Source: Lunularia cruciata
Taxonomy: Eukaryota > Streptophyta > Marchantiopsida > Lunulariales > Lunulariaceae
Length of the DNA stretch: 64,000 nt
Direction: 5' to 3'
NCBI GenBank assembly: GCA_948567375.1
Contig: OX419759.1
Location: 48,388,593 to 48,452,592, forward strand
The notes beneath the pieces are model-generated. The model worked only from the letters and a program-made list of their open reading frames with translations, was not told the origin of the DNA and made no database searches. Positions within the stretch are counted from its first letter, which is position 1. Each line of letters opens with the position of its first letter. The position numbers and the translations under genes are program-made. Shown here piece after piece: positions 1 to 64,000 of this stretch.

Positions 1-1131
1 GGACCTCACCATAGGAGAGAGTGTACTCAGGGCAGCGGACCTGATACCTCTGGTGCATCACAGCCAGCACAGAGGCAGTGTGAGCATTGCCACAGATTTG
101 GTCACACTAGTGACCGGTGTTTTGACCTACACCCGGAGTTACGGAGTGGTAGGGCTGCTATGGCAGGTAGTAGAGGAGCTCCAGTTCATGGAGGACGAGG
201 TGGTAGAGGTGGTGGTAGAGGATCTACACCTAGTAGGGGTGCGGTACCTGCCCTTACTTCTGACACAGCTATGGCTACTCGGATTGAGCAGTTGGAGCAT
301 AGATTGGCTAGTATGGCTATTGCTCAGAGGAGATCAGATTCGGGTGCTGAGGCTTCCACCTCATATGTTGGTGATAGAGATGCTTTGGACTTCATGTGCG
401 GAGCAGCACAGGTGGATGCATCTGCAACAGTGACTAGGAGTGCAGTACGTGCTCCAGAGCCTAGAGGAGCATCAGTGGAGTTGGACCCACAGAGAGGAGA
501 GGTTGGGAGACAGGTCAGACTTCCCCAGTCTTTCACGCTATTTGAGGCATTGCAGACGACATCCATGGTTCCTAGACGTCCCAATGCAGGTGTGGTAGGT
601 GGTGATGGAGTACCTGATGGAGTACCTGCTAGTCAGCCACCTGCTACTACACAGACTGAGTCTAGCATGATGTTGGGGGCGGCTCAGCTGATTATGCGGC
701 ATCCTTTATTTTCAGCCAGTGACATGTTTACATTGGGAGTTGACCCAGCCCCAGTGTTCCGGTTGGCTGCCACGTTGTGTGAGAGTAGGGATGGTGTAGT
801 TCCTACTACTAGAGCAGAGGTGGTTGGTAGTGGATCTGACTTGGTTGAGGAGCATGGGATCCGTTCAGCGACCAGTGGTTTATGGCAGGCAGCAGCGGCT
901 AGACTGGAGGAGTTGCCAGCTAGACCGGCCTTTGAGAGAGTGCGGTTTACACCTGGTGTTGTCCTATTGGATAACCAGAGGGGGATCTTTCGTTTGGTGG
1001 GACCTTCAGGGAAGGTCTATACACCACAGAGAGTCTTGTTAGACTCTGGTGCGCAGCCCCTTATGTTGGGGAAGGCTGCAGTTGCTGGTCTGGAGTTACG
1101 GAAGACCGATGTGGAGAGGTGTCCATTTTAG
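1..1131 (+). pseudogene. MT1 gag zinc knuckle and first half of aspartic protease
   Basis: The frame is open from base 1, so the protein starts upstream of the window. A CCHC zinc knuckle (C-x2-C-x4-H-x4-C) is coded at 79-120, followed by a Gly/Arg-rich stretch and a long, poorly conserved gag linker. Near the end the motif LLDSGAQ (about 1036-1056) is the catalytic Asp of a retropepsin. A TAG at 1129-1131 then stops the frame, but the same frame resumes at once and completes the protease. The stop most likely replaced CAG (Gln). Gag knuckles bind the RNA genome, and the protease would cut the polyprotein inside the particle. Confidence 0.8.
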
Positions 1132-2468
1132 ATCCAGACATCTCTTGGTGGTGGTTCGACACAGTACATCACACGTGGAGAGCTTGTTGTCCAGGTTCAG
1201 CCTGGTCATCCGACTGATAGCTCAGTGGTGAGAGCTCAGGCTATTGCGACGATAGCTGAGTCATATGATGTGCTAGTTGGGGGAGCAGTGTTATACCCTA
1301 TGGGTTTCAGTATTGACTATTGGGAGGAGACAACCTCTTATAGACCTGGTTGGCAGTTTGGTGAGGGACGGGTATGTCGCCTACCAGTACGTTTCAGTAG
1401 TGGCAGTCTTGGCTCACTACAGTCTGGGACCATGGCAGCATCAGTTTTGGCTTTCAGCGGTGCAGTTACTTGGCCTGGTGACTTGTTGGAGGGGAACACC
1501 CATGCAGAGGATACTCCAGTACCAGAGGAGATCACTCGGCTATGGAGTACGAGTGGGATTGTTCCATCCACCTTGGATGTTCCATTGTGGAGTTCAGAGG
1601 AGGCATTGCAGCAGCATGCAGATCAGTTGGTGCAGCAGGCTTGGAGTGGAACCTTCGTACCATCAGGGGATGAGTGTGAGGATGAGCCTCCAGAGGCAAT
1701 TGCTTTGACACCTCTGGATACCACACTCATTGCTTGGCAGTATCCAGTAGAGGGGATATGCCTATTGGAGTTGTTTGGTGGGATCAGCACCGGACTAGCT
1801 GCGGTGTTACAGGCGGGTATCCGAGTACAGAGGTACTTGTATGTAGAGAGAGATGAGATTGCAAGGCGAGTCTCTCTACATCATGTGGCACACTTGGCCT
1901 ATCGGTATCCGGAGTTATTACCGATGTCAGCAGTCAGAGGTTACCAGAAGGCCTTACCAGGAGACATTTCCTTATTGGGGGCGCATGACCTAGAGAGACA
2001 TGGGCCTATTCACTTGGTGATTTCTGGATGGCCATGTCAGGGACATACACGGGCGGGCCGCGGTTTGGGTCCTCAGGATCCTCGTTCTGGTGTGTTTTGG
2101 GAGATGTTACGGATACTACGACATCTCCAGGTTCATCAGTCTGTTTCTCCAGCTTACCTTTTGGAGAACGTTCCATTGATGGGTGATTCTCGCACTAGAG
2201 TGGTGGCGAGTACACATCAGGTCCATTCTTGGATGGGACCTGCTGTATTGTTAGATGCAGCCAAAGTGGGATCACGGGCTCATCGTCTTCGTCTTTGGTG
2301 GACGAACCTTTTACCCAGAGAGGTTCTACAGCGTAGTTATGATGGGATTCAGCGACTTGACCATATCCTTGTTGATGATATCTTGGATGTTGGGCGTCAG
2401 TCTCAGACAGTGGTAGTGGCTGATAGGTCACCTATGGCAATGGTGAACCTAGTTGGACAGCCTAGAGC
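1132..2468 (+). pseudogene. MT1 protease C-terminal half and C5 cytosine DNA methyltransferase N-terminal part
   Basis: The first 70 or so codons complete the protease (a VLVGGAVLYPMG-like flap). From about 1750 a C5 cytosine methyltransferase begins. Motif I (LELFGGISTGLAAVL, S-adenosylmethionine binding) is at about 1765-1809. Motif IV has the catalytic Pro-Cys (Cys codon 2035-2037, context GWPCQG). Motif VI, ENV, is at 2164-2172. A motif VIII-like AHRLRLWW is at about 2280-2303. Motifs come in canonical order, unlike plant DRM enzymes, where the order is circularly permuted; the motif I and VIII wording is nearest to DNMT3-type enzymes. The coding sequence is cut at 2468 by element A1 and resumes at 10106 in the same frame. 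All catalytic residues visible here are intact. Confidence 0.88.
2464..2468. repeat. Target site duplication of A1, left copy (agagc)
   Basis: It is repeated as agagc at 10101-10105 on the other side of A1. The LTR end shares a base with it, so the boundary could move by one. Confidence 0.8.
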
Positions 2469-3147
2469 TGTGAGCCGGCCTGTCTCTCACTCAGGATGAA
2501 CCTCTGATGGCTATTATGGTAGCGCACCATGGACTAAGAAGGCAAGGAACCCCAACTCCATCATACTCCTTCAAGGCTAACACTCCAAGACTCAAGACAT
2601 TGCTCACTAGAGAACTCAATGAGAGAGAGATAGTTGCAAATGAAAGGATGATTAGTACCTCCTCACACCTTGTTTATATACTTGTGAAATAGTTAGGTAC
2701 CAAAGTGACTAATTACCGTAGTAACTCAAGTTACTAGACTAAAAGTCAAGTAAAGTCAAAAAGTAGAAAGGAATATCCATTCACATGGGCATATTCCCCT
2801 TATCTTGACCCAACCACTAAAGCAAGGATTCCTTCACATGGGCTATCCTTGGACTAAAGAAGAATCCAAAACAAAAAGGCTTGCGGGCCCAAGAGTTCTC
2901 AACTCTTTCCCCAAATCCAAACACCTAGGAATAATACCAAGTCAACACACTAAAATCCAAAATAGTAGTGCTCATCTTTTCTACTTCCTCTAAAGTAAGG
3001 TCCCATCTATCTTAGCTATGACTAACTTTAGCTAACCATGACTAATATAGAACCATCCTGTATCTCTATATAAATAATATCTCTTAAGTACTTGTAATAC
3101 TAAGCTAAATATCACAATACCACACACATGCACAAATGGGTGTTACA
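2469..3147 (-). repeat. A1 3' LTR (left copy)
   Basis: About 679 bp, starting TGTGAGCC and ending GTTACA on the + strand; the right LTR is 666 bp and near-identical. A TATA-like stretch (ttatatac, about 2674-2681) on the - strand sense reads tatataaacaagg, also present in A2 at about 54306. Confidence 0.9.
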
Positions 3148-3166
3148 TTTACCCCCGGACTAAGTT
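3148..3166 (-). other. A1 polypurine tract
   Basis: On the - strand, a run reading GTCCGGGGGTAAA lies directly before the 3' LTR. The same tract precedes the A2 LTR at 53818-53829. Confidence 0.75.
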
Positions 3167-3195
3167 TTCACTTTGTCCTCAAAGTGAAGGTCTCT

Positions 3196-6100
3196 CTACC
3201 TTCTATGGTACATCTTCAACTTATCATGGTTAATCCTATCAAAGTGTCTTCCTCCCAACTCCTTGAGATCATAAGTGTAATTTCCCCACACCTTCTCTAC
3301 TATGAAAGGTCCAAAGTACTTAGGCAAAAACTTCTTTTGCACTCTCTTGAATCGAATGGAATCAAACAACATTACCCAATCACCTTCTTTGAAAGGCTCC
3401 ACCTTCTTCTTGCCTTGCCTCTTGTCATAGCTCTCCTTTTGTTTCCTTTGGGCTTGCTCCACTCGAACCATAGCAACTGCTCTTGCCTCTTCCAACTCCA
3501 TGAGTTGATCCTTCCTTGACTTCTCTGCATCACTTCCTTGTGCTTTCTTCAATCTCCTATGAATGCTTTGGAAGGTAGGAAGATCAAAGTGAATAGGTAA
3601 GGTAGACTCAATACCATACACCAATTGGAATGGAGAATATCCAGTGGAAGTCTTCATGGTTGTCCTATACTCCCACAAAACTGCATGAATCCTCTTGTCC
3701 CAATGATGTTTAGCCCCCTCCATTTCTGCATCTTTGGCCAACATCATGCACAAGGTCTGATTGGTTCTCTCTGCCAAGCCATTGGAATTTGGCTTATAGG
3801 ATGTAGTTACTCTATGTGTGATAGAGAAATGTCGTAGCATGGCTGTAGTAATGCTTCCTGTAAACTCTCCTCCTCTATCAGAAACCAACTCCAAAGGGCA
3901 TCCAAACCTAGTGATAATGCGTTCATAAAGAAATCTACCCACTTCATCTTCATTCTTGTCCCTCAATGGTCTAGCCTCAACCCACTTGGTAAGGTAATCA
4001 GTAACTACCACAATGTACCGATTGTTCCTTGGGGTTCTATTGAGAGGTCCTACAAAATCAATTCCCCACTTCTCAAAGGGTCCTAGCAATGGAATTGATC
4101 TAAGTGGTGGAGTGGATGTAGACTTTCTAGCAAAAGCTTGACAAACATGACAAGTTTTGCAATAATCAAGACAATCCTTGAAAATCCCTCTCCAATGGTA
4201 ACCTGCATATAGAATCTTGAAAGCAGTCACCTTTCCTGCAAAGTGTCCTCCACATACTAAACCTTCATGAAACTCCTTTATGATTAGGATAGACTCTTCC
4301 TTACCCACTGCTCTTCGAAGTAGACCATCTGCTCCTTGGTGAAAAAGAATATCCTCCACCATTGTGTAAGGTCTAGATCTTGCTGCAAGGGCCTTCCTCT
4401 CCCTAGCATGCATCCCTTTTGGATAGTTACCTCTTGTCACAAAATCCACAATCTCCTTGTACTCCATTGGAACCTCTTGAGTGACTGAGATTGTCATGAG
4501 CTCCTCATCCGGGAAGGAATCATCTACTGGCTCATCTCCATCATGATCATAGGCTCTAGATAACAAATCAGCATTTGCATGTTTCTTTCCTGGCTTATCC
4601 TCAATTGTGTAGTCATACTCAGACAAGAGTATCATCCACCTTGCTAGTCTCCCTTCAACATTAGGCTTGTTGAAGATGTACTTCAAAGCCTTGTGATCCG
4701 TGACAATTGTGGCTTTCCCTCCAATCAAGTAGTGTCTAAACTTCTTGAGACCAAAGATCACTGCCAACCCTTCTCTCTCTGTGACAGAGTAGTTCTTCTC
4801 TGCTGAAACCATCTGCCTACTAGCATAAGCTATTGGATGATCATGCCCATCTTGGTCTAATTGACTAAGAGTGCATCCTATAGCTACATTAGAAGCATCA
4901 GTGTAGAGGATGAAAGGCTTACTCCAATCAGGTTTAGCAAGAATTGGAGCTACAACAAGGGATTGCTTGAGCTCCTCAAAAGCTTTGAGAGCCTCCTTGT
5001 CTTCCAAAATCACCATGTAATCTACACCCTTCTTCATGTAGATGGTCAATGCATAAGCCTTGTTGGAAAATGAGAAGATGAACCTCCTATAGTACCCAAC
5101 CATTCCCAAGAATTGGCGTAACTTTGTCAAGCTTGAAGGGAATGGAAGGTCTGAGATTTTCCTCACCTTCTCAGGATCAACTGCTATTCCATCCTTGGAG
5201 ATGATGTGCCCCAAAAGTAGACCTTCTTCACATCCAAAAATGCACTTCTCTGGGTTGAGTGATGCATTTGCCTCATCCAAGCGTTGCAAGACTTTGATTA
5301 GGTGCTCAAAGTGCTCCTCCTTGCTCCCATAGACACAAAAGTCATCAATGAAATCTCTCACAAATTTCCCAATGAAAGGTTCAAATACCTTGTTCATGAA
5401 CCGTTGGAATGTGGCTGGAGCATTGCAAAGCCCAAAAGGCATGACCTTGAAAGCGTAAGTTCCCCAAGGTGTGGTGAATGTGGTGAGTTGTTGATGCTCT
5501 GGTGCAATCTTGATTTGGTTATATCCACTATAACCATCTCCAAAACTGTACCTCTCATGACCTACAACCTCCTCCAAGATCTCATCAATGAATTGCAATG
5601 GGTAGTAGTCCTTCTTGGTAACAGCATTGAGCTTCTTGTAATCCACACATACCCGAAGCTTGCCATTCTTTTTCTTCACAATGACAATTGGAGACACCCA
5701 TTCTGAATTCTCCACCTCAAAGATAAATCCAGCCTCCTTGAGCTTATCAATCTCCTCCTTCACAACCAAAGATATTGGTGGGCTAATGCGACGTTGCTTT
5801 TGGCGGATTGGTCTTGCATGTGACTCCACCTCTATCTTGTGCTCCTCCAAGGTGACTTCCTTCAAATCCTTGTAACTAAAAGCAAACACATGGATGAACT
5901 TGCGGAAAATCTCCTCAAATCTCACCTTCTCCTCCTTGGTAACATTTGGGCCATACTTGAGGGTAGATAACCTTCTCTCTACCTCCTCAAGTGTCAATGG
6001 TGATTTATCTGGGTCCTTCAAAACCTCTGGCTTAGGTGCAAAATCCATAGCACATAAAGGATACACATCTGAATCAGATTCAGATTCATCCTCCTCCGTG

Positions 6101-8022
6101 GAAGTCTCCTCTTCCATGCTTGTGTCCACACCTGAAGCTCCTCCTTCAGAATCTGATTCCCAATAATCAGAAGATGGGGTATCTGAATGTGAAGTGTTGG
6201 TGGTGTTAGTCACAAGAACAGTGACTCTATGGTTTGATGGCCCAATCCTTAAGTACCCTTTGTGCCATCGATCAGTTGTGCGTGCTGCTCTCAACCATGG
6301 CCTCCCAAGAAGTAAGTCATAGCTTGAATCCTTCAAGACTTGGAAAGTCATGAGATTTTGAACTCCCATAACTGAAACTACCACCTTATCCATCACTCCT
6401 ACTAGTCGAACTTGTTGCTTGTTTGCCATGCTCACCACAAATGTTGAAGGTCTTGAGGGTATCATACCCAACTTCTTCATCAACCTTTCTGACATGGCAT
6501 TCACTGCTGATCCTCCATCAACCAATGCATCCTTGATGTTGTGACCATTCACTCTCACATCAATCTTGGAGGCATATTCACAAGCCTCCCATGGTGCTGG
6601 CTTGGCATCCACCACCCCCATTGATACTGGAACTTTTGCCTTCTTCTTCTTCTTGCTCCTTGTAGAACTCAAACCACTTCTAAGCTCCTTTCTCAAGGTA
6701 GGGTTCAAAGCAATTAATTGGCCCACTGTGATGTTAGCCTTGTGACTACCAACATCCTCCAACACATTGTAGTTCCATTGTTGCTTTGAGATCAAGAAGT
6801 CCTCCATCCCCAACTTCTTCCTTGGAGTCTTTGTTGTTGATGGTGTTGAGGTGCGAGTGCTCCTAGTAGACATAGGAGTATCCTTGCTTGAAGTAAATCC
6901 TTGAGAAGAGTGAACATCCTCTGCAAAACGAGCTCTCTTCTTCTCTTGTGCCAAAAGCTCCAAATTAGGACCCTTGGAGTTTGAGCACTCTCCCTTCTCA
7001 TACTTGCTCTCAACCACATCTATGGATGCTATCCCCTTACCTTTGTTGGGATTAGGAGCCACTTGGGTTTCACTACCTCCCTCTTTCCCTCTATTGGCTC
7101 CCTCATAACCCCTTCCTCCATGGTAAATGGAATTTGGGCAATTTCTTTGGATATGGCCTCTTCCTCCACAACCAAAACAATTTCTATCATTGAAATTGTT
7201 GGCTGGTTGGCCTCCTCTATATGGATAGTTTCCATAACTCCTAGGCCCTCTCCCTACATTCTGATCCACCTCTCTCTTCTCCCATAGTTGCACCACATTG
7301 ATCTTGAGATCCGCAAGTTGTTCTGTGATGGTTTGGAGTGGATCTTTTGGTGGAGGTGCAAGAACTGGAGTAACTACTACTTGTGGTGCAACCCTTGTCA
7401 CCAAAGTATCAGAAGTTCCACCATACTTGTAGCCTTGAGGAGGATGCACAACCTCCTTCACCACCAAATCACTCTCATCCCCTTCCAAACTCTCCTCCAT
7501 ACGAATTGCGATCTTGATAGCTTCAACCTTGGAAGAAGGTTTCTCATATCTCACCTTGCTTCTAATTTGTGTTCTCAATCCTCCCACAAAATTCTTGGTG
7601 AGCATGGCCCCTATGCCAATCATTGTAGTCTCCACATCATCCCCACCCTTCCTCAACACTATGCGAAATCTGGACTCCAACTTTTCCACTCTTTCCACAT
7701 AGACCCTCACTTTCTCTCCATCTCCTTGCTTGAGAAATGTAACCTCACTCATCAATCTCTCATAACTCTCATCAGGAAGAAAGTTTTCAATGAGTGCTGA
7801 AGTCAAAGTCTCCCAAGACTCCTCTTCCCCCTCTCTTCTCTCTCTCTTTTGGTATTCTGACTCATACCATGTAAGTGCTGCATCCTCAAAGAAATCTGGT
7901 AATAATGAGGCCCACTCATTCTTCCTCCTCTCATTGTTTCCTATGCAAGCTCTCTTGAAGTCTCTCACAAAGGCCTCCACATCTTCTCCATCCTTGCCAA
8001 AGAAAACCGGAAGTTTCCCCAT
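3196..8022 (-). CDS. A1 gag-pol polyprotein, 1608 residues, intact
   Basis: A single open frame codes gag and all pol enzymes. Gag has a CCHC knuckle at residues 282-295. The protease active site is ALVDGGS (Asp 502; DGG instead of DSG/DTG). Reverse transcriptase has CVDYKKLN (about 792-799), PFGLCNAPATFQ (about 862-873) and FIDD (891-894). RNase H has TDAS (about 1041-1044), TDHKAL and NADLLSR. The integrase zinc domain H-H-C-C lies at about 1252-1294, with catalytic Asp 1322, Asp 1382 and Glu 1418 (35 residues between the last two). A GPF-type module follows. There is no frameshift between gag and pol, as in many plant Tat/Athila-side elements. All catalytic residues are present, so it could still be functional. 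The first Met fits the gag start MGKLPVFFGKDG, conserved in A2 at 40316. Confidence 0.95.
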   Translation of the reverse strand: MGKLPVFFGKDGEDVEAFVRDFKRACIGNNERRKNEWASLLPDFFEDAALTWYESEYQKRERREGEEESWETLTSALIENFLPDESYERLMSEVTFLKQGDGEKVRVYVERVEKLESRFRIVLRKGGDDVETTMIGIGAMLTKNFVGGLRTQIRSKVRYEKPSSKVEAIKIAIRMEESLEGDESDLVVKEVVHPPQGYKYGGTSDTLVTRVAPQVVVTPVLAPPPKDPLQTITEQLADLKINVVQLWEKREVDQNVGRGPRSYGNYPYRGGQPANNFNDRNCFGCGGRGHIQRNCPNSIYHGGRGYEGANRGKEGGSETQVAPNPNKGKGIASIDVVESKYEKGECSNSKGPNLELLAQEKKRARFAEDVHSSQGFTSSKDTPMSTRSTRTSTPSTTKTPRKKLGMEDFLISKQQWNYNVLEDVGSHKANITVGQLIALNPTLRKELRSGLSSTRSKKKKKAKVPVSMGVVDAKPAPWEACEYASKIDVRVNGHNIKDALVDGGSAVNAMSERLMKKLGMIPSRPSTFVVSMANKQQVRLVGVMDKVVVSVMGVQNLMTFQVLKDSSYDLLLGRPWLRAARTTDRWHKGYLRIGPSNHRVTVLVTNTTNTSHSDTPSSDYWESDSEGGASGVDTSMEEETSTEEDESESDSDVYPLCAMDFAPKPEVLKDPDKSPLTLEEVERRLSTLKYGPNVTKEEKVRFEEIFRKFIHVFAFSYKDLKEVTLEEHKIEVESHARPIRQKQRRISPPISLVVKEEIDKLKEAGFIFEVENSEWVSPIVIVKKKNGKLRVCVDYKKLNAVTKKDYYPLQFIDEILEEVVGHERYSFGDGYSGYNQIKIAPEHQQLTTFTTPWGTYAFKVMPFGLCNAPATFQRFMNKVFEPFIGKFVRDFIDDFCVYGSKEEHFEHLIKVLQRLDEANASLNPEKCIFGCEEGLLLGHIISKDGIAVDPEKVRKISDLPFPSSLTKLRQFLGMVGYYRRFIFSFSNKAYALTIYMKKGVDYMVILEDKEALKAFEELKQSLVVAPILAKPDWSKPFILYTDASNVAIGCTLSQLDQDGHDHPIAYASRQMVSAEKNYSVTEREGLAVIFGLKKFRHYLIGGKATIVTDHKALKYIFNKPNVEGRLARWMILLSEYDYTIEDKPGKKHANADLLSRAYDHDGDEPVDDSFPDEELMTISVTQEVPMEYKEIVDFVTRGNYPKGMHARERKALAARSRPYTMVEDILFHQGADGLLRRAVGKEESILIIKEFHEGLVCGGHFAGKVTAFKILYAGYHWRGIFKDCLDYCKTCHVCQAFARKSTSTPPLRSIPLLGPFEKWGIDFVGPLNRTPRNNRYIVVVTDYLTKWVEARPLRDKNEDEVGRFLYERIITRFGCPLELVSDRGGEFTGSITTAMLRHFSITHRVTTSYKPNSNGLAERTNQTLCMMLAKDAEMEGAKHHWDKRIHAVLWEYRTTMKTSTGYSPFQLVYGIESTLPIHFDLPTFQSIHRRLKKAQGSDAEKSRKDQLMELEEARAVAMVRVEQAQRKQKESYDKRQGKKKVEPFKEGDWVMLFDSIRFKRVQKKFLPKYFGPFIVEKVWGNYTYDLKELGGRHFDRINHDKLKMYHRR

Positions 8023-8258
8023 CTTAACCCCTCACTATCTTTCTTTTCTCTCAATTTTTTTTTTCTCTTTTTTTTTTCTCTCACTCTATTACTAATAGAG
8101 TATATACATGACTAACACCATCTGAGAATAATCCACTCTAGGGAACACAAAAGGTTCAGGTTGCTCCAAGATTTCTATAGCAACATCAAATCCTAGAGTG
8201 CATATTAATCTAACTCTCATGGATAGTTTATCCATAAGTTGAAAGATTATCTCCATCA

Positions 8259-8756
8259 CTAATCTTGAGAACTAGCTGATGAAGGTGGTAGTATTTCTGT
8301 AGCTGTACTAAGACTCTCTCCAAGATCCTTTACCAAAGTTTCCAAAAGTGCTTTTACTCCACTACACTCATGTCCTTTTGGAAGTCCTTCAACTCCACAA
8401 ACCTCACACAACTCCTTGGTCTTAGATCTTCTCCCTCCCAATCTTGGTGAAGAAGGTCCAACATGCAAACCCAAGTCAAGTAAGCTTCTCCTTTCCCTCA
8501 ATCTCTTGCTCTCAAAGGTCAATGGACATGAACTTGCCTTATGTCCCTTCTCTCCACATAGAAAGCACTTAGACTCACTCTTTCCTCCAAGTGGTGTAGG
8601 TTTTTGGATCCTCTCAACACTCTCTTCAAATTCTATTGTAAACTCTCTTTTCCTCAAATCCACCCCTACAATCACCTCAAACCCTTGGGGAACCTTGCAT
8701 AATCTCAATTTCCACTCTTGATGACCCTCCATGTTCCCCAAGATGAATCTAAACAC
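8259..8756 (-). CDS. A1 accessory reading frame upstream of gag-pol, with zinc knuckle
   Basis: This 165-codon frame lies between the primer site and gag-pol, about 240 bp ahead of gag on the same strand. It carries a CCHC knuckle (CFLCGEKGHKASSC, near residues 64-77) and a second Cys/His cluster (CEVCGVEGLPKGHEC). Most gypsy elements have nothing here. It could be a separate RNA-binding protein, or the end of a duplicated gag. A2 keeps only the start of this region (to about 40295) and lacks the rest, so it is not required for insertion of every copy. No family was recognised beyond the knuckle. Confidence 0.6.
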   Translation of the reverse strand: MFRFILGNMEGHQEWKLRLCKVPQGFEVIVGVDLRKREFTIEFEESVERIQKPTPLGGKSESKCFLCGEKGHKASSCPLTFESKRLRERRSLLDLGLHVGPSSPRLGGRRSKTKELCEVCGVEGLPKGHECSGVKALLETLVKDLGESLSTATEILPPSSASSQD

Positions 8757-9415
8757 TCAAACATGCTTTTTGTTGATCTCAAACTTCTCATGCATGAGAT
8801 CCTCACTCTGCAGAATTGACCCTTCCTCACAATGTCACTCAAATCTCCCAACCAATATGTCACAGTCCTCTTAAATTTTCCACACTTGATCACAACTCCA
8901 GGGCGTCCCTCCCTACAAAATTTCAGATCTTTTCATTGAGCCATTTGGCCTAGACACCTTTCTATTCAGCACCCATATTTCAGATTTGGTCTGAAAACCA
9001 CCCCCCTCACTTCAAAAACTCATAACGCCCTTATCACCTTTCAAAAATTCTAGCCCAGTGTGCATAGAAGCTCTCTCAATAATTTCAAGTGTGCTAATTG
9101 AAAGATAACCCAAGCTATCATGTGTAGAAATCTCAAGTCCAGATCTCAAACTTGAGATTTTGCCCAAAATCACCTTAATCCCCAAAATCTGCAATCCACC
9201 TCACACAATCTCTCCAATTCCTCTCATGTGTACAAGATGTACAAAATCACCTCAAAGACATCATAATGAACTACAGGGTATACAAATGGATCTTGGTTCT
9301 CTAACATAAGTTCAGCCCTCTCCTCTCCTAATGTTCTCTCCAAGTGAGCTCTCATAGCCTCCTTCTGCCTAATGTAGAATTGGACGCGGAACATTATCTT
9401 GCCTTCTAGAGAGGT
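8757..9415 (-). other. A1 leader region
   Basis: This is non-coding leader between the primer site and the accessory frame. Several short open stretches overlap here without a common frame. The part 8700-9060 recurs in A2 at about 39930-40290. Confidence 0.6.
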
Positions 9416-9431
9416 CCCGGCAACGGAACCA
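9416..9431 (-). other. A1 primer binding site (tRNA-Asp-like)
   Basis: On the - strand, four bases inside the 5' LTR, the sequence reads TGGTTCCGTTGCCGGG. It resembles the complement of the 3' end of plant tRNA-Asp, with about two mismatches, as used by Athila-type elements. Confidence 0.6.
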
Positions 9432-9435
9432 AAAA

Positions 9436-10101
9436 TGTGAGCCGGCCTGTCTCTCACTCAGGATGAACCTCTGATGGCTATTATGGTAGCGCACCATGGA
9501 CTAAGAAGGCAAGGAACCCCACTCCATCATACTCCTCCAAGGCTAACACTCCAAGACTCAAGACATTGCTCACTAGAGAACTCAATGAGAGAGAGATAGT
9601 TGGATGATGAGTACCTCCTCACACCTTGTTTATATACTTGTGAAATAGTTAGGTACCAAAGTGACTAATTACCGTAGTAACTCAAGTTACTAGACTAAAA
9701 GTCAAGTAAAGTCAAAAAGTAGAAAGGAATATCCATTCACATGGGCATATTCCCCTTATCTTGACCCAACCACTAAAGCAAGGATTCCTTCACATGGGCT
9801 ATCCTTGGACTAAAGAAGAATCCAAAACAAAAAGGCTTGCGGGCCCAAGAGTTCTCAACTCTTTCCCCAAATCCAAACACCTAGGAATAATACCAAGTCA
9901 ACACACTAAAATCCAAAAGTGGTGCTCATCTTTTCTACTTCCTCTAAAGTAAGGTCCCATCTATCTTAGCTATGACTAACTTTAGCTAACCATGACTAAT
10001 ATAGAACCATCCTGTATCTCTATATAAATAATATCTCTTAAGTACTTGTAATACTAAGCTAAATATCACAATACCACACACATGCACAAATGGGTGTTAT
10101 A
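9436..10101 (-). repeat. A1 5' LTR (right copy)
   Basis: It matches 2469-3147 apart from a few small indels and substitutions. Its last bases read GTTATA where the other copy has GTTACA. Transcription of the element would run leftwards from here. Confidence 0.9.
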
Positions 10102-10676
10102 GAGCTGCATTTCCCACACTCATGAGTTTCCCAGGCTCTCATGCTTTTCAAGAGGGAGGACCTGGACTTGTTTGGGACTCACAGTTACAGCAGTTGGTGG
10201 AGCCCAATGCTGATGAGAGAGAGCGGGCGATGGGTTTTTGCACTGGTATTACCGCTGTTCCAGCAGTGTTAGAGGCATCCAGGCGTCAGGTGTTAGGTCA
10301 GGCTATGGACCTGAACTATTTGACTTGGATTGTGAGCCTTGGTTTGGCAGAGCAGCGTAGGATGCGCTTGATAAGCATCACCACTCGGACACTTGTGAGC
10401 CTTGTGCCTATCGAGACAATTCAGGCACATGCTGGGGGCGATGGACCGAGTGGACATGGTATTCTTGGGACACATCCAGTAGCTACTAGGGAGAGTGGTC
10501 TACTTGGAGTCCATCCAGGTGAGCGTGGGCTACTTGGATTACACCCTTGGTCCACATGGGATGCAGCCAGAGGACGTATGGAGCTTGCAGCCAGAGTGGA
10601 GGGAGTTTTTCACACAGAGGTTGGGACCTCTAGTGGTTGGGAGCATGACACCATTGCTCCCAAGGGCCCAGTGTAG
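10102..10676 (+). pseudogene. MT1 DNA methyltransferase C-terminal part
   Basis: This continues the methyltransferase in frame after the A1 insertion (target duplication agagc). It supplies the target-recognition end and motif X: a GFCTGITAVP segment followed by RRQVLGQAMDLN (about 10279-10317), which matches the end of DNMT3/DNMT-type domains, where this helix closes the cofactor pocket. After it comes a linker with near-repeats of G-L-L-G-x-H-P (about 10497-10550). A TAG at 10674-10676 stops the frame, followed directly by CAG, consistent with an original Gln-Gln. The presence of motif X downstream of the insertion shows the methyltransferase was complete before A1 arrived. Confidence 0.85.
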
Positions 10677-12617
10677 CAGCCAGTCAGTACGTCTTCCACT
10701 CCTACTACAGTTACAGAGGATACTTGGGAGCCAGATCTTGGACCCAAGCTTACTGGAGAGGAAAGACGGAGGGTTTGGAGGTTCTTGAGGAGTCACACGA
10801 GTTGTTTTGCCTTCAGTATGAAGGATTTGGGTGCTCTGAAGGGACCTGGTATACGGATTGAGCTGACTAGCGACACACCTGTTTTCCGATGTTCTTATCG
10901 ATATAGTGAGATGGAGAGGACATTGATTCAGAGCCGGAGTAGTGACCTTTTTGAGGCTGGTTTGGTGGAGATTTCACATGGAGAGTATGCATCAGCGACA
11001 GTGATGCCAGCCAAGAAGGATATGCATGGCAACTATACAGATAGGCGGATGTGTGGAGATTACCGTCCTATCAACCGACAGACCAGGGCTGATCGGTATG
11101 CCATGCCTACACCGGAGGAGATTTTTGATGCGATTGGGCATGCAAAGGTCTTCAGTACTTTGGATCTTTGAGCGGGATATCATCAATTGCCGATCAGGGA
11201 GGAGGATAAGTCCAAGACAACATTTTGGGCTATTGATCCTCACAACAAGGATGTGTTATATCAGTGGAGATTCTTACCATTTGGGTTGAAGAATGCTCCT
11301 GCTGAGTTCCAGAGGGTCATGGATAGGATCCTAGCTGGACTGGATTTTGCTCAGTGCTATATTGATGACATTTTGGTGTATAGCACTACTGTGGAGGAGC
11401 ATGAGAGACAATTGTTGGAGGTGTTTGAGAGGTTGAGATCTCATGGACTCAAATTACATCCTGGGAAGTGTAGGTTCTTCCATGAGCAGGTTGAGTATTT
11501 GGGTCACACTATCTACCCCGGAGGACTTGGTGTTCAGCAGACCAAGGTGGAGGCTATTGCACGTATTCCTCGGCCTACGGATGTGAGCAGAGTGCGAGCA
11601 TTCCTTGGGTTGGCAAACTTCTATCGCCACTATGTTAGAGGATTTAGTGCCATTGCCAAGGCCTTGACGAAGCTGACCAAGCTTACACAGGAGTGGTGTT
11701 GGGGAGATGAGCAGGAGAGAGCTTTTGTAGAGCTCAAGGAGAGGTTGACATCTGCTCCTATTTTGAGGAGACCGATCAGGGGACGACCATTTCAGGTTCA
11801 CACTGATTGGAGTATGTTGGGGCTTGGAGCGGTGCTCACCCAACATGATGATGAGGAGAAGGAGTTTGTGGTGGCCTATGCTAGTCGCTCCAACAATTCA
11901 GCGGAGGCAAAGTATAGTTCATATGAGGGAGAGTGCTTGGCAGCAGTTTGGGCAGTAGCACATTTCCGATGTTACCTATTTGGTAACCCCTTCACTCTCA
12001 TCACTGATCATCAGCCGCTGAAGTGGTTGATGGAGTCCGACAAGCTTTCAGGGAAGCTTGCACGATGGGCTCTGATTTTACAGGAGTATGATTTCACGGT
12101 TGTTCACAGACCTGGAGCGGTGAACCATGATGCAGATGGGTTGAGTAGAAACCCATGTCCCAGCCAGCAGGATCAGACCGGAGCACGTTGGCATGGTGAG
12201 ACAGATGAGGAGATGGTGCCAGGTTGGCATGCATCGGCCTTTCTGTGTATATTTGCAGAGACTTTGGTGGTATCTCTCTCAGCGCATACAGGAGGAGTTA
12301 TTGAGGTCACAGATCCAGAGAGTGAAGATATTGGTACAGTTCAGCGAGACATTCATGATGATGTCTTAGTGATGGACTATCTTCGCACTGGTGTTGTGGG
12401 TGGCACAGTTGGGGCCAAGGAGAGAGACCGTGTTCTTCAGCGAGCCAGACGGTTCAGATTGGAGGGTAGACACCTTTTGCGTGTATGGGAGGATGGTAGA
12501 GTGCGAGTAGTACCACTTCCATCACAGAGACCACAGTTGGTCCGTCATGCTCATGAGGAGCTAGGACATTTTGGAGTAAAGCATACATATAGCTTACTCC
12601 AGAGTCATTATTGGTAG
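10677..12617 (+). pseudogene. MT1 reverse transcriptase and RNase H
   Basis: This is the same frame as the methyltransferase. Reverse transcriptase motifs are visible in order: MCGDYRPINRQT (about 11049-11084), STLDL then AGYHQLPI (11154-11195), FGLKNAPAEFQR (about 11280-11315) and the catalytic YIDD (about 11358-11370). RNase H follows, with a TDW in place of the usual TDAS (about 11800), an ITDHQPLK block (about 11998-12022) and DADGLSR (about 12129-12149). A TGA at 11169-11171 sits exactly where gypsy elements have Arg in DLRAGYHQ, so it is probably CGA to TGA at a CpG. The part ends at a TAG (12615-12617) inside the integrase zinc-binding domain. Confidence 0.9.
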
Positions 12618-13790
12618 CGCGGTATGTAGACTGAGGAACAACAGTTTGTTGCCAGATGTGTGGTTTGTGACCGAGTTAGAGCATCATTCAATGCTCCTAC
12701 GCCACAGTTACACCCATTACCTATCATGGGATTGGGTTACCGTTGGAGTTTGGACTTTGCCGGACCTTTACCGCTGACTGTGAGACATCATCGGTATGTT
12801 TTGGTGATGGTGGAGCACTTCTCCAAGTGGATTGAGCTGGTGGCACTTCCTGACAAGTCTAGTGAAGGGATAGCTTACTTGTTCCTGGATCGAGTTCTTA
12901 GTCATTTTGGTGCACCAGCTGAGGTTTTGACTGATCAGGGTACAGAGTTCTTGGGAGAGTTTCAGGTCTTGTGTGACAAGGCTTTGATTGATCATTGTAC
13001 TACATCCCGAGATCACCCTGAGGCAGATGGCTTAGCAGAGAGAGTGGTTTAGACGGTGAAGAGAGGATTGCGAAAGTATGGTTTGCAGAGAGGCCACTTG
13101 GGAGATTGGGATCTCCAGTTACCTTGGTTGGCCATGGGCTATTGGTTCAGCCGGCAAGCCTCCTTAGCATCCTTCTCTCCATACTTTCTACTCTATGGAC
13201 GAGATCCAGATTTACTTGCAGCCATTTGTCGAGATGCTACTGTAGTTTTGGACTTGGATGACCCTGATGTATGGATGAGCGCATGTTCTCAGCGGGCAGA
13301 GATCTTTTGGAGAGTGATGCCGATGGCCTTCGAGAACTTGGCGATTGCTCAGCATAAAGATACTTTACGCTATGCTACCATTCAAGGAGGAGGTTATAGA
13401 CCCTCGATCCGTCGATTTCATCCAGGCGACTATGTATATCTACAGCAGACAGCACCGACGACACTTGATGTTTCTACATGCCGCACTATCTTGAGAGTGC
13501 ACGAGGTTTTGCCATCTGGAGTCCTTGTATTAGAAGGACGTGATGGTGTTGTTTGGAAGGATCATGTGCGCAATTGTGCGCCATGCCACCTCCCAAACAT
13601 TGATGGTACTATGGACCCAAGCTTGGCACTTGTACGTGCAGGCTTGAGGTGTATGTTATGTGGCTCTTCTGGTGGAGCTGCTACTATGTTAGTGTGTGAT
13701 AGCTGTTCGAGAGGATGGCATATGGCATGTATGACTCCTCCCCTCATGGTGGTTCCTCAAGGATAGTGGTTATGTCCTAGATGTACTTGA
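12618..13790 (+). pseudogene. MT1 integrase core with C-terminal PHD finger
   Basis: The integrase zinc domain spans the stops at 12615 and 12627: the two His are in HAHEELGHFGVKH (12546-12585) and the two Cys in CVVC (about 12657-12668). The catalytic triad is Asp in SLDFAG (about 12750), Asp in LTDQGTEF (about 12927) and Glu in GLAERVV (about 13033), with Asp-Glu spacing near 35. A TAG at 13050 follows ERVV. A basic C-terminal domain comes next, then a C4HC3 PHD finger (13650-13784): CMLC, CDSC, WHMAC, CPRC. A TAG at 13764 falls between the sixth and the last pair of zinc ligands. The TGA at 13788 just after CPRCT is probably the natural stop, as it is also present in MT2. PHD fingers read histone tails and so could steer integration. 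Confidence 0.87.
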
Positions 13791-13959
13791 CCTATAGCTA
13801 GTTCATTCTTTATATGGTATAGATTGCAGACAGGCGACTAACGATGGGGCTCCATAGCACCCGGCCTCCTGATCTTTGCCCATTAGAGGGTATACCATAT
13901 ACTTAGAGTAGATGGCTATCTGGAGTTAGAGGGACCTAACCGCCAGCTAGGGGGGCGAT

Positions 13960-14065
13960 TGTGGCACTTTAGAGTCTATGTATGACTTATGTGTGAGTTG
14001 TGCTTTTATAGTGTATGATGTTGACAGCGATGTATGTTGTGTAGCGATGTATATACGCACGACAG
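13960..14065 (+). repeat. 106-bp direct repeat, first copy (start of MT1 LTR)
   Basis: It matches 14517-14622 with about one mismatch (gcgatg against gcaatg). It begins TGTGGCACTTTAGAG and ends at cgacag. Confidence 0.9.
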
Positions 14066-14516
14066 CTGTCACGCCATTTGTAGTTCCGCATCTAGATGCT
14101 CGGACACTGGAGTTCTAGTGATGGTAGTTAGAGTTATTCTAGCAGTTTCTCAGGGACTACTTTCCGACGGTTAGATTTCGTGTTCGGGGTACTGACTTCA
14201 CGGTGGGGCCCACCGTCACTTTGCACCATTCGCACCGTCGAGTGTGCCGTCAGTGGGACCGTTAGGGTTTCAGGGCTAGCTCGAGTCCAGGGGGTATAGT
14301 TTCGAAGTGAGCTCCAGAGAGCTCACTTCTCTGATGTTGAGCCTTCGAGTTCCTGGCTATGGTGGACAGAGGCCGGCAAGCGTCACCTGGATTCTCTATG
14401 CTTGAGTGGGTGTGGCTTGATTGTAATCAGTGCCCAGTTGTTGGCAGTTTATAGAGTGACAGATCAAGTACTGATCTGAGTTGAGTTGAGTTGAAAGTGT
14501 TAAGCAATCTGATTAT

Positions 14517-14622
14517 TGTGGCACTTTAGAGTCTATGTATGACTTATGTGTGAGTTGTGCTTTTATAGTGTATGATGTTGACAGCAATGTATGTTGTGTA
14601 GCGATGTATATACGCACGACAG
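14517..14622 (+). repeat. 106-bp direct repeat, second copy (end of MT1 LTR)
   Basis: This second copy of 13960-14065 has no polypurine tract in front of it, so it is not an independent LTR start. Sequence identity stops exactly at cgacag in both, after which LINE-like DNA follows. Confidence 0.9.
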
Positions 14623-15196
14623 TAACCACCACATCCGCTATTGTCACCCAATCATCTGGGACCAAGTATAAGTCTATCTTGACACTTGTTATCTGCAAAG
14701 CATACGAATGCTCCATAGCCAAGTATCCACTCCCTCCAAGCCAAGTATCCACTCTCTCGTGCCATAGCAAACACTATGTCCCTAATAGTATCACTATTAG
14801 GATAACTACACATGTGCAGTTATCCTCTATCCTCCAAAAGGACACCATGTCATATGGACCGCTGCTTCATCTAGTATAGAACCACACTCACAAGTGAGTA
14901 ATGAAGATGCAGATGGGTGGACCAAACCTAGGCAAAATCTCATCTTTGTAGAGAAAGTAGTTGGTGCGAGTTGGAATGCCCTAATGCACGATCAAGCTAG
15001 GATCCAAGAGCTTGCACCCTTGCCGGGGCAAGATCAAAGATGTGCTATAGTAGCCTGAGGAATGGATGAGTCAACAAAGAGAGAATGTAATGTATGCTCA
15101 CAATGTCGCTCCATCAAGGAAGACTATAAACCTCTAGTCCAATCTAACGATAGTGAAGCAAAAGATGGAAAGTCCTCTTGTGCCCGTGGGGATAGA

Positions 15197-15808
15197 CTAT
15201 CTCTTGTTTTCCGCAATAACATCTTGAGAGAAAAGGATCCCCCTCCACTTTGTCACATAAGTCTCCAAAACCGGCCTATCAACGACCACAAAACAAGAGG
15301 AAAGTAGGGGTGCCAAGAGAGCACAACTACCCAAAAAAGCTATAGGTGCCATACACTCAAATCTCCTTGGTCCAATAATATCACCAAAGACTCCCATAAT
15401 CCTCCTATCAAAAGCTCTCATACATGAAATGATGGACGATGAGGAGAGAACCATATAGATGAGGTAGGATGGTTGACGAGCAATACTAGAAGCAATACCA
15501 AATGCCACATGTAGATCTCTTAGTAATGGAAGATTATCCACATGGAGAATATCCTCTACAAGAGCAACGTCTAAGAAGCTTTTGATAAAATCATTGGATC
15601 CTAGTGGCACTCCAAGAACATGTAGTCTATCTATAGATGTGATACACCCCTCTAGAAGCTCAAGGTGGAGAGGAGTACCTAAAGGGGACCATGCACTGCA
15701 CTTTGACACCTTGACTTTCAAGCCCGCTAGATGTAGCTTGGTAGTCAAGTGGTCAAAGGCTTGCCTAATCTGATCTACAAAGCCCACGATGTGTGTATCA
15801 TCTGCCAA
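15197..15808 (-). pseudogene. LINE-like reverse transcriptase, catalytic and C-terminal part
   Basis: The longest surviving open piece of the LINE-like element has 203 codons. It begins in the catalytic ADD motif (LADDTHIVGF; the leading residue is Leu, so this is not a true start). It continues through a thumb-like region with HLAGLKVKVSKC, then a long C-terminal part ending ...VTKWRGILFSQDVIAENKR. The upstream palm motifs (GDP, QVDVENAFNS) lie at higher coordinates in other frames, so the gene is broken. No endonuclease domain was recognised in this piece. Confidence 0.65.
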
Positions 15809-16952
15809 GGAGTGAGATACACAATTGGTATGGCTAAAGTAGTAGATAGGAGAGCTCTAAAGTGAGCCATGGAAAATAAGGGTTTCCCTAAAGGATCTCC
15901 TTGATGTGTACCAATAGTTGACTCCAAGACATTGATTCCCTCTTATGAACAACCGTGCTTGTAGTAAAGGGAAGCAAGAGAGTCATAAAGAGACCGCACA
16001 AAAAGAATAAGATTCACCAAGGATCCACCAACCTCCCTAAGCTCTCTAAAGATAGATGCCTATGAGACGCTATTAAAAGCATTCTCAACATCCACTTGTA
16101 GGATGCCCCACTCCGGATGGATATCTAGGAGTGCTATAATGCCTAGAGATATAGCCTCACATCCTCCAAGTGTACCTACTCCAAACTAATGTGGACCGAG
16201 GTGCTATCGAAAGTGAGAACGATGCTGAAGGACAATGTGCAATTGACCAAACGCAAAAAGATCTCTCCAATAGCAATGGGTCTAATGCCTCTTGTGTCCT
16301 TCTCCATCGTGAGAAGTCAACTAGCACCGAATACCCGACTAATAGACATAGGAATGTCTCCTCTTGCTACTATTACAACCACCTGAAACAACTCGATAAA
16401 ACCACTAGAAGGATCATCTGCCTGAAAGTAATCTCTAAGGAGCTCATAAACCATCCCTAACAAGCTTCTTGAGGAAAGGCAAAGGATAGTGCACAATGCT
16501 TGTGCAAACAACGACCTATCAAGACATAAAGGCTACTTAGGCTGATAATCTAAGACCTCTAGTGGTAGTCCCTCTATTGCTATAGGATGTAGTGAGCATA
16601 GGGAACAGATAGTCTCATCAATAAGACTCGCCATAGACAAAGAGTGTAGCGCTCATGCTGCTCTACTAATCTCTCCCACTTGACTCAATGTCCTACACCG
16701 TCATAATAGAGTGGACTTTGTGGTATCTTATGGCAACGCTTGTCTCCTAAACCGTGTAGCCCTAATAGACTCCTCTTGAAGGGCCGCCCAATCTCCCGCT
16801 CGGGATTGATAAAATCTAGTAGCCACCTCTCTATGCACCACATGTCCCACTCTAGCATAACAAAGATACCATCGAGGGAGTAAGAGGAATAGGAACCATG
16901 CTAACTCGTCCAAGGGATCATGTGCCAAACGATCAAGTGGTAGGCGAAAAGC

Positions 16953-17318
16953 CTATCTAGCCTCATCATGGAGTGTGCAAGGTAGCCTATGGAATAGACA
17001 TGAACATAGAAAACTAATCTCAAATAACTCCAAAATGCAACCCGCCTGAGAAACTAACCATTCCCATAACTCGATCGGTATCCTTGGAACGATCAATGAA
17101 GGTATAAAAGAAGCGGGTGTAATCTTGAGTGTCACTGTTGTCGATGTGGTCGCTCGCCTCACATGGGCATCCCAAGTGATCCAATCATAGACCTTGTGCA
17201 TCCTTCCCACATGGGTCTTTACCCCTTGCGAGGCAAAGCGTGGGTGACACGCCGTGCATGGTGTATCCCGAGCCACTCTAGGCGATCCCACATGGGGAAG
17301 TGTAGCTATGGCTAGCAC
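16953..17318 (-). pseudogene. LINE-like element N-terminal finger region
   Basis: This open 121-codon piece has Cys-x2-Cys followed by His-x4-His spacing (CTACHPRFASQGVKTHVGRMH), typical of a C2H2 finger. The rest is unrecognised. Its place, just 5' of the RT fragments on the same strand, suggests it is the DNA-binding N-terminus of the same element. A related basic stretch continues in another frame at 16728-16928. Confidence 0.5.
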
Positions 17319-17320
17319 AA

Positions 17321-17655
17321 GGATAATGATAATAATACATGATTCTCCTCTCCATATCTCTCCATACCTGCAAAATCAAAACCTTTCACCTCCCAATTCA
17401 TGTCATAAAATATAATCTCTCTAATTTATAAATTTTATAACTTATAATTTCCATGTTCAAAAATTTTCAAACTAAATTCTCATGGAACTTAATAATAAAA
17501 TGAAATAAAATGAAAATTTTCAACCCATCACTCTCTCAATGTGTAATGATCACTCTAAACCCTGAAACAATCCAAAAATCATCATAATTTTCTACTCAAT
17601 TCTCCATAATTTTCAATCTAAATACAAAACGAAAAAGATAGACTATTCACTCTGA
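17321..17655. other. AT-rich spacer, no gene seen
   Basis: Low-complexity AT-rich DNA with no conserved reading frame, LTR or hairpin that I can see. Confidence 0.5.
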
Positions 17656-17940
17656 GTGCTATATGCTAGAGAACACTCAGAAAATATATATATTTCTTCT
17701 CAAATCTCTCCCTCTCCTCACCTTTCCCGTCTCCACACTCTCCCGAACTCCTCCCGAACCCAACACCATCACCTAGACCGGCACCTAGAAATGAGAGTTG
17801 TGCAAAGACCTAATCACGCAGGAATACCACGATATCTTGTCGCACTGCCAAGAGGAGAAAGACCTAATCACGCAGGAATAACACAATATCTTGTTGCACA
17901 GTCAAGAGGAGATAATGCAGTATTTGCAAGCCCAGGGTAG
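17656..17940 (+). CDS. Possible small hypothetical frame with an 18-codon tandem repeat
   Basis: This 94-codon open frame's second half contains two in-frame copies of a 54-bp unit (17804-17857 and 17858-17911), giving RPNHAGIPRYLVALPRGE and a variant. The unit length is a multiple of three. GT-rich junctions follow at 17936 and 17977 and could be splice donors. No family was recognised, and the frame may be chance. Confidence 0.2.
   Translation: MLYAREHSENIYISSQISPSPHLSRLHTLPNSSRTQHHHLDRHLEMRVVQRPNHAGIPRYLVALPRGERPNHAGITQYLVAQSRGDNAVFASPG
17804..17911. repeat. 54-bp tandem duplication
   Basis: Two adjacent copies, 17804-17857 and 17858-17911, start aaagacctaatcacgcagg and differ at several positions. 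Confidence 0.85.
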
Positions 17941-18257
17941 GTTGCGGTTGAACAAGCTCTAAAATGGCCACCAAGGTACGTTGTCTCTTCATTTGGTGCG
18001 GAATCTGGGACTGCGATGGCGTTTCTCCGGAAACACATGCATTGGACCGCCCAAAACAACGCTTGGCTTTTCTACGACTGCGCAGTGTTGCCAGCCAATC
18101 GTTGCCGTGGACCACGTGAGTTTGGTGTCGATCACTTCACGGTGCATAATCGACAAAGCCAACGAACAGCCACAACAACAGTCTTTATGGATTTTGCAGA
18201 TCATTCATAACAGAGCAGATATATGAAGAGAAAGAGGCGAACGCGTAGGACAACAAG

Positions 18258-18308
18258 CTTTTCCTTGTACGGCTTGATATAGTCTTTATCAAGCAGTACA
18301 AGGAAAAG
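18258..18308. repeat. Hairpin with 22-bp arms and 7-base loop
   Basis: The arms 18258-18279 and 18287-18308 are complementary except for one G/A mismatch; the loop is tagtctt. Compact, near-perfect foldback in otherwise anonymous DNA. Confidence 0.8.
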
Positions 18309-18664
18309 TTATATGGTAAAATGGAATTAAATTCCAATTGTATTGGAAAGAAAATTCTACACAAAAGTATTTAATTATATAAATAATATGGTCTACGAAT
18401 GATTGGAAGTATTTGAAGAAACATCTCACAAAAGGTTTTTGTAAAGTAATAAACATATGTTCTGTATAATATAATGTGAAATAAGAAATAATATCCTTGA
18501 TGTTTAAAGTTCACACCTCCCGTGATAAAATCTGTGAAGGGTTGTATCCATTATTCTATATAAATCCAAGACTAGAGAAATAAAAGGGTTGATCTAGCTA
18601 CATGCTCTTATACTTGGAAACCTTGTTTGCTATTGCTTCTACTCACCTCTTATCCGAGAAGCTA

Positions 18665-19200
18665 AATGATCATTCCCTCTGTAACCTTGTTGCATGTAAG
18701 GGCTATAATCGTAATACCCGTGACTATCATCTGATTTGCTCGGACCAAGTATAAATCTACCTTAACTTGTATCATTTGCAAACCATATTGACACTCCCTC
18801 CGAGTAAGATATACACTCTCTTCTCTAGTGCAAACATTATATGAGAACATCATCATCGTAACTATCTTCTTTCCTCCTTGTCAGATAGATATTGACACTC
18901 CCTCCGAGTAAGATATACACTCTCTTCTCTAGTGCAAACATTATATGTTTGAGAACATCATCATGGTAACTATCTTCTTTCTTCCATGTCAGATAGATTG
19001 CTATTATATTTAACATAGAATCATATTCACATATGAGTAATCAAGATGTAAATGGGTGGTAAATGGGTGGATAGAACCTAAGAAAAAATTATTCGTTACA
19101 AAGAAGGTAGACGATATGAGTCCAAATGCTCTAATGCATCGTAAAACTAGGATCCAATAGATTGCACCATTGCCAAAGATATATAAAGTAGAATCAGTGA
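18665..19200 (-). mobile_element. Truncated remnant related to the 3' part of the LINE-like element
   Basis: The blocks accaagtataaatctac, the ...tgagtaat..atgggtgg segment and ctaggatccaa..gattgcacc match 14650-15025 in the same order. The RT region is absent, as expected of a 5'-truncated copy on the - strand. It contains a local tandem duplication. Confidence 0.55.
18787..18996. repeat. Tandem duplication of about 104 bp
   Basis: The segment from attgacactccctccgag through gtcagatagat occurs twice, starting near 18787 and 18890, with a few mismatches. Confidence 0.8.
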
Positions 19201-21635
19201 TCACACTAGATTGTCAATGGCGAGAGATTCAGTCTTTCTCCGGACGGATAATAAAGACTTTTCTGCAAATCACTGAATAGGTCGAAGTGCGTCCTTGATG
19301 GTCGCGTATCGGAACAGCTATGCAGACATTATCTGAGCTGCTGTCCTAGGCCGAAACCACGTTCACGGGTTCCTCGGCATGAACAACATGAAACCCCCCA
19401 ATTTCGACCAATTATATACATTGTGAAGGCTCAAAAGGTATAAGCCTCAAAGCAATTAGAGGACCTTGTGTAACTCCACTTTGCAGCAGACTAGCTCGGC
19501 ATAGAATCAATACACATACGTCAGCTTTCCCTTACCATCTTCAGACGTTCTGTCGTCTCGAATTCACCTCTTCTGACACAGAGCAGTTTCCTTCCAAACC
19601 ATGATAGGAAGGAAACAATCAGCCACCAATTAAAAATATGCTATCCATCTATAGCCCATCAAAAGGTTGAGAATCTTCGCTTGGGCTCCTGCCAGTGAAC
19701 AGGCGACAATATTTCAAACATGTACCTCTACAGCAGATTTACCTACCCTTCATAGCCATTCACGGAGATATACAGTTCCTGAGCTGCTTTATTAGCATTG
19801 CATGCTTCGATCCATTCTATAATTAACGCGTAACTACACTCTTGTAGATTTTTACGACCACTTTAGCACGTTGCTCCGGTAGCGAATTAATTCATGTACA
19901 GTAGGAGGATGGATATGCAATTTCCTCAAACAACGAACTCAGATATTACACGTGTACGAAGAATCCTGTCACGAATAGACGAAGAGGAAGTGTTTGAGAA
20001 AGTCTATATAAAGTCAAATTGACATAGATCCCTGTTGTCATATTTTGAAAAATCTCTTTTCCCAGTCATGGAATGAATCAAATGTAGGTCCAACTGAGAA
20101 TTGACACCAACAGGTCGTGGGCACACTTGTTGTTGAGAACTCAGAACACTAGTGCAAACTAAACATACTTACAGAACACGATGAATCCGACCTGGTCGTA
20201 GGCCAGGGTCTCCGTCAAAGGATTCCTCGTCACCTCAGTCAGGATGAAAATTGAGGTTACACAGTCGGTACCTAATCTACCGAACTTAGGACAACCTGCA
20301 TGTGGAATTTTCAGATGGAAGCGAAGATCAAGTATGAAGGTACTCCAAGTCTGTGCCTAAAGCGGTCGACTGCCCAGTAGTCATGGATGTACACGGATGA
20401 AGGCACGTACACGATTTTCTTACATAGCGAGAACTACACCACACAAAATTACCTGGATATTTCATATACTATTATTGAGTTCGAGAACAATCACTCATGA
20501 CTAACTTTGATTGCAAAAGGTTATTATATACTCTTGACTTGAAGTAGTGAGGCTCGTCGTTGAGGCACACATAGACGTAGTCATTCTACTTCTGACATGG
20601 TTTCGGGTTGTTTTGTATTGCATGTATGGAGAGAGAATTATGAAATTGCAAACTGAAGTTTGCATGGAAATTTATAAGACCGTTTATTTTCCATAATGTT
20701 GCATGTCAAGAAATTACCGCCATGCAGGTTATTTGTGACGTGGACAGCTTTAAAGGGTTTGGAGGTTTACAATTAGTTTTCGAGGACTTGATGCAGAGAT
20801 ATTGATCAAATGTAGAAGGTCCGTCTATGTCCACGATCAGTATCGTATGTGTTATTTAGTCACATTGTGGCTGGAATATATACTGGCAGATAAAGTTTAT
20901 AATTGCGGACAACTTATCCATTCTCGATGAAGTAGTCCGGTTTAACATTTATGTTTATATTGCGGATGTTTTATCTATAAGCATGGTCTCCATGTTATAG
21001 TATGGTCTAACGATTTATGGTTATATTCCATTTTGCAGATGGAAAGAAGATTGCTCACAAAAGTGTGAAGGTAAAATAATTGAACAAATTTTAATCAACT
21101 ACTTCTGTAATTTAAATTCCTCCTCAGATCATGTCAGGGATACAATATACAAAGAATTGTCTCCATGTTATAGTATGGTCCAACAATTTATGCTTATATT
21201 CCATTTGCAGCATTTGATCAAATACATGCTATAATCAAATTTTAATCAAATACATTCTGTAATGTAATTTAAATTACTTCTCGAATCGGCGGTAAAATCC
21301 ACTTTAATTGTAAAAGTGCGTGTAGATACTACAATGTTGCATAGTGGCAAATGTCGCACAGTAAATAAGTTTTACATAGAGCTTCGTAAACCAGTATCTG
21401 GGCGTTAAGTTTAATATTTATGCTCATCACAACCTAAATTCGAGAAGCCGAATCTGCAGCACGATGGCTCTTCTCGATGCCAAGTTTGTATGTGTTATTT
21501 CTCAATCACCATGGGACAAAGAAGGAAAACAAAAGCCAAGATGCTGTAACAAAAAGTCTGTTTCCATCTTCCTCTGTACAACAAATTGCCGACACAATTT
21601 CTCATCTTGAGTCTATTTGTTCATAAGCCAAGCAT
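19201..21635. other. Spacer downstream of the host gene, no gene recognised
   Basis: Base composition here is more balanced than in the flanking repeats, but no long frame, LTR or RNA gene is evident. Two near-identical phrases (tccatgttatagtatggtc, about 20989 and 21163) hint at a local duplication. Part next to 21635 is probably the 3' UTR of the membrane protein gene. Confidence 0.5.
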
Positions 21636-22996
21636 TTACTGAGTCTTCTGGCGACCCTCATAAGGAGCGGGGTCGGGAAGTCTCTTTGATTGCTCCGCTT
21701 TCTTCTGTTGTTCAGCGGTAGCGTTTTTGTTGTGATGTTCTGCCATGTACGCAGCTCTTTGCTCAGAGTAGGTCTCGAACGCGCGAGGCAGGAACATAGG
21801 AATTAGGAAGCAGAAAAGGTTGATGCTGAAGTATACTAAGTTGCCAATGGCCAAAGCTCGTCCAAACCACAACCAGGCGTAGTCCTGCGATTGACAGATA
21901 TTTCGTTAGCATAACTTTTATGACCTTTTCGGTATAGACTTCAAGGTCACGCAACCGTGGAAACGACCTTTGAGCGACTCCACAGTACAATGTTCTCTGC
22001 ATTGGATGCAAAAAGAGTCGACCGCCAAATCCGCTACATTTACATGGTATAGGTGCTACTGTGCATATATTACATCTTCTGTCATGCGTACAAGGATGGT
22101 CCAAAGCTCAAGAAACCTTCTAATGTGATATTTCAGTTGGGAGTAGTTAAGAACAAGCCGAATCGTTTTAATCTACAGTGGGAGAGCCATAGTTGCTATT
22201 TGCTATGTCAGAAGCAACAAGCCGTATTATTCAAATCCTTAGGGTTTGAACCGTTGCTGATATCCGAACATACAGCTGTTCTTCATTTAGGCAAATTAAC
22301 TCATCGGCGGCGCCTTTCTTGACTACAGAAATACTTTAAAGGTCAGAATACAAGGGGATGGTCACTTACTGGGAAGCGGGGGTCGAAAGGATGCTCTGGT
22401 TGGTTCGTGCTGTGGACCTTGTCATGAGTAGCGCTCCATGTGTCTACTGTCCAGTCACACAAACTAAAAATTCTGCGAGTAGTGTACAAGATCGGCAACA
22501 AGGCCCTCACAGGCAGTGAGAAGATGCCTAAACCGCTGATGACATTTTCGCTCAAGACTTGGAAAGATAGAAGGAAGAGATGAGGAGTGGCGGCTCGAAC
22601 TGCATGTTGATCACCTCGTGCAAAGCCTCCCAAAACGTAGGCCAATGGAAGGAAAAGTCCAATGATGGTTCCAAGGATAACATAGAGCTGGAAAAAGCGA
22701 TTTCCTCTGAATACATCCGGTGTTGTCTTCGATCCGTAGTTCCGGAATACCATTGTAGATAAAGCAAACGCGTACACAGACAATATCACAGGAAACGCCA
22801 AGTCTATCAAGGGCACGAGGCCACTAGCAGAGAAGACAACGATGAAGGCCACCAGCTGCAACTCAATCACTCTAAGTGATCCCATCACCCCTCCCAGACC
22901 TGAAGCCGACTCTTCCTGACTTCGCTGGCGCATTTCTCCTTCGGCCGGAGCTCCATGTTTAGAGCGAGGACCGGTTGCTAGTGTCGCCCCAGACAT
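21636..22996 (-). CDS. Plant multi-pass membrane protein of unknown function (two coding exons)
   Basis: Exon 1 is 22370-22996 and exon 2 is 21636-21884, joined across a 485-bp intron with a GTAAGT donor (- strand, at 22369) and a CAG acceptor (at 21885). Both boundaries are in phase 0, giving 291 residues. I chose the Met of MSGATLA (22996); an in-frame Met 18 codons upstream (23050) is possible. Hydrophobic segments lie at about residues 44-66, 67-85, 101-124, 138-160 and 219-242, and the C-terminal tail is charged. The segment FGRALAIGNLVYFSINLFCFLIPMFLPRAF has the look of a conserved plant family of uncharacterised membrane proteins (I believe DUF7733, from memory). Membrane location is inferred from hydrophobicity; the function is unknown. 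This is the only intact-looking host gene here. Confidence 0.8.
21885..22369 (-). other. Intron of the membrane protein gene
   Basis: GT-AG intron: donor reads CCA|GTAAGT and acceptor reads CGCAG|GAC on the - strand. Removing it joins ...FDPRFP to DYAWLWFG in frame. Confidence 0.75.
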
Positions 22997-23710
22997 CTCT
23001 GCTTTCCTTCTCCGATCAGTAATGCCTTTTCTGTTAGCTACAATATACAATCTAGTATGGCTTTACAACTTCCGGTGAAAACTCGCTTCTTGAGGTCCTG
23101 TATTCACAACTCAAAACACAAAGCAAATCTGCTTGCAGATCTTCCAAAGATATCAGTTATGGAAGTTCATGTGGGAGGAGAATGTACAACTATAATCACT
23201 GAAGGCCGACTCTGCTTTACAAAACCCCCAGGAAGCACCGATTTAACTAGAGGAGATTGGAGTCTATGTGCACGAACACAAACGAGTAGTGGAATTGGAT
23301 CGAGGAGGAACAGCTACATGCGTCACTTGTCACCACGGCGAGACGGCACGTGGTTGCTTCTATAGACCCTGTACCACGTCATATAATGCCTTGTCACCTG
23401 TATGATATGCCACGCGTCTTTCTTGTTCGTACCCTGCAGTCGCAGGCAACATTAGATGACGGCGCGAATCGCCGTCACGAGGAGTTTGGCCGTCTATCCA
23501 GAGCAGACGAAATTGGGAGGCTCTTCAGCTGCGGGAATGCAAATGACGCACGACGAATGCCCGCATGTTCTCGCTCGCACCGCAATAGACGAGATAACGA
23601 GCTTGGTGAATGAGCAAACCACACCAGCTGCAACTCAATCACTCATGCTCTCTAGCTCATTTACGAAACGGGAGATGGGCTCTCTGAATCTAAATCATGC
23701 ATGTTCATAA
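22997..23710 (-). promoter_or_regulatory. Probable 5' UTR and promoter region of the membrane protein gene
   Basis: This is the intergenic stretch upstream of the start codon, with higher GC than the DNA beyond 23710. Several short open frames on the + strand have no recognisable domains. No clear TATA box was found at a certain position, and the transcription start is unknown. Confidence 0.35.
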
Positions 23711-26700
23711 CAGATAAATGGACTATTGCAGTCTGTTCCCAATTCTTTTGTTTCTACGTTTGATGTGTTGAATATAGAGACCCTAATTCAATATATATAG
23801 ATCGATTCAGCCGAGAGTTTAAAGTCTAAAAATAAACATGGAAATGGTTTACTAGAACTATATGATCTAATTTTTTAACAATATATACAATGTATAAGAT
23901 ACAGAGAAAGACCAACTACTTCCTAGAAACATAAATTAAATTATGCAAGTTAAATTTCAGAGATAAGCATATAAGTGGTATATTTAATAAATAAGTTAGA
24001 ATAAATCCACTGATCACATATACGGTATAAAAAATCTACAGAAAAGTCCATCTACTTTCTAGAAATACAAATTAAAGTTAAAAAAGTAATACAGTACAAA
24101 TACAGACTAAAGTTAAATGTTACTTATGATTTTATAACCAGTTTATATGGCAAAAAATATATAATCCATTAGTAGGATATAAGGTGTTTAAATATTGGGA
24201 AACTCAAATTCCTACTATAAAACAAAAATTTAAAAAAATCAAACTAAGTAAGTAAATGATCTATCGGAGATTTAAAGAACTCAGTTTCTTGCATTAAATT
24301 CAATCATCTATATATAGGAAATTAAAATAGGATAAACTAAGTTCCATAACTAAACCCTATCTTGAAATAAAGAAAACTTGGTTCACCACATTAAATACAA
24401 TTGTATTCCAACATACAAACATATATCAAATTACCTTACGGAGAACTCAATTTTTTTATTAATTACAATTAGTTTTCTTACAGAGGTGTATCAAATAAAG
24501 CAGAATATATTTAGTTATCTATATAATACTATGATTACCTTGCAATGTAAATTAGAAGGTAGATCTTGCAACAAGAGATATTTTTATCAAAACTAAAATA
24601 GTACTTGCTCTCTAGAATAATCATATAATTTGGATGGGAATTTTTACTATGAATTGTGTTCACTCATAATTTATCACTCATAGCACTTGTATTCTGAAAT
24701 TTATATATAATTTAATAATTTAATTTAATTATTCAATTTTATAAATGATTCTTCCTCTTCTAATTTTATTGAAAAATTGGTTCAATAGGAATAAAACTAT
24801 AGATATTTTCAAGAAATTGATCTACTACTTTGTAAATAATATAAAATTACTATTGATATCATGAAAATATAAAGTACATAAGTTAATCTAAGATTTACCT
24901 TCAATAGAATAGGTCTATTATTACATATGAATAAATCTAAATTAAATTTCAAATAATATTCATAAGGATTGAAGGAGTATTACCTTCTTTTCAACATGAA
25001 GCTCATCATATCTTGCTTTGTAAAATTATTCTAGATGCTAAATGGCTTTGACTTTGAGTAATAGTAACATAATCCTCACCCTAAGTAGTCAATAATGAAA
25101 GTTAAAACTGATGCTTTTTGCTTCACTTTTTGTGTATCAAGAAGAATAAATATTGTGATTTAACATAAGAGAATTATATATAATTTTAAATAAAACTCTC
25201 TCTCTTGCTAATTATGTCTATATACTTTAATCTTCTCAAGATTGATCACTTATGTTCTCACCTTGGTTTTCTTATTGCTTTACATAAAAAAAGAAAATAA
25301 GAAAAAGAAAAAATAATAAAACTTGAAAATGTTATAAAATTTATTTGCCCAATGGGATTATCTTGTATGAAAAAAATACTTATTTTATCTAATAGATTTT
25401 TATATTTATTTAACATTGGAAAAATTCCTTAGAGAAATTAAAACTTTTCTCCACAAAATAAATAAAGGTGATGTTGAAATTCTAGAAACTTAGTTTGAGG
25501 AGTATGAAACTCAATTTCAAAATGAGAACTTAATCTATGAGCTTTAAACTCAATCTGTGAAGATTGTAGCTCAATTTTAGTAGTTGGAAATAGAGTATAG
25601 GAATTTCAAACTCAATTCTTGTAGATAGAGCCTCAATTTTTGGAGTTTTACTTTCTTTTCTTAAAAATTACAATAGAAGAAAATTCAGTTTATAAAGGAG
25701 ATTCATTCTAAGAGGTAGAAACCAAATCTCAAGAGTTGAAAACTCAATTCATACAAATTGAAATATTAGATCTTGACGATTAGAAGATTAGAAATCTGTC
25801 TACAAATCCAAAATATTAAACTCATTTAAGATTATAAATAATCTCTAAACTTGGATATTATTGTTAGTCTCCTACATCTCATTGCTCTTGTTTATATAAA
25901 CATAAGAAAGATCAATAATGGCTTTAAATAGAGTGATACAATTGCATTCACAAAAGAAATTAGAATCCATATCCAAAAATCTTTTGATTATTTTCTATAG
26001 TCAATTGAAAAATTTCAAGAATAAAAAGTTTTCTTCTTTTGCTTCATAAGTGTTTGAAGGTTCATTGCTTCATTTGATCATTTAGTTTATCTTCTTATAC
26101 AACTTCTTAAAATTAGTGAACTTTAGTATGATCTTGACTCATTCCTGTTCATTTTAGACTCTAGATTACCTTTTGCTAATTGTGTGTCCAATCTTACAAT
26201 ATAAAAAGACACCATCCAAATACAAATATGCTAACATAAAAGTTAGAAATTGCAACTAAAATTTATATAGAGCTCACATAAATTTTCTGAAAATTTAATA
26301 TACCAAAAGTAAATCAATAACTTGTGTTTGTTTTGTTGATGACACTAAAAATTGCAAAAGGAATGTAGTACAAGAAGATTTGAAACACATCTTTTCAAAG
26401 TGAATTGCTTGTATTACAAATGTTTGAAATTGTTTGTTTTTTTTAGTCCATCAACTATATCCATTCTAAGATTATATACAATCTCTTCTTATCATTTCAT
26501 ATCATTTTCATCTTATTCTCATGAACAAGCAATTTTTCCATCAACTTGTCTCTCACTTTTTGAAACATAATCCCTTTTCAACGTGGTGATCAATAGATCT
26601 ATATTTCTTTAAATCAACTTGTAATCTTGATGTATAACGGTTGTTTATGATTTCATTGTCCTTTTCTACGTACATCTTTTCAAAATCTTTCTTCTAAAAT

Positions 26701-29096
26701 TCTACAAAAGATATGATAAAATGAAAAATAATCAATTAATTAGAATCTAGTTTTAACTTAGAAAACAACATAACTTCACTTAGATGAGTTAAAGTCTAAG
26801 TCCTTTTTTACTTAACTTATAATAATTGATTTTTAACTATAAATAGATCTTGTAATTTTCAAACAAAAGCTTACATGGACGACCATTCCTATCATATTCA
26901 TATCCTTTGAACCACTACCTAATCAACTTATGATTTCTTGAGTTTAAAGTATAAGAATAATGTGCATTCAAAAAGAACTTGCCATTTGAATTTTGCTTGA
27001 CCATCTAAAAAGATGATAGCTAGTTTGAGAAGAATTCCTTCTAGCATCTTCATTATCCTTAAAACATCCATAAACTAGTACTATGGTGGATTATTATTAT
27101 CATTTTTTCTCATGCTCAGCTTGCCTTATAGATTCTCCTTATATATATATATATCTCCAACCTTTTAATATAATTTAGAAAATAATATATTCTTCAAGCA
27201 TATAACCTACTCTTGAGATTCTAAAACTTTTAAGTTCATCTTTTGATTTAGAAAAGATCTATTTTAAGCTAATATGAGTTCTTGGAATCATGAGAAGTGG
27301 CTAAATTTGAGACAATATACTTGAAAGCTAGAGTCCCAAGTCTGAAAGTAAATCACATGTCTCAAGTGGAACATTAAACAAGAGTATCTTTATATGTTTG
27401 TGAATATAAATGTTAATTTAAGACGGAATGCTACAAGATCTTTACCTTATAAGGATGCCAAGATGTCTTCTACAAGACCAAGAGTTTCCAAGCACTTGAA
27501 TGACCAAGGAGTTATGGCAGTCAATGCCAATTGGCTAAAGAGGAAACCCCTATAGGTGAGTCTTATGTTGGATGATTCATCTACTAGAGTTTGACCATAC
27601 CTTGGTATTATTAGAAAGATCTCATGAAAATGGTTCTCAAAAGTCCAAGATAAATTCAAGTATTACTAGGGTTATGTGATTTGGGCCCATACTTAGTCTT
27701 TTGGTTTTGTATATGGGACGTAAGTTTCTCAAGACAAGGACTTTGGACTTATCATGACTCAAAATGGAGATATAGGTACATGTTTAGACCATACCTAGGG
27801 CATTTATGTCCAAAGTAGGTTTTCTTAGTACCATTAAGAAAAACTTGATAAGAGCTTTCTAATGCAACTAAATCTGACATAAATCTAAGAGTGAATATTT
27901 TGATATATAGGTTTTATCTTTTTTTGGCTATGATTTTGATAGACTTAAAATAGAGTGGATTTTGGACATTCAAGAACTCTCAATATGGAGGAGTGTCTTC
28001 AAGGTTGGCTTGGAACTAAACTTGACTTTGGTTTATCTAAGCATGTGATATGGATTAAAATTTATTAGCTCTCCATTGACCTAAATTATAACAAAAGTCA
28101 AACTCAAAGTGAAGATACCTTATATCTTAATCGTGTATTAAGTTATGTAATTTTTATTGATCAATATCATATGGGCTAAGAATCACAAGTTACAATAAAA
28201 CATAGTTAGACCTAGTTGAACTCTATAGAAAACTTACCACTAGATAGATAGATCCTTTCTTCACTCATGTTCTTATTCAATTTTGCTCAACTAAAGCAAA
28301 GAAGTAAATGTTCTTCTTCTAGTTAATCTTATTTGAATCATTTCTAGATCTCATAGTTGTTTTGTTTATCACTTGGTTACCATGTACCTCCATAAAGCTA
28401 GCACAAGGGTCTATTTATTCTTAATGTATGAGTACTTTCAAAGTAAACTCTTCTTTACTAACATTCTTTAAGGTATATGCACATATAGATTTTCTTGATT
28501 TCTCATGAAGTAATTTCTTTATTTGATTGGTAAGTATTAATGCTATTTTGGAGAAAAAAGAAAAAATGTAAAAGTGAGTAAATTTTAGTTATTTGAGAGA
28601 AAGTAGCTTAATTTGACATATTATAACAAGAAATAACTTTTTTTCTTGAGTTTAGTAGAATTTTAATTAAATTTTTTTGCTCTAGAATTGAGAGTTGAGT
28701 GGTTTTGAGATCATCCATGAGATAAAGAGAGAAAAGATAGAGCCACATGAGATCTTAGAGGGCATTCCTTTGCTTGTACAAAGGAGAATTAGAGAAATGT
28801 TCTTGGTCTAGATGTAGATCAACTAGGGAGTATGCCATTGGATACAAAATGTGAAACTATTCAACTCCATAGACACGGGGGTGAATAATGGAATCATTGT
28901 ATCCTTCAATGAAAAATGGTCCACCAACAATAGATGGAAGGTCCAAAAGTCCAAAGAGAGATTGTGGAGCCAATGATGAAACTATTTTGACCCAAGCAAA
29001 CAACTTACTTCAAAAACAATCAATCAATTTTCTTTGAATACATATGGCAAGTAGAGCTCATCAATTGTGCAAACATGCTACATGTAGGCAAGGAGT
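23711..29096. other. Very AT-rich region, no gene recognised
   Basis: More than 5 kb with frequent stops in all frames. Phrases such as tctactttctagaaatacaaattaaag recur in decayed form (23897, 24040), and a run of irregular near-copies of aaactcaattt lies at 25500-25760. A short (TA)n run is near 27140. The region is probably old, mutated repeat DNA. Confidence 0.6.
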
Positions 29097-29393
29097 ATGT
29101 GCAAAGATTTTGAGGAAGATGGTGGAACAACTTACTTAACCTCATTTGCCATCCACTTATATATGTGGCTTAACTTACTTACAAAGGAGGAGTGTAAGAA
29201 ATTCCACAACCACTACCATCCAACGAGGTATTTCATCTTGCATTCCACAAGTTGGTCGATCATCAAGAAGTACCAAGATGTAGATGTTGAGTACAAGAAG
29301 TTTAGAAGGTTTGTGCTAGTGGAGGAAGAAGAGATCACCACCACTATCAAGACAATGAAGAAGAATCTGACTACATCAAGGTCTCAAAACTAA
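29097..29393 (+). pseudogene. Unrecognised fragment of a repeat-borne reading frame
   Basis: This 98-codon piece has the features KKYQDVDVEYKKFRRFVLVEEEE and a Lys/Thr-rich end. Related-looking coding composition (many GAA/AAG codons) continues to about 29880. Element B1 sits in it, and the same strand context may resume at 36164. No known family was recognised. The frame is broken on both sides, so it is probably a dead gene of an unidentified repeat. Confidence 0.3.
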
Positions 29394-29882
29394 TCTAAGA
29401 GACCAAGAAAGAATCCTTAGGTCATAGATGTGTCTTTGGAGGAGGAAGAAAAGACCCCAAAGGTAAGGATCAAGAAGAAGAAGATTTTTTTTACCTTGCA
29501 AGGGGCAACATTGGGGTCCAAAGTCAAAGACAAGTATTAAGATGGGCAATCTATCCCAAATCTTGAGAAGCAATAAGTATACCAAGCTGATCAAGAAGAC
29601 CAAGTCAACGACCCAAATTTGGCCCACCCAAGAGTGGATGTCCTTGTAAGAGAAGAAGAGCATGTCTGTGAAGGAAAACAAGTGGAGCTTAAAGAGAACT
29701 ATATAAAAGAAGAAGCCAAAGGAAGATGGACATTGAGTCTCAAAGAAAAGACACTCCTAGTGGAGTACAAACCAAAGTGAGGGAAGAAGCTGCCCAAGAA
29801 CAAGGAGTACTAGTAAAAGGGGGTCAATTGTGATACATTTGGTAGGTTTGGCCTTGCAAGTGATGGAGCTCATTATGCCCTA

Positions 29883-30305
29883 TGTAAAAGACCAAATCCA
29901 AGGAGAGAAATAGGAGAATAGAAACTCACATTTGGACACTTGAATGAGAGAAAACTCCGAATGCCCAGCATGAGCTTCGGCTTTGGTATTTATAGGTATC
30001 ATACAAGGCCCTTGAGAAGCTTCTCAAGAAGCTTCCTTGAGCCGCTTTCTTAGTGCAAGCCAAGTTAACTAAGAAGATTTTCAAGAAGATTCGTTCTAGA
30101 AGCAGTCTACTTGGCATGCAAGCTAAGCTAGTTAGAAGCTTCTAGAAGTTTCCTTCTAGAAGCTACCTACTTGGAGCGCAAGTTAACTAGTCGGGAAGCT
30201 TCCCAAGAAGCTTCCTAGATGCTTTTGGAACATTCTAGGCTAATTTGGCTCATTTTCTACTTCATTAGCCTTACTAGCTACGTCGCTAAACTCCATACTG
30301 TTACA
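29883..30305 (-). repeat. B1 3' LTR (left copy)
   Basis: TGTAAAAGACC...GTTACA, 423 bp. It contains alternating GAA/TTC pentamers such as 30135-30152 and a TATA-like TATTTATA (29987-29994; TATAAATA on the transcribed strand). Confidence 0.9.
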
Positions 30306-30344
30306 TATTCCCCCACCGCTAGTTGGTGACGTCCTCGTTGCCAT

Positions 30345-33300
30345 TGAAGCTTCAAAATCCTAGATGGCCGTTTGTGCATTCTGGAGGTGAGAAAGAGGTT
30401 CCCATGTGGCATCATGAAGGGGGATACCCTTTCCAAAGGACCTTGTACTCTGTATGTTAGCGGCGTCCTTGTTAGATGTGGCGACAAGGATACGATCAAC
30501 TTTGTACTCATGATCATTGATAGGGATTGGAGGAGGAGGAAGTTGGACTTGAGAGGAGAAAGAAGAGGGATTATGAACAAAGGGTTTCAACTTGGAAACA
30601 TGAAAGACAAGATGGATGTGGATATGAGAAGGCAAAGCAAGTCGATAAGCAACAAGAGAGATAATTTGGGTGACATCAAAAGGTCCTATCCAATTAGGGG
30701 CAAGTTTACGAACTTGGGTATCAAGTAGGAGGGGTAGATTACTAAAGGATAACATAACTTTATCACCAACTTCAAAGGTGAGATCACGACAATGATGGTC
30801 CACATATTGTTTTTGATGATTCTTAGCAACAAGGAGGTGAGATTTGGCTTGTTGGAGAGATGCGGAGATGGTGATCTAGAAGGTTGAAGTATAGGGGACT
30901 TGAGACGGAGGAGGAGCAAGAAGAGAATCTGGGAGGAGCAAATCTTGGCCAAAATTGAGAAAGAAAGGAGAGAATCCGGTGCTTGCCTATTTAGAATTAT
31001 TGTATGCAAACTCCGCAGCTACAAGACATTGATCCCAATTGGTATGGTGAATGTTGATGAAGGCACAAAGCATATCTTCCAAGGTGCAATTTTCACGTTT
31101 AGTTTGTCCATCAGTTTGAGGATGATAGGCTATGGACAAAGCAAGCTTGGTGCCAAGTAGCTAGAAGAGTGCTTGCCAAAACTTTCCGATGAAGCGAGGA
31201 TCATGGTCGGAGATGAGTACACGTGGCATTCCATGATGTTTGAAGACATTATCAAAGTAGAGTTGCGCCAAGGTTGGAGCATCCACAATATCAAACATGG
31301 GTGCCAAATGGATATGCAAACTAAGCTTATCCACAAACACCACAATTGCTATGCGACCTTGTTGTGTCTTGGGTGAGGAGGTGATAAGATCTAAGCTCAC
31401 ATGTTCCCTACGAGTAGCTGGAATGGGAAGTGGCTGAAGAAGTCCACTTGGCTTTTGGTTATTGGCCTTGTTACGTTGAAAACTCTCACAAAATTGGACA
31501 AAGTCCCAAACATCTCGTATCATGTTGGGCCACCACCATTGGCGTTGGAGGGTGCCCAAGGTCATATCCACTCCCATGTGACTAGCTATTGGTAAATCAT
31601 GGGCTTCTTGAAGGTGCACAAGTCGAAGATCACCTTTGGCTGGAACATAGATCTGGTCCACATGGAATAGAAGGCCTTCCTTGAAGGAGAAGGCGTTGTA
31701 TTCCTTGTCGCGTGTTGTCAGACGACCATGTACCATTTGGAAGAAAAGATCTTGTTGTAGAGTTGATCAAAATTTGTTATGGACCTTGGGTCAATTGACG
31801 CCGTCGTAATTGCCCCATGATGCAAGGAAGAGCCTTCAAATCAGGTCATGATAGAGCATCAGGGATGACATGGAACCAACCTGGTTTGTACTCAAGTTTG
31901 ATGTCAAATAATTGGAGTTGCTCTTCCCATCGATGATATTGACTCTTCATGTGCTCCAAGTGTAGGGTCTACAACAATGGCTTGTGATCAGTTTGCATGA
32001 TCACTTGTTTCCCCAAGAGATAATGTCTCCATACCATAATGGCATATACCATTGCAAGTTGTTCTCAATCTTGAGCAGAGTAATTTCTTTCAGCTATATT
32101 TAGTCAACAAGACACAAAGGCAATGGGATGTCAACCACACAAGGTAGTGGAGGATCATATGGTTGAAGAATGGGTCTTGAAGAAACCATATGCTTTAACT
32201 TCTGGAATGCTTCTTCATGCTTGGTGGTCCACTAGAAGCTCAAGTTCTTTCCCAAGAGGTCAGTCAATGGTGCAACCACATGAGCATAATAGTGGATGAA
32301 CCGTTTATAAAAACTAGCCAATCCATTGAATGCACATACTTCTATAGCATCCTTTGGGGTAGGCCAATCAATAATGGCCTTGATCTTCTCTTCTTCCATC
32401 TTGATCTCCTCTGATGAGATCTTATGACCCAAGAAGGTAACCTCTTGTTGCTTAAAGGCACACTTTGACTTTGCAGTAAAATTTCCATTATCTTAGTCGT
32501 CTTAGGACTTCTCGCACATGATTCACGTGTTCTGCCTCTATCTTGCTATAGATTAAGATATCATCCAAGAACACCACCACGGACTGATCCAATAGTCCAT
32601 CCAACACTTGATGCATCTGATCCATGAAGACTGCTGGAGCATTAGTGAGTCCGAAAGGTAGAACTCTCCACTCAAAATGCCCACTCTTGTGTAAAAGGCA
32701 ATCTTTTGCACATCCTCTCTGTCAATAGAAATTCTCCAATAGTCGCTACAAAGATCCAACTTGGAAAAGTAGTGCGCTCCACTTAGTTGATCAAGCAAGT
32801 CATCGATCTGAGGCAAGGGATATGCATTCTTCACGGTTTGCTTATTGAGGCCATGATAATCAATACAAAAACAAAATCCTCCATCCTTCTTTGGAACAAA
32901 TAGTACCAATGCTCCCCAAGGAGAGATACTATGTCGTATGAAGTCCTTCTCCAACAACTCTGTAAGTGTTGTTTGCAACTCCTCCAACTCCTTTGGTGAG
33001 AGCCAATAGATCGGTCTACTCACTGGAGTACTTCCTGGCAATAACTCAATCTTGAAGGGCATACCTTGATCGGAGGGTGTAATACTCTGAGGACAAGAGA
33101 AAAGAGAAAACACAAATTGCACACTCAAACATTCGATGCCCCAAGGGAGCACCTTCTCTTTATTATATAGACAAAGAGGATCTCCTCCAAGGAAGCTCCA
33201 CCATAGGATTAGGGACATAGATAGGTGACATGTCAGCAAGCTCCACCCTTGGATTACTGACTTGGATGGGTGACTTGTCTGGTCTAGGTCCTATCTGGTT

Positions 33301-35400
33301 GGTCAAACGAGCTTTGACTGGAGGGAATCTTTTAGGGAATCTTCCTATAGGAATCTCAGAATCACATGAGTAAGGTACCGAAGGAAAGCTCTCGACAAGA
33401 CAAATCAGGGGGGAGGGAAGGCCAGCCTTTCATCCGTTGGGGGGGGGGAATTTGCACATTTTTGAGGCCTAATTCATTCGTTTAGGCCTCCAAAATTGCC
33501 TTCAAAGATTTCAGGCATATTTCGGTTCCTACTCTATTAGTAGAAGTCCCCTTTTGGTGATACCTCTTTCTGATCTGTTTAGTCCATCATGTGTAACATC
33601 CTTCCAGATGTTACCAAACCAATTCTCACCTTTAAATCATATGTCTAGCTATTGGTTCTAAGGTTCTCAAGTCTATTTCGGTTTCTGCCCTATTAGTAGA
33701 AGTACTCTTTTGGTGATACTTCTATCTGATCTATTTTGACCATCATGTATAACATCATTCTAGATGTTACCAAACCAAATTTCACATCTAGATCATATGG
33801 CTAACCCTTGGTATTACAGAGGGTAATCCCTTTGGCAGATAATCCAGAAACAAACTCCTTAACTATCTGATCAATCATTGCTTGATGAGGCTCTTGGCTC
33901 TCTGCAGATTGTTCTTGTGCAATCGACTTGATCCACACCGCAAATACAATCTTATCTTCCTCCATGGCTACTTTACTAAAAAACTTCCCTTATAGGGACT
34001 AATCTCTCTTCCAAACTTGCTCCATGGTTGCCTTCTTGGCAAACTTCTCATCTTAGGACTCATCTCTCTTCAAGGTTCACTCTATGGCTACCTTCTTGAC
34101 AAACTTCCCATCTTGAGACTGATTATTCTTAGGTGTCTTACTCAGAGGTGCCATGCAACCTAATTGGAAATTCCTACCTTGGTGTTGTACTTGAATTTGG
34201 CATCGGGTCCAATCAAATTGAACCTTATGATGTTCAAGCCAAGGTAGACCCAAAATGATATCATAGTGCAGAGGTGCCACTACAAACCTCATACACTCCA
34301 AATACTCCTCCCCAATCTTGAAGGTAATAGGATGCGAGGTGCGGAATGCAGATCATCAAACTACTTCCAATCACTAGCTTGATAGGAATACCTAATTCCC
34401 TTACTACTTGCATATACATGCAAATCTATGAACTTCCTGAATCAACCAAAATCCTACAACCCCATTAGATATCGTACCTTGCAAGTAAAGCAAACTTGCA
34501 TAGGTTGAGCCTTCAATCCCATTGGAACTAATCAAGCTCCCAATAGGCAGCTTGAAATCTCCTACTGGGATTCCTTGTTTCCTTGATCATTCCGCTCCAC
34601 AACCTCCACCTGGGCAACTTGTCAAGGTCGTCTATTCTTGAGTGGACATTCAACAATACGATGCCTCAATTGGTGACAATAAAAACAACCACCATTTTGT
34701 TGTAGTTTCTCTCTATCTTCCTTGCCAAGTGGTCTTTGTTGAATGGCATCAATCTCCATTGGTGCTGGCTCCTCCACTTGTGTGGAGTGTATTGGTAGGC
34801 TTTGTGGAGGTTGAGGTCAAGACCAAGTTGTTGCCACCAAGGAATCAAAATGTTTGGCCAACCGCATGGGTTCCTCCAAGTGTTGTGGCTCTTGCATGGC
34901 TACCTCTAATTTATTTCTTGCCTTCAAGCCCCTCACAAATCAATCCAGAGCTTCACCTTCCAATATATATGAAATTTTCCTGATGGTGTTTTGGAACAGC
35001 GTGATGTAACTTCTTACAGAGCCAATCTGTTTCAACTTTGCCAACTTATCTCGTGCAGCTCGTGTGACATTTATAACTTGGAACCGACTAATTATTGTGC
35101 TCTTGAATTCTGCCCATGTCAAGATTGGTGCAAAAATTTATCATTCAGCTTGCTCCACTTGGAATCTCCACCATAGCTTTGCTACTCCATCCAATTGGCT
35201 AGAAGCTAAGAGAATCTGTTTTTGCTCATCTTGTAGATTGGTAGCTTCAAAATAACATTCACAATCAAACACAAAATTCTCCACTGCACCCTGAAAGATT
35301 CTTGCTTTCAAAACCTTGGGTTTAGGGAATCTGATCCGATCTTCTCCTTCTTGAATTGGTACTCGCTCCACCTACTCTTGTCGTTGAAGATCTTGCTCAT
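30345..35400 (-). pseudogene. B1 gag-pol remnants
   Basis: Fragments in several frames cover gag (DEQKQILLASSQLDGVAKLWW; ITLFQNTI), a protease tail, RT and RNase H. They also cover integrase (GHMGVDM for the zinc domain, SLDLITSSPKTQ with the first catalytic Asp, VLISDHDPRF with the second) and a chromodomain with the ATWEP core. The best preserved pieces are RT (32553-33239) and integrase (31161-31736). The chromodomain assigns the element to the chromovirus branch, where it binds modified histone H3 and guides integration. The gene is clearly dead. Confidence 0.85.
33078..33818. mobile_element. Solo LTR of an unrelated element inside B1
   Basis: 741 bp beginning TGTAATACTC and ending GTATTACA, with inverted ends and the target duplication gaggg at 33073-33077 and 33819-33823. 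The uninterrupted site is seen in B5 at about 47603 (gggattaccctctg on the other strand). No coding sequence lies inside, so it is the product of LTR-LTR recombination. It holds an internal tandem duplication with a 156-bp period (33521-33676 and 33677-33815) and a run of about 10 G near 33440. Confidence 0.88.
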
Positions 35401-35725
35401 CCAATAATCAAGTAAGATGCTCAATTTGTTGCTGCATAGCAAGGATAACATCGGGTATTGCTATCATGGTTGTTACTCTATCATACCACTCCCAGTCTAT
35501 CTAATCTATTAACACATAGAAACAGCACGTCCACCGTTCTCCATAAGTTACAACCGGAAGCACCAAGGGTTCCTTAGATATGGTGATCATATGCAAGAAA
35601 TCTTGTCCAAAGTGCGAGGTGATGAATTGTGTGAAACAATGCTTGGGTAGTACTTGGATACAAAAATCCCAATGGTTTGGTGGAAGTAGATTTGATGGTC
35701 CATAAATTCCATCCATCCTATTCTT

Positions 35726-35738
35726 GCTCTGATACCAA
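35726..35738 (-). other. B1 primer binding site (initiator tRNA-Met)
   Basis: The - strand reads TTGGTATCAGAGC next to the 5' LTR, the usual plant initiator-Met primer site. Confidence 0.9.
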
Positions 35739-36163
35739 TGTAAAAGACCAAATCCAAGGAGAGAAATAGGAGAATGGAAAGTCATATTGGGACACTTGAA
35801 TGAGTGAAAACTCCAAATGCCCAACATGAGCTTCGGCTTTGGTATTTATAGGTAGCATACAAGGCCCTTGAGAAGCTTCTCAAGAAGTTTCCTTGAGCCA
35901 CTTTCTTAAAGTGCAAGCGAAGTTAACTAGGAAGCTTCTCAAGAAGCTTCCTTCTAGAAGCCGTCTACTTGGCGTACAAGCTAAGCTAGTTAGAAGCTTC
36001 TAGAAGTTTCTTTCTAGAAGTTACCTGTTTGGGGTGCAAGTTAACTAGTTAGGAAGCTTTTCAAGAAGCTTCCTAGATGCTTTTGGAATATTCTAGGCTA
36101 ATTTGGCTCATTTTCTACTTCATTAGCCTTACTAGCTACGTTGCTAAACTCCATACTATTACA
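35739..36163 (-). repeat. B1 5' LTR (right copy)
   Basis: 425 bp, matching 29883-30305 closely. It is preceded on the internal side by the initiator-Met primer site. Confidence 0.9.
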
Positions 36164-36440
36164 CCCTAGTACTAAGAAGTCTACATAGATGTAGGTGATT
36201 ACACTTCACTTGATCAAAGGCCCTACAATGTAATCTATACCATGAAGGCACATGAGGACCAATGGAAGAAGAGCTAAAAAAGAGTAATACCTTGTACAAG
36301 GAGGAGGCCAAAATGGTAAATGCACTTGCATTGGAAAATTATGTAGATTACGTAATGAATATATAAAATACTTCACTTGCAATAGACCATAGCCAATATG
36401 AAGAGGATATTTGGAGGATATAGGGAGATTTTAGAGCCCT
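36164..36440. other. Flank of B1, continuation of the broken repeat from before 29883
   Basis: Directly follows the right target duplication of B1. No gene is recognised; it would rejoin 29882 if B1 were removed. Confidence 0.5.
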
Positions 36441-36450
36441 TATATGAAAG

Positions 36451-36506
36451 ACCAAGGAGGGAACTCTCAAGTGAGTATTGACTCACTTGAGAGTTCACTC
36501 CTTGGT
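36451..36506. repeat. Hairpin with 26-bp arms and 4-base loop inside B2 LTR
   Basis: 36451-36476 pairs with 36481-36506 except for one G/A mismatch; the loop is attg. Outer arm accaaggag pairs with ctccttggt. The other B LTRs have only the left arm sequence near this place, so the right arm arose by inverted duplication. Confidence 0.88.
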
Positions 36507-39500
36507 TTGTATGAATATGTAGCTTGAGCTTTGGCTTTGTATTTATAGGCAACTTAGGCACAAGTTTCTTGGAAAGCTTCCAAGGAAGGTTCCTTCTAAA
36601 AGCCAGGTTTCTTGGAGTGCAAGCTAAGCTAGCCATCAACTTGGCATGCAAGTTACTCAATCATGGGAAGGTTCTTAGAAGTTCTCACCAAGAAGTTTCT
36701 TGGATGCTTCTAGAATACTCTTATAATTTCCTAAACATATGCTACTTCTACCTTCTTTTAGTTATATTTTGCGCTTGCTAACTCTATTTTAACTTATGCT
36801 AAATCTACATTAGTATATATTCTACACCACTAGTTGGTGATGTCCTTGTTGCCATGGAATCTTTATATTTGAGTTTTTTTGCTTGTGCATTTTGGAAGTG
36901 AGAAATATATCTCATGAAGAGAATACTCTTTCCAAATGATCTTATATTCAATTTTTCATTGGTATACACATTAGATGTCATAACATGCAAGTATATTGTC
37001 AAATTTTTGTTCCTTCATGATCATTAATATAGAGTAGAAGAGGAACAAGAGGTTGTATATAATTAGGAAAAGAAGATGGGAGTTAGAAACAAAGAGTTTA
37101 AACTTGGAGACATGAAAGACAAGAGTGGATCTTCATGTAACTAGAAAGTCCAAGTTTGTTGGCAATAGGAGAAAAAATTTGAAGGAGATCAAAGAGATCT
37201 ATTCAATTGGGAGCAAGTTTACAAACTTGGGTGTCAAGAGAAAGAGGGGAAAACATAACATGATGATCAAATTGAGAAGTAAGTAGCATATTGTTTTTGC
37301 TAATTATGAGCAACAACAAGATGAGACTTAGCTTGGTGTAAAGATATAAATAGTCAAGACAAGAATCTAGAACTATAAAGGAAATTACATGTTAGTAGAG
37401 CAAGAAGAAAATTTAGTACAAGTGGATTCTACCCATTATTAAGGAGAGAACCTTATAATTGCATGCTTGGAATTATTGTAAGCAAACTTGAGGTTGAAGT
37501 ATGAAGGACATTAGATGGTGGTGGAGCAAGAAGAAAATTTGGAACAAGTGGATCTTTCACATTATTAAGGAAGAAGGGAGAGAAGCCTATACTTGCATGC
37601 TTTGAATTATTGTAAGTAAACTCTGTAATCTTAAGACAGGTATCCTAATTAGTGTGGTGCATGTTGACAAAGGCATGTAGTGTATCCTCCATAGTGCAAT
37701 TTGCTTGATTTTTTGCCTATCAATTTGAGAATGATAGGCTATAGACAAGGCAAGCTTATTGCCAAGGAGTTTAAAAAGTACTTGCTAAAATTTTCTAATG
37801 AATTGAGGATCACAATTAGAGATGCGATCACAACTCTTGGCATCTCATGGTATTTGGAGACCATAATGAAGTAGATCAAACTCTTGAACCTCTCATGCAA
37901 TGTTTGAAAACCACCATTGATATTGTAGGGTACTCAAGATCTTGTCCACACTCATGTGACAAGCAATTGGTAAGCCATATTGTAAAAAACCAAGGAGAGA
38001 AATAGGAGAATGGAAGATCACATTGGGACTCTTGAATGAAGGAAACTTTGAATGCTTAGCATAGGTTGGGCTTTAGTTTTATAAGAAACATACAAGGCTC
38101 TTGAGAAGCTTCTCAAGAAGCTTCCTAAAAGTCACCTTCTAAGAGTGTAAGCAAAGCTAACCAAGAAGCTTCTCAAGAAATTTTCTTCTTAAAGCCGCCT
38201 ACTTTGCATGCAAGCTAAGCTAGTTGTGAAGCTTCCCAAGAAGATTTCTTCTAGAAGCCACTTGCTTGGAGTGTAAGCTAAGCTACTTGGGAAGCTTCCC
38301 AAGAAACTTCCTCCTAGAAGTCACCACTTGGCATACACATTACTTGATATTTGAGATGTACCAAGTAGCTTTGTAGATGCTTCTTGAATATTCTTATAAT
38401 TCTTGGTTAATTTGTCATGTTTGCTATTTCATTAGTCTTGACTAACTTGTCTATAAACTCCATATTGTTACATATTCCTCCACTACTAGTTGGTAATGTC
38501 TTTGTTACCATGAAAGCTTCAAACTCTTGGATGGCCATTTGGGCGTTGTGAAGATGAGAAAGGCACTCCAAAGTAGCATCATGAAGGGGATATCCTTTCC
38601 AAAGCACTTTGTAGTCGGTATGTTATTGGTAACTACGTTGAATGTAGCAACATGCAAGGATACAATCAAATTCATACTCCACATAATAGTGGATAAGGAT
38701 GGGAGTAGGGAGGTTGGACCCAAGAGGAAAAAGAAGATGGATTAGAAACAAAGGGTTTCAACTAAGAAACATGAAAGGTGGGGTGGATTGGCATATGACA
38801 AGGCAAGGCAAGTTGATAAGCAATAGGAGAAATGATTTGGATGACCTATCCAATTAAGAGCAAGTTTATAGACTTGGGTATCAAATGGGAGAGGTAGATT
38901 ACTAGAAGAAAGCATGACCTTATTACCAAGTTGAAAGATGAGATCATGACAATCTTGGCTTGCATATTGTTTTTGATGACTTTGAGTAACAAGGAGATAA
39001 GCTTTGGCTTCTTGGAGAGAGTGTGATAATCTGGTCAAAAAGGTGGAAGTACGAAGGACATAAGATGGAGGAGGAGCAAGAAAGGAATGTAGAACAAGTG
39101 GTTTTTGGCCAAAATTAAAGGAGAAAGGAGAGAATCTAGTGCTTACTTGCTTGGAGTTATTGTAGGCAAACTCAACAATTGCAAGATATTCGTCCTAGTT
39201 GGTATGATGAACATTGGCAAAGGCACAAAGCATATCATCCAAGGTGCAATTTACATGTTTGTTTTGTCCATTGATTTGAGGATGATAGGCCATGGACAAA
39301 GTAAGCTTGTGCCAAGTAGTTGGAAGAGTGCTTGCTAAATGTTTTTGATGAATCAAGGATCATGATTGGAGATGAGTACACAAGGCATCCCATGATGCTT
39401 GAAGACATTATTGAAGTAGATTGTCGTGGGCAATGTTAGAGTATCTACTATATCAAAAGTTGGTGCCAAATGGATTTGCTTACTAAGCTTATCCACAAAC

Positions 39501-40315
39501 ACCATTCTTGCTATATGACCTTGCTTTGTCTTGGGGAAGGATGTGATGATATCTAAATTCATAGGTCCTATTGAGTAGATGGATAAGAAGTGGTTGAAGG
39601 AGTCAACTTGGTTTTTAGTTATTGGCCTTGTTGCATTGGCAACTCTCACAAGATTGGACAAACTCTTGAACCTCTCATATCATGTTGGACCACACCATTG
39701 GCATTGTAGGTATCCAAAGTCTTGTCTACACCCATGTGGCCAATGATTGATAAATCATGGGCTTCTTGAATGTGCACAAGTCATAGATCACCATTGGTTG
39801 GAAATTGCATGCTCTCTGGAAAATTGTGAAGAGTCTGCCATTTCTTCAATTTTCAACGGATTGATCTAAAACTTTCCAAGTAAATTAAGTGCATTATATC
39901 CTACCTTTTGACACAAAAATTAGAGAGAGATCATTCTTGTGCAGAGAGTTATGAGTTTTTAAAGTGAAGGGGGTGGTTTTCTGACCAAATCTAAAATGTG
40001 TGTGCTGAATAGAAAGGTGCCTAGGCCAAATAGCTTCATGAAAAGATCTGAAATTTTGCAATGATGGACGCCCAAGGGTTGAGACCAAGTGTGAAATTTT
40101 TTTGAGAATTGTAATTTACTAGTTGAGAGATATGAGTGACATTGTGAGGAACGGTTAATTCTACATAGTTTAGATTTCATGCATGAGGAGTGTGAGCGCA
40201 ACAAAAAACATGCTCAGAGTGTTTAGACTCATCTTGGGACCATGGAGGGTCACCAAGAGTGGAAATTGAGGCTATGCAAGGTTCCCCAAGGGTTTAGTGA
40301 TAGAGAGGGGTTGAG

Positions 40316-41609
40316 ATGGAGAAACTTCCTATTTTCTTTGGCAAGGATGGAGAAGATATGGAGGCCTTTGGGAGAGACTTCAAGAGAGCTTGCATAGGAA
40401 ACAATGAGTGGGCCTCATTATTACTGGATTTCTTTGAGGATGCAACACTTACATGGTATGAGTCAAAATACCAAAAGAGAGAGAGGAGAGATGGGGAAGA
40501 AGAGTCTTGGAAGAATTTGACTTCACCACTCATTGAGAACCCTTTCTTCCAGATGAGAGTTATGAGAGACTGATGAGTGAAGTTAACTTTCTCAAGCAAG
40601 GAGATGTAAAGACAGTGAGAGTCTATGTGGAAAGAGTGGAAAAGTTAGAGTCCAGATTTTGCATAGTGTTGAGGAAGGGTGGAGATGATGTGGAGAGTAC
40701 TAGGATTGGCATATAGGCCATGCTCACCAAGAATTTTGTAGGAGAGTTGAGACCACAAATTATAAGCAAGGTGAGATATGAGAGACCTTCTTCCAAGGTT
40801 GAAACTATCAAGATCACAATTCATATGGAATAGAGTTTGGAAGAGGATGAGAGTGATTTGGTGCTGAAGGAGGTTGTGCATTCTCCGCAAGGTTACAAGT
40901 ATGGTGGAACTTTTGATACTTTGGTGACAAAGGTTGCATCACAAGTATGGTGGAATTTCTGATTTTTTGGTGACAAGGGTTGCATCACAAGTAGTAGTTG
41001 CTCCAGTTCTTGCACCCCTACCAAAGGATCCACTTCAAACCATCACTGAACAACTTCCAGATCTCAAGATCAATGTAGTGCAACTATGGGAGAAGAAGGA
41101 GGTGGATCAGAATGTAGGAAAGGGCCTAGGAGTTATAGAAACTATCCATATAGAGGAGGCCAACCAGCCATCAATTTCAATGATAGAAATTGTTTTGGTT
41201 GTGGAAGAAGAGGCCATATCCAAAGGAATTTCCCAAATTCCACTTACCATGGAGGAAGGGGTTATGAGGGAGCCAATAGAGAGAAAGAGGGAGGAAGTGA
41301 AACCCAAGTGGCTCCTTATCCAATTAAAGGTAAGGAGATATCATCCATAGATATGGTTGAGAGTAAGTATGAGAAAGGGGAGTGTTCAAACTCCAATGGT
41401 CTTCATTTGGATCTTTTGGCACAAGAGAAGAAGAGAGCTTGTTTTGTAGAGGATATGCACTCTTCTCAAGGATTTACTCCTAGCCAAGATACTCCTATGC
41501 CTACTAGGAGCACTTGCACAAGCAATTCAACACCATCAACAACAAAGACTCCAAGAAAGAAGTTGGGGATGGAGGACTTCTTGATATCAAAACAACAATG
41601 GAACTACAA
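40316..41609 (+). pseudogene. A2 gag, first part
   Basis: It starts MEKLPIFFGKDGEDMEAF, matching the A1 gag start. Small deletions and frameshifts follow. The CCHC knuckle is decayed (CFGCGRRGHIQRNF, last Cys lost). The frame is cut at NYNV by B4 and resumes at 44532. Confidence 0.8.
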
Positions 41610-44526
41610 TGTAAAAGACCAAGACCGAGGAGAGAAATAGGAGAATGGAAACTCACATTGGGACACTTGAATGTGGGAAAACTCTGAATGCCTAGCATGA
41701 GCTTTGGCTTTGGTATTTATAGGTAGCATACAAGGCACTTGAGAAGCTTCTCAAGAAGCTTCCTCAAGCTGCTTTCCTAGAGTGCAAGCCAAGTTAACTA
41801 GAAAGCTTCTCAAGAAGCTTCCTTCTAGAAGCCACCTACTTGGCGTGCAAGCTAAGCTAGTTGGGAGCTTTTAGAAGCTTCCTTCTAGAAGCTACTTACT
41901 TGAGGTGCAAGCTAAGCTAGCTAGGAAGCTTCCCAAGAAGCTTCCTAAATACTTCCAGAATATTCTAGGCTAATTTGTCATATGTGCTACTTCGTAAGCC
42001 CGACTAACTTCATCGCTAAACTCCATATTGTTACATATTCCCCCACCGCTAGTTGATGACGTCCTCGTTGCCAATGAAGCTTCAAATTCCTAGATGGCCG
42101 TCTGTGTATTCAAGAGGTGAGAAAGAGGTTCCTATGTGGCATCATGAAGGGGATACCCTTTCCAAAGGACCTTGTACTCCTTATGTTGGCGACGGCCTTG
42201 TTGAATGTGGCGACGCGCAAGGATACAATCAACTTTGTACTCCTCATGATCATTGATAGGGACATGAAGAGAGGGAAGTTGGACTCAAGAGAAAAAGGAA
42301 GAGGGGTTAGGAACAAAGGGTTTCAACTTGGAAACATGAAAGACAAGATGGATACGCATATGACAAGGCAAGGCAAGTTGATAAGCAACAAGAGAGACAA
42401 TTTGGGTGATATCAAAGGGTCCTATCCAATTCGGGGCAAGTTTACAAACTTGGGTATCAAGTGGGAGAGTGAGGTTATTAGAGGATATCATGACTTTATC
42501 ACCGACTTCAAAGGTGAGATCACAACGATGGTGGACCGCATATTGTTTTTGGTGATTTTGAGCAACAAGGAGGTGAGACTTGGCTTGTTGGAGAGATTGG
42601 GATATAGTGGTCAAGAATGTGGAAGTATGAGGAACCTAAGATGGAGGGAGAGCAAGAAGAGAATCTAGAACAAGCGGATCTTGGCCAAAATTGAGAAAGA
42701 AAGGAGAGAATCCGGTGCTTGCCTGTTTGGAATTGTTGTAGGCAAATTCTATAGCTGTAAGACATTCACCCCAATTGGTATGGTGAACATTGACAAAGGC
42801 ACGCAACATATCCTCCAATGTATGATTTGCACGTTTGGTTTGTCTATCAGTTTGAGGATGATAGGCCGTGGACAAAGCAAGCTTGGTGCCGAGTGCTTGC
42901 CAAAACTTCCTAGTAAATTGAGGATCATGGTCGGAGATGAGTACACATGGCATCCCATGATGCTTGAAGACATTGTCAAAGTAGATTCGCGCTAAGGTTG
43001 GAGCATCCACGTATCACAGGTTGGTGTTAAGTGGATTTGCTTACTAAGCTTATCTGCAAACACCACAATTGTGGTGTGTCCTTGTTTTGTCTTTGGCAAG
43101 GATGTGATGAGATCCAAGCTCACATGCTTCCAATGAGCGGAGGGAATAGCGAGTGGTTGAAGGAGTCCACTTGGCTTCTGGTTGCTGGCCTGGTTATGTT
43201 GGCAGCTCTCACACGATCGGACAAATTCTTGAACATCTTGTGTATGTTGGGTTACTACCATTGATGTTGGAGGGTACTCAAGGTCTTATCCACACCCATG
43301 TGACCAGCGATGGGTAAATCATGGGCTTCTTGAAGATGCACAAGTCAAAGATCACCTTTGGCTGGAACATAGATTTGGTCTTCATGGAATAAAAGACCCT
43401 TCTTGATGGAGAAGGTGTTGTCCTTATCGCATGCCATAAGGCAACCATGTACCATTTGGAAGAAGGGATTTTGGTGTAGAGCTGACTGAAACTCATTTTG
43501 GACCTTGGAGTCCACTAACACCATTGAAATTGCCGCTATGATGAGAGGAAGAGACTTCAAATCAAGTCGTCGCAACAAAGCATCAAGGATGACATAGAAC
43601 CGACCTAGTTTGTACTCAAGTTTGATGTCATATAGTTGGAGTTGTTCCTCCCATTGATGATGTCGACTCTTCATGTGTTCGAAGTGTAAGGTTTGCAACA
43701 ATAGTTTGTGCTCAAAAGATTCTTGCCTTCAAACACCTTGGGTTTTGGAAATCAATTACAATCTTTTCCATCTCGGACTGGCACTCTCTCTATATGTTCT
43801 CATTGTTGTTGGTCTTGTTCATCCAAAAATTGAGTAAGGTGCTCGATTTGTTGCTGCATCACAAGGATAACATGCGGTATTGCCACCATAGCTACTACTT
43901 TATCTTATTGCTCCCAATTTATCTAATTGATTAGCACAAAGATATAGCACATCCACCTTTCTCCACAAGTGACAACCGAAAGTATCATGGGTTCCTCAGA
44001 CATGATGATCATATGTAGAAAATCTTTCCCAAAGCATGAGGTGATGAATTGTGTGAAGCGGTGCTTGGGTAATATCTGGACATGAAAATCCCAATGGTTT
44101 GGCGGAAGTGGATTTGGTGGTCCATAAATTCCATCTATCCCATTCTTGCTCTAATACCAATGTAAAAGACCAAGACCGAGGAGAGAAATAGGAGAATGGA
44201 AACTCACATTGGGACACTTGAATGTGGGAAAAATCCAAATGCCTAGCATGAGCTTTGGCTTTGGTATTTATAGGTAGCATACAAGGCCCTTGACAAGCTT
44301 CTCAAGAAGCTTCCTTCTAGAAGTCACCTACTTGGTGTACAAGCTAAGCTAGTTGGAAGCTTCTAGAAGGTTTCTTCTAGAAGCTACTTACTTGAGGTGC
44401 AAGCTAAGCTAGCCGGGAAGCTTCCCAAGAAGCTTCCTAAATACTTCCAGAATATTCTAGGCTAATTTGTCGTATGTGCTACTTCGTAAGCCCGACTAAC
44501 TCATTGCTAAACTCCATATTGTTACA
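41610..44526 (-). mobile_element. Element B4, internally deleted B-type copy in A2 gag
   Basis: The LTRs are 41610-42035 and 44161-44526 (the right one about 60 bp shorter). Target duplication is tacaa at 41605-41609 and tacca at 44527-44531. Only the chromodomain end, integrase and part of RNase H (42040-43712) remain, joined abruptly near 43713 to the gag start (43714-44150) and a mutated primer site (ctaatacca). RT, protease and most of gag are missing, a deletion of roughly 2.7 kb compared with B5. The remaining coding pieces (for example integrase 42636-43010) carry stops. Confidence 0.9.
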
Positions 44527-44531
44527 TACCA

Positions 44532-45210
44532 TGTCTTGGAAGATGTTGGTAGTCACAAGGCTAACATCATAGTGGGCTAACTGATTGCTTTGAATCCTAC
44601 TTTGAGAAAGGAGCTTACAGGTGGCTTGAGTTCTACAATGAGCAAGAGGAAGAAGAAGGCAAAAGCTCCAATATCAATGGGGGTGGTGGATGCCAAACTA
44701 ACACCATGTGGGGCTTGTGAATATGCCTACAAGATTGATGTGAGAGTGAATGGTCACAACATCAAGGATGCATTGGTTGATGGAGGATCAAAAGTGAATG
44801 CCATGTCGAAAAGGTTGATGAAGAAGTTGGGTGTGATACCCTCAAGACCTTCAACATTTGTGGTGAGCATGGAAAACAAGCAACAAGTTATACCAATAGG
44901 GATGATGGATAAGGTGGTAGTTTTAGTTATGGGAGTTCAAAATCTCATGACTTTCCAAGTCTTGAAGGATTCAAGCTATGATTTACTTCTTGGCAGGCCA
45001 TGGTTGAGAGCAGCACACACAACTGATTGATGACATAAAGGGTACTTGAGGATTGGGCTATCAAACCATAGAGTCACAGTTTTGCTGACTAACACCACCA
45101 ACACTTCACATTCAGATACACCATCTTCTATTTATTGGGAATCAAATTCTAAAGAAGGAGCTTCAAGCATAGAAACAAGCATGGAAGAGGAGACTTCCAT
45201 GGAGGAGGAT
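44532..45210 (+). pseudogene. A2 gag end and protease
   Basis: It continues gag after B4 (LED VGSHKANI..) through the protease motif ALVDGGSKVNAM (about 44768-44803) to a stretch of Glu-rich linker. A TGA near 45028 breaks the frame. It is cut by B5 after SMEED and resumes at 50884. Confidence 0.8.
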
Positions 45211-45364
45211 TGTAACAATATGGAGTTTAGCAACAAAGTCAGTCAGGCTCACAAAGTAGCACATAAGACAAATTAGCCTAGAATATTCTGGAAGTATCTA
45301 GGAAGCTTCTTGGGAAGCTTCCCGGTTAGCTTAGCTTGCACCTTAAGTAAGTAGCTTCTAGAAG

Positions 45365-45382
45365 GAAGCTTCTAGAAACTTC
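45365..45382. promoter_or_regulatory. Perfect four-unit heat shock element in B5 5' LTR
   Basis: Reads GAAgcTTCtaGAAacTTC, which is four alternating nGAAn/nTTCn pentamers, the binding site of trimeric heat shock factors. It lies about 155 bp upstream of the TATA box. Equivalent sites are at 50606-50623 and, in B1, at 30135-30152. Function is inferred from the sequence only. Confidence 0.7.
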
Positions 45383-45536
45383 CAACTAGCTTAGCTTGCA
45401 TGCCAAGTAGGCAGCTTCTAGAAGGAAGCTTCTTGAGAAGCTTCCTAGTTAACTTGGCTTGCACTCTAAGAAAGCGGCTTGAGGAAGCTTCTTGAGAAGC
45501 TTCTTGAGAAGCTTCTCAAGGGCCTTGTATGCTACC

Positions 45537-45544
45537 TATAAATA
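45537..45544 (+). promoter_or_regulatory. TATA box of B5 5' LTR
   Basis: TATAAATA, placed downstream of the GAA/TTC arrays and conserved in all B LTRs, including B1 (29987-29994) and the 3' LTR (50766-50773). Confidence 0.7.
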
Positions 45545-45949
45545 CCAAAGCCAAAGCTCATGCTAGGCATTTGGAGTTTTTCCCTCATTCAAGTGTCCCA
45601 ATGTGAGTTTCCATTCTCCTATTTCTCTCCTCGGATTCGGTCTCTTACATTGGTATTAGAGCAGGAATGGGATGGATGGAATTTATGGACCACCAAATCC
45701 ACTTCCACCGAACCATTGGGATTTTCGCGTCCAAATACTACCCAAGCATTGTTTCACAATGTTCATCACTTTGCACTTTGGACAAGATTTTCTGCATATG
45801 ATCACCATATCTGAGGAACCCTTGGTGCTTCTAGTTGTAACTTATGGAGAACGGTAGACGTGTTATTTCTATGTGTTAATAAATTAGATAGATTGGGCGT
45901 GGTGTGATAGAGGAGAAACCATGGTGGCAATACCTGATGTCATCCTTGC

Positions 45950-46850
45950 TATGCAACAACAAATTGAGCACCTTACTTGATTGTTGGATGAACGAGATCT
46001 TTGACGACAAGAGCAGGTGGAGAGAGTACTAATTCAAGAAGGAGAAGATTGGATCAGGTTCCCTAAAACCAAGGTGTTTGAAGGCAAGAATCTCCCGGGT
46101 GGAGTGGAGAATTTTGTGTTTGATTGTGAACGTTATTTTGAAGCTACCAATCTACAAGATGAGCAAAAATAGATTCTCTTGGCTTCTAGCCAATTGGATG
46201 GAGTAGCAAAGCTATGGTAGAGATTTTGAGTAGAGCGAGCCGAACGACAAATGGTTACACCGATCTTGACATGGGCAGAATTCAAGAGCGTAATAATCAG
46301 TCGGTTCCAAGCTATAAATGCCACACGAGCTACACGGGATAAGTTGGCAAAGTTGAAACAGATTGGCTCTGTAAGAAGTTACATCACGTAGTTCCAAAAC
46401 ACCATCATGCAAATTCTAGATATTTTGGAAGGTGAAGCTTTGGATCAATTCGTGAGGGGCTTGAAAGCAAGAACCAAATTAGAGGTAAGCATGCGAGAGC
46501 CACAACACTTGGAGGAGGCCATGCGGTTGGCCAAACGTTTTGATTCCTTGGTGGCAACAACTTGGTCTCGACCTCGACCCCCACAAAGCCTACCAATACA
46601 CTACACACAAGTGGAGGAGCCAACACCAATGGAGATTGATGCAATTCAATGAAGACCACTAGGCATGGCAGATAGGGAGAAACTGCGACAAAATGGTGGT
46701 TGTTTTTATTGTCGCCAGTTGGGGCATCGCATTGCTAAATGTCCACTCAAGAATGGACGACCTCGACAAGTTGCCCAAGTGGAGGTTGTAGAGCGGAATG
46801 ATCAAGGAAACAAGGAATCCCAGTAGGAGATTTTGAGCCGACTATTGGGA
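45950..46850 (+). pseudogene. B5 gag
   Basis: Capsid-type segments include ENFVFDCERYFEATNLQDEQK, TWAEFKSVIISRFQ and LEGEALDQFVRGLK. A CCHC knuckle (CFYCRQLGHRIAKC) is at 46701-46742. Stops at about 46168, 46217, 46226, 46387 and 46649 break the frame, most readable as C-to-T or G-to-A changes. Gag would form the particle and package RNA. Confidence 0.8.
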
Positions 46851-46852
46851 GC

Positions 46853-47320
46853 TTGATTAGTTCCAATGGCATTGAAGGCTTGACCTATGCAAGTCTACTT
46901 CACTTGCAAGGTATGATATCTAATCGGGGTTGTAGGATTTTGGTTGTCTCTGGAAGTTCAGAGAATTGCATGTCTATGCAAGTAGCAAAGGAATTGGGTA
47001 TTCCTATCAAGCCAGTGACTGGAAGTAGTTTGATGATGGCGGATGGTAGAAAAGGTTTTGCATTCCGCACCTCGCATCTTGTTACCTTCAAGATTGGGAA
47101 GGAGTATTTGGAGTGTATGAGGTTTGTAGTGGCACCTCTACACTATGATATCATTCTGGGTCTACCTTGGCTTGAACGTCATAAGGTTCAATTTGATTGG
47201 ACCCGACGTCAAATTCAAGTACAACACCAAGGTAGGAATTTCCGATTAGGTTGTCTGGCACCTCTGAGTAAACACCTAAGAATAGTCAGTCCCAAGATGG
47301 GAAGTTTGTTGAGAAGGTAG
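46853..47320 (+). pseudogene. B5 aspartic protease region
   Basis: VVSGSSENCMSMQVAKELGIP sits where gypsy proteases have (D)SGSS; here the catalytic Asp position reads Val-Ser, so it is probably mutated. The ILGLPWL block (about 47154-47172) is the second conserved feature. After it come three near-repeats with GKF (SQDGKFVEKVAIE-like units, about 47285-47450). Confidence 0.7.
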
Positions 47321-47619
47321 CCATAGAGCAAATCTGGAAGGGAGATGAGTCCCAAGATGGGAAGTTTGCCAAGAAGGCAACCATGGAGCAAGCTTGGAAA
47401 AGAGGTGAGTCCCTAGAAGGGAAGTTTGTTAATGAAGCAGCCATAGAGCAAGCTTTGGAGGAAGATAAGTCTGTATTCGCGGTGTGGATCAAGCCGATTG
47501 CACAAGAACTATCTGAGGAGGGCCAAGTGCCGCATCAAGCAACGGTTGATTGGATAGTTCAGGAGTTTGCAGATGTGTTTCCGGATGATCTGCCAAAGGG
47601 ATTACCCTCTGATTGAGGT

Positions 47620-48816
47620 ATGCTCTTCAAGATCAAGTTATTGCCAGGGAGTACTCCAGTGAGTAGACCAATCTATCGGCTCTCACCAAAGGAGTTGGAG
47701 GAGTTGCAAATAACACTTACAGAGTTGTTGGAGAAGGATTTCATACGACATAGTACCTCTCCGTGGGGAGCACCGGTACTATTTGTTCCAAAGAAGGATG
47801 GAGGACTTTGTTTCTGTATTGATTACCATGGGCTCAATAAGCAAACCGTGAAGAATGCATATCCCTTGCCTCGGATCAATGACCTGCTTGATCAATTAAG
47901 TGGAGCACGCTACTTTTCCAAGCTAGATCTTCATAGCGGTTATTGGCAAATTCCTATTGAAGGAGAGGACATGAAAAAGACTGCCTTTTGCACAAGGTAT
48001 GGACATTTTGAGTGGAGAGTTCTACCTTTCGGACTCACTTATGCTCCAACAGTCTTCATGGATCAGATGCATCGGGTGTTGGAGGGACTATTGGATCAGT
48101 CCGTGGTAGTGTTCTTAGATGATATCTTAATCTATAGTAGGACAGAGGCAGAACAAAGGAATCATGTGCGAGAAGTCCTAAGACGACTACGACAGTGGAA
48201 ATTTTATTGCAAGAAGTCAAAGTGTGCTTTTTGGCAGAAGGAGGTTACCTTCTTGGGTCATAAGATCTCATCAGAGGGGATCAAGATGGAAGAAGAGAAG
48301 ATCAAGGCCATTACTGATTGGCCTACCCCAAAGGATGCTATTGAAGTACAAGCATTCAATGGATTGGCCAGTTTTTACCGACGGTTCATCCACTATTATG
48401 CTCACGTGGTTGCATCATTGATTGACCTCTTGGGAAAGAACTTGAGCTTCCAATGGACCACCAAGCATGAAGAAGCATTCCAGAAGTTAAAGCATATGGT
48501 GTCTTCAAGACCCATTCTTCAACCATATGATCCTCAACTACCTTGTGTGGTTGATTTTGATGCTTCTAACTTTGCAATTGGAGCTGTGTTGCAACAAGAA
48601 TTTCCAGATGGACTACATCCTATTGCCTTTGTGTCTCGCCAACTTAATACAGCTGAAAGAAATTACTCTGCTCGAGATTGGGAACAACTTGCAATGGTAT
48701 GTGCCACCAAGGTATGGAGGCATTATCTCTTGGGGAAACAAGTGATGATGCAAACTGATCACAAGCCATTGTTGCAGACCTTACACCTAGAGCACATGAA
48801 GAGTCGACATTATTGA
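47620..48816 (+). pseudogene. B5 reverse transcriptase and RNase H
   Basis: A 398-codon piece: [12 protein letters not shown] (about 47812-47847), FSKLDLHSGYWQIPI (about 47910-47955), FGLTYAPTVFMDQM (about 48028-48069) and the catalytic FLDD (about 48112-48123). RNase H follows with VDFDASNFAIGAVL (about 48547-48588) and TDHKPL (about 48757-48774). It ends at a TGA (48814) where relatives read Gln or Arg followed by WEEQL; the same frame then continues into the integrase part. Confidence 0.88.
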
Positions 48817-48834
48817 TGGGAAGAGCAACTCCAA

Positions 48835-49851
48835 TTGTTCAACATCAAACTTGAGTACAAACCAGGTCGGTTCCATGTCATCCTTGATGCTCTATCACAA
48901 CGACCTGATTTCAAGTCTCTTCCTCTCATCACGACAACAATTACGACGATGTCAATTGATCCCAAGATTCATAACGAGTTTTGGTTAGCTCTACAGCAAG
49001 ATCCCTTCTTCCTAATGGTACATGGTCGGCTAACAACAGGTGAAAAGGAGTACAACACCTTCTCCTTCAAGGAAGGCCTTCTATTCCATGCGGACCGGAT
49101 CTATGTTCCAGCCAAAGGTGATCTTCAACTTGTGCGCCTTCAAGAAGCCCATGATTTACCCATCACTGGTCACATGGGTGTGGACAAGACCTTGGGTACC
49201 CTCCAACATCAATGGTGGTGGCCCAGCATGACACGGGATGTTCAAGAATTTGTCCGATCATGTGAGAGCTGCCAACGTAACAAGGCCAACAACCAGAAGC
49301 CGGGTGGACTCCTTCAAGTGCTTGCCATTCCATCAGCTCGTTGGGAGCATGTGAGCTTGGATCTCATCACATCCTTGCCAAAGACAAAACAAGGACACAC
49401 CGCCATTGTGGTGTTTGTGGATAAGCTTGGTAAGCAAATCCACTTGGCACCAACCTGTGATACTATGGATGCTCCAACCTTAGCACAAATCTACTTTGAC
49501 AATGTCTTCAAGCATCATGGAATGCCATGCGTACTCATCTCCGACCGTGATCCTCGCTTTACCGGAAAGTTTTGGCAAGCACTCTTTCAGATACTCGGCA
49601 CCAAGCTTGCTTTGTCCACGGCCTATGATCCTCAAACTAATGGACAAACTGAACGTGAAAATTGTACATTGGAGGATATGTTGCGTGCCTTTGTCAATGT
49701 CCACCATACCAATTGGGATGAATGTCTTGCCACTGCCAAATTTGCCTACAACAATTCCAAACAGGCAAGCACTGGATTCTCTCCTTTCTTTCTCAATTTT
49801 GGCCAAGATCTGCTTGTTCCAGATTCTCTTCTTGCTCTCCCTCCATCTTAG
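48835..49851 (+). pseudogene. B5 RNase H end and integrase
   Basis: A 338-codon piece. The integrase zinc domain has GHMGVDKT and CESCQRN (about 49165-49285). The catalytic residues are Asp in SLDLITSLP (about 49358), Asp in LISDRDPRF (about 49540) and Glu in NGQTERE (about 49650). It corresponds to the left-hand integrases of B1 and B4. All three acidic residues are intact. Confidence 0.9.
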
Positions 49852-49929
49852 GTTCCTCATACTTCAACATTCTTGACCACTATATCCCAATCTCTCTAAC
49901 AAGCCAAATCTCACCTCCTTGTTGCTTAG

Positions 49930-50400
49930 AATTGCCAAAAACAATATGCGGACCACCATCGTCAAGATCTCACCTTTGAAGTCGGTGATAAAGTCATGTT
50001 ATCCTCTAGTAACCTCCCTCTCCCACTCGATACCCAAGTTTGTAAACTTGCCTCTAATTGGATAGGACCCTTTGATATCACCCAAATTGTCTCTCCCGTT
50101 GCTTATCGTCTTGCCTTGCCTTGTCACATGCGTATCCATCCTGTCTTTCATGTTTCCAAGTTGAAACCCTTTGTTCCTAACCCCTCTTCCTTTTCCTCTT
50201 GAGTCCAACCTCCCCCTCTTCCTATCCTTATCAATGATCATGAGGAGTACGAAGTTGATTGTATCCTTGCGTGTCACCACATTCAACGAGGCTGTCGCCA
50301 ACATACGGAGTACAAGGTCCTTTGGAAAGGGTATCCCCTTCATGATGCCACCTGGGAACCTCTTTCTCACCTCCAAAATGCATAGACGGCCATCCAGGAA
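49930..50400 (+). pseudogene. B5 GPY/F module and chromodomain
   Basis: IGPFDITQIVSPVAYRLALP and HPVFHVSKLKPF (about 50064-50178) form the GPY/F module. After a TGA (50200) and a change of frame, a chromodomain follows (about 50248-50380) with EYEVD, EYKVLWKGYP and ATWEPLSHLQNA. Chromodomains bind methylated histone H3 and direct insertion into heterochromatin, which fits the nesting seen here. Confidence 0.85.
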
Positions 50401-50451
50401 TTCAAAGCTTCATTGGCGACAAGGATGTCACCAACTAGCGGCGGGGGAATA

Positions 50452-50878
50452 TGTTACAATATGGAGTTTAGCGACGAAGTCAGTCAGGCTCACAAAGTAG
50501 CACATGAGATAAATTAGCCTAGAATATTCCGGAAGTATCTAGGAAGCTTCTTGGGAAGCTTCCCGGTTAGCTTAGCTTGCACCTTAAGTAAGTAGCTTCT
50601 AGAAGGAAGCTTCTAGAAACTTCCAACTAGCTTAGCTTGCATGCCAAGTAGGCGGCTTCTAGAAGGAAGCTTCTTGAGAAGCTTCCTAGTTAACTTGGTT
50701 TGCACTCTAAGAAAGCGGCTTGAGGAAGCTTCTTGAGAAGCTTCTCAAGGGCCTTGTATGCTACCTATAAATACCAAAGCCAAAGCTCATGCTAGGCATT
50801 TGGAGTTTTTCCCTCATTCAAGTGTCCCAATGTGAGTTTCCATTCTCCTATTTCTCTCCTCAGATTCGGTCTCTTACA
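50452..50878 (+). repeat. B5 3' LTR
   Basis: 427 bp, near-identical to 45211-45649 apart from a missing 13-bp-scale repeat unit and a few substitutions (start TGTTACAA instead of TGTAACAA). TATAAATA is at 50766-50773. Confidence 0.92.
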
Positions 50879-50883
50879 AGGAT

Positions 50884-53780
50884 GAATATGAATCTGAATC
50901 TGATTCAGATGTGTATCCTTTGTGTGCTATGGACTTTTCACCTAAGCCAAAGGTTTTGAAGGACCCAGATAAATCACCATTGACACTTGAGGAGATATAA
51001 AGGAGGTTATCTACTCTCAAGTATGGTCCAAATGTTACCAAGGAGGAGAAGGTGAGATTTGAGGAGATTTTCCTCAAGTTCATCCATGTGTTTGCTTTTA
51101 GTTACAAGGATCTAAAGGAAGTCACTTTGGAGGAGCACAAGATTGAGGTGGAGTCACATGCAAGACCAGTCCGCCAAAAGCAACATCATATTAGCCCACT
51201 AATATCTTTGGTTATGAAGGAGGAGATTGATAAGCTCAAGGAGGCCGGATTTATCTTTGAGGTGGAGAATTTAGAATGGGTGTCTCCAATTGCCATTGTG
51301 AAGAAAAAGAATGGCAAGCTTTGGGTATGTGTGGATTACAAGAAGCTCAACATTGTTACCAAGAAGGAGTACTACCTATTATCATTCATGGATGAGATCT
51401 TGGAGAATGTTGCAAGTCATGAGAGGTACAATTTTGGAGATGGTTGTAGTGGATATAACCAAATCAAGATTGCACTAGAGCATCAACAACTCACTACATT
51501 CACCACACCTTGGAGAACTTACACTTTCAAGGTCATGCCTTTTGGGCTTTGCAATGCTCCAACCACATTCCAACAATTCATGAACAAGGTATTTAAACCT
51601 TTCATTGGGAAATTTGTGAGAGACTTCATTGATGAATTTTGTGTCTATGGGAGCAAGGAGGAGCACTTTGAGCACCTAATCAAGGTCTTGTAATGCTTGG
51701 ATGAGGCAAATGCATCACTCAACCCAAAGAAGTGCATTTTTGGATGTGAAGAAGGTCTACTTTTAGGTCACATCATCTCCAAGGTTGGAATAGCAATTGA
51801 TCTTAAGAAGGTGAGGAAAATCTCATACCTTCCATTCCCTTCAAGCTTGACAAAGGTACGCCAATTCTTGGGGATGGTTAGGTACTATAGGAGGTTCATC
51901 TTTTCATTTTCCAACAAGGCTTATGCATTGACCATCTACATGAAGAAGGGTGTAGATTACCCGGTGATTTTGGAGGACAAGGAGGCTCTCAAAGCTTTTG
52001 AGGAGCTCAAGAAATCCCTTGTTGTAGCTCCAATTCTTGCTAAACTTGATTGGAGTAAGCCTTTAATCCTCTATACTGATGCTTCTAATTTAGCTATAGG
52101 ATGCACTCCTAGTCAATTAGACCAATATAGGCATGATCATCCAATAGCTTATGCTAGTAGGCATATGGTTTCAATAGAAAACAACTACTCTATTATGGAG
52201 AGAGAAGGGTTGGCAGTGATCTTTGGTCTCAAGAAGTTTAGACACTATTTGATTGGAGGGTAAGCCACCATTTTCACATATCACAAGGCTTTGAAGTACA
52301 TCTTCAAAAAGCTTAATGTGGAGGGGAGGCTAGCAAGGTGGTTGATACTCTTATTTGAGTATGACTACACCATTAAGGATAAGCCAGGAAAGAAACATGC
52401 AAATGTTGATTTGTTATCTAGGGCCTATGATCATGATGGAGATGAGCCAATGGATGATTCCTTCTCGGATGAGGAGCTCATGACAATCTCAATCACTCAA
52501 GATGTTCCAATGGAGTACAAGGAGATTGTGGATTTTGTGACAAGAGATAACTATCCAGAAGGGTTGCATGCTAGGGATAAGAAGGCCCTTGCAGCAAGAT
52601 CTAGACCTTACATAATGGTGGAAGATATTCTTTTTCACCAAGGAGAAAATGGTCTATTTCAAAGAGTAGTGGGTAAGGAAGAGTCTATCCCACTCATAAA
52701 AGAGTTTCATGAAGGTTTAGTGTATGGAGGACACTTTGCAAGAAAGGTGATTGCTTTCAAGATTCAAGATGCAAGTTACCATTGGAGAGGGATTTTCAAG
52801 GATTGTCTTGATTATTGCAAAACTTGTCATTTTTGTCAATATTTTGCTAGCAAATCTACTTCCACTTCATCACTTAGATCAATTCCATTGCTAGGACCTT
52901 TTGAGAAGTAGGGAATTGATTTTTTAGGTCCTCTCAATAGAAACCCAAGGAACAATTGGTACATTGTGGTAGTTACTGATTACCTTACCAAGTGGGTTGA
53001 GGCTAGACCATTGAGGACAAGAATGAAGATGAAGTTGTTAGATTTCTTTATGAATGCATTATCACTAGGTTTGGATGCCCTTTGGAGTTGGTTTTTGATA
53101 GAGGAGGAGAGTTTACAAGAAGCATCACTATAGCCATGCTACGACATTTCTCTATCACACATAGAGTAACTACATCTTATAAGCCAAATTCCAATGGCTT
53201 GGCAGAGAGAACCAATCAGACCTTTTGCATGATGTTGGCCAAAGATGCAGAAATGGAGGGGGCTAAACATCATTAGGACAAGAGGATTCATGCAGTTTTG
53301 TGGGAGTATAGGACAACTATGAAGACTTTCACCCAATATTCTCCATTTCAATTGGTATATGGTATTAAGTCTACCTTACCTATTCACTTTGATCTTCCTA
53401 CCTTCCAAAGCATTCATAAGAGATTGAAAAAAGCACAAGGAGGTGATGTAAAGAAGTCAAGGAAGGATCAACTCATGGAATTGGAAGAGACACGAGCAGT
53501 TGCTATGGTTCAAGTGGAGCAAGCCCAAAGGAAACAAAAGGAGAGCTATGACAAGAGGCAAGGCAAGAAGAAGGTGGAGCCTTTGAAAGAAGGTGATTGG
53601 GTAATGCTGTTTGATTCCATTTGATTCAAGAGAGTGCAAAAGAAATTTTTGCCTAAGTACTTTGGACCTTTCATAGTGGAGAAGGTGTGGGGGAAATTAC
53701 ACCTATGATCTCAAGGAGTTGGGAAGAAGACACTTTGATAGGATTAGCCATGATAAGTTAAAGATGTATCATAGAAGGTA
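50884..53780 (+). pseudogene. A2 reverse transcriptase, RNase H and integrase
   Basis: Pieces in order: RT with CVDYKKLN, PFGLCNAPTTFQ and FIDE (51640 region), where A1 has FIDD, so a catalytic Asp is mutated. RNase H has TDAS (about 52078). Integrase has zinc-domain residues (52700-52850), GGEFTRS and NGLAERTNQ (about 53100-53220). Stops at about 50998, 51691, 52261, 52909, 53274 and 53622, plus small frameshifts, break it. Translated pieces are close to A1 throughout, so the two belong to one family. Confidence 0.85.
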
Positions 53781-53829
53781 AAGAGACCTTCACTTTGAGG
53801 ACAAAGTGAAAACTTAGTCCGGGGGTAAA

Positions 53830-54515
53830 TGTAACACCCATTTGTGCATGTGTATTGTATTTTGATATTTAGTTTGATATTACAAGTACTTGAGAGATAT
53901 TATTTATATAGAGATAAAAGATGGTTCTACATTAGTCATGATTAGCTAAAGTTAGTCATAGCTAAGATAGAGATGACCTTACTTTAGAGGAACTGGAAAA
54001 GATGAGCACCACTATTTTAGATTCTAGTGTGTTGACTTGGTATTATTCCTAAGTGTTTGGCTTTGAGGAAAGAGTTGAGAACTCTTGGGCCCAAAGCCTT
54101 TTTTTTGGATTCTTCTATAGTCCAAGGATAGCCCATGTGAAGGAATCCTTGAGTTAGTGGTTGGGTCAAGATAAGATCATATGCTTAGTGGAACATGCCC
54201 ATGTGGATGGATATTCCGTTATACTTTTTGACTTTACTTGACTTTTAGCCTAGTTACTTGGGTTACTATGGTAAATAGTAACTTTAGTGCGTAACTATTT
54301 CATAAGTATATAAACAAGGGGTGATGAAGTACTCATCATCCTTTCATTTACAACAATCTCTCTCATTGAGTTCTCTAGTGAGCAATGTCTTGAGTTTTGG
54401 AGTGTTAGCCTTGGAGGAGTATAATGGAGTTGGGGTTCTTTGCCTTTTGAGTCCATGGTGCGTTACCAAAATAACCATCAGGGATTCATCTTGAGCAAGA
54501 GATAGGCCGGCTTAT
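53830..54515 (+). repeat. A2 3' LTR
   Basis: It begins TGTAACACCCATTTGTGC after the polypurine tract and matches the A1 LTR in reverse. A TATA box (tatataaac, about 54306-54314) lies in the middle. The end near ggccggctta is decayed. Confidence 0.85.
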
Positions 54516-57500
54516 TGGTGTTATTGTAAAGCAACTCTAAACTCAATTTGGACTTTTGAGTCAATTGTAGTTGTTGTAATTATTGCCATAATGAGAAGAA
54601 GAGTCTTCAAATCAAGCTTTTATGATAGGGCATAGGGGATGACATGGAACCTATTGGGTTTGTACTCAAGTTTAATGTCAAAAAACTATAGTTGATCCTC
54701 TTATTGATAATGTCTACTCTTCATGCACTCCAAATGTAATGTCTACTACAAGGGTATGTGATTGGTTTACATGATCACTTGTTTCCCCCTTGTTGGTAAT
54801 GCTTCAATACTATGGTGGCATGTACCATTGCTAGTTATTCTTGATCTCAAGCACAATAATTCCTTTTAATGGTTTTTAGTTGTGAGACATAAAGGCAATG
54901 GGATGTTATCCATCTAAAACTTCTTACTACAACATAGGTCCAATGGCAAAGTTAGAAGCATAAAAATCAACCACACAAGGTAGTTGAGGATCATATGGTT
55001 GAAGGTCTTGAATACACCATATATTTTAGCTTTTGGAATGCTTCTTTGTGATTGGTGGTCCGTTGTAAGCTTGAGGTCTTCCCTAGAAGATTGATCAATG
55101 GTGCAGCCACATGAGCATAATAATAGATGAACTGTTGATAAAAAGTTGCCAATCCATTAAATTCACACAATTCTATGGCATCCTTTGGGATAGGCCAATC
55201 AATGATTGCCTTGATTTTATCCTCTTCCATCTTGATCACCTTCAATGAAATTTTATGACCAAAGAATGTAACTTCCTTTGGCCAAAATGCACACTTTGAC
55301 TTCTTGTAATAAAATTTCCATTGATGTAGTCATCTTAAGACTTCTTGCATGTAATTCATGTGTTTTTTCTCCATCTTTCTATAGTTTAAAATATCATCTA
55401 AGAACACCACCATGTACCGATCTAATAACCCATCCACACTTGATGCATCTGATCTATGAAGATTTCCAAAGCATTAGTGAGCCTGAAAGATAAAACTTCC
55501 CATTCAAATGCCTATATCTCATGTAAAAGACAATAGTTTGCACATCCTCTCTATCAATAAGAATCTACCAATAGCCACTTTGGAGATCCAACTTGGAGAA
55601 GTATTATGCTCCTCTTACTTGATTTAGCAAGTCATCAATTTGAGGCAAGAGATATGCATTCTTCATTATTTGATTATTGAGACCACGATAATCAATATAG
55701 ATATAAAGTCATCCATCCTTCTTTGGGACGAATAGTACCAATGCTCCCTAATAAGATGTATGATGTCATATGAAATCCTTCTCCAATTACTCCATTACTG
55801 TTGTTTGAAGCTCTTCCAACTCCTTTGGTGAGAGTTGATAGATTGGTCTATTCATTGGAGTACTTCTTGGCAATAACTCAAACTTGAAGTGCATACCATG
55901 ATCAAAAGGTAACCCTTTTGACATATCATCTAGAAACATATCTAGAAACTCTAGAACTATTAGATCAGCCATTGCTTGATGAGTGTTCTAGCTCTCATAA
56001 GATTCTCCATATGCATAATTGTCTTGATCCACATTGCAAAAATAGGAATACTCTATGGTTATTTTAATGATAAACTTCACAACTTGGGACTGACTTTTCT
56101 AAGATGTCTTACTCAAAGATGCTAGACAACCTACTTTTTAATTCTTACCTTGGTGTTTTACTTAAATTTTTTGTTGGGTCTAATCAAATTAAACCTTATG
56201 ATGTTCAAGCCAAAGCAAATCTAAAATGAAATCATAGTGTAGAAATGCCACTATAAACCTCATCTACTCCAACTATTCCTTCTCAATCTTGAATGTAACA
56301 AGATGTGAGATATGAAATACAATACCCTTCAAAACCATCTACAATCATCAATTTACTTCCAATTACGGGCTTGATAGGAATACCTAATTCTTTTGTTGAT
56401 TTCATGAACATGCAATTCTTTGAACTTCCAAAGCAACCAAAATCTTACAACCATAATTGGATATCATGCCTTGCAAGTGAAGCAAACTTGCATAAGTTGA
56501 GCCTTTAATCCCATTGGAACTAATCAAGTTTCCAATAGGTGGCTCAAATTCTCTTATTGGGGATTTTCATTTCCTTGTTTGTCATGCTCTATAAACTCCA
56601 TGTGGGTGAATTGTTGAGATTGCTTATTCTCGAGTTGATATGCAATAAAATGATGTTCAACTTGGCAATAATAAAAGTAATCACCATTTTGTCACAATCT
56701 TTCTCTATTTATAGTGCCAACTGGTCTCCATTGGATCGCATCAATCTCCATTGGTGCCGACTCCTCCACCCTAGTGTAGTGTGTTGGTGGGTTTTGTTAA
56801 GGTCAAGATCAGGACCAAGTTGTTGCAACCAAGGAATCAAAGTGCTCAACCAATTGCATGGTTTCCTCCAAGTGTTTGGGCTCTTGCATAGTCACTTCTA
56901 ATTTGGTGCGTAACTTCAAACCACTCACAAATCAATCCTTAGCTTCACCTTCTAATATATCTGGAATTTGCATAATGATGTTTGGGAATTGAGTGATGTA
57001 CTTTCTCACATAAACAATCTACTTTAATTCATCCAATTTATCATGTGTAGTTCATGCAATATTTATAATCTCCCAATTATTGTGCTCTTGTTGAGATTGG
57101 TGCAATAAACCACCATTTAGCTTGCTTTCCTTAGAATTGCCACCATAGTTTTGCCACTCCATCCAATTGGCTTGAAGCCAAGAGAATCTATCTTTGCTTA
57201 TCTTGAAGATTTGTAGCTTCAAAATAATATTTATAGTCAAACATAAAATTCTTCACTACATCTAAGAGATTCTTACCTTCAAATACCTTGGGCTTTGTAA
57301 ATTGGATTTTTTCTTCTTCTTCTCAAAATAGTGTTCTCTCTACATGCTCTGTTATCAGTGGTCTCTTTCTTCCAACAATTCTTCAAACAATCACGTAAGA
57401 TGCTCAATTTGTTACTATAGAGCAATAATAACTTTGGGCATTACCGCTATGGCTACTACCCTATCAAAATATATACAATTATCTAAGTTAACATGTAGAT

Positions 57501-59758
57501 GCAACATGTCTATCATTCTCTATAAGTTTTAATTGGAAGTACCAAGGGTTCATTGAACAAGGTGATCGTATTTAGAAAATTCCACCAAAGTGAGAGATGA
57601 TAAAATATATGAAATGAGGCTTAGTAAGTACATGGACACAAAAATTCCCAATGGTTTGGGGGAAATGACTTGGTGGTCCATAAATTCTATCCATCCCATT
57701 CTTTGTTCTAATACCAATATAAAAGACTAAGGAGAGAAATAGGAGAACAAAGATACATTGGGACTCTTGAATAAGGAAAACTCCAAATTTTTAGCATGAG
57801 TTTAGGCTTTAGTATATCTAAGAATATACAAGGCTCTTGAGAAGCTTCTTAGTAAGCTTTCTAAAAGCCACATTCTTAGAGTGTAAGCCAAGCTAACCGG
57901 GAAGCTTCTTGAGAAGCTTTCTACTTAGCATGCAAGCTAAACTAGTCAAGAAGCTTCCCAAGAAGCTTTCTTTTAGAAGCCACCTACTTGGCATGCAAGC
58001 TAAGAAACCGAGAAGTTTCCCAAGAGACTTCCTCCTAGAAGTCACCACCTACACATCACCCGATACTTGGAAGGTACCAAGTAGCTTCCTAGATGCTTTT
58101 GGAATATTCTTATAATTCTTGGCTTATTTATCCTATTTGCTATTTCATTACTTTCAACTAACTTGTAAGTAAATTCCATATTGCTACATGTATCCTCTTG
58201 AAGTTGCACAAGTTGGAGACCTCCCATGGTTGCAATGAATACTGGGTTCTTGCAAAGAGAAGACAATTTTGAACAAGAAGGTATTGTACTCTTTATCATG
58301 AGCTGCAAGACAACTTTGCACAATATAAAAGAAGTGATCATGTTGTGAAGAAATTTTGAACTTGTCTATACCTTTAAGTCTATGACACCATAGTGACTGC
58401 TATTATCTTGGGAAATTCAAGAAGAATCTTTAAATCAAGTTGTTGTGATAGTGCATTGGGAATGATATGGAACTTTTTGGGTTTATACTCAAGCCTCATA
58501 TCAAAAAATTTAGTTTTTCCTCCCATAGATAATTTCAACTCTTCATGTACTCTAAATGTAAGATTTGTAATAAGAGTTTATGATTATTATGTATTACCAC
58601 TTGTTTTCCTAAGAGATAATGTCTCAACACCTTTATTGCTTATATTGTTGCAAGTTGTGCTTGATCTTGATCTTGATCTTGAGAAAAATAATTCCTTTTT
58701 GCTACATTTAATCATCAAGATATAAAGACAATGTGATCAAATCCATTTAGAATTTCCTATTGCAACACAACTCCAATTGCAAAGTTAAAAATATCAAAAT
58801 TAACCACACAAGGTTGTTGAGGATCATATGGTTAGAAGATAGGTTGTGAGTGCATAATATTCTTAAGTTTCTTGAATAATTCTTCTTGATTGGTGGTCCA
58901 TTCAAAGCTTGTTGCCTTCTCCAAGATATTAATCAATGTTGAAAATACGTGAGTATAATAGTGGATTATTGTACATATATCAAATGCTACACAACATACA
59001 TTGTTGACAACATCATACACTATAAAAGCATAACTCATACAGAAGTCATACACAAATTTTATAGTGCCAAAATAATAAGTTGATCTCCAACTCAACTTGA
59101 ATAAAAAATCATTCACATTTAACTCAATTGTACCAACAAATATGTTGTTATTACATTGTTAAGCCACACCAACTCTAGCTAAGAGACTCTAGGTGATGCT
59201 TGCTTGCCTTTGTCCACAATAGCTAGGAATTCAATAACTCACCATCAAGCTCTTTGGAGCTACACTCTGAAGGTATACCTCTCTACTCAATGTAGATTTC
59301 CAACCCTAATGGCATTTGTTGATGGTTCATCTGATAATGAAAATGGTGCAAGTGACAATGAGTCCAACAATGTGATCAATAGCATTAACATGAAATCTAG
59401 CTAGTACTAAGTTGTCTTTGAGCAACTAATGGTATAACTATGACTGCCAAAAATAACACTCCAATGTCTAAGCAAACTAGCTTTGGTGCTACAAATGTCA
59501 TGATAACAATTGTGCATATATTCATTGTTGCACAATAGACATCATTGTAATATCATATACTACATAAGCACAACTCATATAAAAGTCATACATAAATTCT
59601 AAAATTCCATATAACATAATCCAAGTATGTGATATGCCCATGACAAGCAAAGATCACAAGGCCGGGTGCTATTGAGCCCCATTGTTAGTTCATATTTGTA
59701 ATTTGTATCATGTAAAGAGTGAACTAGCTATAGGTCAAGTACATTGAGGACATAGCCA

Positions 59759-59959
59759 TTATTCTTGAGGAACCACCATGAGAAGAAGAGTATAAAATGC
59801 CATATACCATCCTCGCAAACAACTATCACACACCAACATAATAAAGACTTCATCAAAAGAGCCACATAACATACACCGCAAGCCTACATGTATAACAACC
59901 AAGCTTAGATCAATAGTGCCATCAATGTCTGAGAGGTGGCAAGGCATACAATTATGCAC
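59759..59959 (-). pseudogene. MT2 decayed PHD finger
   Basis: It keeps CMLC and CDSC, but WHMAC of MT1 reads WYMAF, losing the His and a Cys. A TAA follows VPQE, at the same place as the TAG in MT1 (13764); the WLCPQC segment then follows. The shared domain shows the PHD finger belongs to the family and was not picked up by MT1 alone. Confidence 0.85.
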
Positions 59960-60670
59960 ATGATCCTTCTAAATAACACCATCATGTCCTTCCAACATAA
60001 GGATTCCACAAGGCAAAACCTTATGCACTAGCAAGATAGTGTGGCTTATAGTCACATCAAGTGTTATGAATGCAATCTATTATAGATATACATAATCAAC
60101 CGGATGAAATTAACGGATCAAGGATCTATAACCTCCTCCTTGAATAGTAGCATAACATAAGGTACCCTTATGCTGAGCAATTGCTAAGTTCTCAAAGGCC
60201 ATTGATATCACTCTTTGAAAGGTTTTTGCTTGTTGAGAACTCTATATGTTTGGATCATCCAAGTCCCAAACTACAATAACATCAAGACAAATGGTTGTAG
60301 GTAAATTTGGATCTTGTCTATAAAGTAGAAACTTAAGGAGAGAAAGATGCTAAGTTGGCTTACTAGCTAAACCAATAGCCCATGGCCAACCAAGGTAACT
60401 GGAGATCCCAATCTCCCAAGTGGCCTTTTTGCAAATTATACTTATGCAATCCTCTCTTCATCATTTGAACCACTCTCTCTACTAAGACATTTGCCTCAAG
60501 GTGATATTGGGAGGTGATAAATCAAGGCCTTGTCAAATAAGACTCAAAACTCTCCCAAGAACTCTATACATTGATCAATCAAATCCTCAATTGGTGCACT
60601 AAAATGACTAAGAATCCAATCCAAGAACAAGTAAGTTGTCTCTTCAATAGACTTATTAGGAAGTGCTACC

Positions 60671-61300
60671 AACTAAATATACTTGGAGGAGTGCTATACT
60701 ATAACAAAAACATACCAATGATACCTCATAGTCAATTATAAAGGTCTGGGAAAGTCCAAACTCCAATAGTAACCTAAACCCATGATAGGTAACCCATGAT
60801 AGGGTATAATTGTGGCATGGAAGCATTACATGATGCTTTACACATGATAAAAATGTGTGGTCACAAACCACACATTTGGCAGAAAACTATTGTGCATTGG
60901 TTTGTATACCATGCTACCAATAATTTTTGGAGTAAGCTTTATGTATGCTTTACTCCAAAATGTTCTTTTCCCTCATGAGTAACCTATGAGTAACTAAATA
61001 TACTTGGAGGAGTGCTACACTATAACAAAAACATACCAATGATACCTCATAGTCAATTATAAAGGTCTAGGAAAGTCCAAACTCCAATAGTAACCTAAAC
61101 CCATGATAGGTAACCCATGATAGGGTATAATTGTGGCATGGAAGCATTACATGATGCTTTACAAATGATAAAAATGTGTGGTCACAAACCACACATTTGG
61201 CAAAAAACTATTGTGCATTGGTTTGTATACCATGCTACCAATAATTTTTGGAGTAAGCTTTATGTATGCTTTACTCCAAAATGTTCTTTTCCCTCATGAG
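60671..61300. repeat. 321-bp tandem duplication inside MT2 integrase
   Basis: 60671-60979 and 60992-61300 are near-identical at an offset of 321 bp (integrase zinc domain to core, equivalent to MT1 about 12580-12850). Because 321 is a multiple of three, the frame is not shifted. Confidence 0.92.
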
Positions 61301-61550
61301 CATGACATGCCAATTGTGGTTTTTGATATGGAAGTGGTACTACTTCCACCCTACCATCCTCCCAAATACAAAGAAGATGTTTTCCCTTTAATCTAAATGG
61401 CTTGGCTTGATGAATGACATGATCTTTCTCCTTGGTAGCAGTTGTGCCACCCTCAAAACCAATGCAAAGATAATATATCACTAAGATATCATCATAAATG
61501 TCTTGTTTACTTACACTAATATCTCCACCCTCTAGATCTGACCTCAACAA
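61260..61550 (-). pseudogene. MT2 RNase H-integrase linker and zinc domain start
   Basis: A 96-codon piece with DIYDDILVIYYL, WEDGRVEVVPLPYQKPQL and CHAHEGKEHFGVKHT, colinear with MT1 12290-12590 (DIHDDVLVMDYL, WEDGRVRVVPLPSQRPQL, RHAHEELGHFGVKHT). The following codons read YW-stop-HG, so the TAG of MT1 at 12615 is shared. Confidence 0.85.
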
Positions 61551-62760
61551 CTCCTCTTGTATGTACTAAGAAAGATATCATAAGAGCTTATAAAAATATA
61601 CATAAAAAGGTAGATGCATGCAAACTTGATACCATCTCTTCATTTGTCTCACCATGCCCACATGCTCCAATCTAATCCTATTGGCTAGGACATGGGTTTT
61701 TACTCAACCAATCTACACCACAGTTCACCACTCTAGGTTTATGAATAACTATGAAATCATATCCTTGTAAATTAAGAGTGTATCAAGCTTATTGGATTCC
61801 TTCAACCACATAGTGGTTGATGATAAATGATGAGAGTGAAAGGGTTACCAAATAGGTAACATTGGAAATGTGCTACCACTCACATTACTACAAAACACTC
61901 CTTCTCATATGAACTACACTTTGCCTTTGCTGAATTTTTTGCATAAACTCCTTCCCCTCATCATCACTCTAGGTGAGCATTGCTCCAAGCCCCAACATTC
62001 TCCAATTAGTATGAACTTAGAATGGTCAACATTTGATCAGTCTCCTAAGAATAAAAGCAGATGTAAACCTCTCCTTGACCTCTTTAAAACTTCTCTTCTA
62101 CTCATCTCCCCAACACCACTCTTGTGTAAGGTTGGTTAGCTTTGTCAAGCCTTGGCAATGGCACTAAATCCTATAATATATTAGTGATAGAAATTTTCCA
62201 ACCCATGGAATGCTCACACTTTGCTCCCTCCATAGGCTAAGCAATATGTGCAATAGTCTCCACCTTGGTCTATTGAACACCAAGTCTACCAAGGTAGATA
62301 GTGTAACCCAAATTTTTCAACTTGCTTGAGGAAGAATCTACACTTCCCGAGATGTAATTTGAGTCCATGAGATCTCAATCTCTCAAACATCTCCAACAAA
62401 TATCTCTCATGCTAAAATATCATCATATAAGACCAAACAAAATCTAATCTTGATAAGATCAAGCCCCTGATCCTTTGGAATTTAGCAATAGTGTTCTTTA
62501 AGCCAAATGATAAGAACCTCAACTAATATAATATATCCTTATTGTGAGGATCAATAGCCCAAAATATTACCTTGGACTTGTCTTCCTCCCTAATTGGCAA
62601 CTGATGATATCTTGCTCAAAAGATCCAAAGTCGTAAAGACCTTTGCATGCATAATTGTATCAAAGATCTCTTTTGGTGTAGGTATAACATACCAATTAGT
62701 CCTATTTCATCAATTGATAGGATGGTAATATCCACAATTTAAATTTATCCTCCTAATTTC

Positions 62761-64000
62761 CTTTCTTAAATCTATATAATATCTAGTTGTGATTCATTGA
62801 TGACATTCACTTTTAAACAACTTCTATAGCCAAATTTGATTTAACTTTTCTTATAAATTATGGACTCAATTCCAATGATTTGTAAGCTGATCATGTAAGG
62901 ATATTTATAGGACCTCATGATCTATATTTTGCTTTAGAGTTGACTAGGATTGTAGAATTACCCCTGAAAATTTTTTAGGTTAATATGTCTCCACAAGGTT
63001 TTTCTTTCTTTAAGGACTACTCTTGCTACAATAATGTTTAAGAGATGTATTAAAAGAACCTTATTCAATAAGGTTAGCTTAGCAAAAACACAAAAATGCA
63101 CTTATCCAAGTTTTGTAGCGGAACTTGTTTGAAAAATATTATTCTAAGATAATTTGATAACTAGAGCAAGGATTTTCTATTATTCACAAGTTTGCTTGAG
63201 TATTATTTATCTAAAGGGTATTTTTTATAACAAGAAGTTTCTTTTTGGGTTGTTAGAGAGTGATGCTTTTCACTATATGAATAAGCCCACAAATACTTGC
63301 AATTAAGGAATGGGAAGATAGAAAACTTTTTTTTATCATTTAAAGTGATATTTTGTGTTAAGAATAAAAAGATTCAAAGGATAAAAAAATCCATCAACTT
63401 AATTGCACATATATCAAGAAAAATTATTTCTTTAAAATGGCTAGATTCTTTTGTTCTAGCTCTCTATGGAAGTCAACTACTTGCAAAGATTTACTATCTT
63501 CCAAGTTATTCCACCAAGCAAGAGGTAATAGAATTAAGGTAGACCCATTATCAAGGGAAGAAGACACAATGAAAACCTTATGTTTATTGATACGTAACAA
63601 GCAAAACATATGATTTAGCTAATATCCTAATTTCACATCGTGATTTCATACAAAAGACTTAAGGGTCTCAAATATAGAGCAGTTCTTGCATGCAAGAAAA
63701 GTATACTATATGAATCTGGAACTTGGGACTCATAACAACTCAATTTGACATAATTCTTTCAAAGTTTTTTACTGAGTAGAAGAACAAAATGTTGCAAAAT
63801 TTCTAGATATTTAAAGAGTTCCTATAGCTTTAAGAACTCCGTTGTTTATATCCGTCGAACAAGTATGTATCATATAAATATATATGTATATGAGAGATAA
63901 GATAGGCATATGAGAGAGTTTTACAACTTATGATTGCTAGTTCTATTAAATGTATGTTTTCTTTTAGTCCTTTATATCTGAAAGAAGAACTTATAATGCA
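62761..64000. other. AT-rich region, no gene recognised
   Basis: Frequent stops in all frames and no LTR boundary that I can see. It may hold further decayed MT2 sequence. Confidence 0.5.

What the first reader, a model, noticed from the sequence alone, without database searches (positions are those of the whole stretch)
1..14622. A land-plant Ty3/gypsy element that carries its own C5 cytosine DNA methyltransferase
Seen: motif I, the catalytic Pro-Cys, ENV, a motif VIII-like block and motif X lie in one frame between protease and RT, with no frameshift. Known: DNA methyltransferase capture by retrotransposons has been described in dinoflagellates and charophyte algae (de Mendoza and colleagues). 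Inferred: this window suggests the same in a land plant, with at least two copies of the family present. An element that methylates DNA, possibly its own cDNA, would be a self-silencing or host-evading strategy.
Basis: partly seen in the sequence, partly recalled or inferred. Interest (0 to 1): 0.93.

Follow-up and report, generated by a model that had tools for sequence, protein, structure and literature searches.

The report
Liverwort retrotransposon carrying a DNA methyltransferase
A very abundant jumping gene of the liverwort Lunularia carries its own DNA-methylating enzyme of the DNMT3 type, the kind of enzyme that hosts use to silence jumping genes, and relatives with the same enzyme occur in other liverworts, in peat mosses and in a green alga.

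Summary
The window lies in a 566-Mb genome whose plastid matK is identical to that of the liverwort Lunularia cruciata. The element, about 9.9 kb, encodes gag, protease, a DNMT3-like C5 methyltransferase, RT, RNase H, integrase and a PHD finger. The window copy is dead: a nested element (2469-10101) splits it, and it has six decay stops. A seventh in-frame stop, TAG at 10674, is TAG in 20 of 20 other copies, followed by CAR-YYA in 19. A divergent relative (L049) has the same stop and context. The enzyme is therefore probably made with Gag, and RT-integrase by readthrough. The ends are split direct repeats (B-internal-A-B-A) with 4-bp target duplications in 17 of 18 copies. A methyltransferase 30-mer matches 2653 places. 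Of copies chosen by other sequences, 6 of 6 and 4 of 4 carry the domain. Relatives occur in Marchantia, Calypogeia, Riccia, Sphagnum and Closterium. DNMT-bearing retrotransposons are known from algae (PMC5890265), so this is a new variant of a known kind. My searches found no land-plant description. Activity and cDNA methylation are untested; within-genome dN/dS did not settle selection.

The parts
1..1128 (+). End of gag (CCHC zinc knuckle near 79-126) and start of protease (D-S-G near 1042-1050)
   Evidence: Open frame read; aligns in 20 copies, two of them truncated here; ORF1 of copy L016 has a weak Retrotrans_gag match, E 0.07. Knuckle and DSG motifs read by eye.
1132..1698 (+). Rest of protease and linker to the methyltransferase
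   Evidence: 38% to L049 over 108 aa
1738..2466 (+). DNMT3-like C5 methyltransferase, first part: motif I near 1756, Pro-Cys-Gln 2032-2040, Glu-Asn-Val 2164-2172, motif VIII-like block 2269-2307
   Evidence: PF00145 E 2e-7; DNMT3A best in PDB; fold
2469..10101 (-). Nested Ty3/gypsy element inserted in the methyltransferase gene; not part of the described element
   Evidence: A 300-base stretch of its two LTRs 100% identical; gag, protease, RT, RNase H, integrase in one 1611-aa frame; 4-5 bp repeat AGAGC/GAGC at its ends (read by eye)
10104..10385 (+). Methyltransferase, second part: motif IX/X region (LGQAMD at 10293-10310)
   Evidence: 62% to L049 over 87 aa
10674..10682 (+). Conserved in-frame TAG with CAGCCA (CAR-YYA) context between methyltransferase and RT: proposed leaky stop
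   Evidence: TAG in 20/20 other copies; 98 TAG and 2 TAA among the 100 places listed; TAG CAA TCA in L049
10677..12614 (+). Reverse transcriptase (YIDD at 11360-11371) and RNase H; start of integrase zinc-binding domain
   Evidence: PF00078, PF17917, PF17919, PF17921
12630..13640 (+). Integrase (rve at about 12738-13019) and C-terminal region
   Evidence: PF00665 E 6e-13
13650..13790 (+). PHD finger after the integrase; the window copy has a decay stop inside it
   Evidence: PF00628 E 2.7e-7; the PHD region of L049 matches PHD fingers of CHD4, PHF12, UHRF1, KDM5A in the PDB
13948..13957 (+). Purine-rich tract just before repeat A (putative plus-strand primer)
   Evidence: Read by eye; similar tract in L049
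13960..14064 (+). Split repeat A, first copy (105 bp)
14061..14070 (+). Palindrome GACAGCTGTC at the A|B junction
   Evidence: a 16-base stretch across it is shared with L049
14067..14515 (+). Split repeat B, right copy (449 bp); the left copy is at C8:48385677, outside the window
14517..14621 (+). Split repeat A, second copy; right end of the element, followed by target duplication GTAA
58986..62736 (-). Old, broken relative of the same family, with A-B-A end; no methyltransferase detected

Best explanation
The feature is a Ty3/gypsy-type retrotransposon of Lunularia cruciata, of which the window holds one dead copy.

Shown by sequence: ORF1 encodes Gag, protease and a complete DNMT3-like C5 methyltransferase. 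A conserved UAG with the type I readthrough context follows. The same frame then encodes RT, RNase H, integrase and a PHD finger. The integrated ends are split direct repeats (B at the left, A-B-A at the right) with 4-bp target duplications.

Inferred: most ribosomes stop at the UAG, so the methyltransferase is made at the level of Gag. Readthrough supplies RT and integrase in smaller amounts. The methyltransferase is carried into the particle and methylates the element's own cDNA de novo, probably at CG, before or as it integrates. New copies would thus arrive already marked. That would keep copies quiet and tolerable to the host, and might shield the cDNA. The PHD finger may guide insertion to chromatin with a suitable histone tail. 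The position of the purine tract and of the palindromic A|B junction suggests that the integrase opens a joined (two-repeat circle-like) intermediate at A|B rather than using the ends that RT would leave.
Against: No activity, expression or methylome data. In the closest published case the Klebsormidium enzyme showed no activity in yeast, though human DNMT3B also failed there. Within-genome dN/dS is 0.31 for the first methyltransferase part, the same as RT, but reading frame +1 gives 0.56 (frame +2 1.00), and the second part gives 0.66 in frame against 0.41 and 0.51 out of frame. C-to-T decay confounds this, and it does not prove selection. The CG/CHG decay pattern is what host silencing alone would give, so it is not evidence for self-methylation. 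Against L049 the domain (47-62%) is mostly less conserved than RT (58-62%) and integrase (79%). Motif X reads GQ rather than GN, motif IV is PCQ rather than the PCN of DNMT3A, and the Pro is Glu in P0080 and P0275 (my reading). The RNA just after the stop folds no better than shuffles in the window copy (z -0.57), but does in L049 (z -3.36).
Confidence: 0.7

Rival explanations
1. The methyltransferase is made and active but does not serve cDNA marking. It acts in trans on host or element chromatin, or on RNA, for example to restrain the element's own rate or to alter host regulation.
For: The domain alone says nothing about substrate. PMC5890265 raises such options in its discussion. The PHD finger suggests a chromatin link.
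Against: Its place beside Gag before the leaky stop favours packaging, but this is inference.
Confidence: 0.25
2. The domain is an inherited passenger: catalytically weak or dead, kept because copies descend from recent masters, with no present function.
For: dN/dS inside the genome does not separate from the out-of-frame control. Motif X departs from the usual form. The Klebsormidium enzyme was inactive in yeast. The first part of the domain is less conserved against L049 than RT and integrase.
Against: Catalytic Cys, Glu and Asn are invariant columns in 25 rows down to about 40% identity. A long unbroken ORF1 with the domain is present in Marchantia (P0213, 1248 aa), Lunularia (1428 aa) and L049 (1162 aa). 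The domain, at 47-62% to L049, is better kept than gag at 28% and the protease-linker piece at 38%.
Confidence: 0.2
3. ORF2 is expressed not by readthrough but by splicing, reinitiation or an internal promoter, so Gag-level dosage of the enzyme is not implied.
For: Some Marchantia gene models seem to skip from methyltransferase to RT or beyond (P0217, P0222, read by eye); these are predictions.
Against: Frame preserved, UAG almost invariant and CAR-YYA context kept in two distant elements. In-frame CAR-YYA occurs at 4 of 1046 codon positions of L049 ORF2 and 2 of 353 of the window pieces, the site itself included, so chance is small.
Confidence: 0.12
4. A host DNMT3 gene interrupted by retrotransposons, not an element-borne domain.
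For: Protein sets name some Marchantia and Sphagnum relatives DNA (cytosine-5-)-methyltransferase.
Against: Thousands of dispersed places and target duplications. The host has separate DNMT3 exons and a DRM gene (L001, L002) outside the element group.
Confidence: 0.01

Closest known systems
KnitGypsy-Dnmt3 of Klebsormidium nitens (de Mendoza et al. 2018, PMC5890265; sections 9, 10 and 11 read, plus passages)
   Same: Dnmt3-type methyltransferase inside a Gypsy polyprotein; terminal repeats arranged as in DIRS although the domains are Gypsy (Fig. 4 legend).
   Different: Here: a land plant, thousands of places where the paper says K. nitens has fewer copies, the enzyme upstream of a conserved UAG, a PHD finger, 4-bp target duplications. 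The main text holds no 'PHD' and one 'stop codon', about premature stops. I had no K. nitens sequence, so common descent is untested. The paper calls that acquisition specific to the K. nitens lineage; relatives in Closterium and bryophytes make an older capture plausible.
SymbioDIRS-Dnmt3 of Symbiodinium (same paper)
   Same: Dnmt3 domain in a retrotransposon polyprotein; A-coding-B-A-B repeats.
   Different: Uses a tyrosine recombinase; this element has an rve integrase and target duplications.
DNMT3 enzymes of animals and bryophytes
   Same: Catalytic fold and motif order.
   Different: The Lunularia copy is 34% identical to human DNMT3A and 28% to the host DNMT3 over motifs I-VIII; no ADD or PWWP match in the pieces scanned, but a PHD finger elsewhere in the polyprotein.
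Type I stop-codon readthrough (UAG CAR YYA) of plant RNA viruses (PMC11166343 passages)
   Same: UAG followed by CAR-YYA in 20 of 21 Lunularia copies and in L049.
   Different: Not tested in cells. PMC2754532 (passage) cites candidate readthrough among rice gypsy elements.

Membership tests
C5 cytosine methyltransferase of the DNMT3 class | Pfam DNA_methylase match above cut-off | tested here: met
   31.2 bits against 22
C5 cytosine methyltransferase of the DNMT3 class | Motif order I-IV-VI-VIII-IX/X, not rearranged as in DRM | tested here: met
   the host DRM (L002) is rearranged (read by eye)
C5 cytosine methyltransferase of the DNMT3 class | Closer to DNMT3 than to other classes | tested here: met
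C5 cytosine methyltransferase of the DNMT3 class | Methylates cytosine in DNA | not testable with these tools
   needs an assay
Ty3/gypsy LTR retrotransposon | Protease, RT, RNase H, rve integrase in that order | tested here: met
   RT, RNase H and rve by Pfam; the protease is read from the DSG motif and a homologue with PF13650 (P0028)
Ty3/gypsy LTR retrotransposon | 4-6 bp target-site duplication | tested here: met
   4 bp identical in 17 of 18 copies that have both ends, window copy included
Ty3/gypsy LTR retrotransposon | Identical full long terminal repeats at both ends | tested here: not met
   B at the left, A-B-A at the right
DIRS retrotransposon | Split direct repeats A-coding-B-A-B | tested here: met
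   wording of the arrangement from PMC5890265
DIRS retrotransposon | Tyrosine recombinase and no target-site duplication | tested here: not met
   rve integrase, no phage-integrase family among Pfam matches up to E 0.01; duplications present
KnitGypsy-Dnmt3 lineage | Descent from the same capture (sequence tree with K. nitens copies) | not tested
   No K. nitens sequence was among the rows listed; one search lists 120 of 333
Type I readthrough signal | UAG followed by CAR-YYA with an in-frame downstream ORF | tested here: met
Type I readthrough signal | Measurable readthrough in cells | not testable with these tools
   needs a reporter or ribosome profiling

The most novel reading that the evidence does not exclude
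A DNMT3 was captured once by a split-repeat gypsy element before land plants arose and has been kept ever since in charophytes and bryophytes as a Gag-level particle enzyme. Each new cDNA is methylated before insertion, and the PHD finger steers it to matching chromatin. The element thus brings its own silencing mark, and this restraint helped it reach thousands of places in one genome.
Probability: 0.3. Interest if true: 0.88.

Novelty: new variant of a known kind. Interest (0 to 1): 0.74.

Why it matters
In the papers I saw, retrotransposons that carry a DNA methyltransferase are reported from dinoflagellates and charophyte algae. This shows a very abundant family in a land plant, with relatives in Marchantia, an established laboratory plant. 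The conserved leaky stop gives a testable clue to what the enzyme is for: it is placed with Gag, not with RT. Some bryophyte copies carry the name DNA (cytosine-5-)-methyltransferase in public protein sets, which could mislead counts of host methylation genes. The family may also be part of the Ty3/Gypsy bursts that made the Lunularia genome large (PMC9985172, passages).

Tried and rejected
Host gene broken by transposons: rejected by copy number, ends and separate host DNMT3 and DRM genes. Bacterial or phage origin of the domain: three bacterial or viral methyltransferases fall outside, though support is modest and one short stretch of the Streptomyces enzyme looks alike (L051, 44% over 55 aa). 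DIRS membership: rejected, rve integrase present. Selection by dN/dS inside the genome: tried and not decisive, because the out-of-frame control is similarly low. A structured RNA after the stop: not supported in Lunularia. IMG/VR search: one weak hit only. GTDB contigs: three hits, one of them the useful L049, two weak. K. nitens sequences: not obtained. Literature: the listings showed no description of the land-plant case. I judged these by titles and abstract starts, apart from PMC5890265, PMC12344493 and PMC9985172, of which I saw sections or passages. Subscription journals and preprints are mostly not in that library.

Weak points of my sampling: the 20 long copies were hand-picked roughly every fifth row down a ranking by methyltransferase match (itself 123 scored of 2161 candidates), so their carrying the domain is by selection. 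Three of them are truncated or deleted elsewhere (L022, L023, L028). The control copies were chosen by other sequences but are few: 6 of the 100 listed stop-region places and 4 of the 34 RT places on C1 without an exact methyltransferase 30-mer. The other 45 of those 79 RT places have an exact 30-mer upstream; the remaining 30 were not examined. In one search the second methyltransferase part was translated one base out of frame; I corrected this from then on and do not quote its identities.
Full report
What was checked. The finding claims a C5 methyltransferase inside a Ty3/gypsy polyprotein. The frame 1132-2499 holds motif I, the Pro-Cys, ENV and a motif VIII-like block. The frame 10032-10676 holds the motif IX/X block. 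RT, RNase H, integrase and a PHD finger follow. PF00145 matches at 31.2 bits against a cut-off of 22. The gap between the halves is a nested minus-strand Ty3 element (2469-10101) with a 1611-aa open frame and a 300-base LTR stretch identical in both LTRs.

Host. The window is C8:48388593-48452592 of a 566-Mb assembly in 74 contigs. Its plastid matK is 100% identical, over 81% of the query, to maturase K of Lunularia cruciata; other named species reach 80% at most (120 of 522 rows listed). The published genome size estimate is 581 Mb, and its excess over other liverworts is ascribed to Ty3/Gypsy bursts (PMC9985172, passages).

The family in this genome. Twenty 10-kb stretches were fetched. In 20 of 20 the methyltransferase lies between protease and RT pieces, 93-97% identical in its first part; three of them are truncated or deleted elsewhere. 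These were chosen by methyltransferase match, so I added controls: 6 of 6 copies chosen by the stop region and 4 of 4 chosen by an RT variant, at 63-94% identity in the matching stretches, also carry it. Genome-wide, up to two mismatches, both strands, there are 2653 places for a methyltransferase 30-mer, 2006 for the stop region and 1727 for RT, with none for reversed controls. The element is about 9.9 kb (L009 with L030). If all places were full length this would be up to about 26 Mb; many may be fragments.

The leaky stop. The window part of the copy has seven in-frame stops. Six are sense codons in 16-20 of 20 other copies; three of these recur as stops in 3, 1 and 2 copies. At 10674 the codon is TAG in 20 of 20. 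Of the 100 listed genome places, exact in the flanks and free at this codon, 98 have TAG and 2 TAA. The next six bases fit CAR-YYA in 20 of 21 copies, L011 excepted. The frame around the Pro-Cys runs open to this stop in 8 of 20 copies. L049, a 9285-bp contig filed under a cyanobacterial metagenome bin but plainly a relative, has gag-protease-methyltransferase, then TAG CAA TCA, then RT to PHD in the same frame. Type I readthrough is described as UAG followed by CAR YYA (PMC11166343, passages). ORF1-like proteins in Marchantia (P0213, 1248 aa) and Calypogeia (P0002) also end shortly after the methyltransferase (by eye). Their DNA was not seen.

The ends. The left end is repeat B (449 bp, TGTCACG...); the right end is A-B-A with A of 105 bp. 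Among copies with both ends, window included, 17 of 18 have identical 4-bp flanks; L013 does not. L015 and L022 lacked a left B, and the left flank of L023 was not fetched. The A|B junction GACAGCTGTC and 16 bases across it recur in L049. A purine tract precedes the first A. If that tract primes the plus strand, RT would leave ends at A-start and B-end, yet the genomic ends are B-start and A-end. I infer a joined intermediate cut at A|B. The primer-binding site was not identified.

Age and methylation. Left and right B repeats differ by 0.2-6.7%, so insertions are of mixed and partly recent age. C/T differences per C site are 0.10 in CG, 0.07 in CHG and 0.016 in CHH. Of 110 stops in six pieces over 20-25 copies, 66 are CAG to TAG and 27 CGA to TGA. 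This is the decay expected of copies methylated at CG and CHG. Ordinary host silencing explains it as well as self-methylation would.

Selection. Pooled dN/dS is 0.31 (95% 0.22-0.45) for the first methyltransferase part and 0.31 for RT, but frame +1 gives 0.56 and 0.60 (frame +2, 1.00 and 0.80). The second part gives 0.66 in frame against 0.41 and 0.51 out of frame. Four older copies give 0.29-0.61 in frame, 0.28-0.41 in frame +1 and 1.0-1.1 in frame +2. I do not claim selection from this. Better evidence is that the catalytic Cys, Glu and Asn are invariant columns in 25 aligned rows and that the domain keeps 47-62% identity to L049 while gag keeps 28%; RT (58-62%) and integrase (79%) keep as much or more.

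Distribution. One search found 92 homologues, with names from Calypogeia fissa, Marchantia polymorpha, Sphagnum, Riccia sorocarpa and Closterium, besides many unnamed metagenome proteins. A profile search found 333, of which 120 were listed. Two Closterium proteins carry what I read as gag, protease and methyltransferase in one chain (P0080, P0081).

Known or new. PMC5890265 (sections 9, 10, 11 and passages) describes Dnmt3 in a Gypsy element of Klebsormidium with DIRS-like repeats, and DIRS and LINE cases in Symbiodinium. PMC12344493 (passages) says that DNMT3 occurs in retrotransposons of streptophytes and dinoflagellates. The listings showed no land-plant description. The kind is therefore known. 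The land-plant setting, abundance, leaky stop placing the enzyme with Gag, PHD finger and target duplications make it a variant. The Klebsormidium element may share some of these; I could not compare sequences.

How it most likely works is given under the best explanation. The anatomy and the conserved UAG are shown. Readthrough, packaging, cDNA methylation and chromatin guidance by PHD are inferred, in falling order of confidence.

Noticed in passing
window 2469-10101 (-): Nested Ty3/gypsy element with a 1611-aa open frame and a 300-base LTR stretch identical in both LTRs: a fairly recent insertion. An inverted copy, 92-95% alike, lies at 50873-54104.
   Followed up: partly
L049 (CADCWO010000201.1) 1-9285: A plant or algal retroelement is filed as a cyanobacterial metagenome contig; its ends overlap by 127 bases, as in a closed assembly circle of 9158 bp. 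P0230, filed under Obscuribacterales, is similar.
   Followed up: partly
P0213, P0013, P0018, P0038 (Marchantia, Sphagnum): Element-borne methyltransferases bear the name DNA (cytosine-5-)-methyltransferase in public protein sets.
   Followed up: no
L001 and L002 (G000 C7:31988337-31991654, C1:48268596-48271946): Host DNMT3 gene in exons and a rearranged DRM gene of Lunularia.
   Followed up: partly
window 60671-61291: A stretch of about 321 bp inside the old family copy is tandemly doubled at 99% identity.
   Followed up: no
window 15197-15856 (-): An open frame that looks to me like part of a non-LTR reverse transcriptase; not tested.
   Followed up: no
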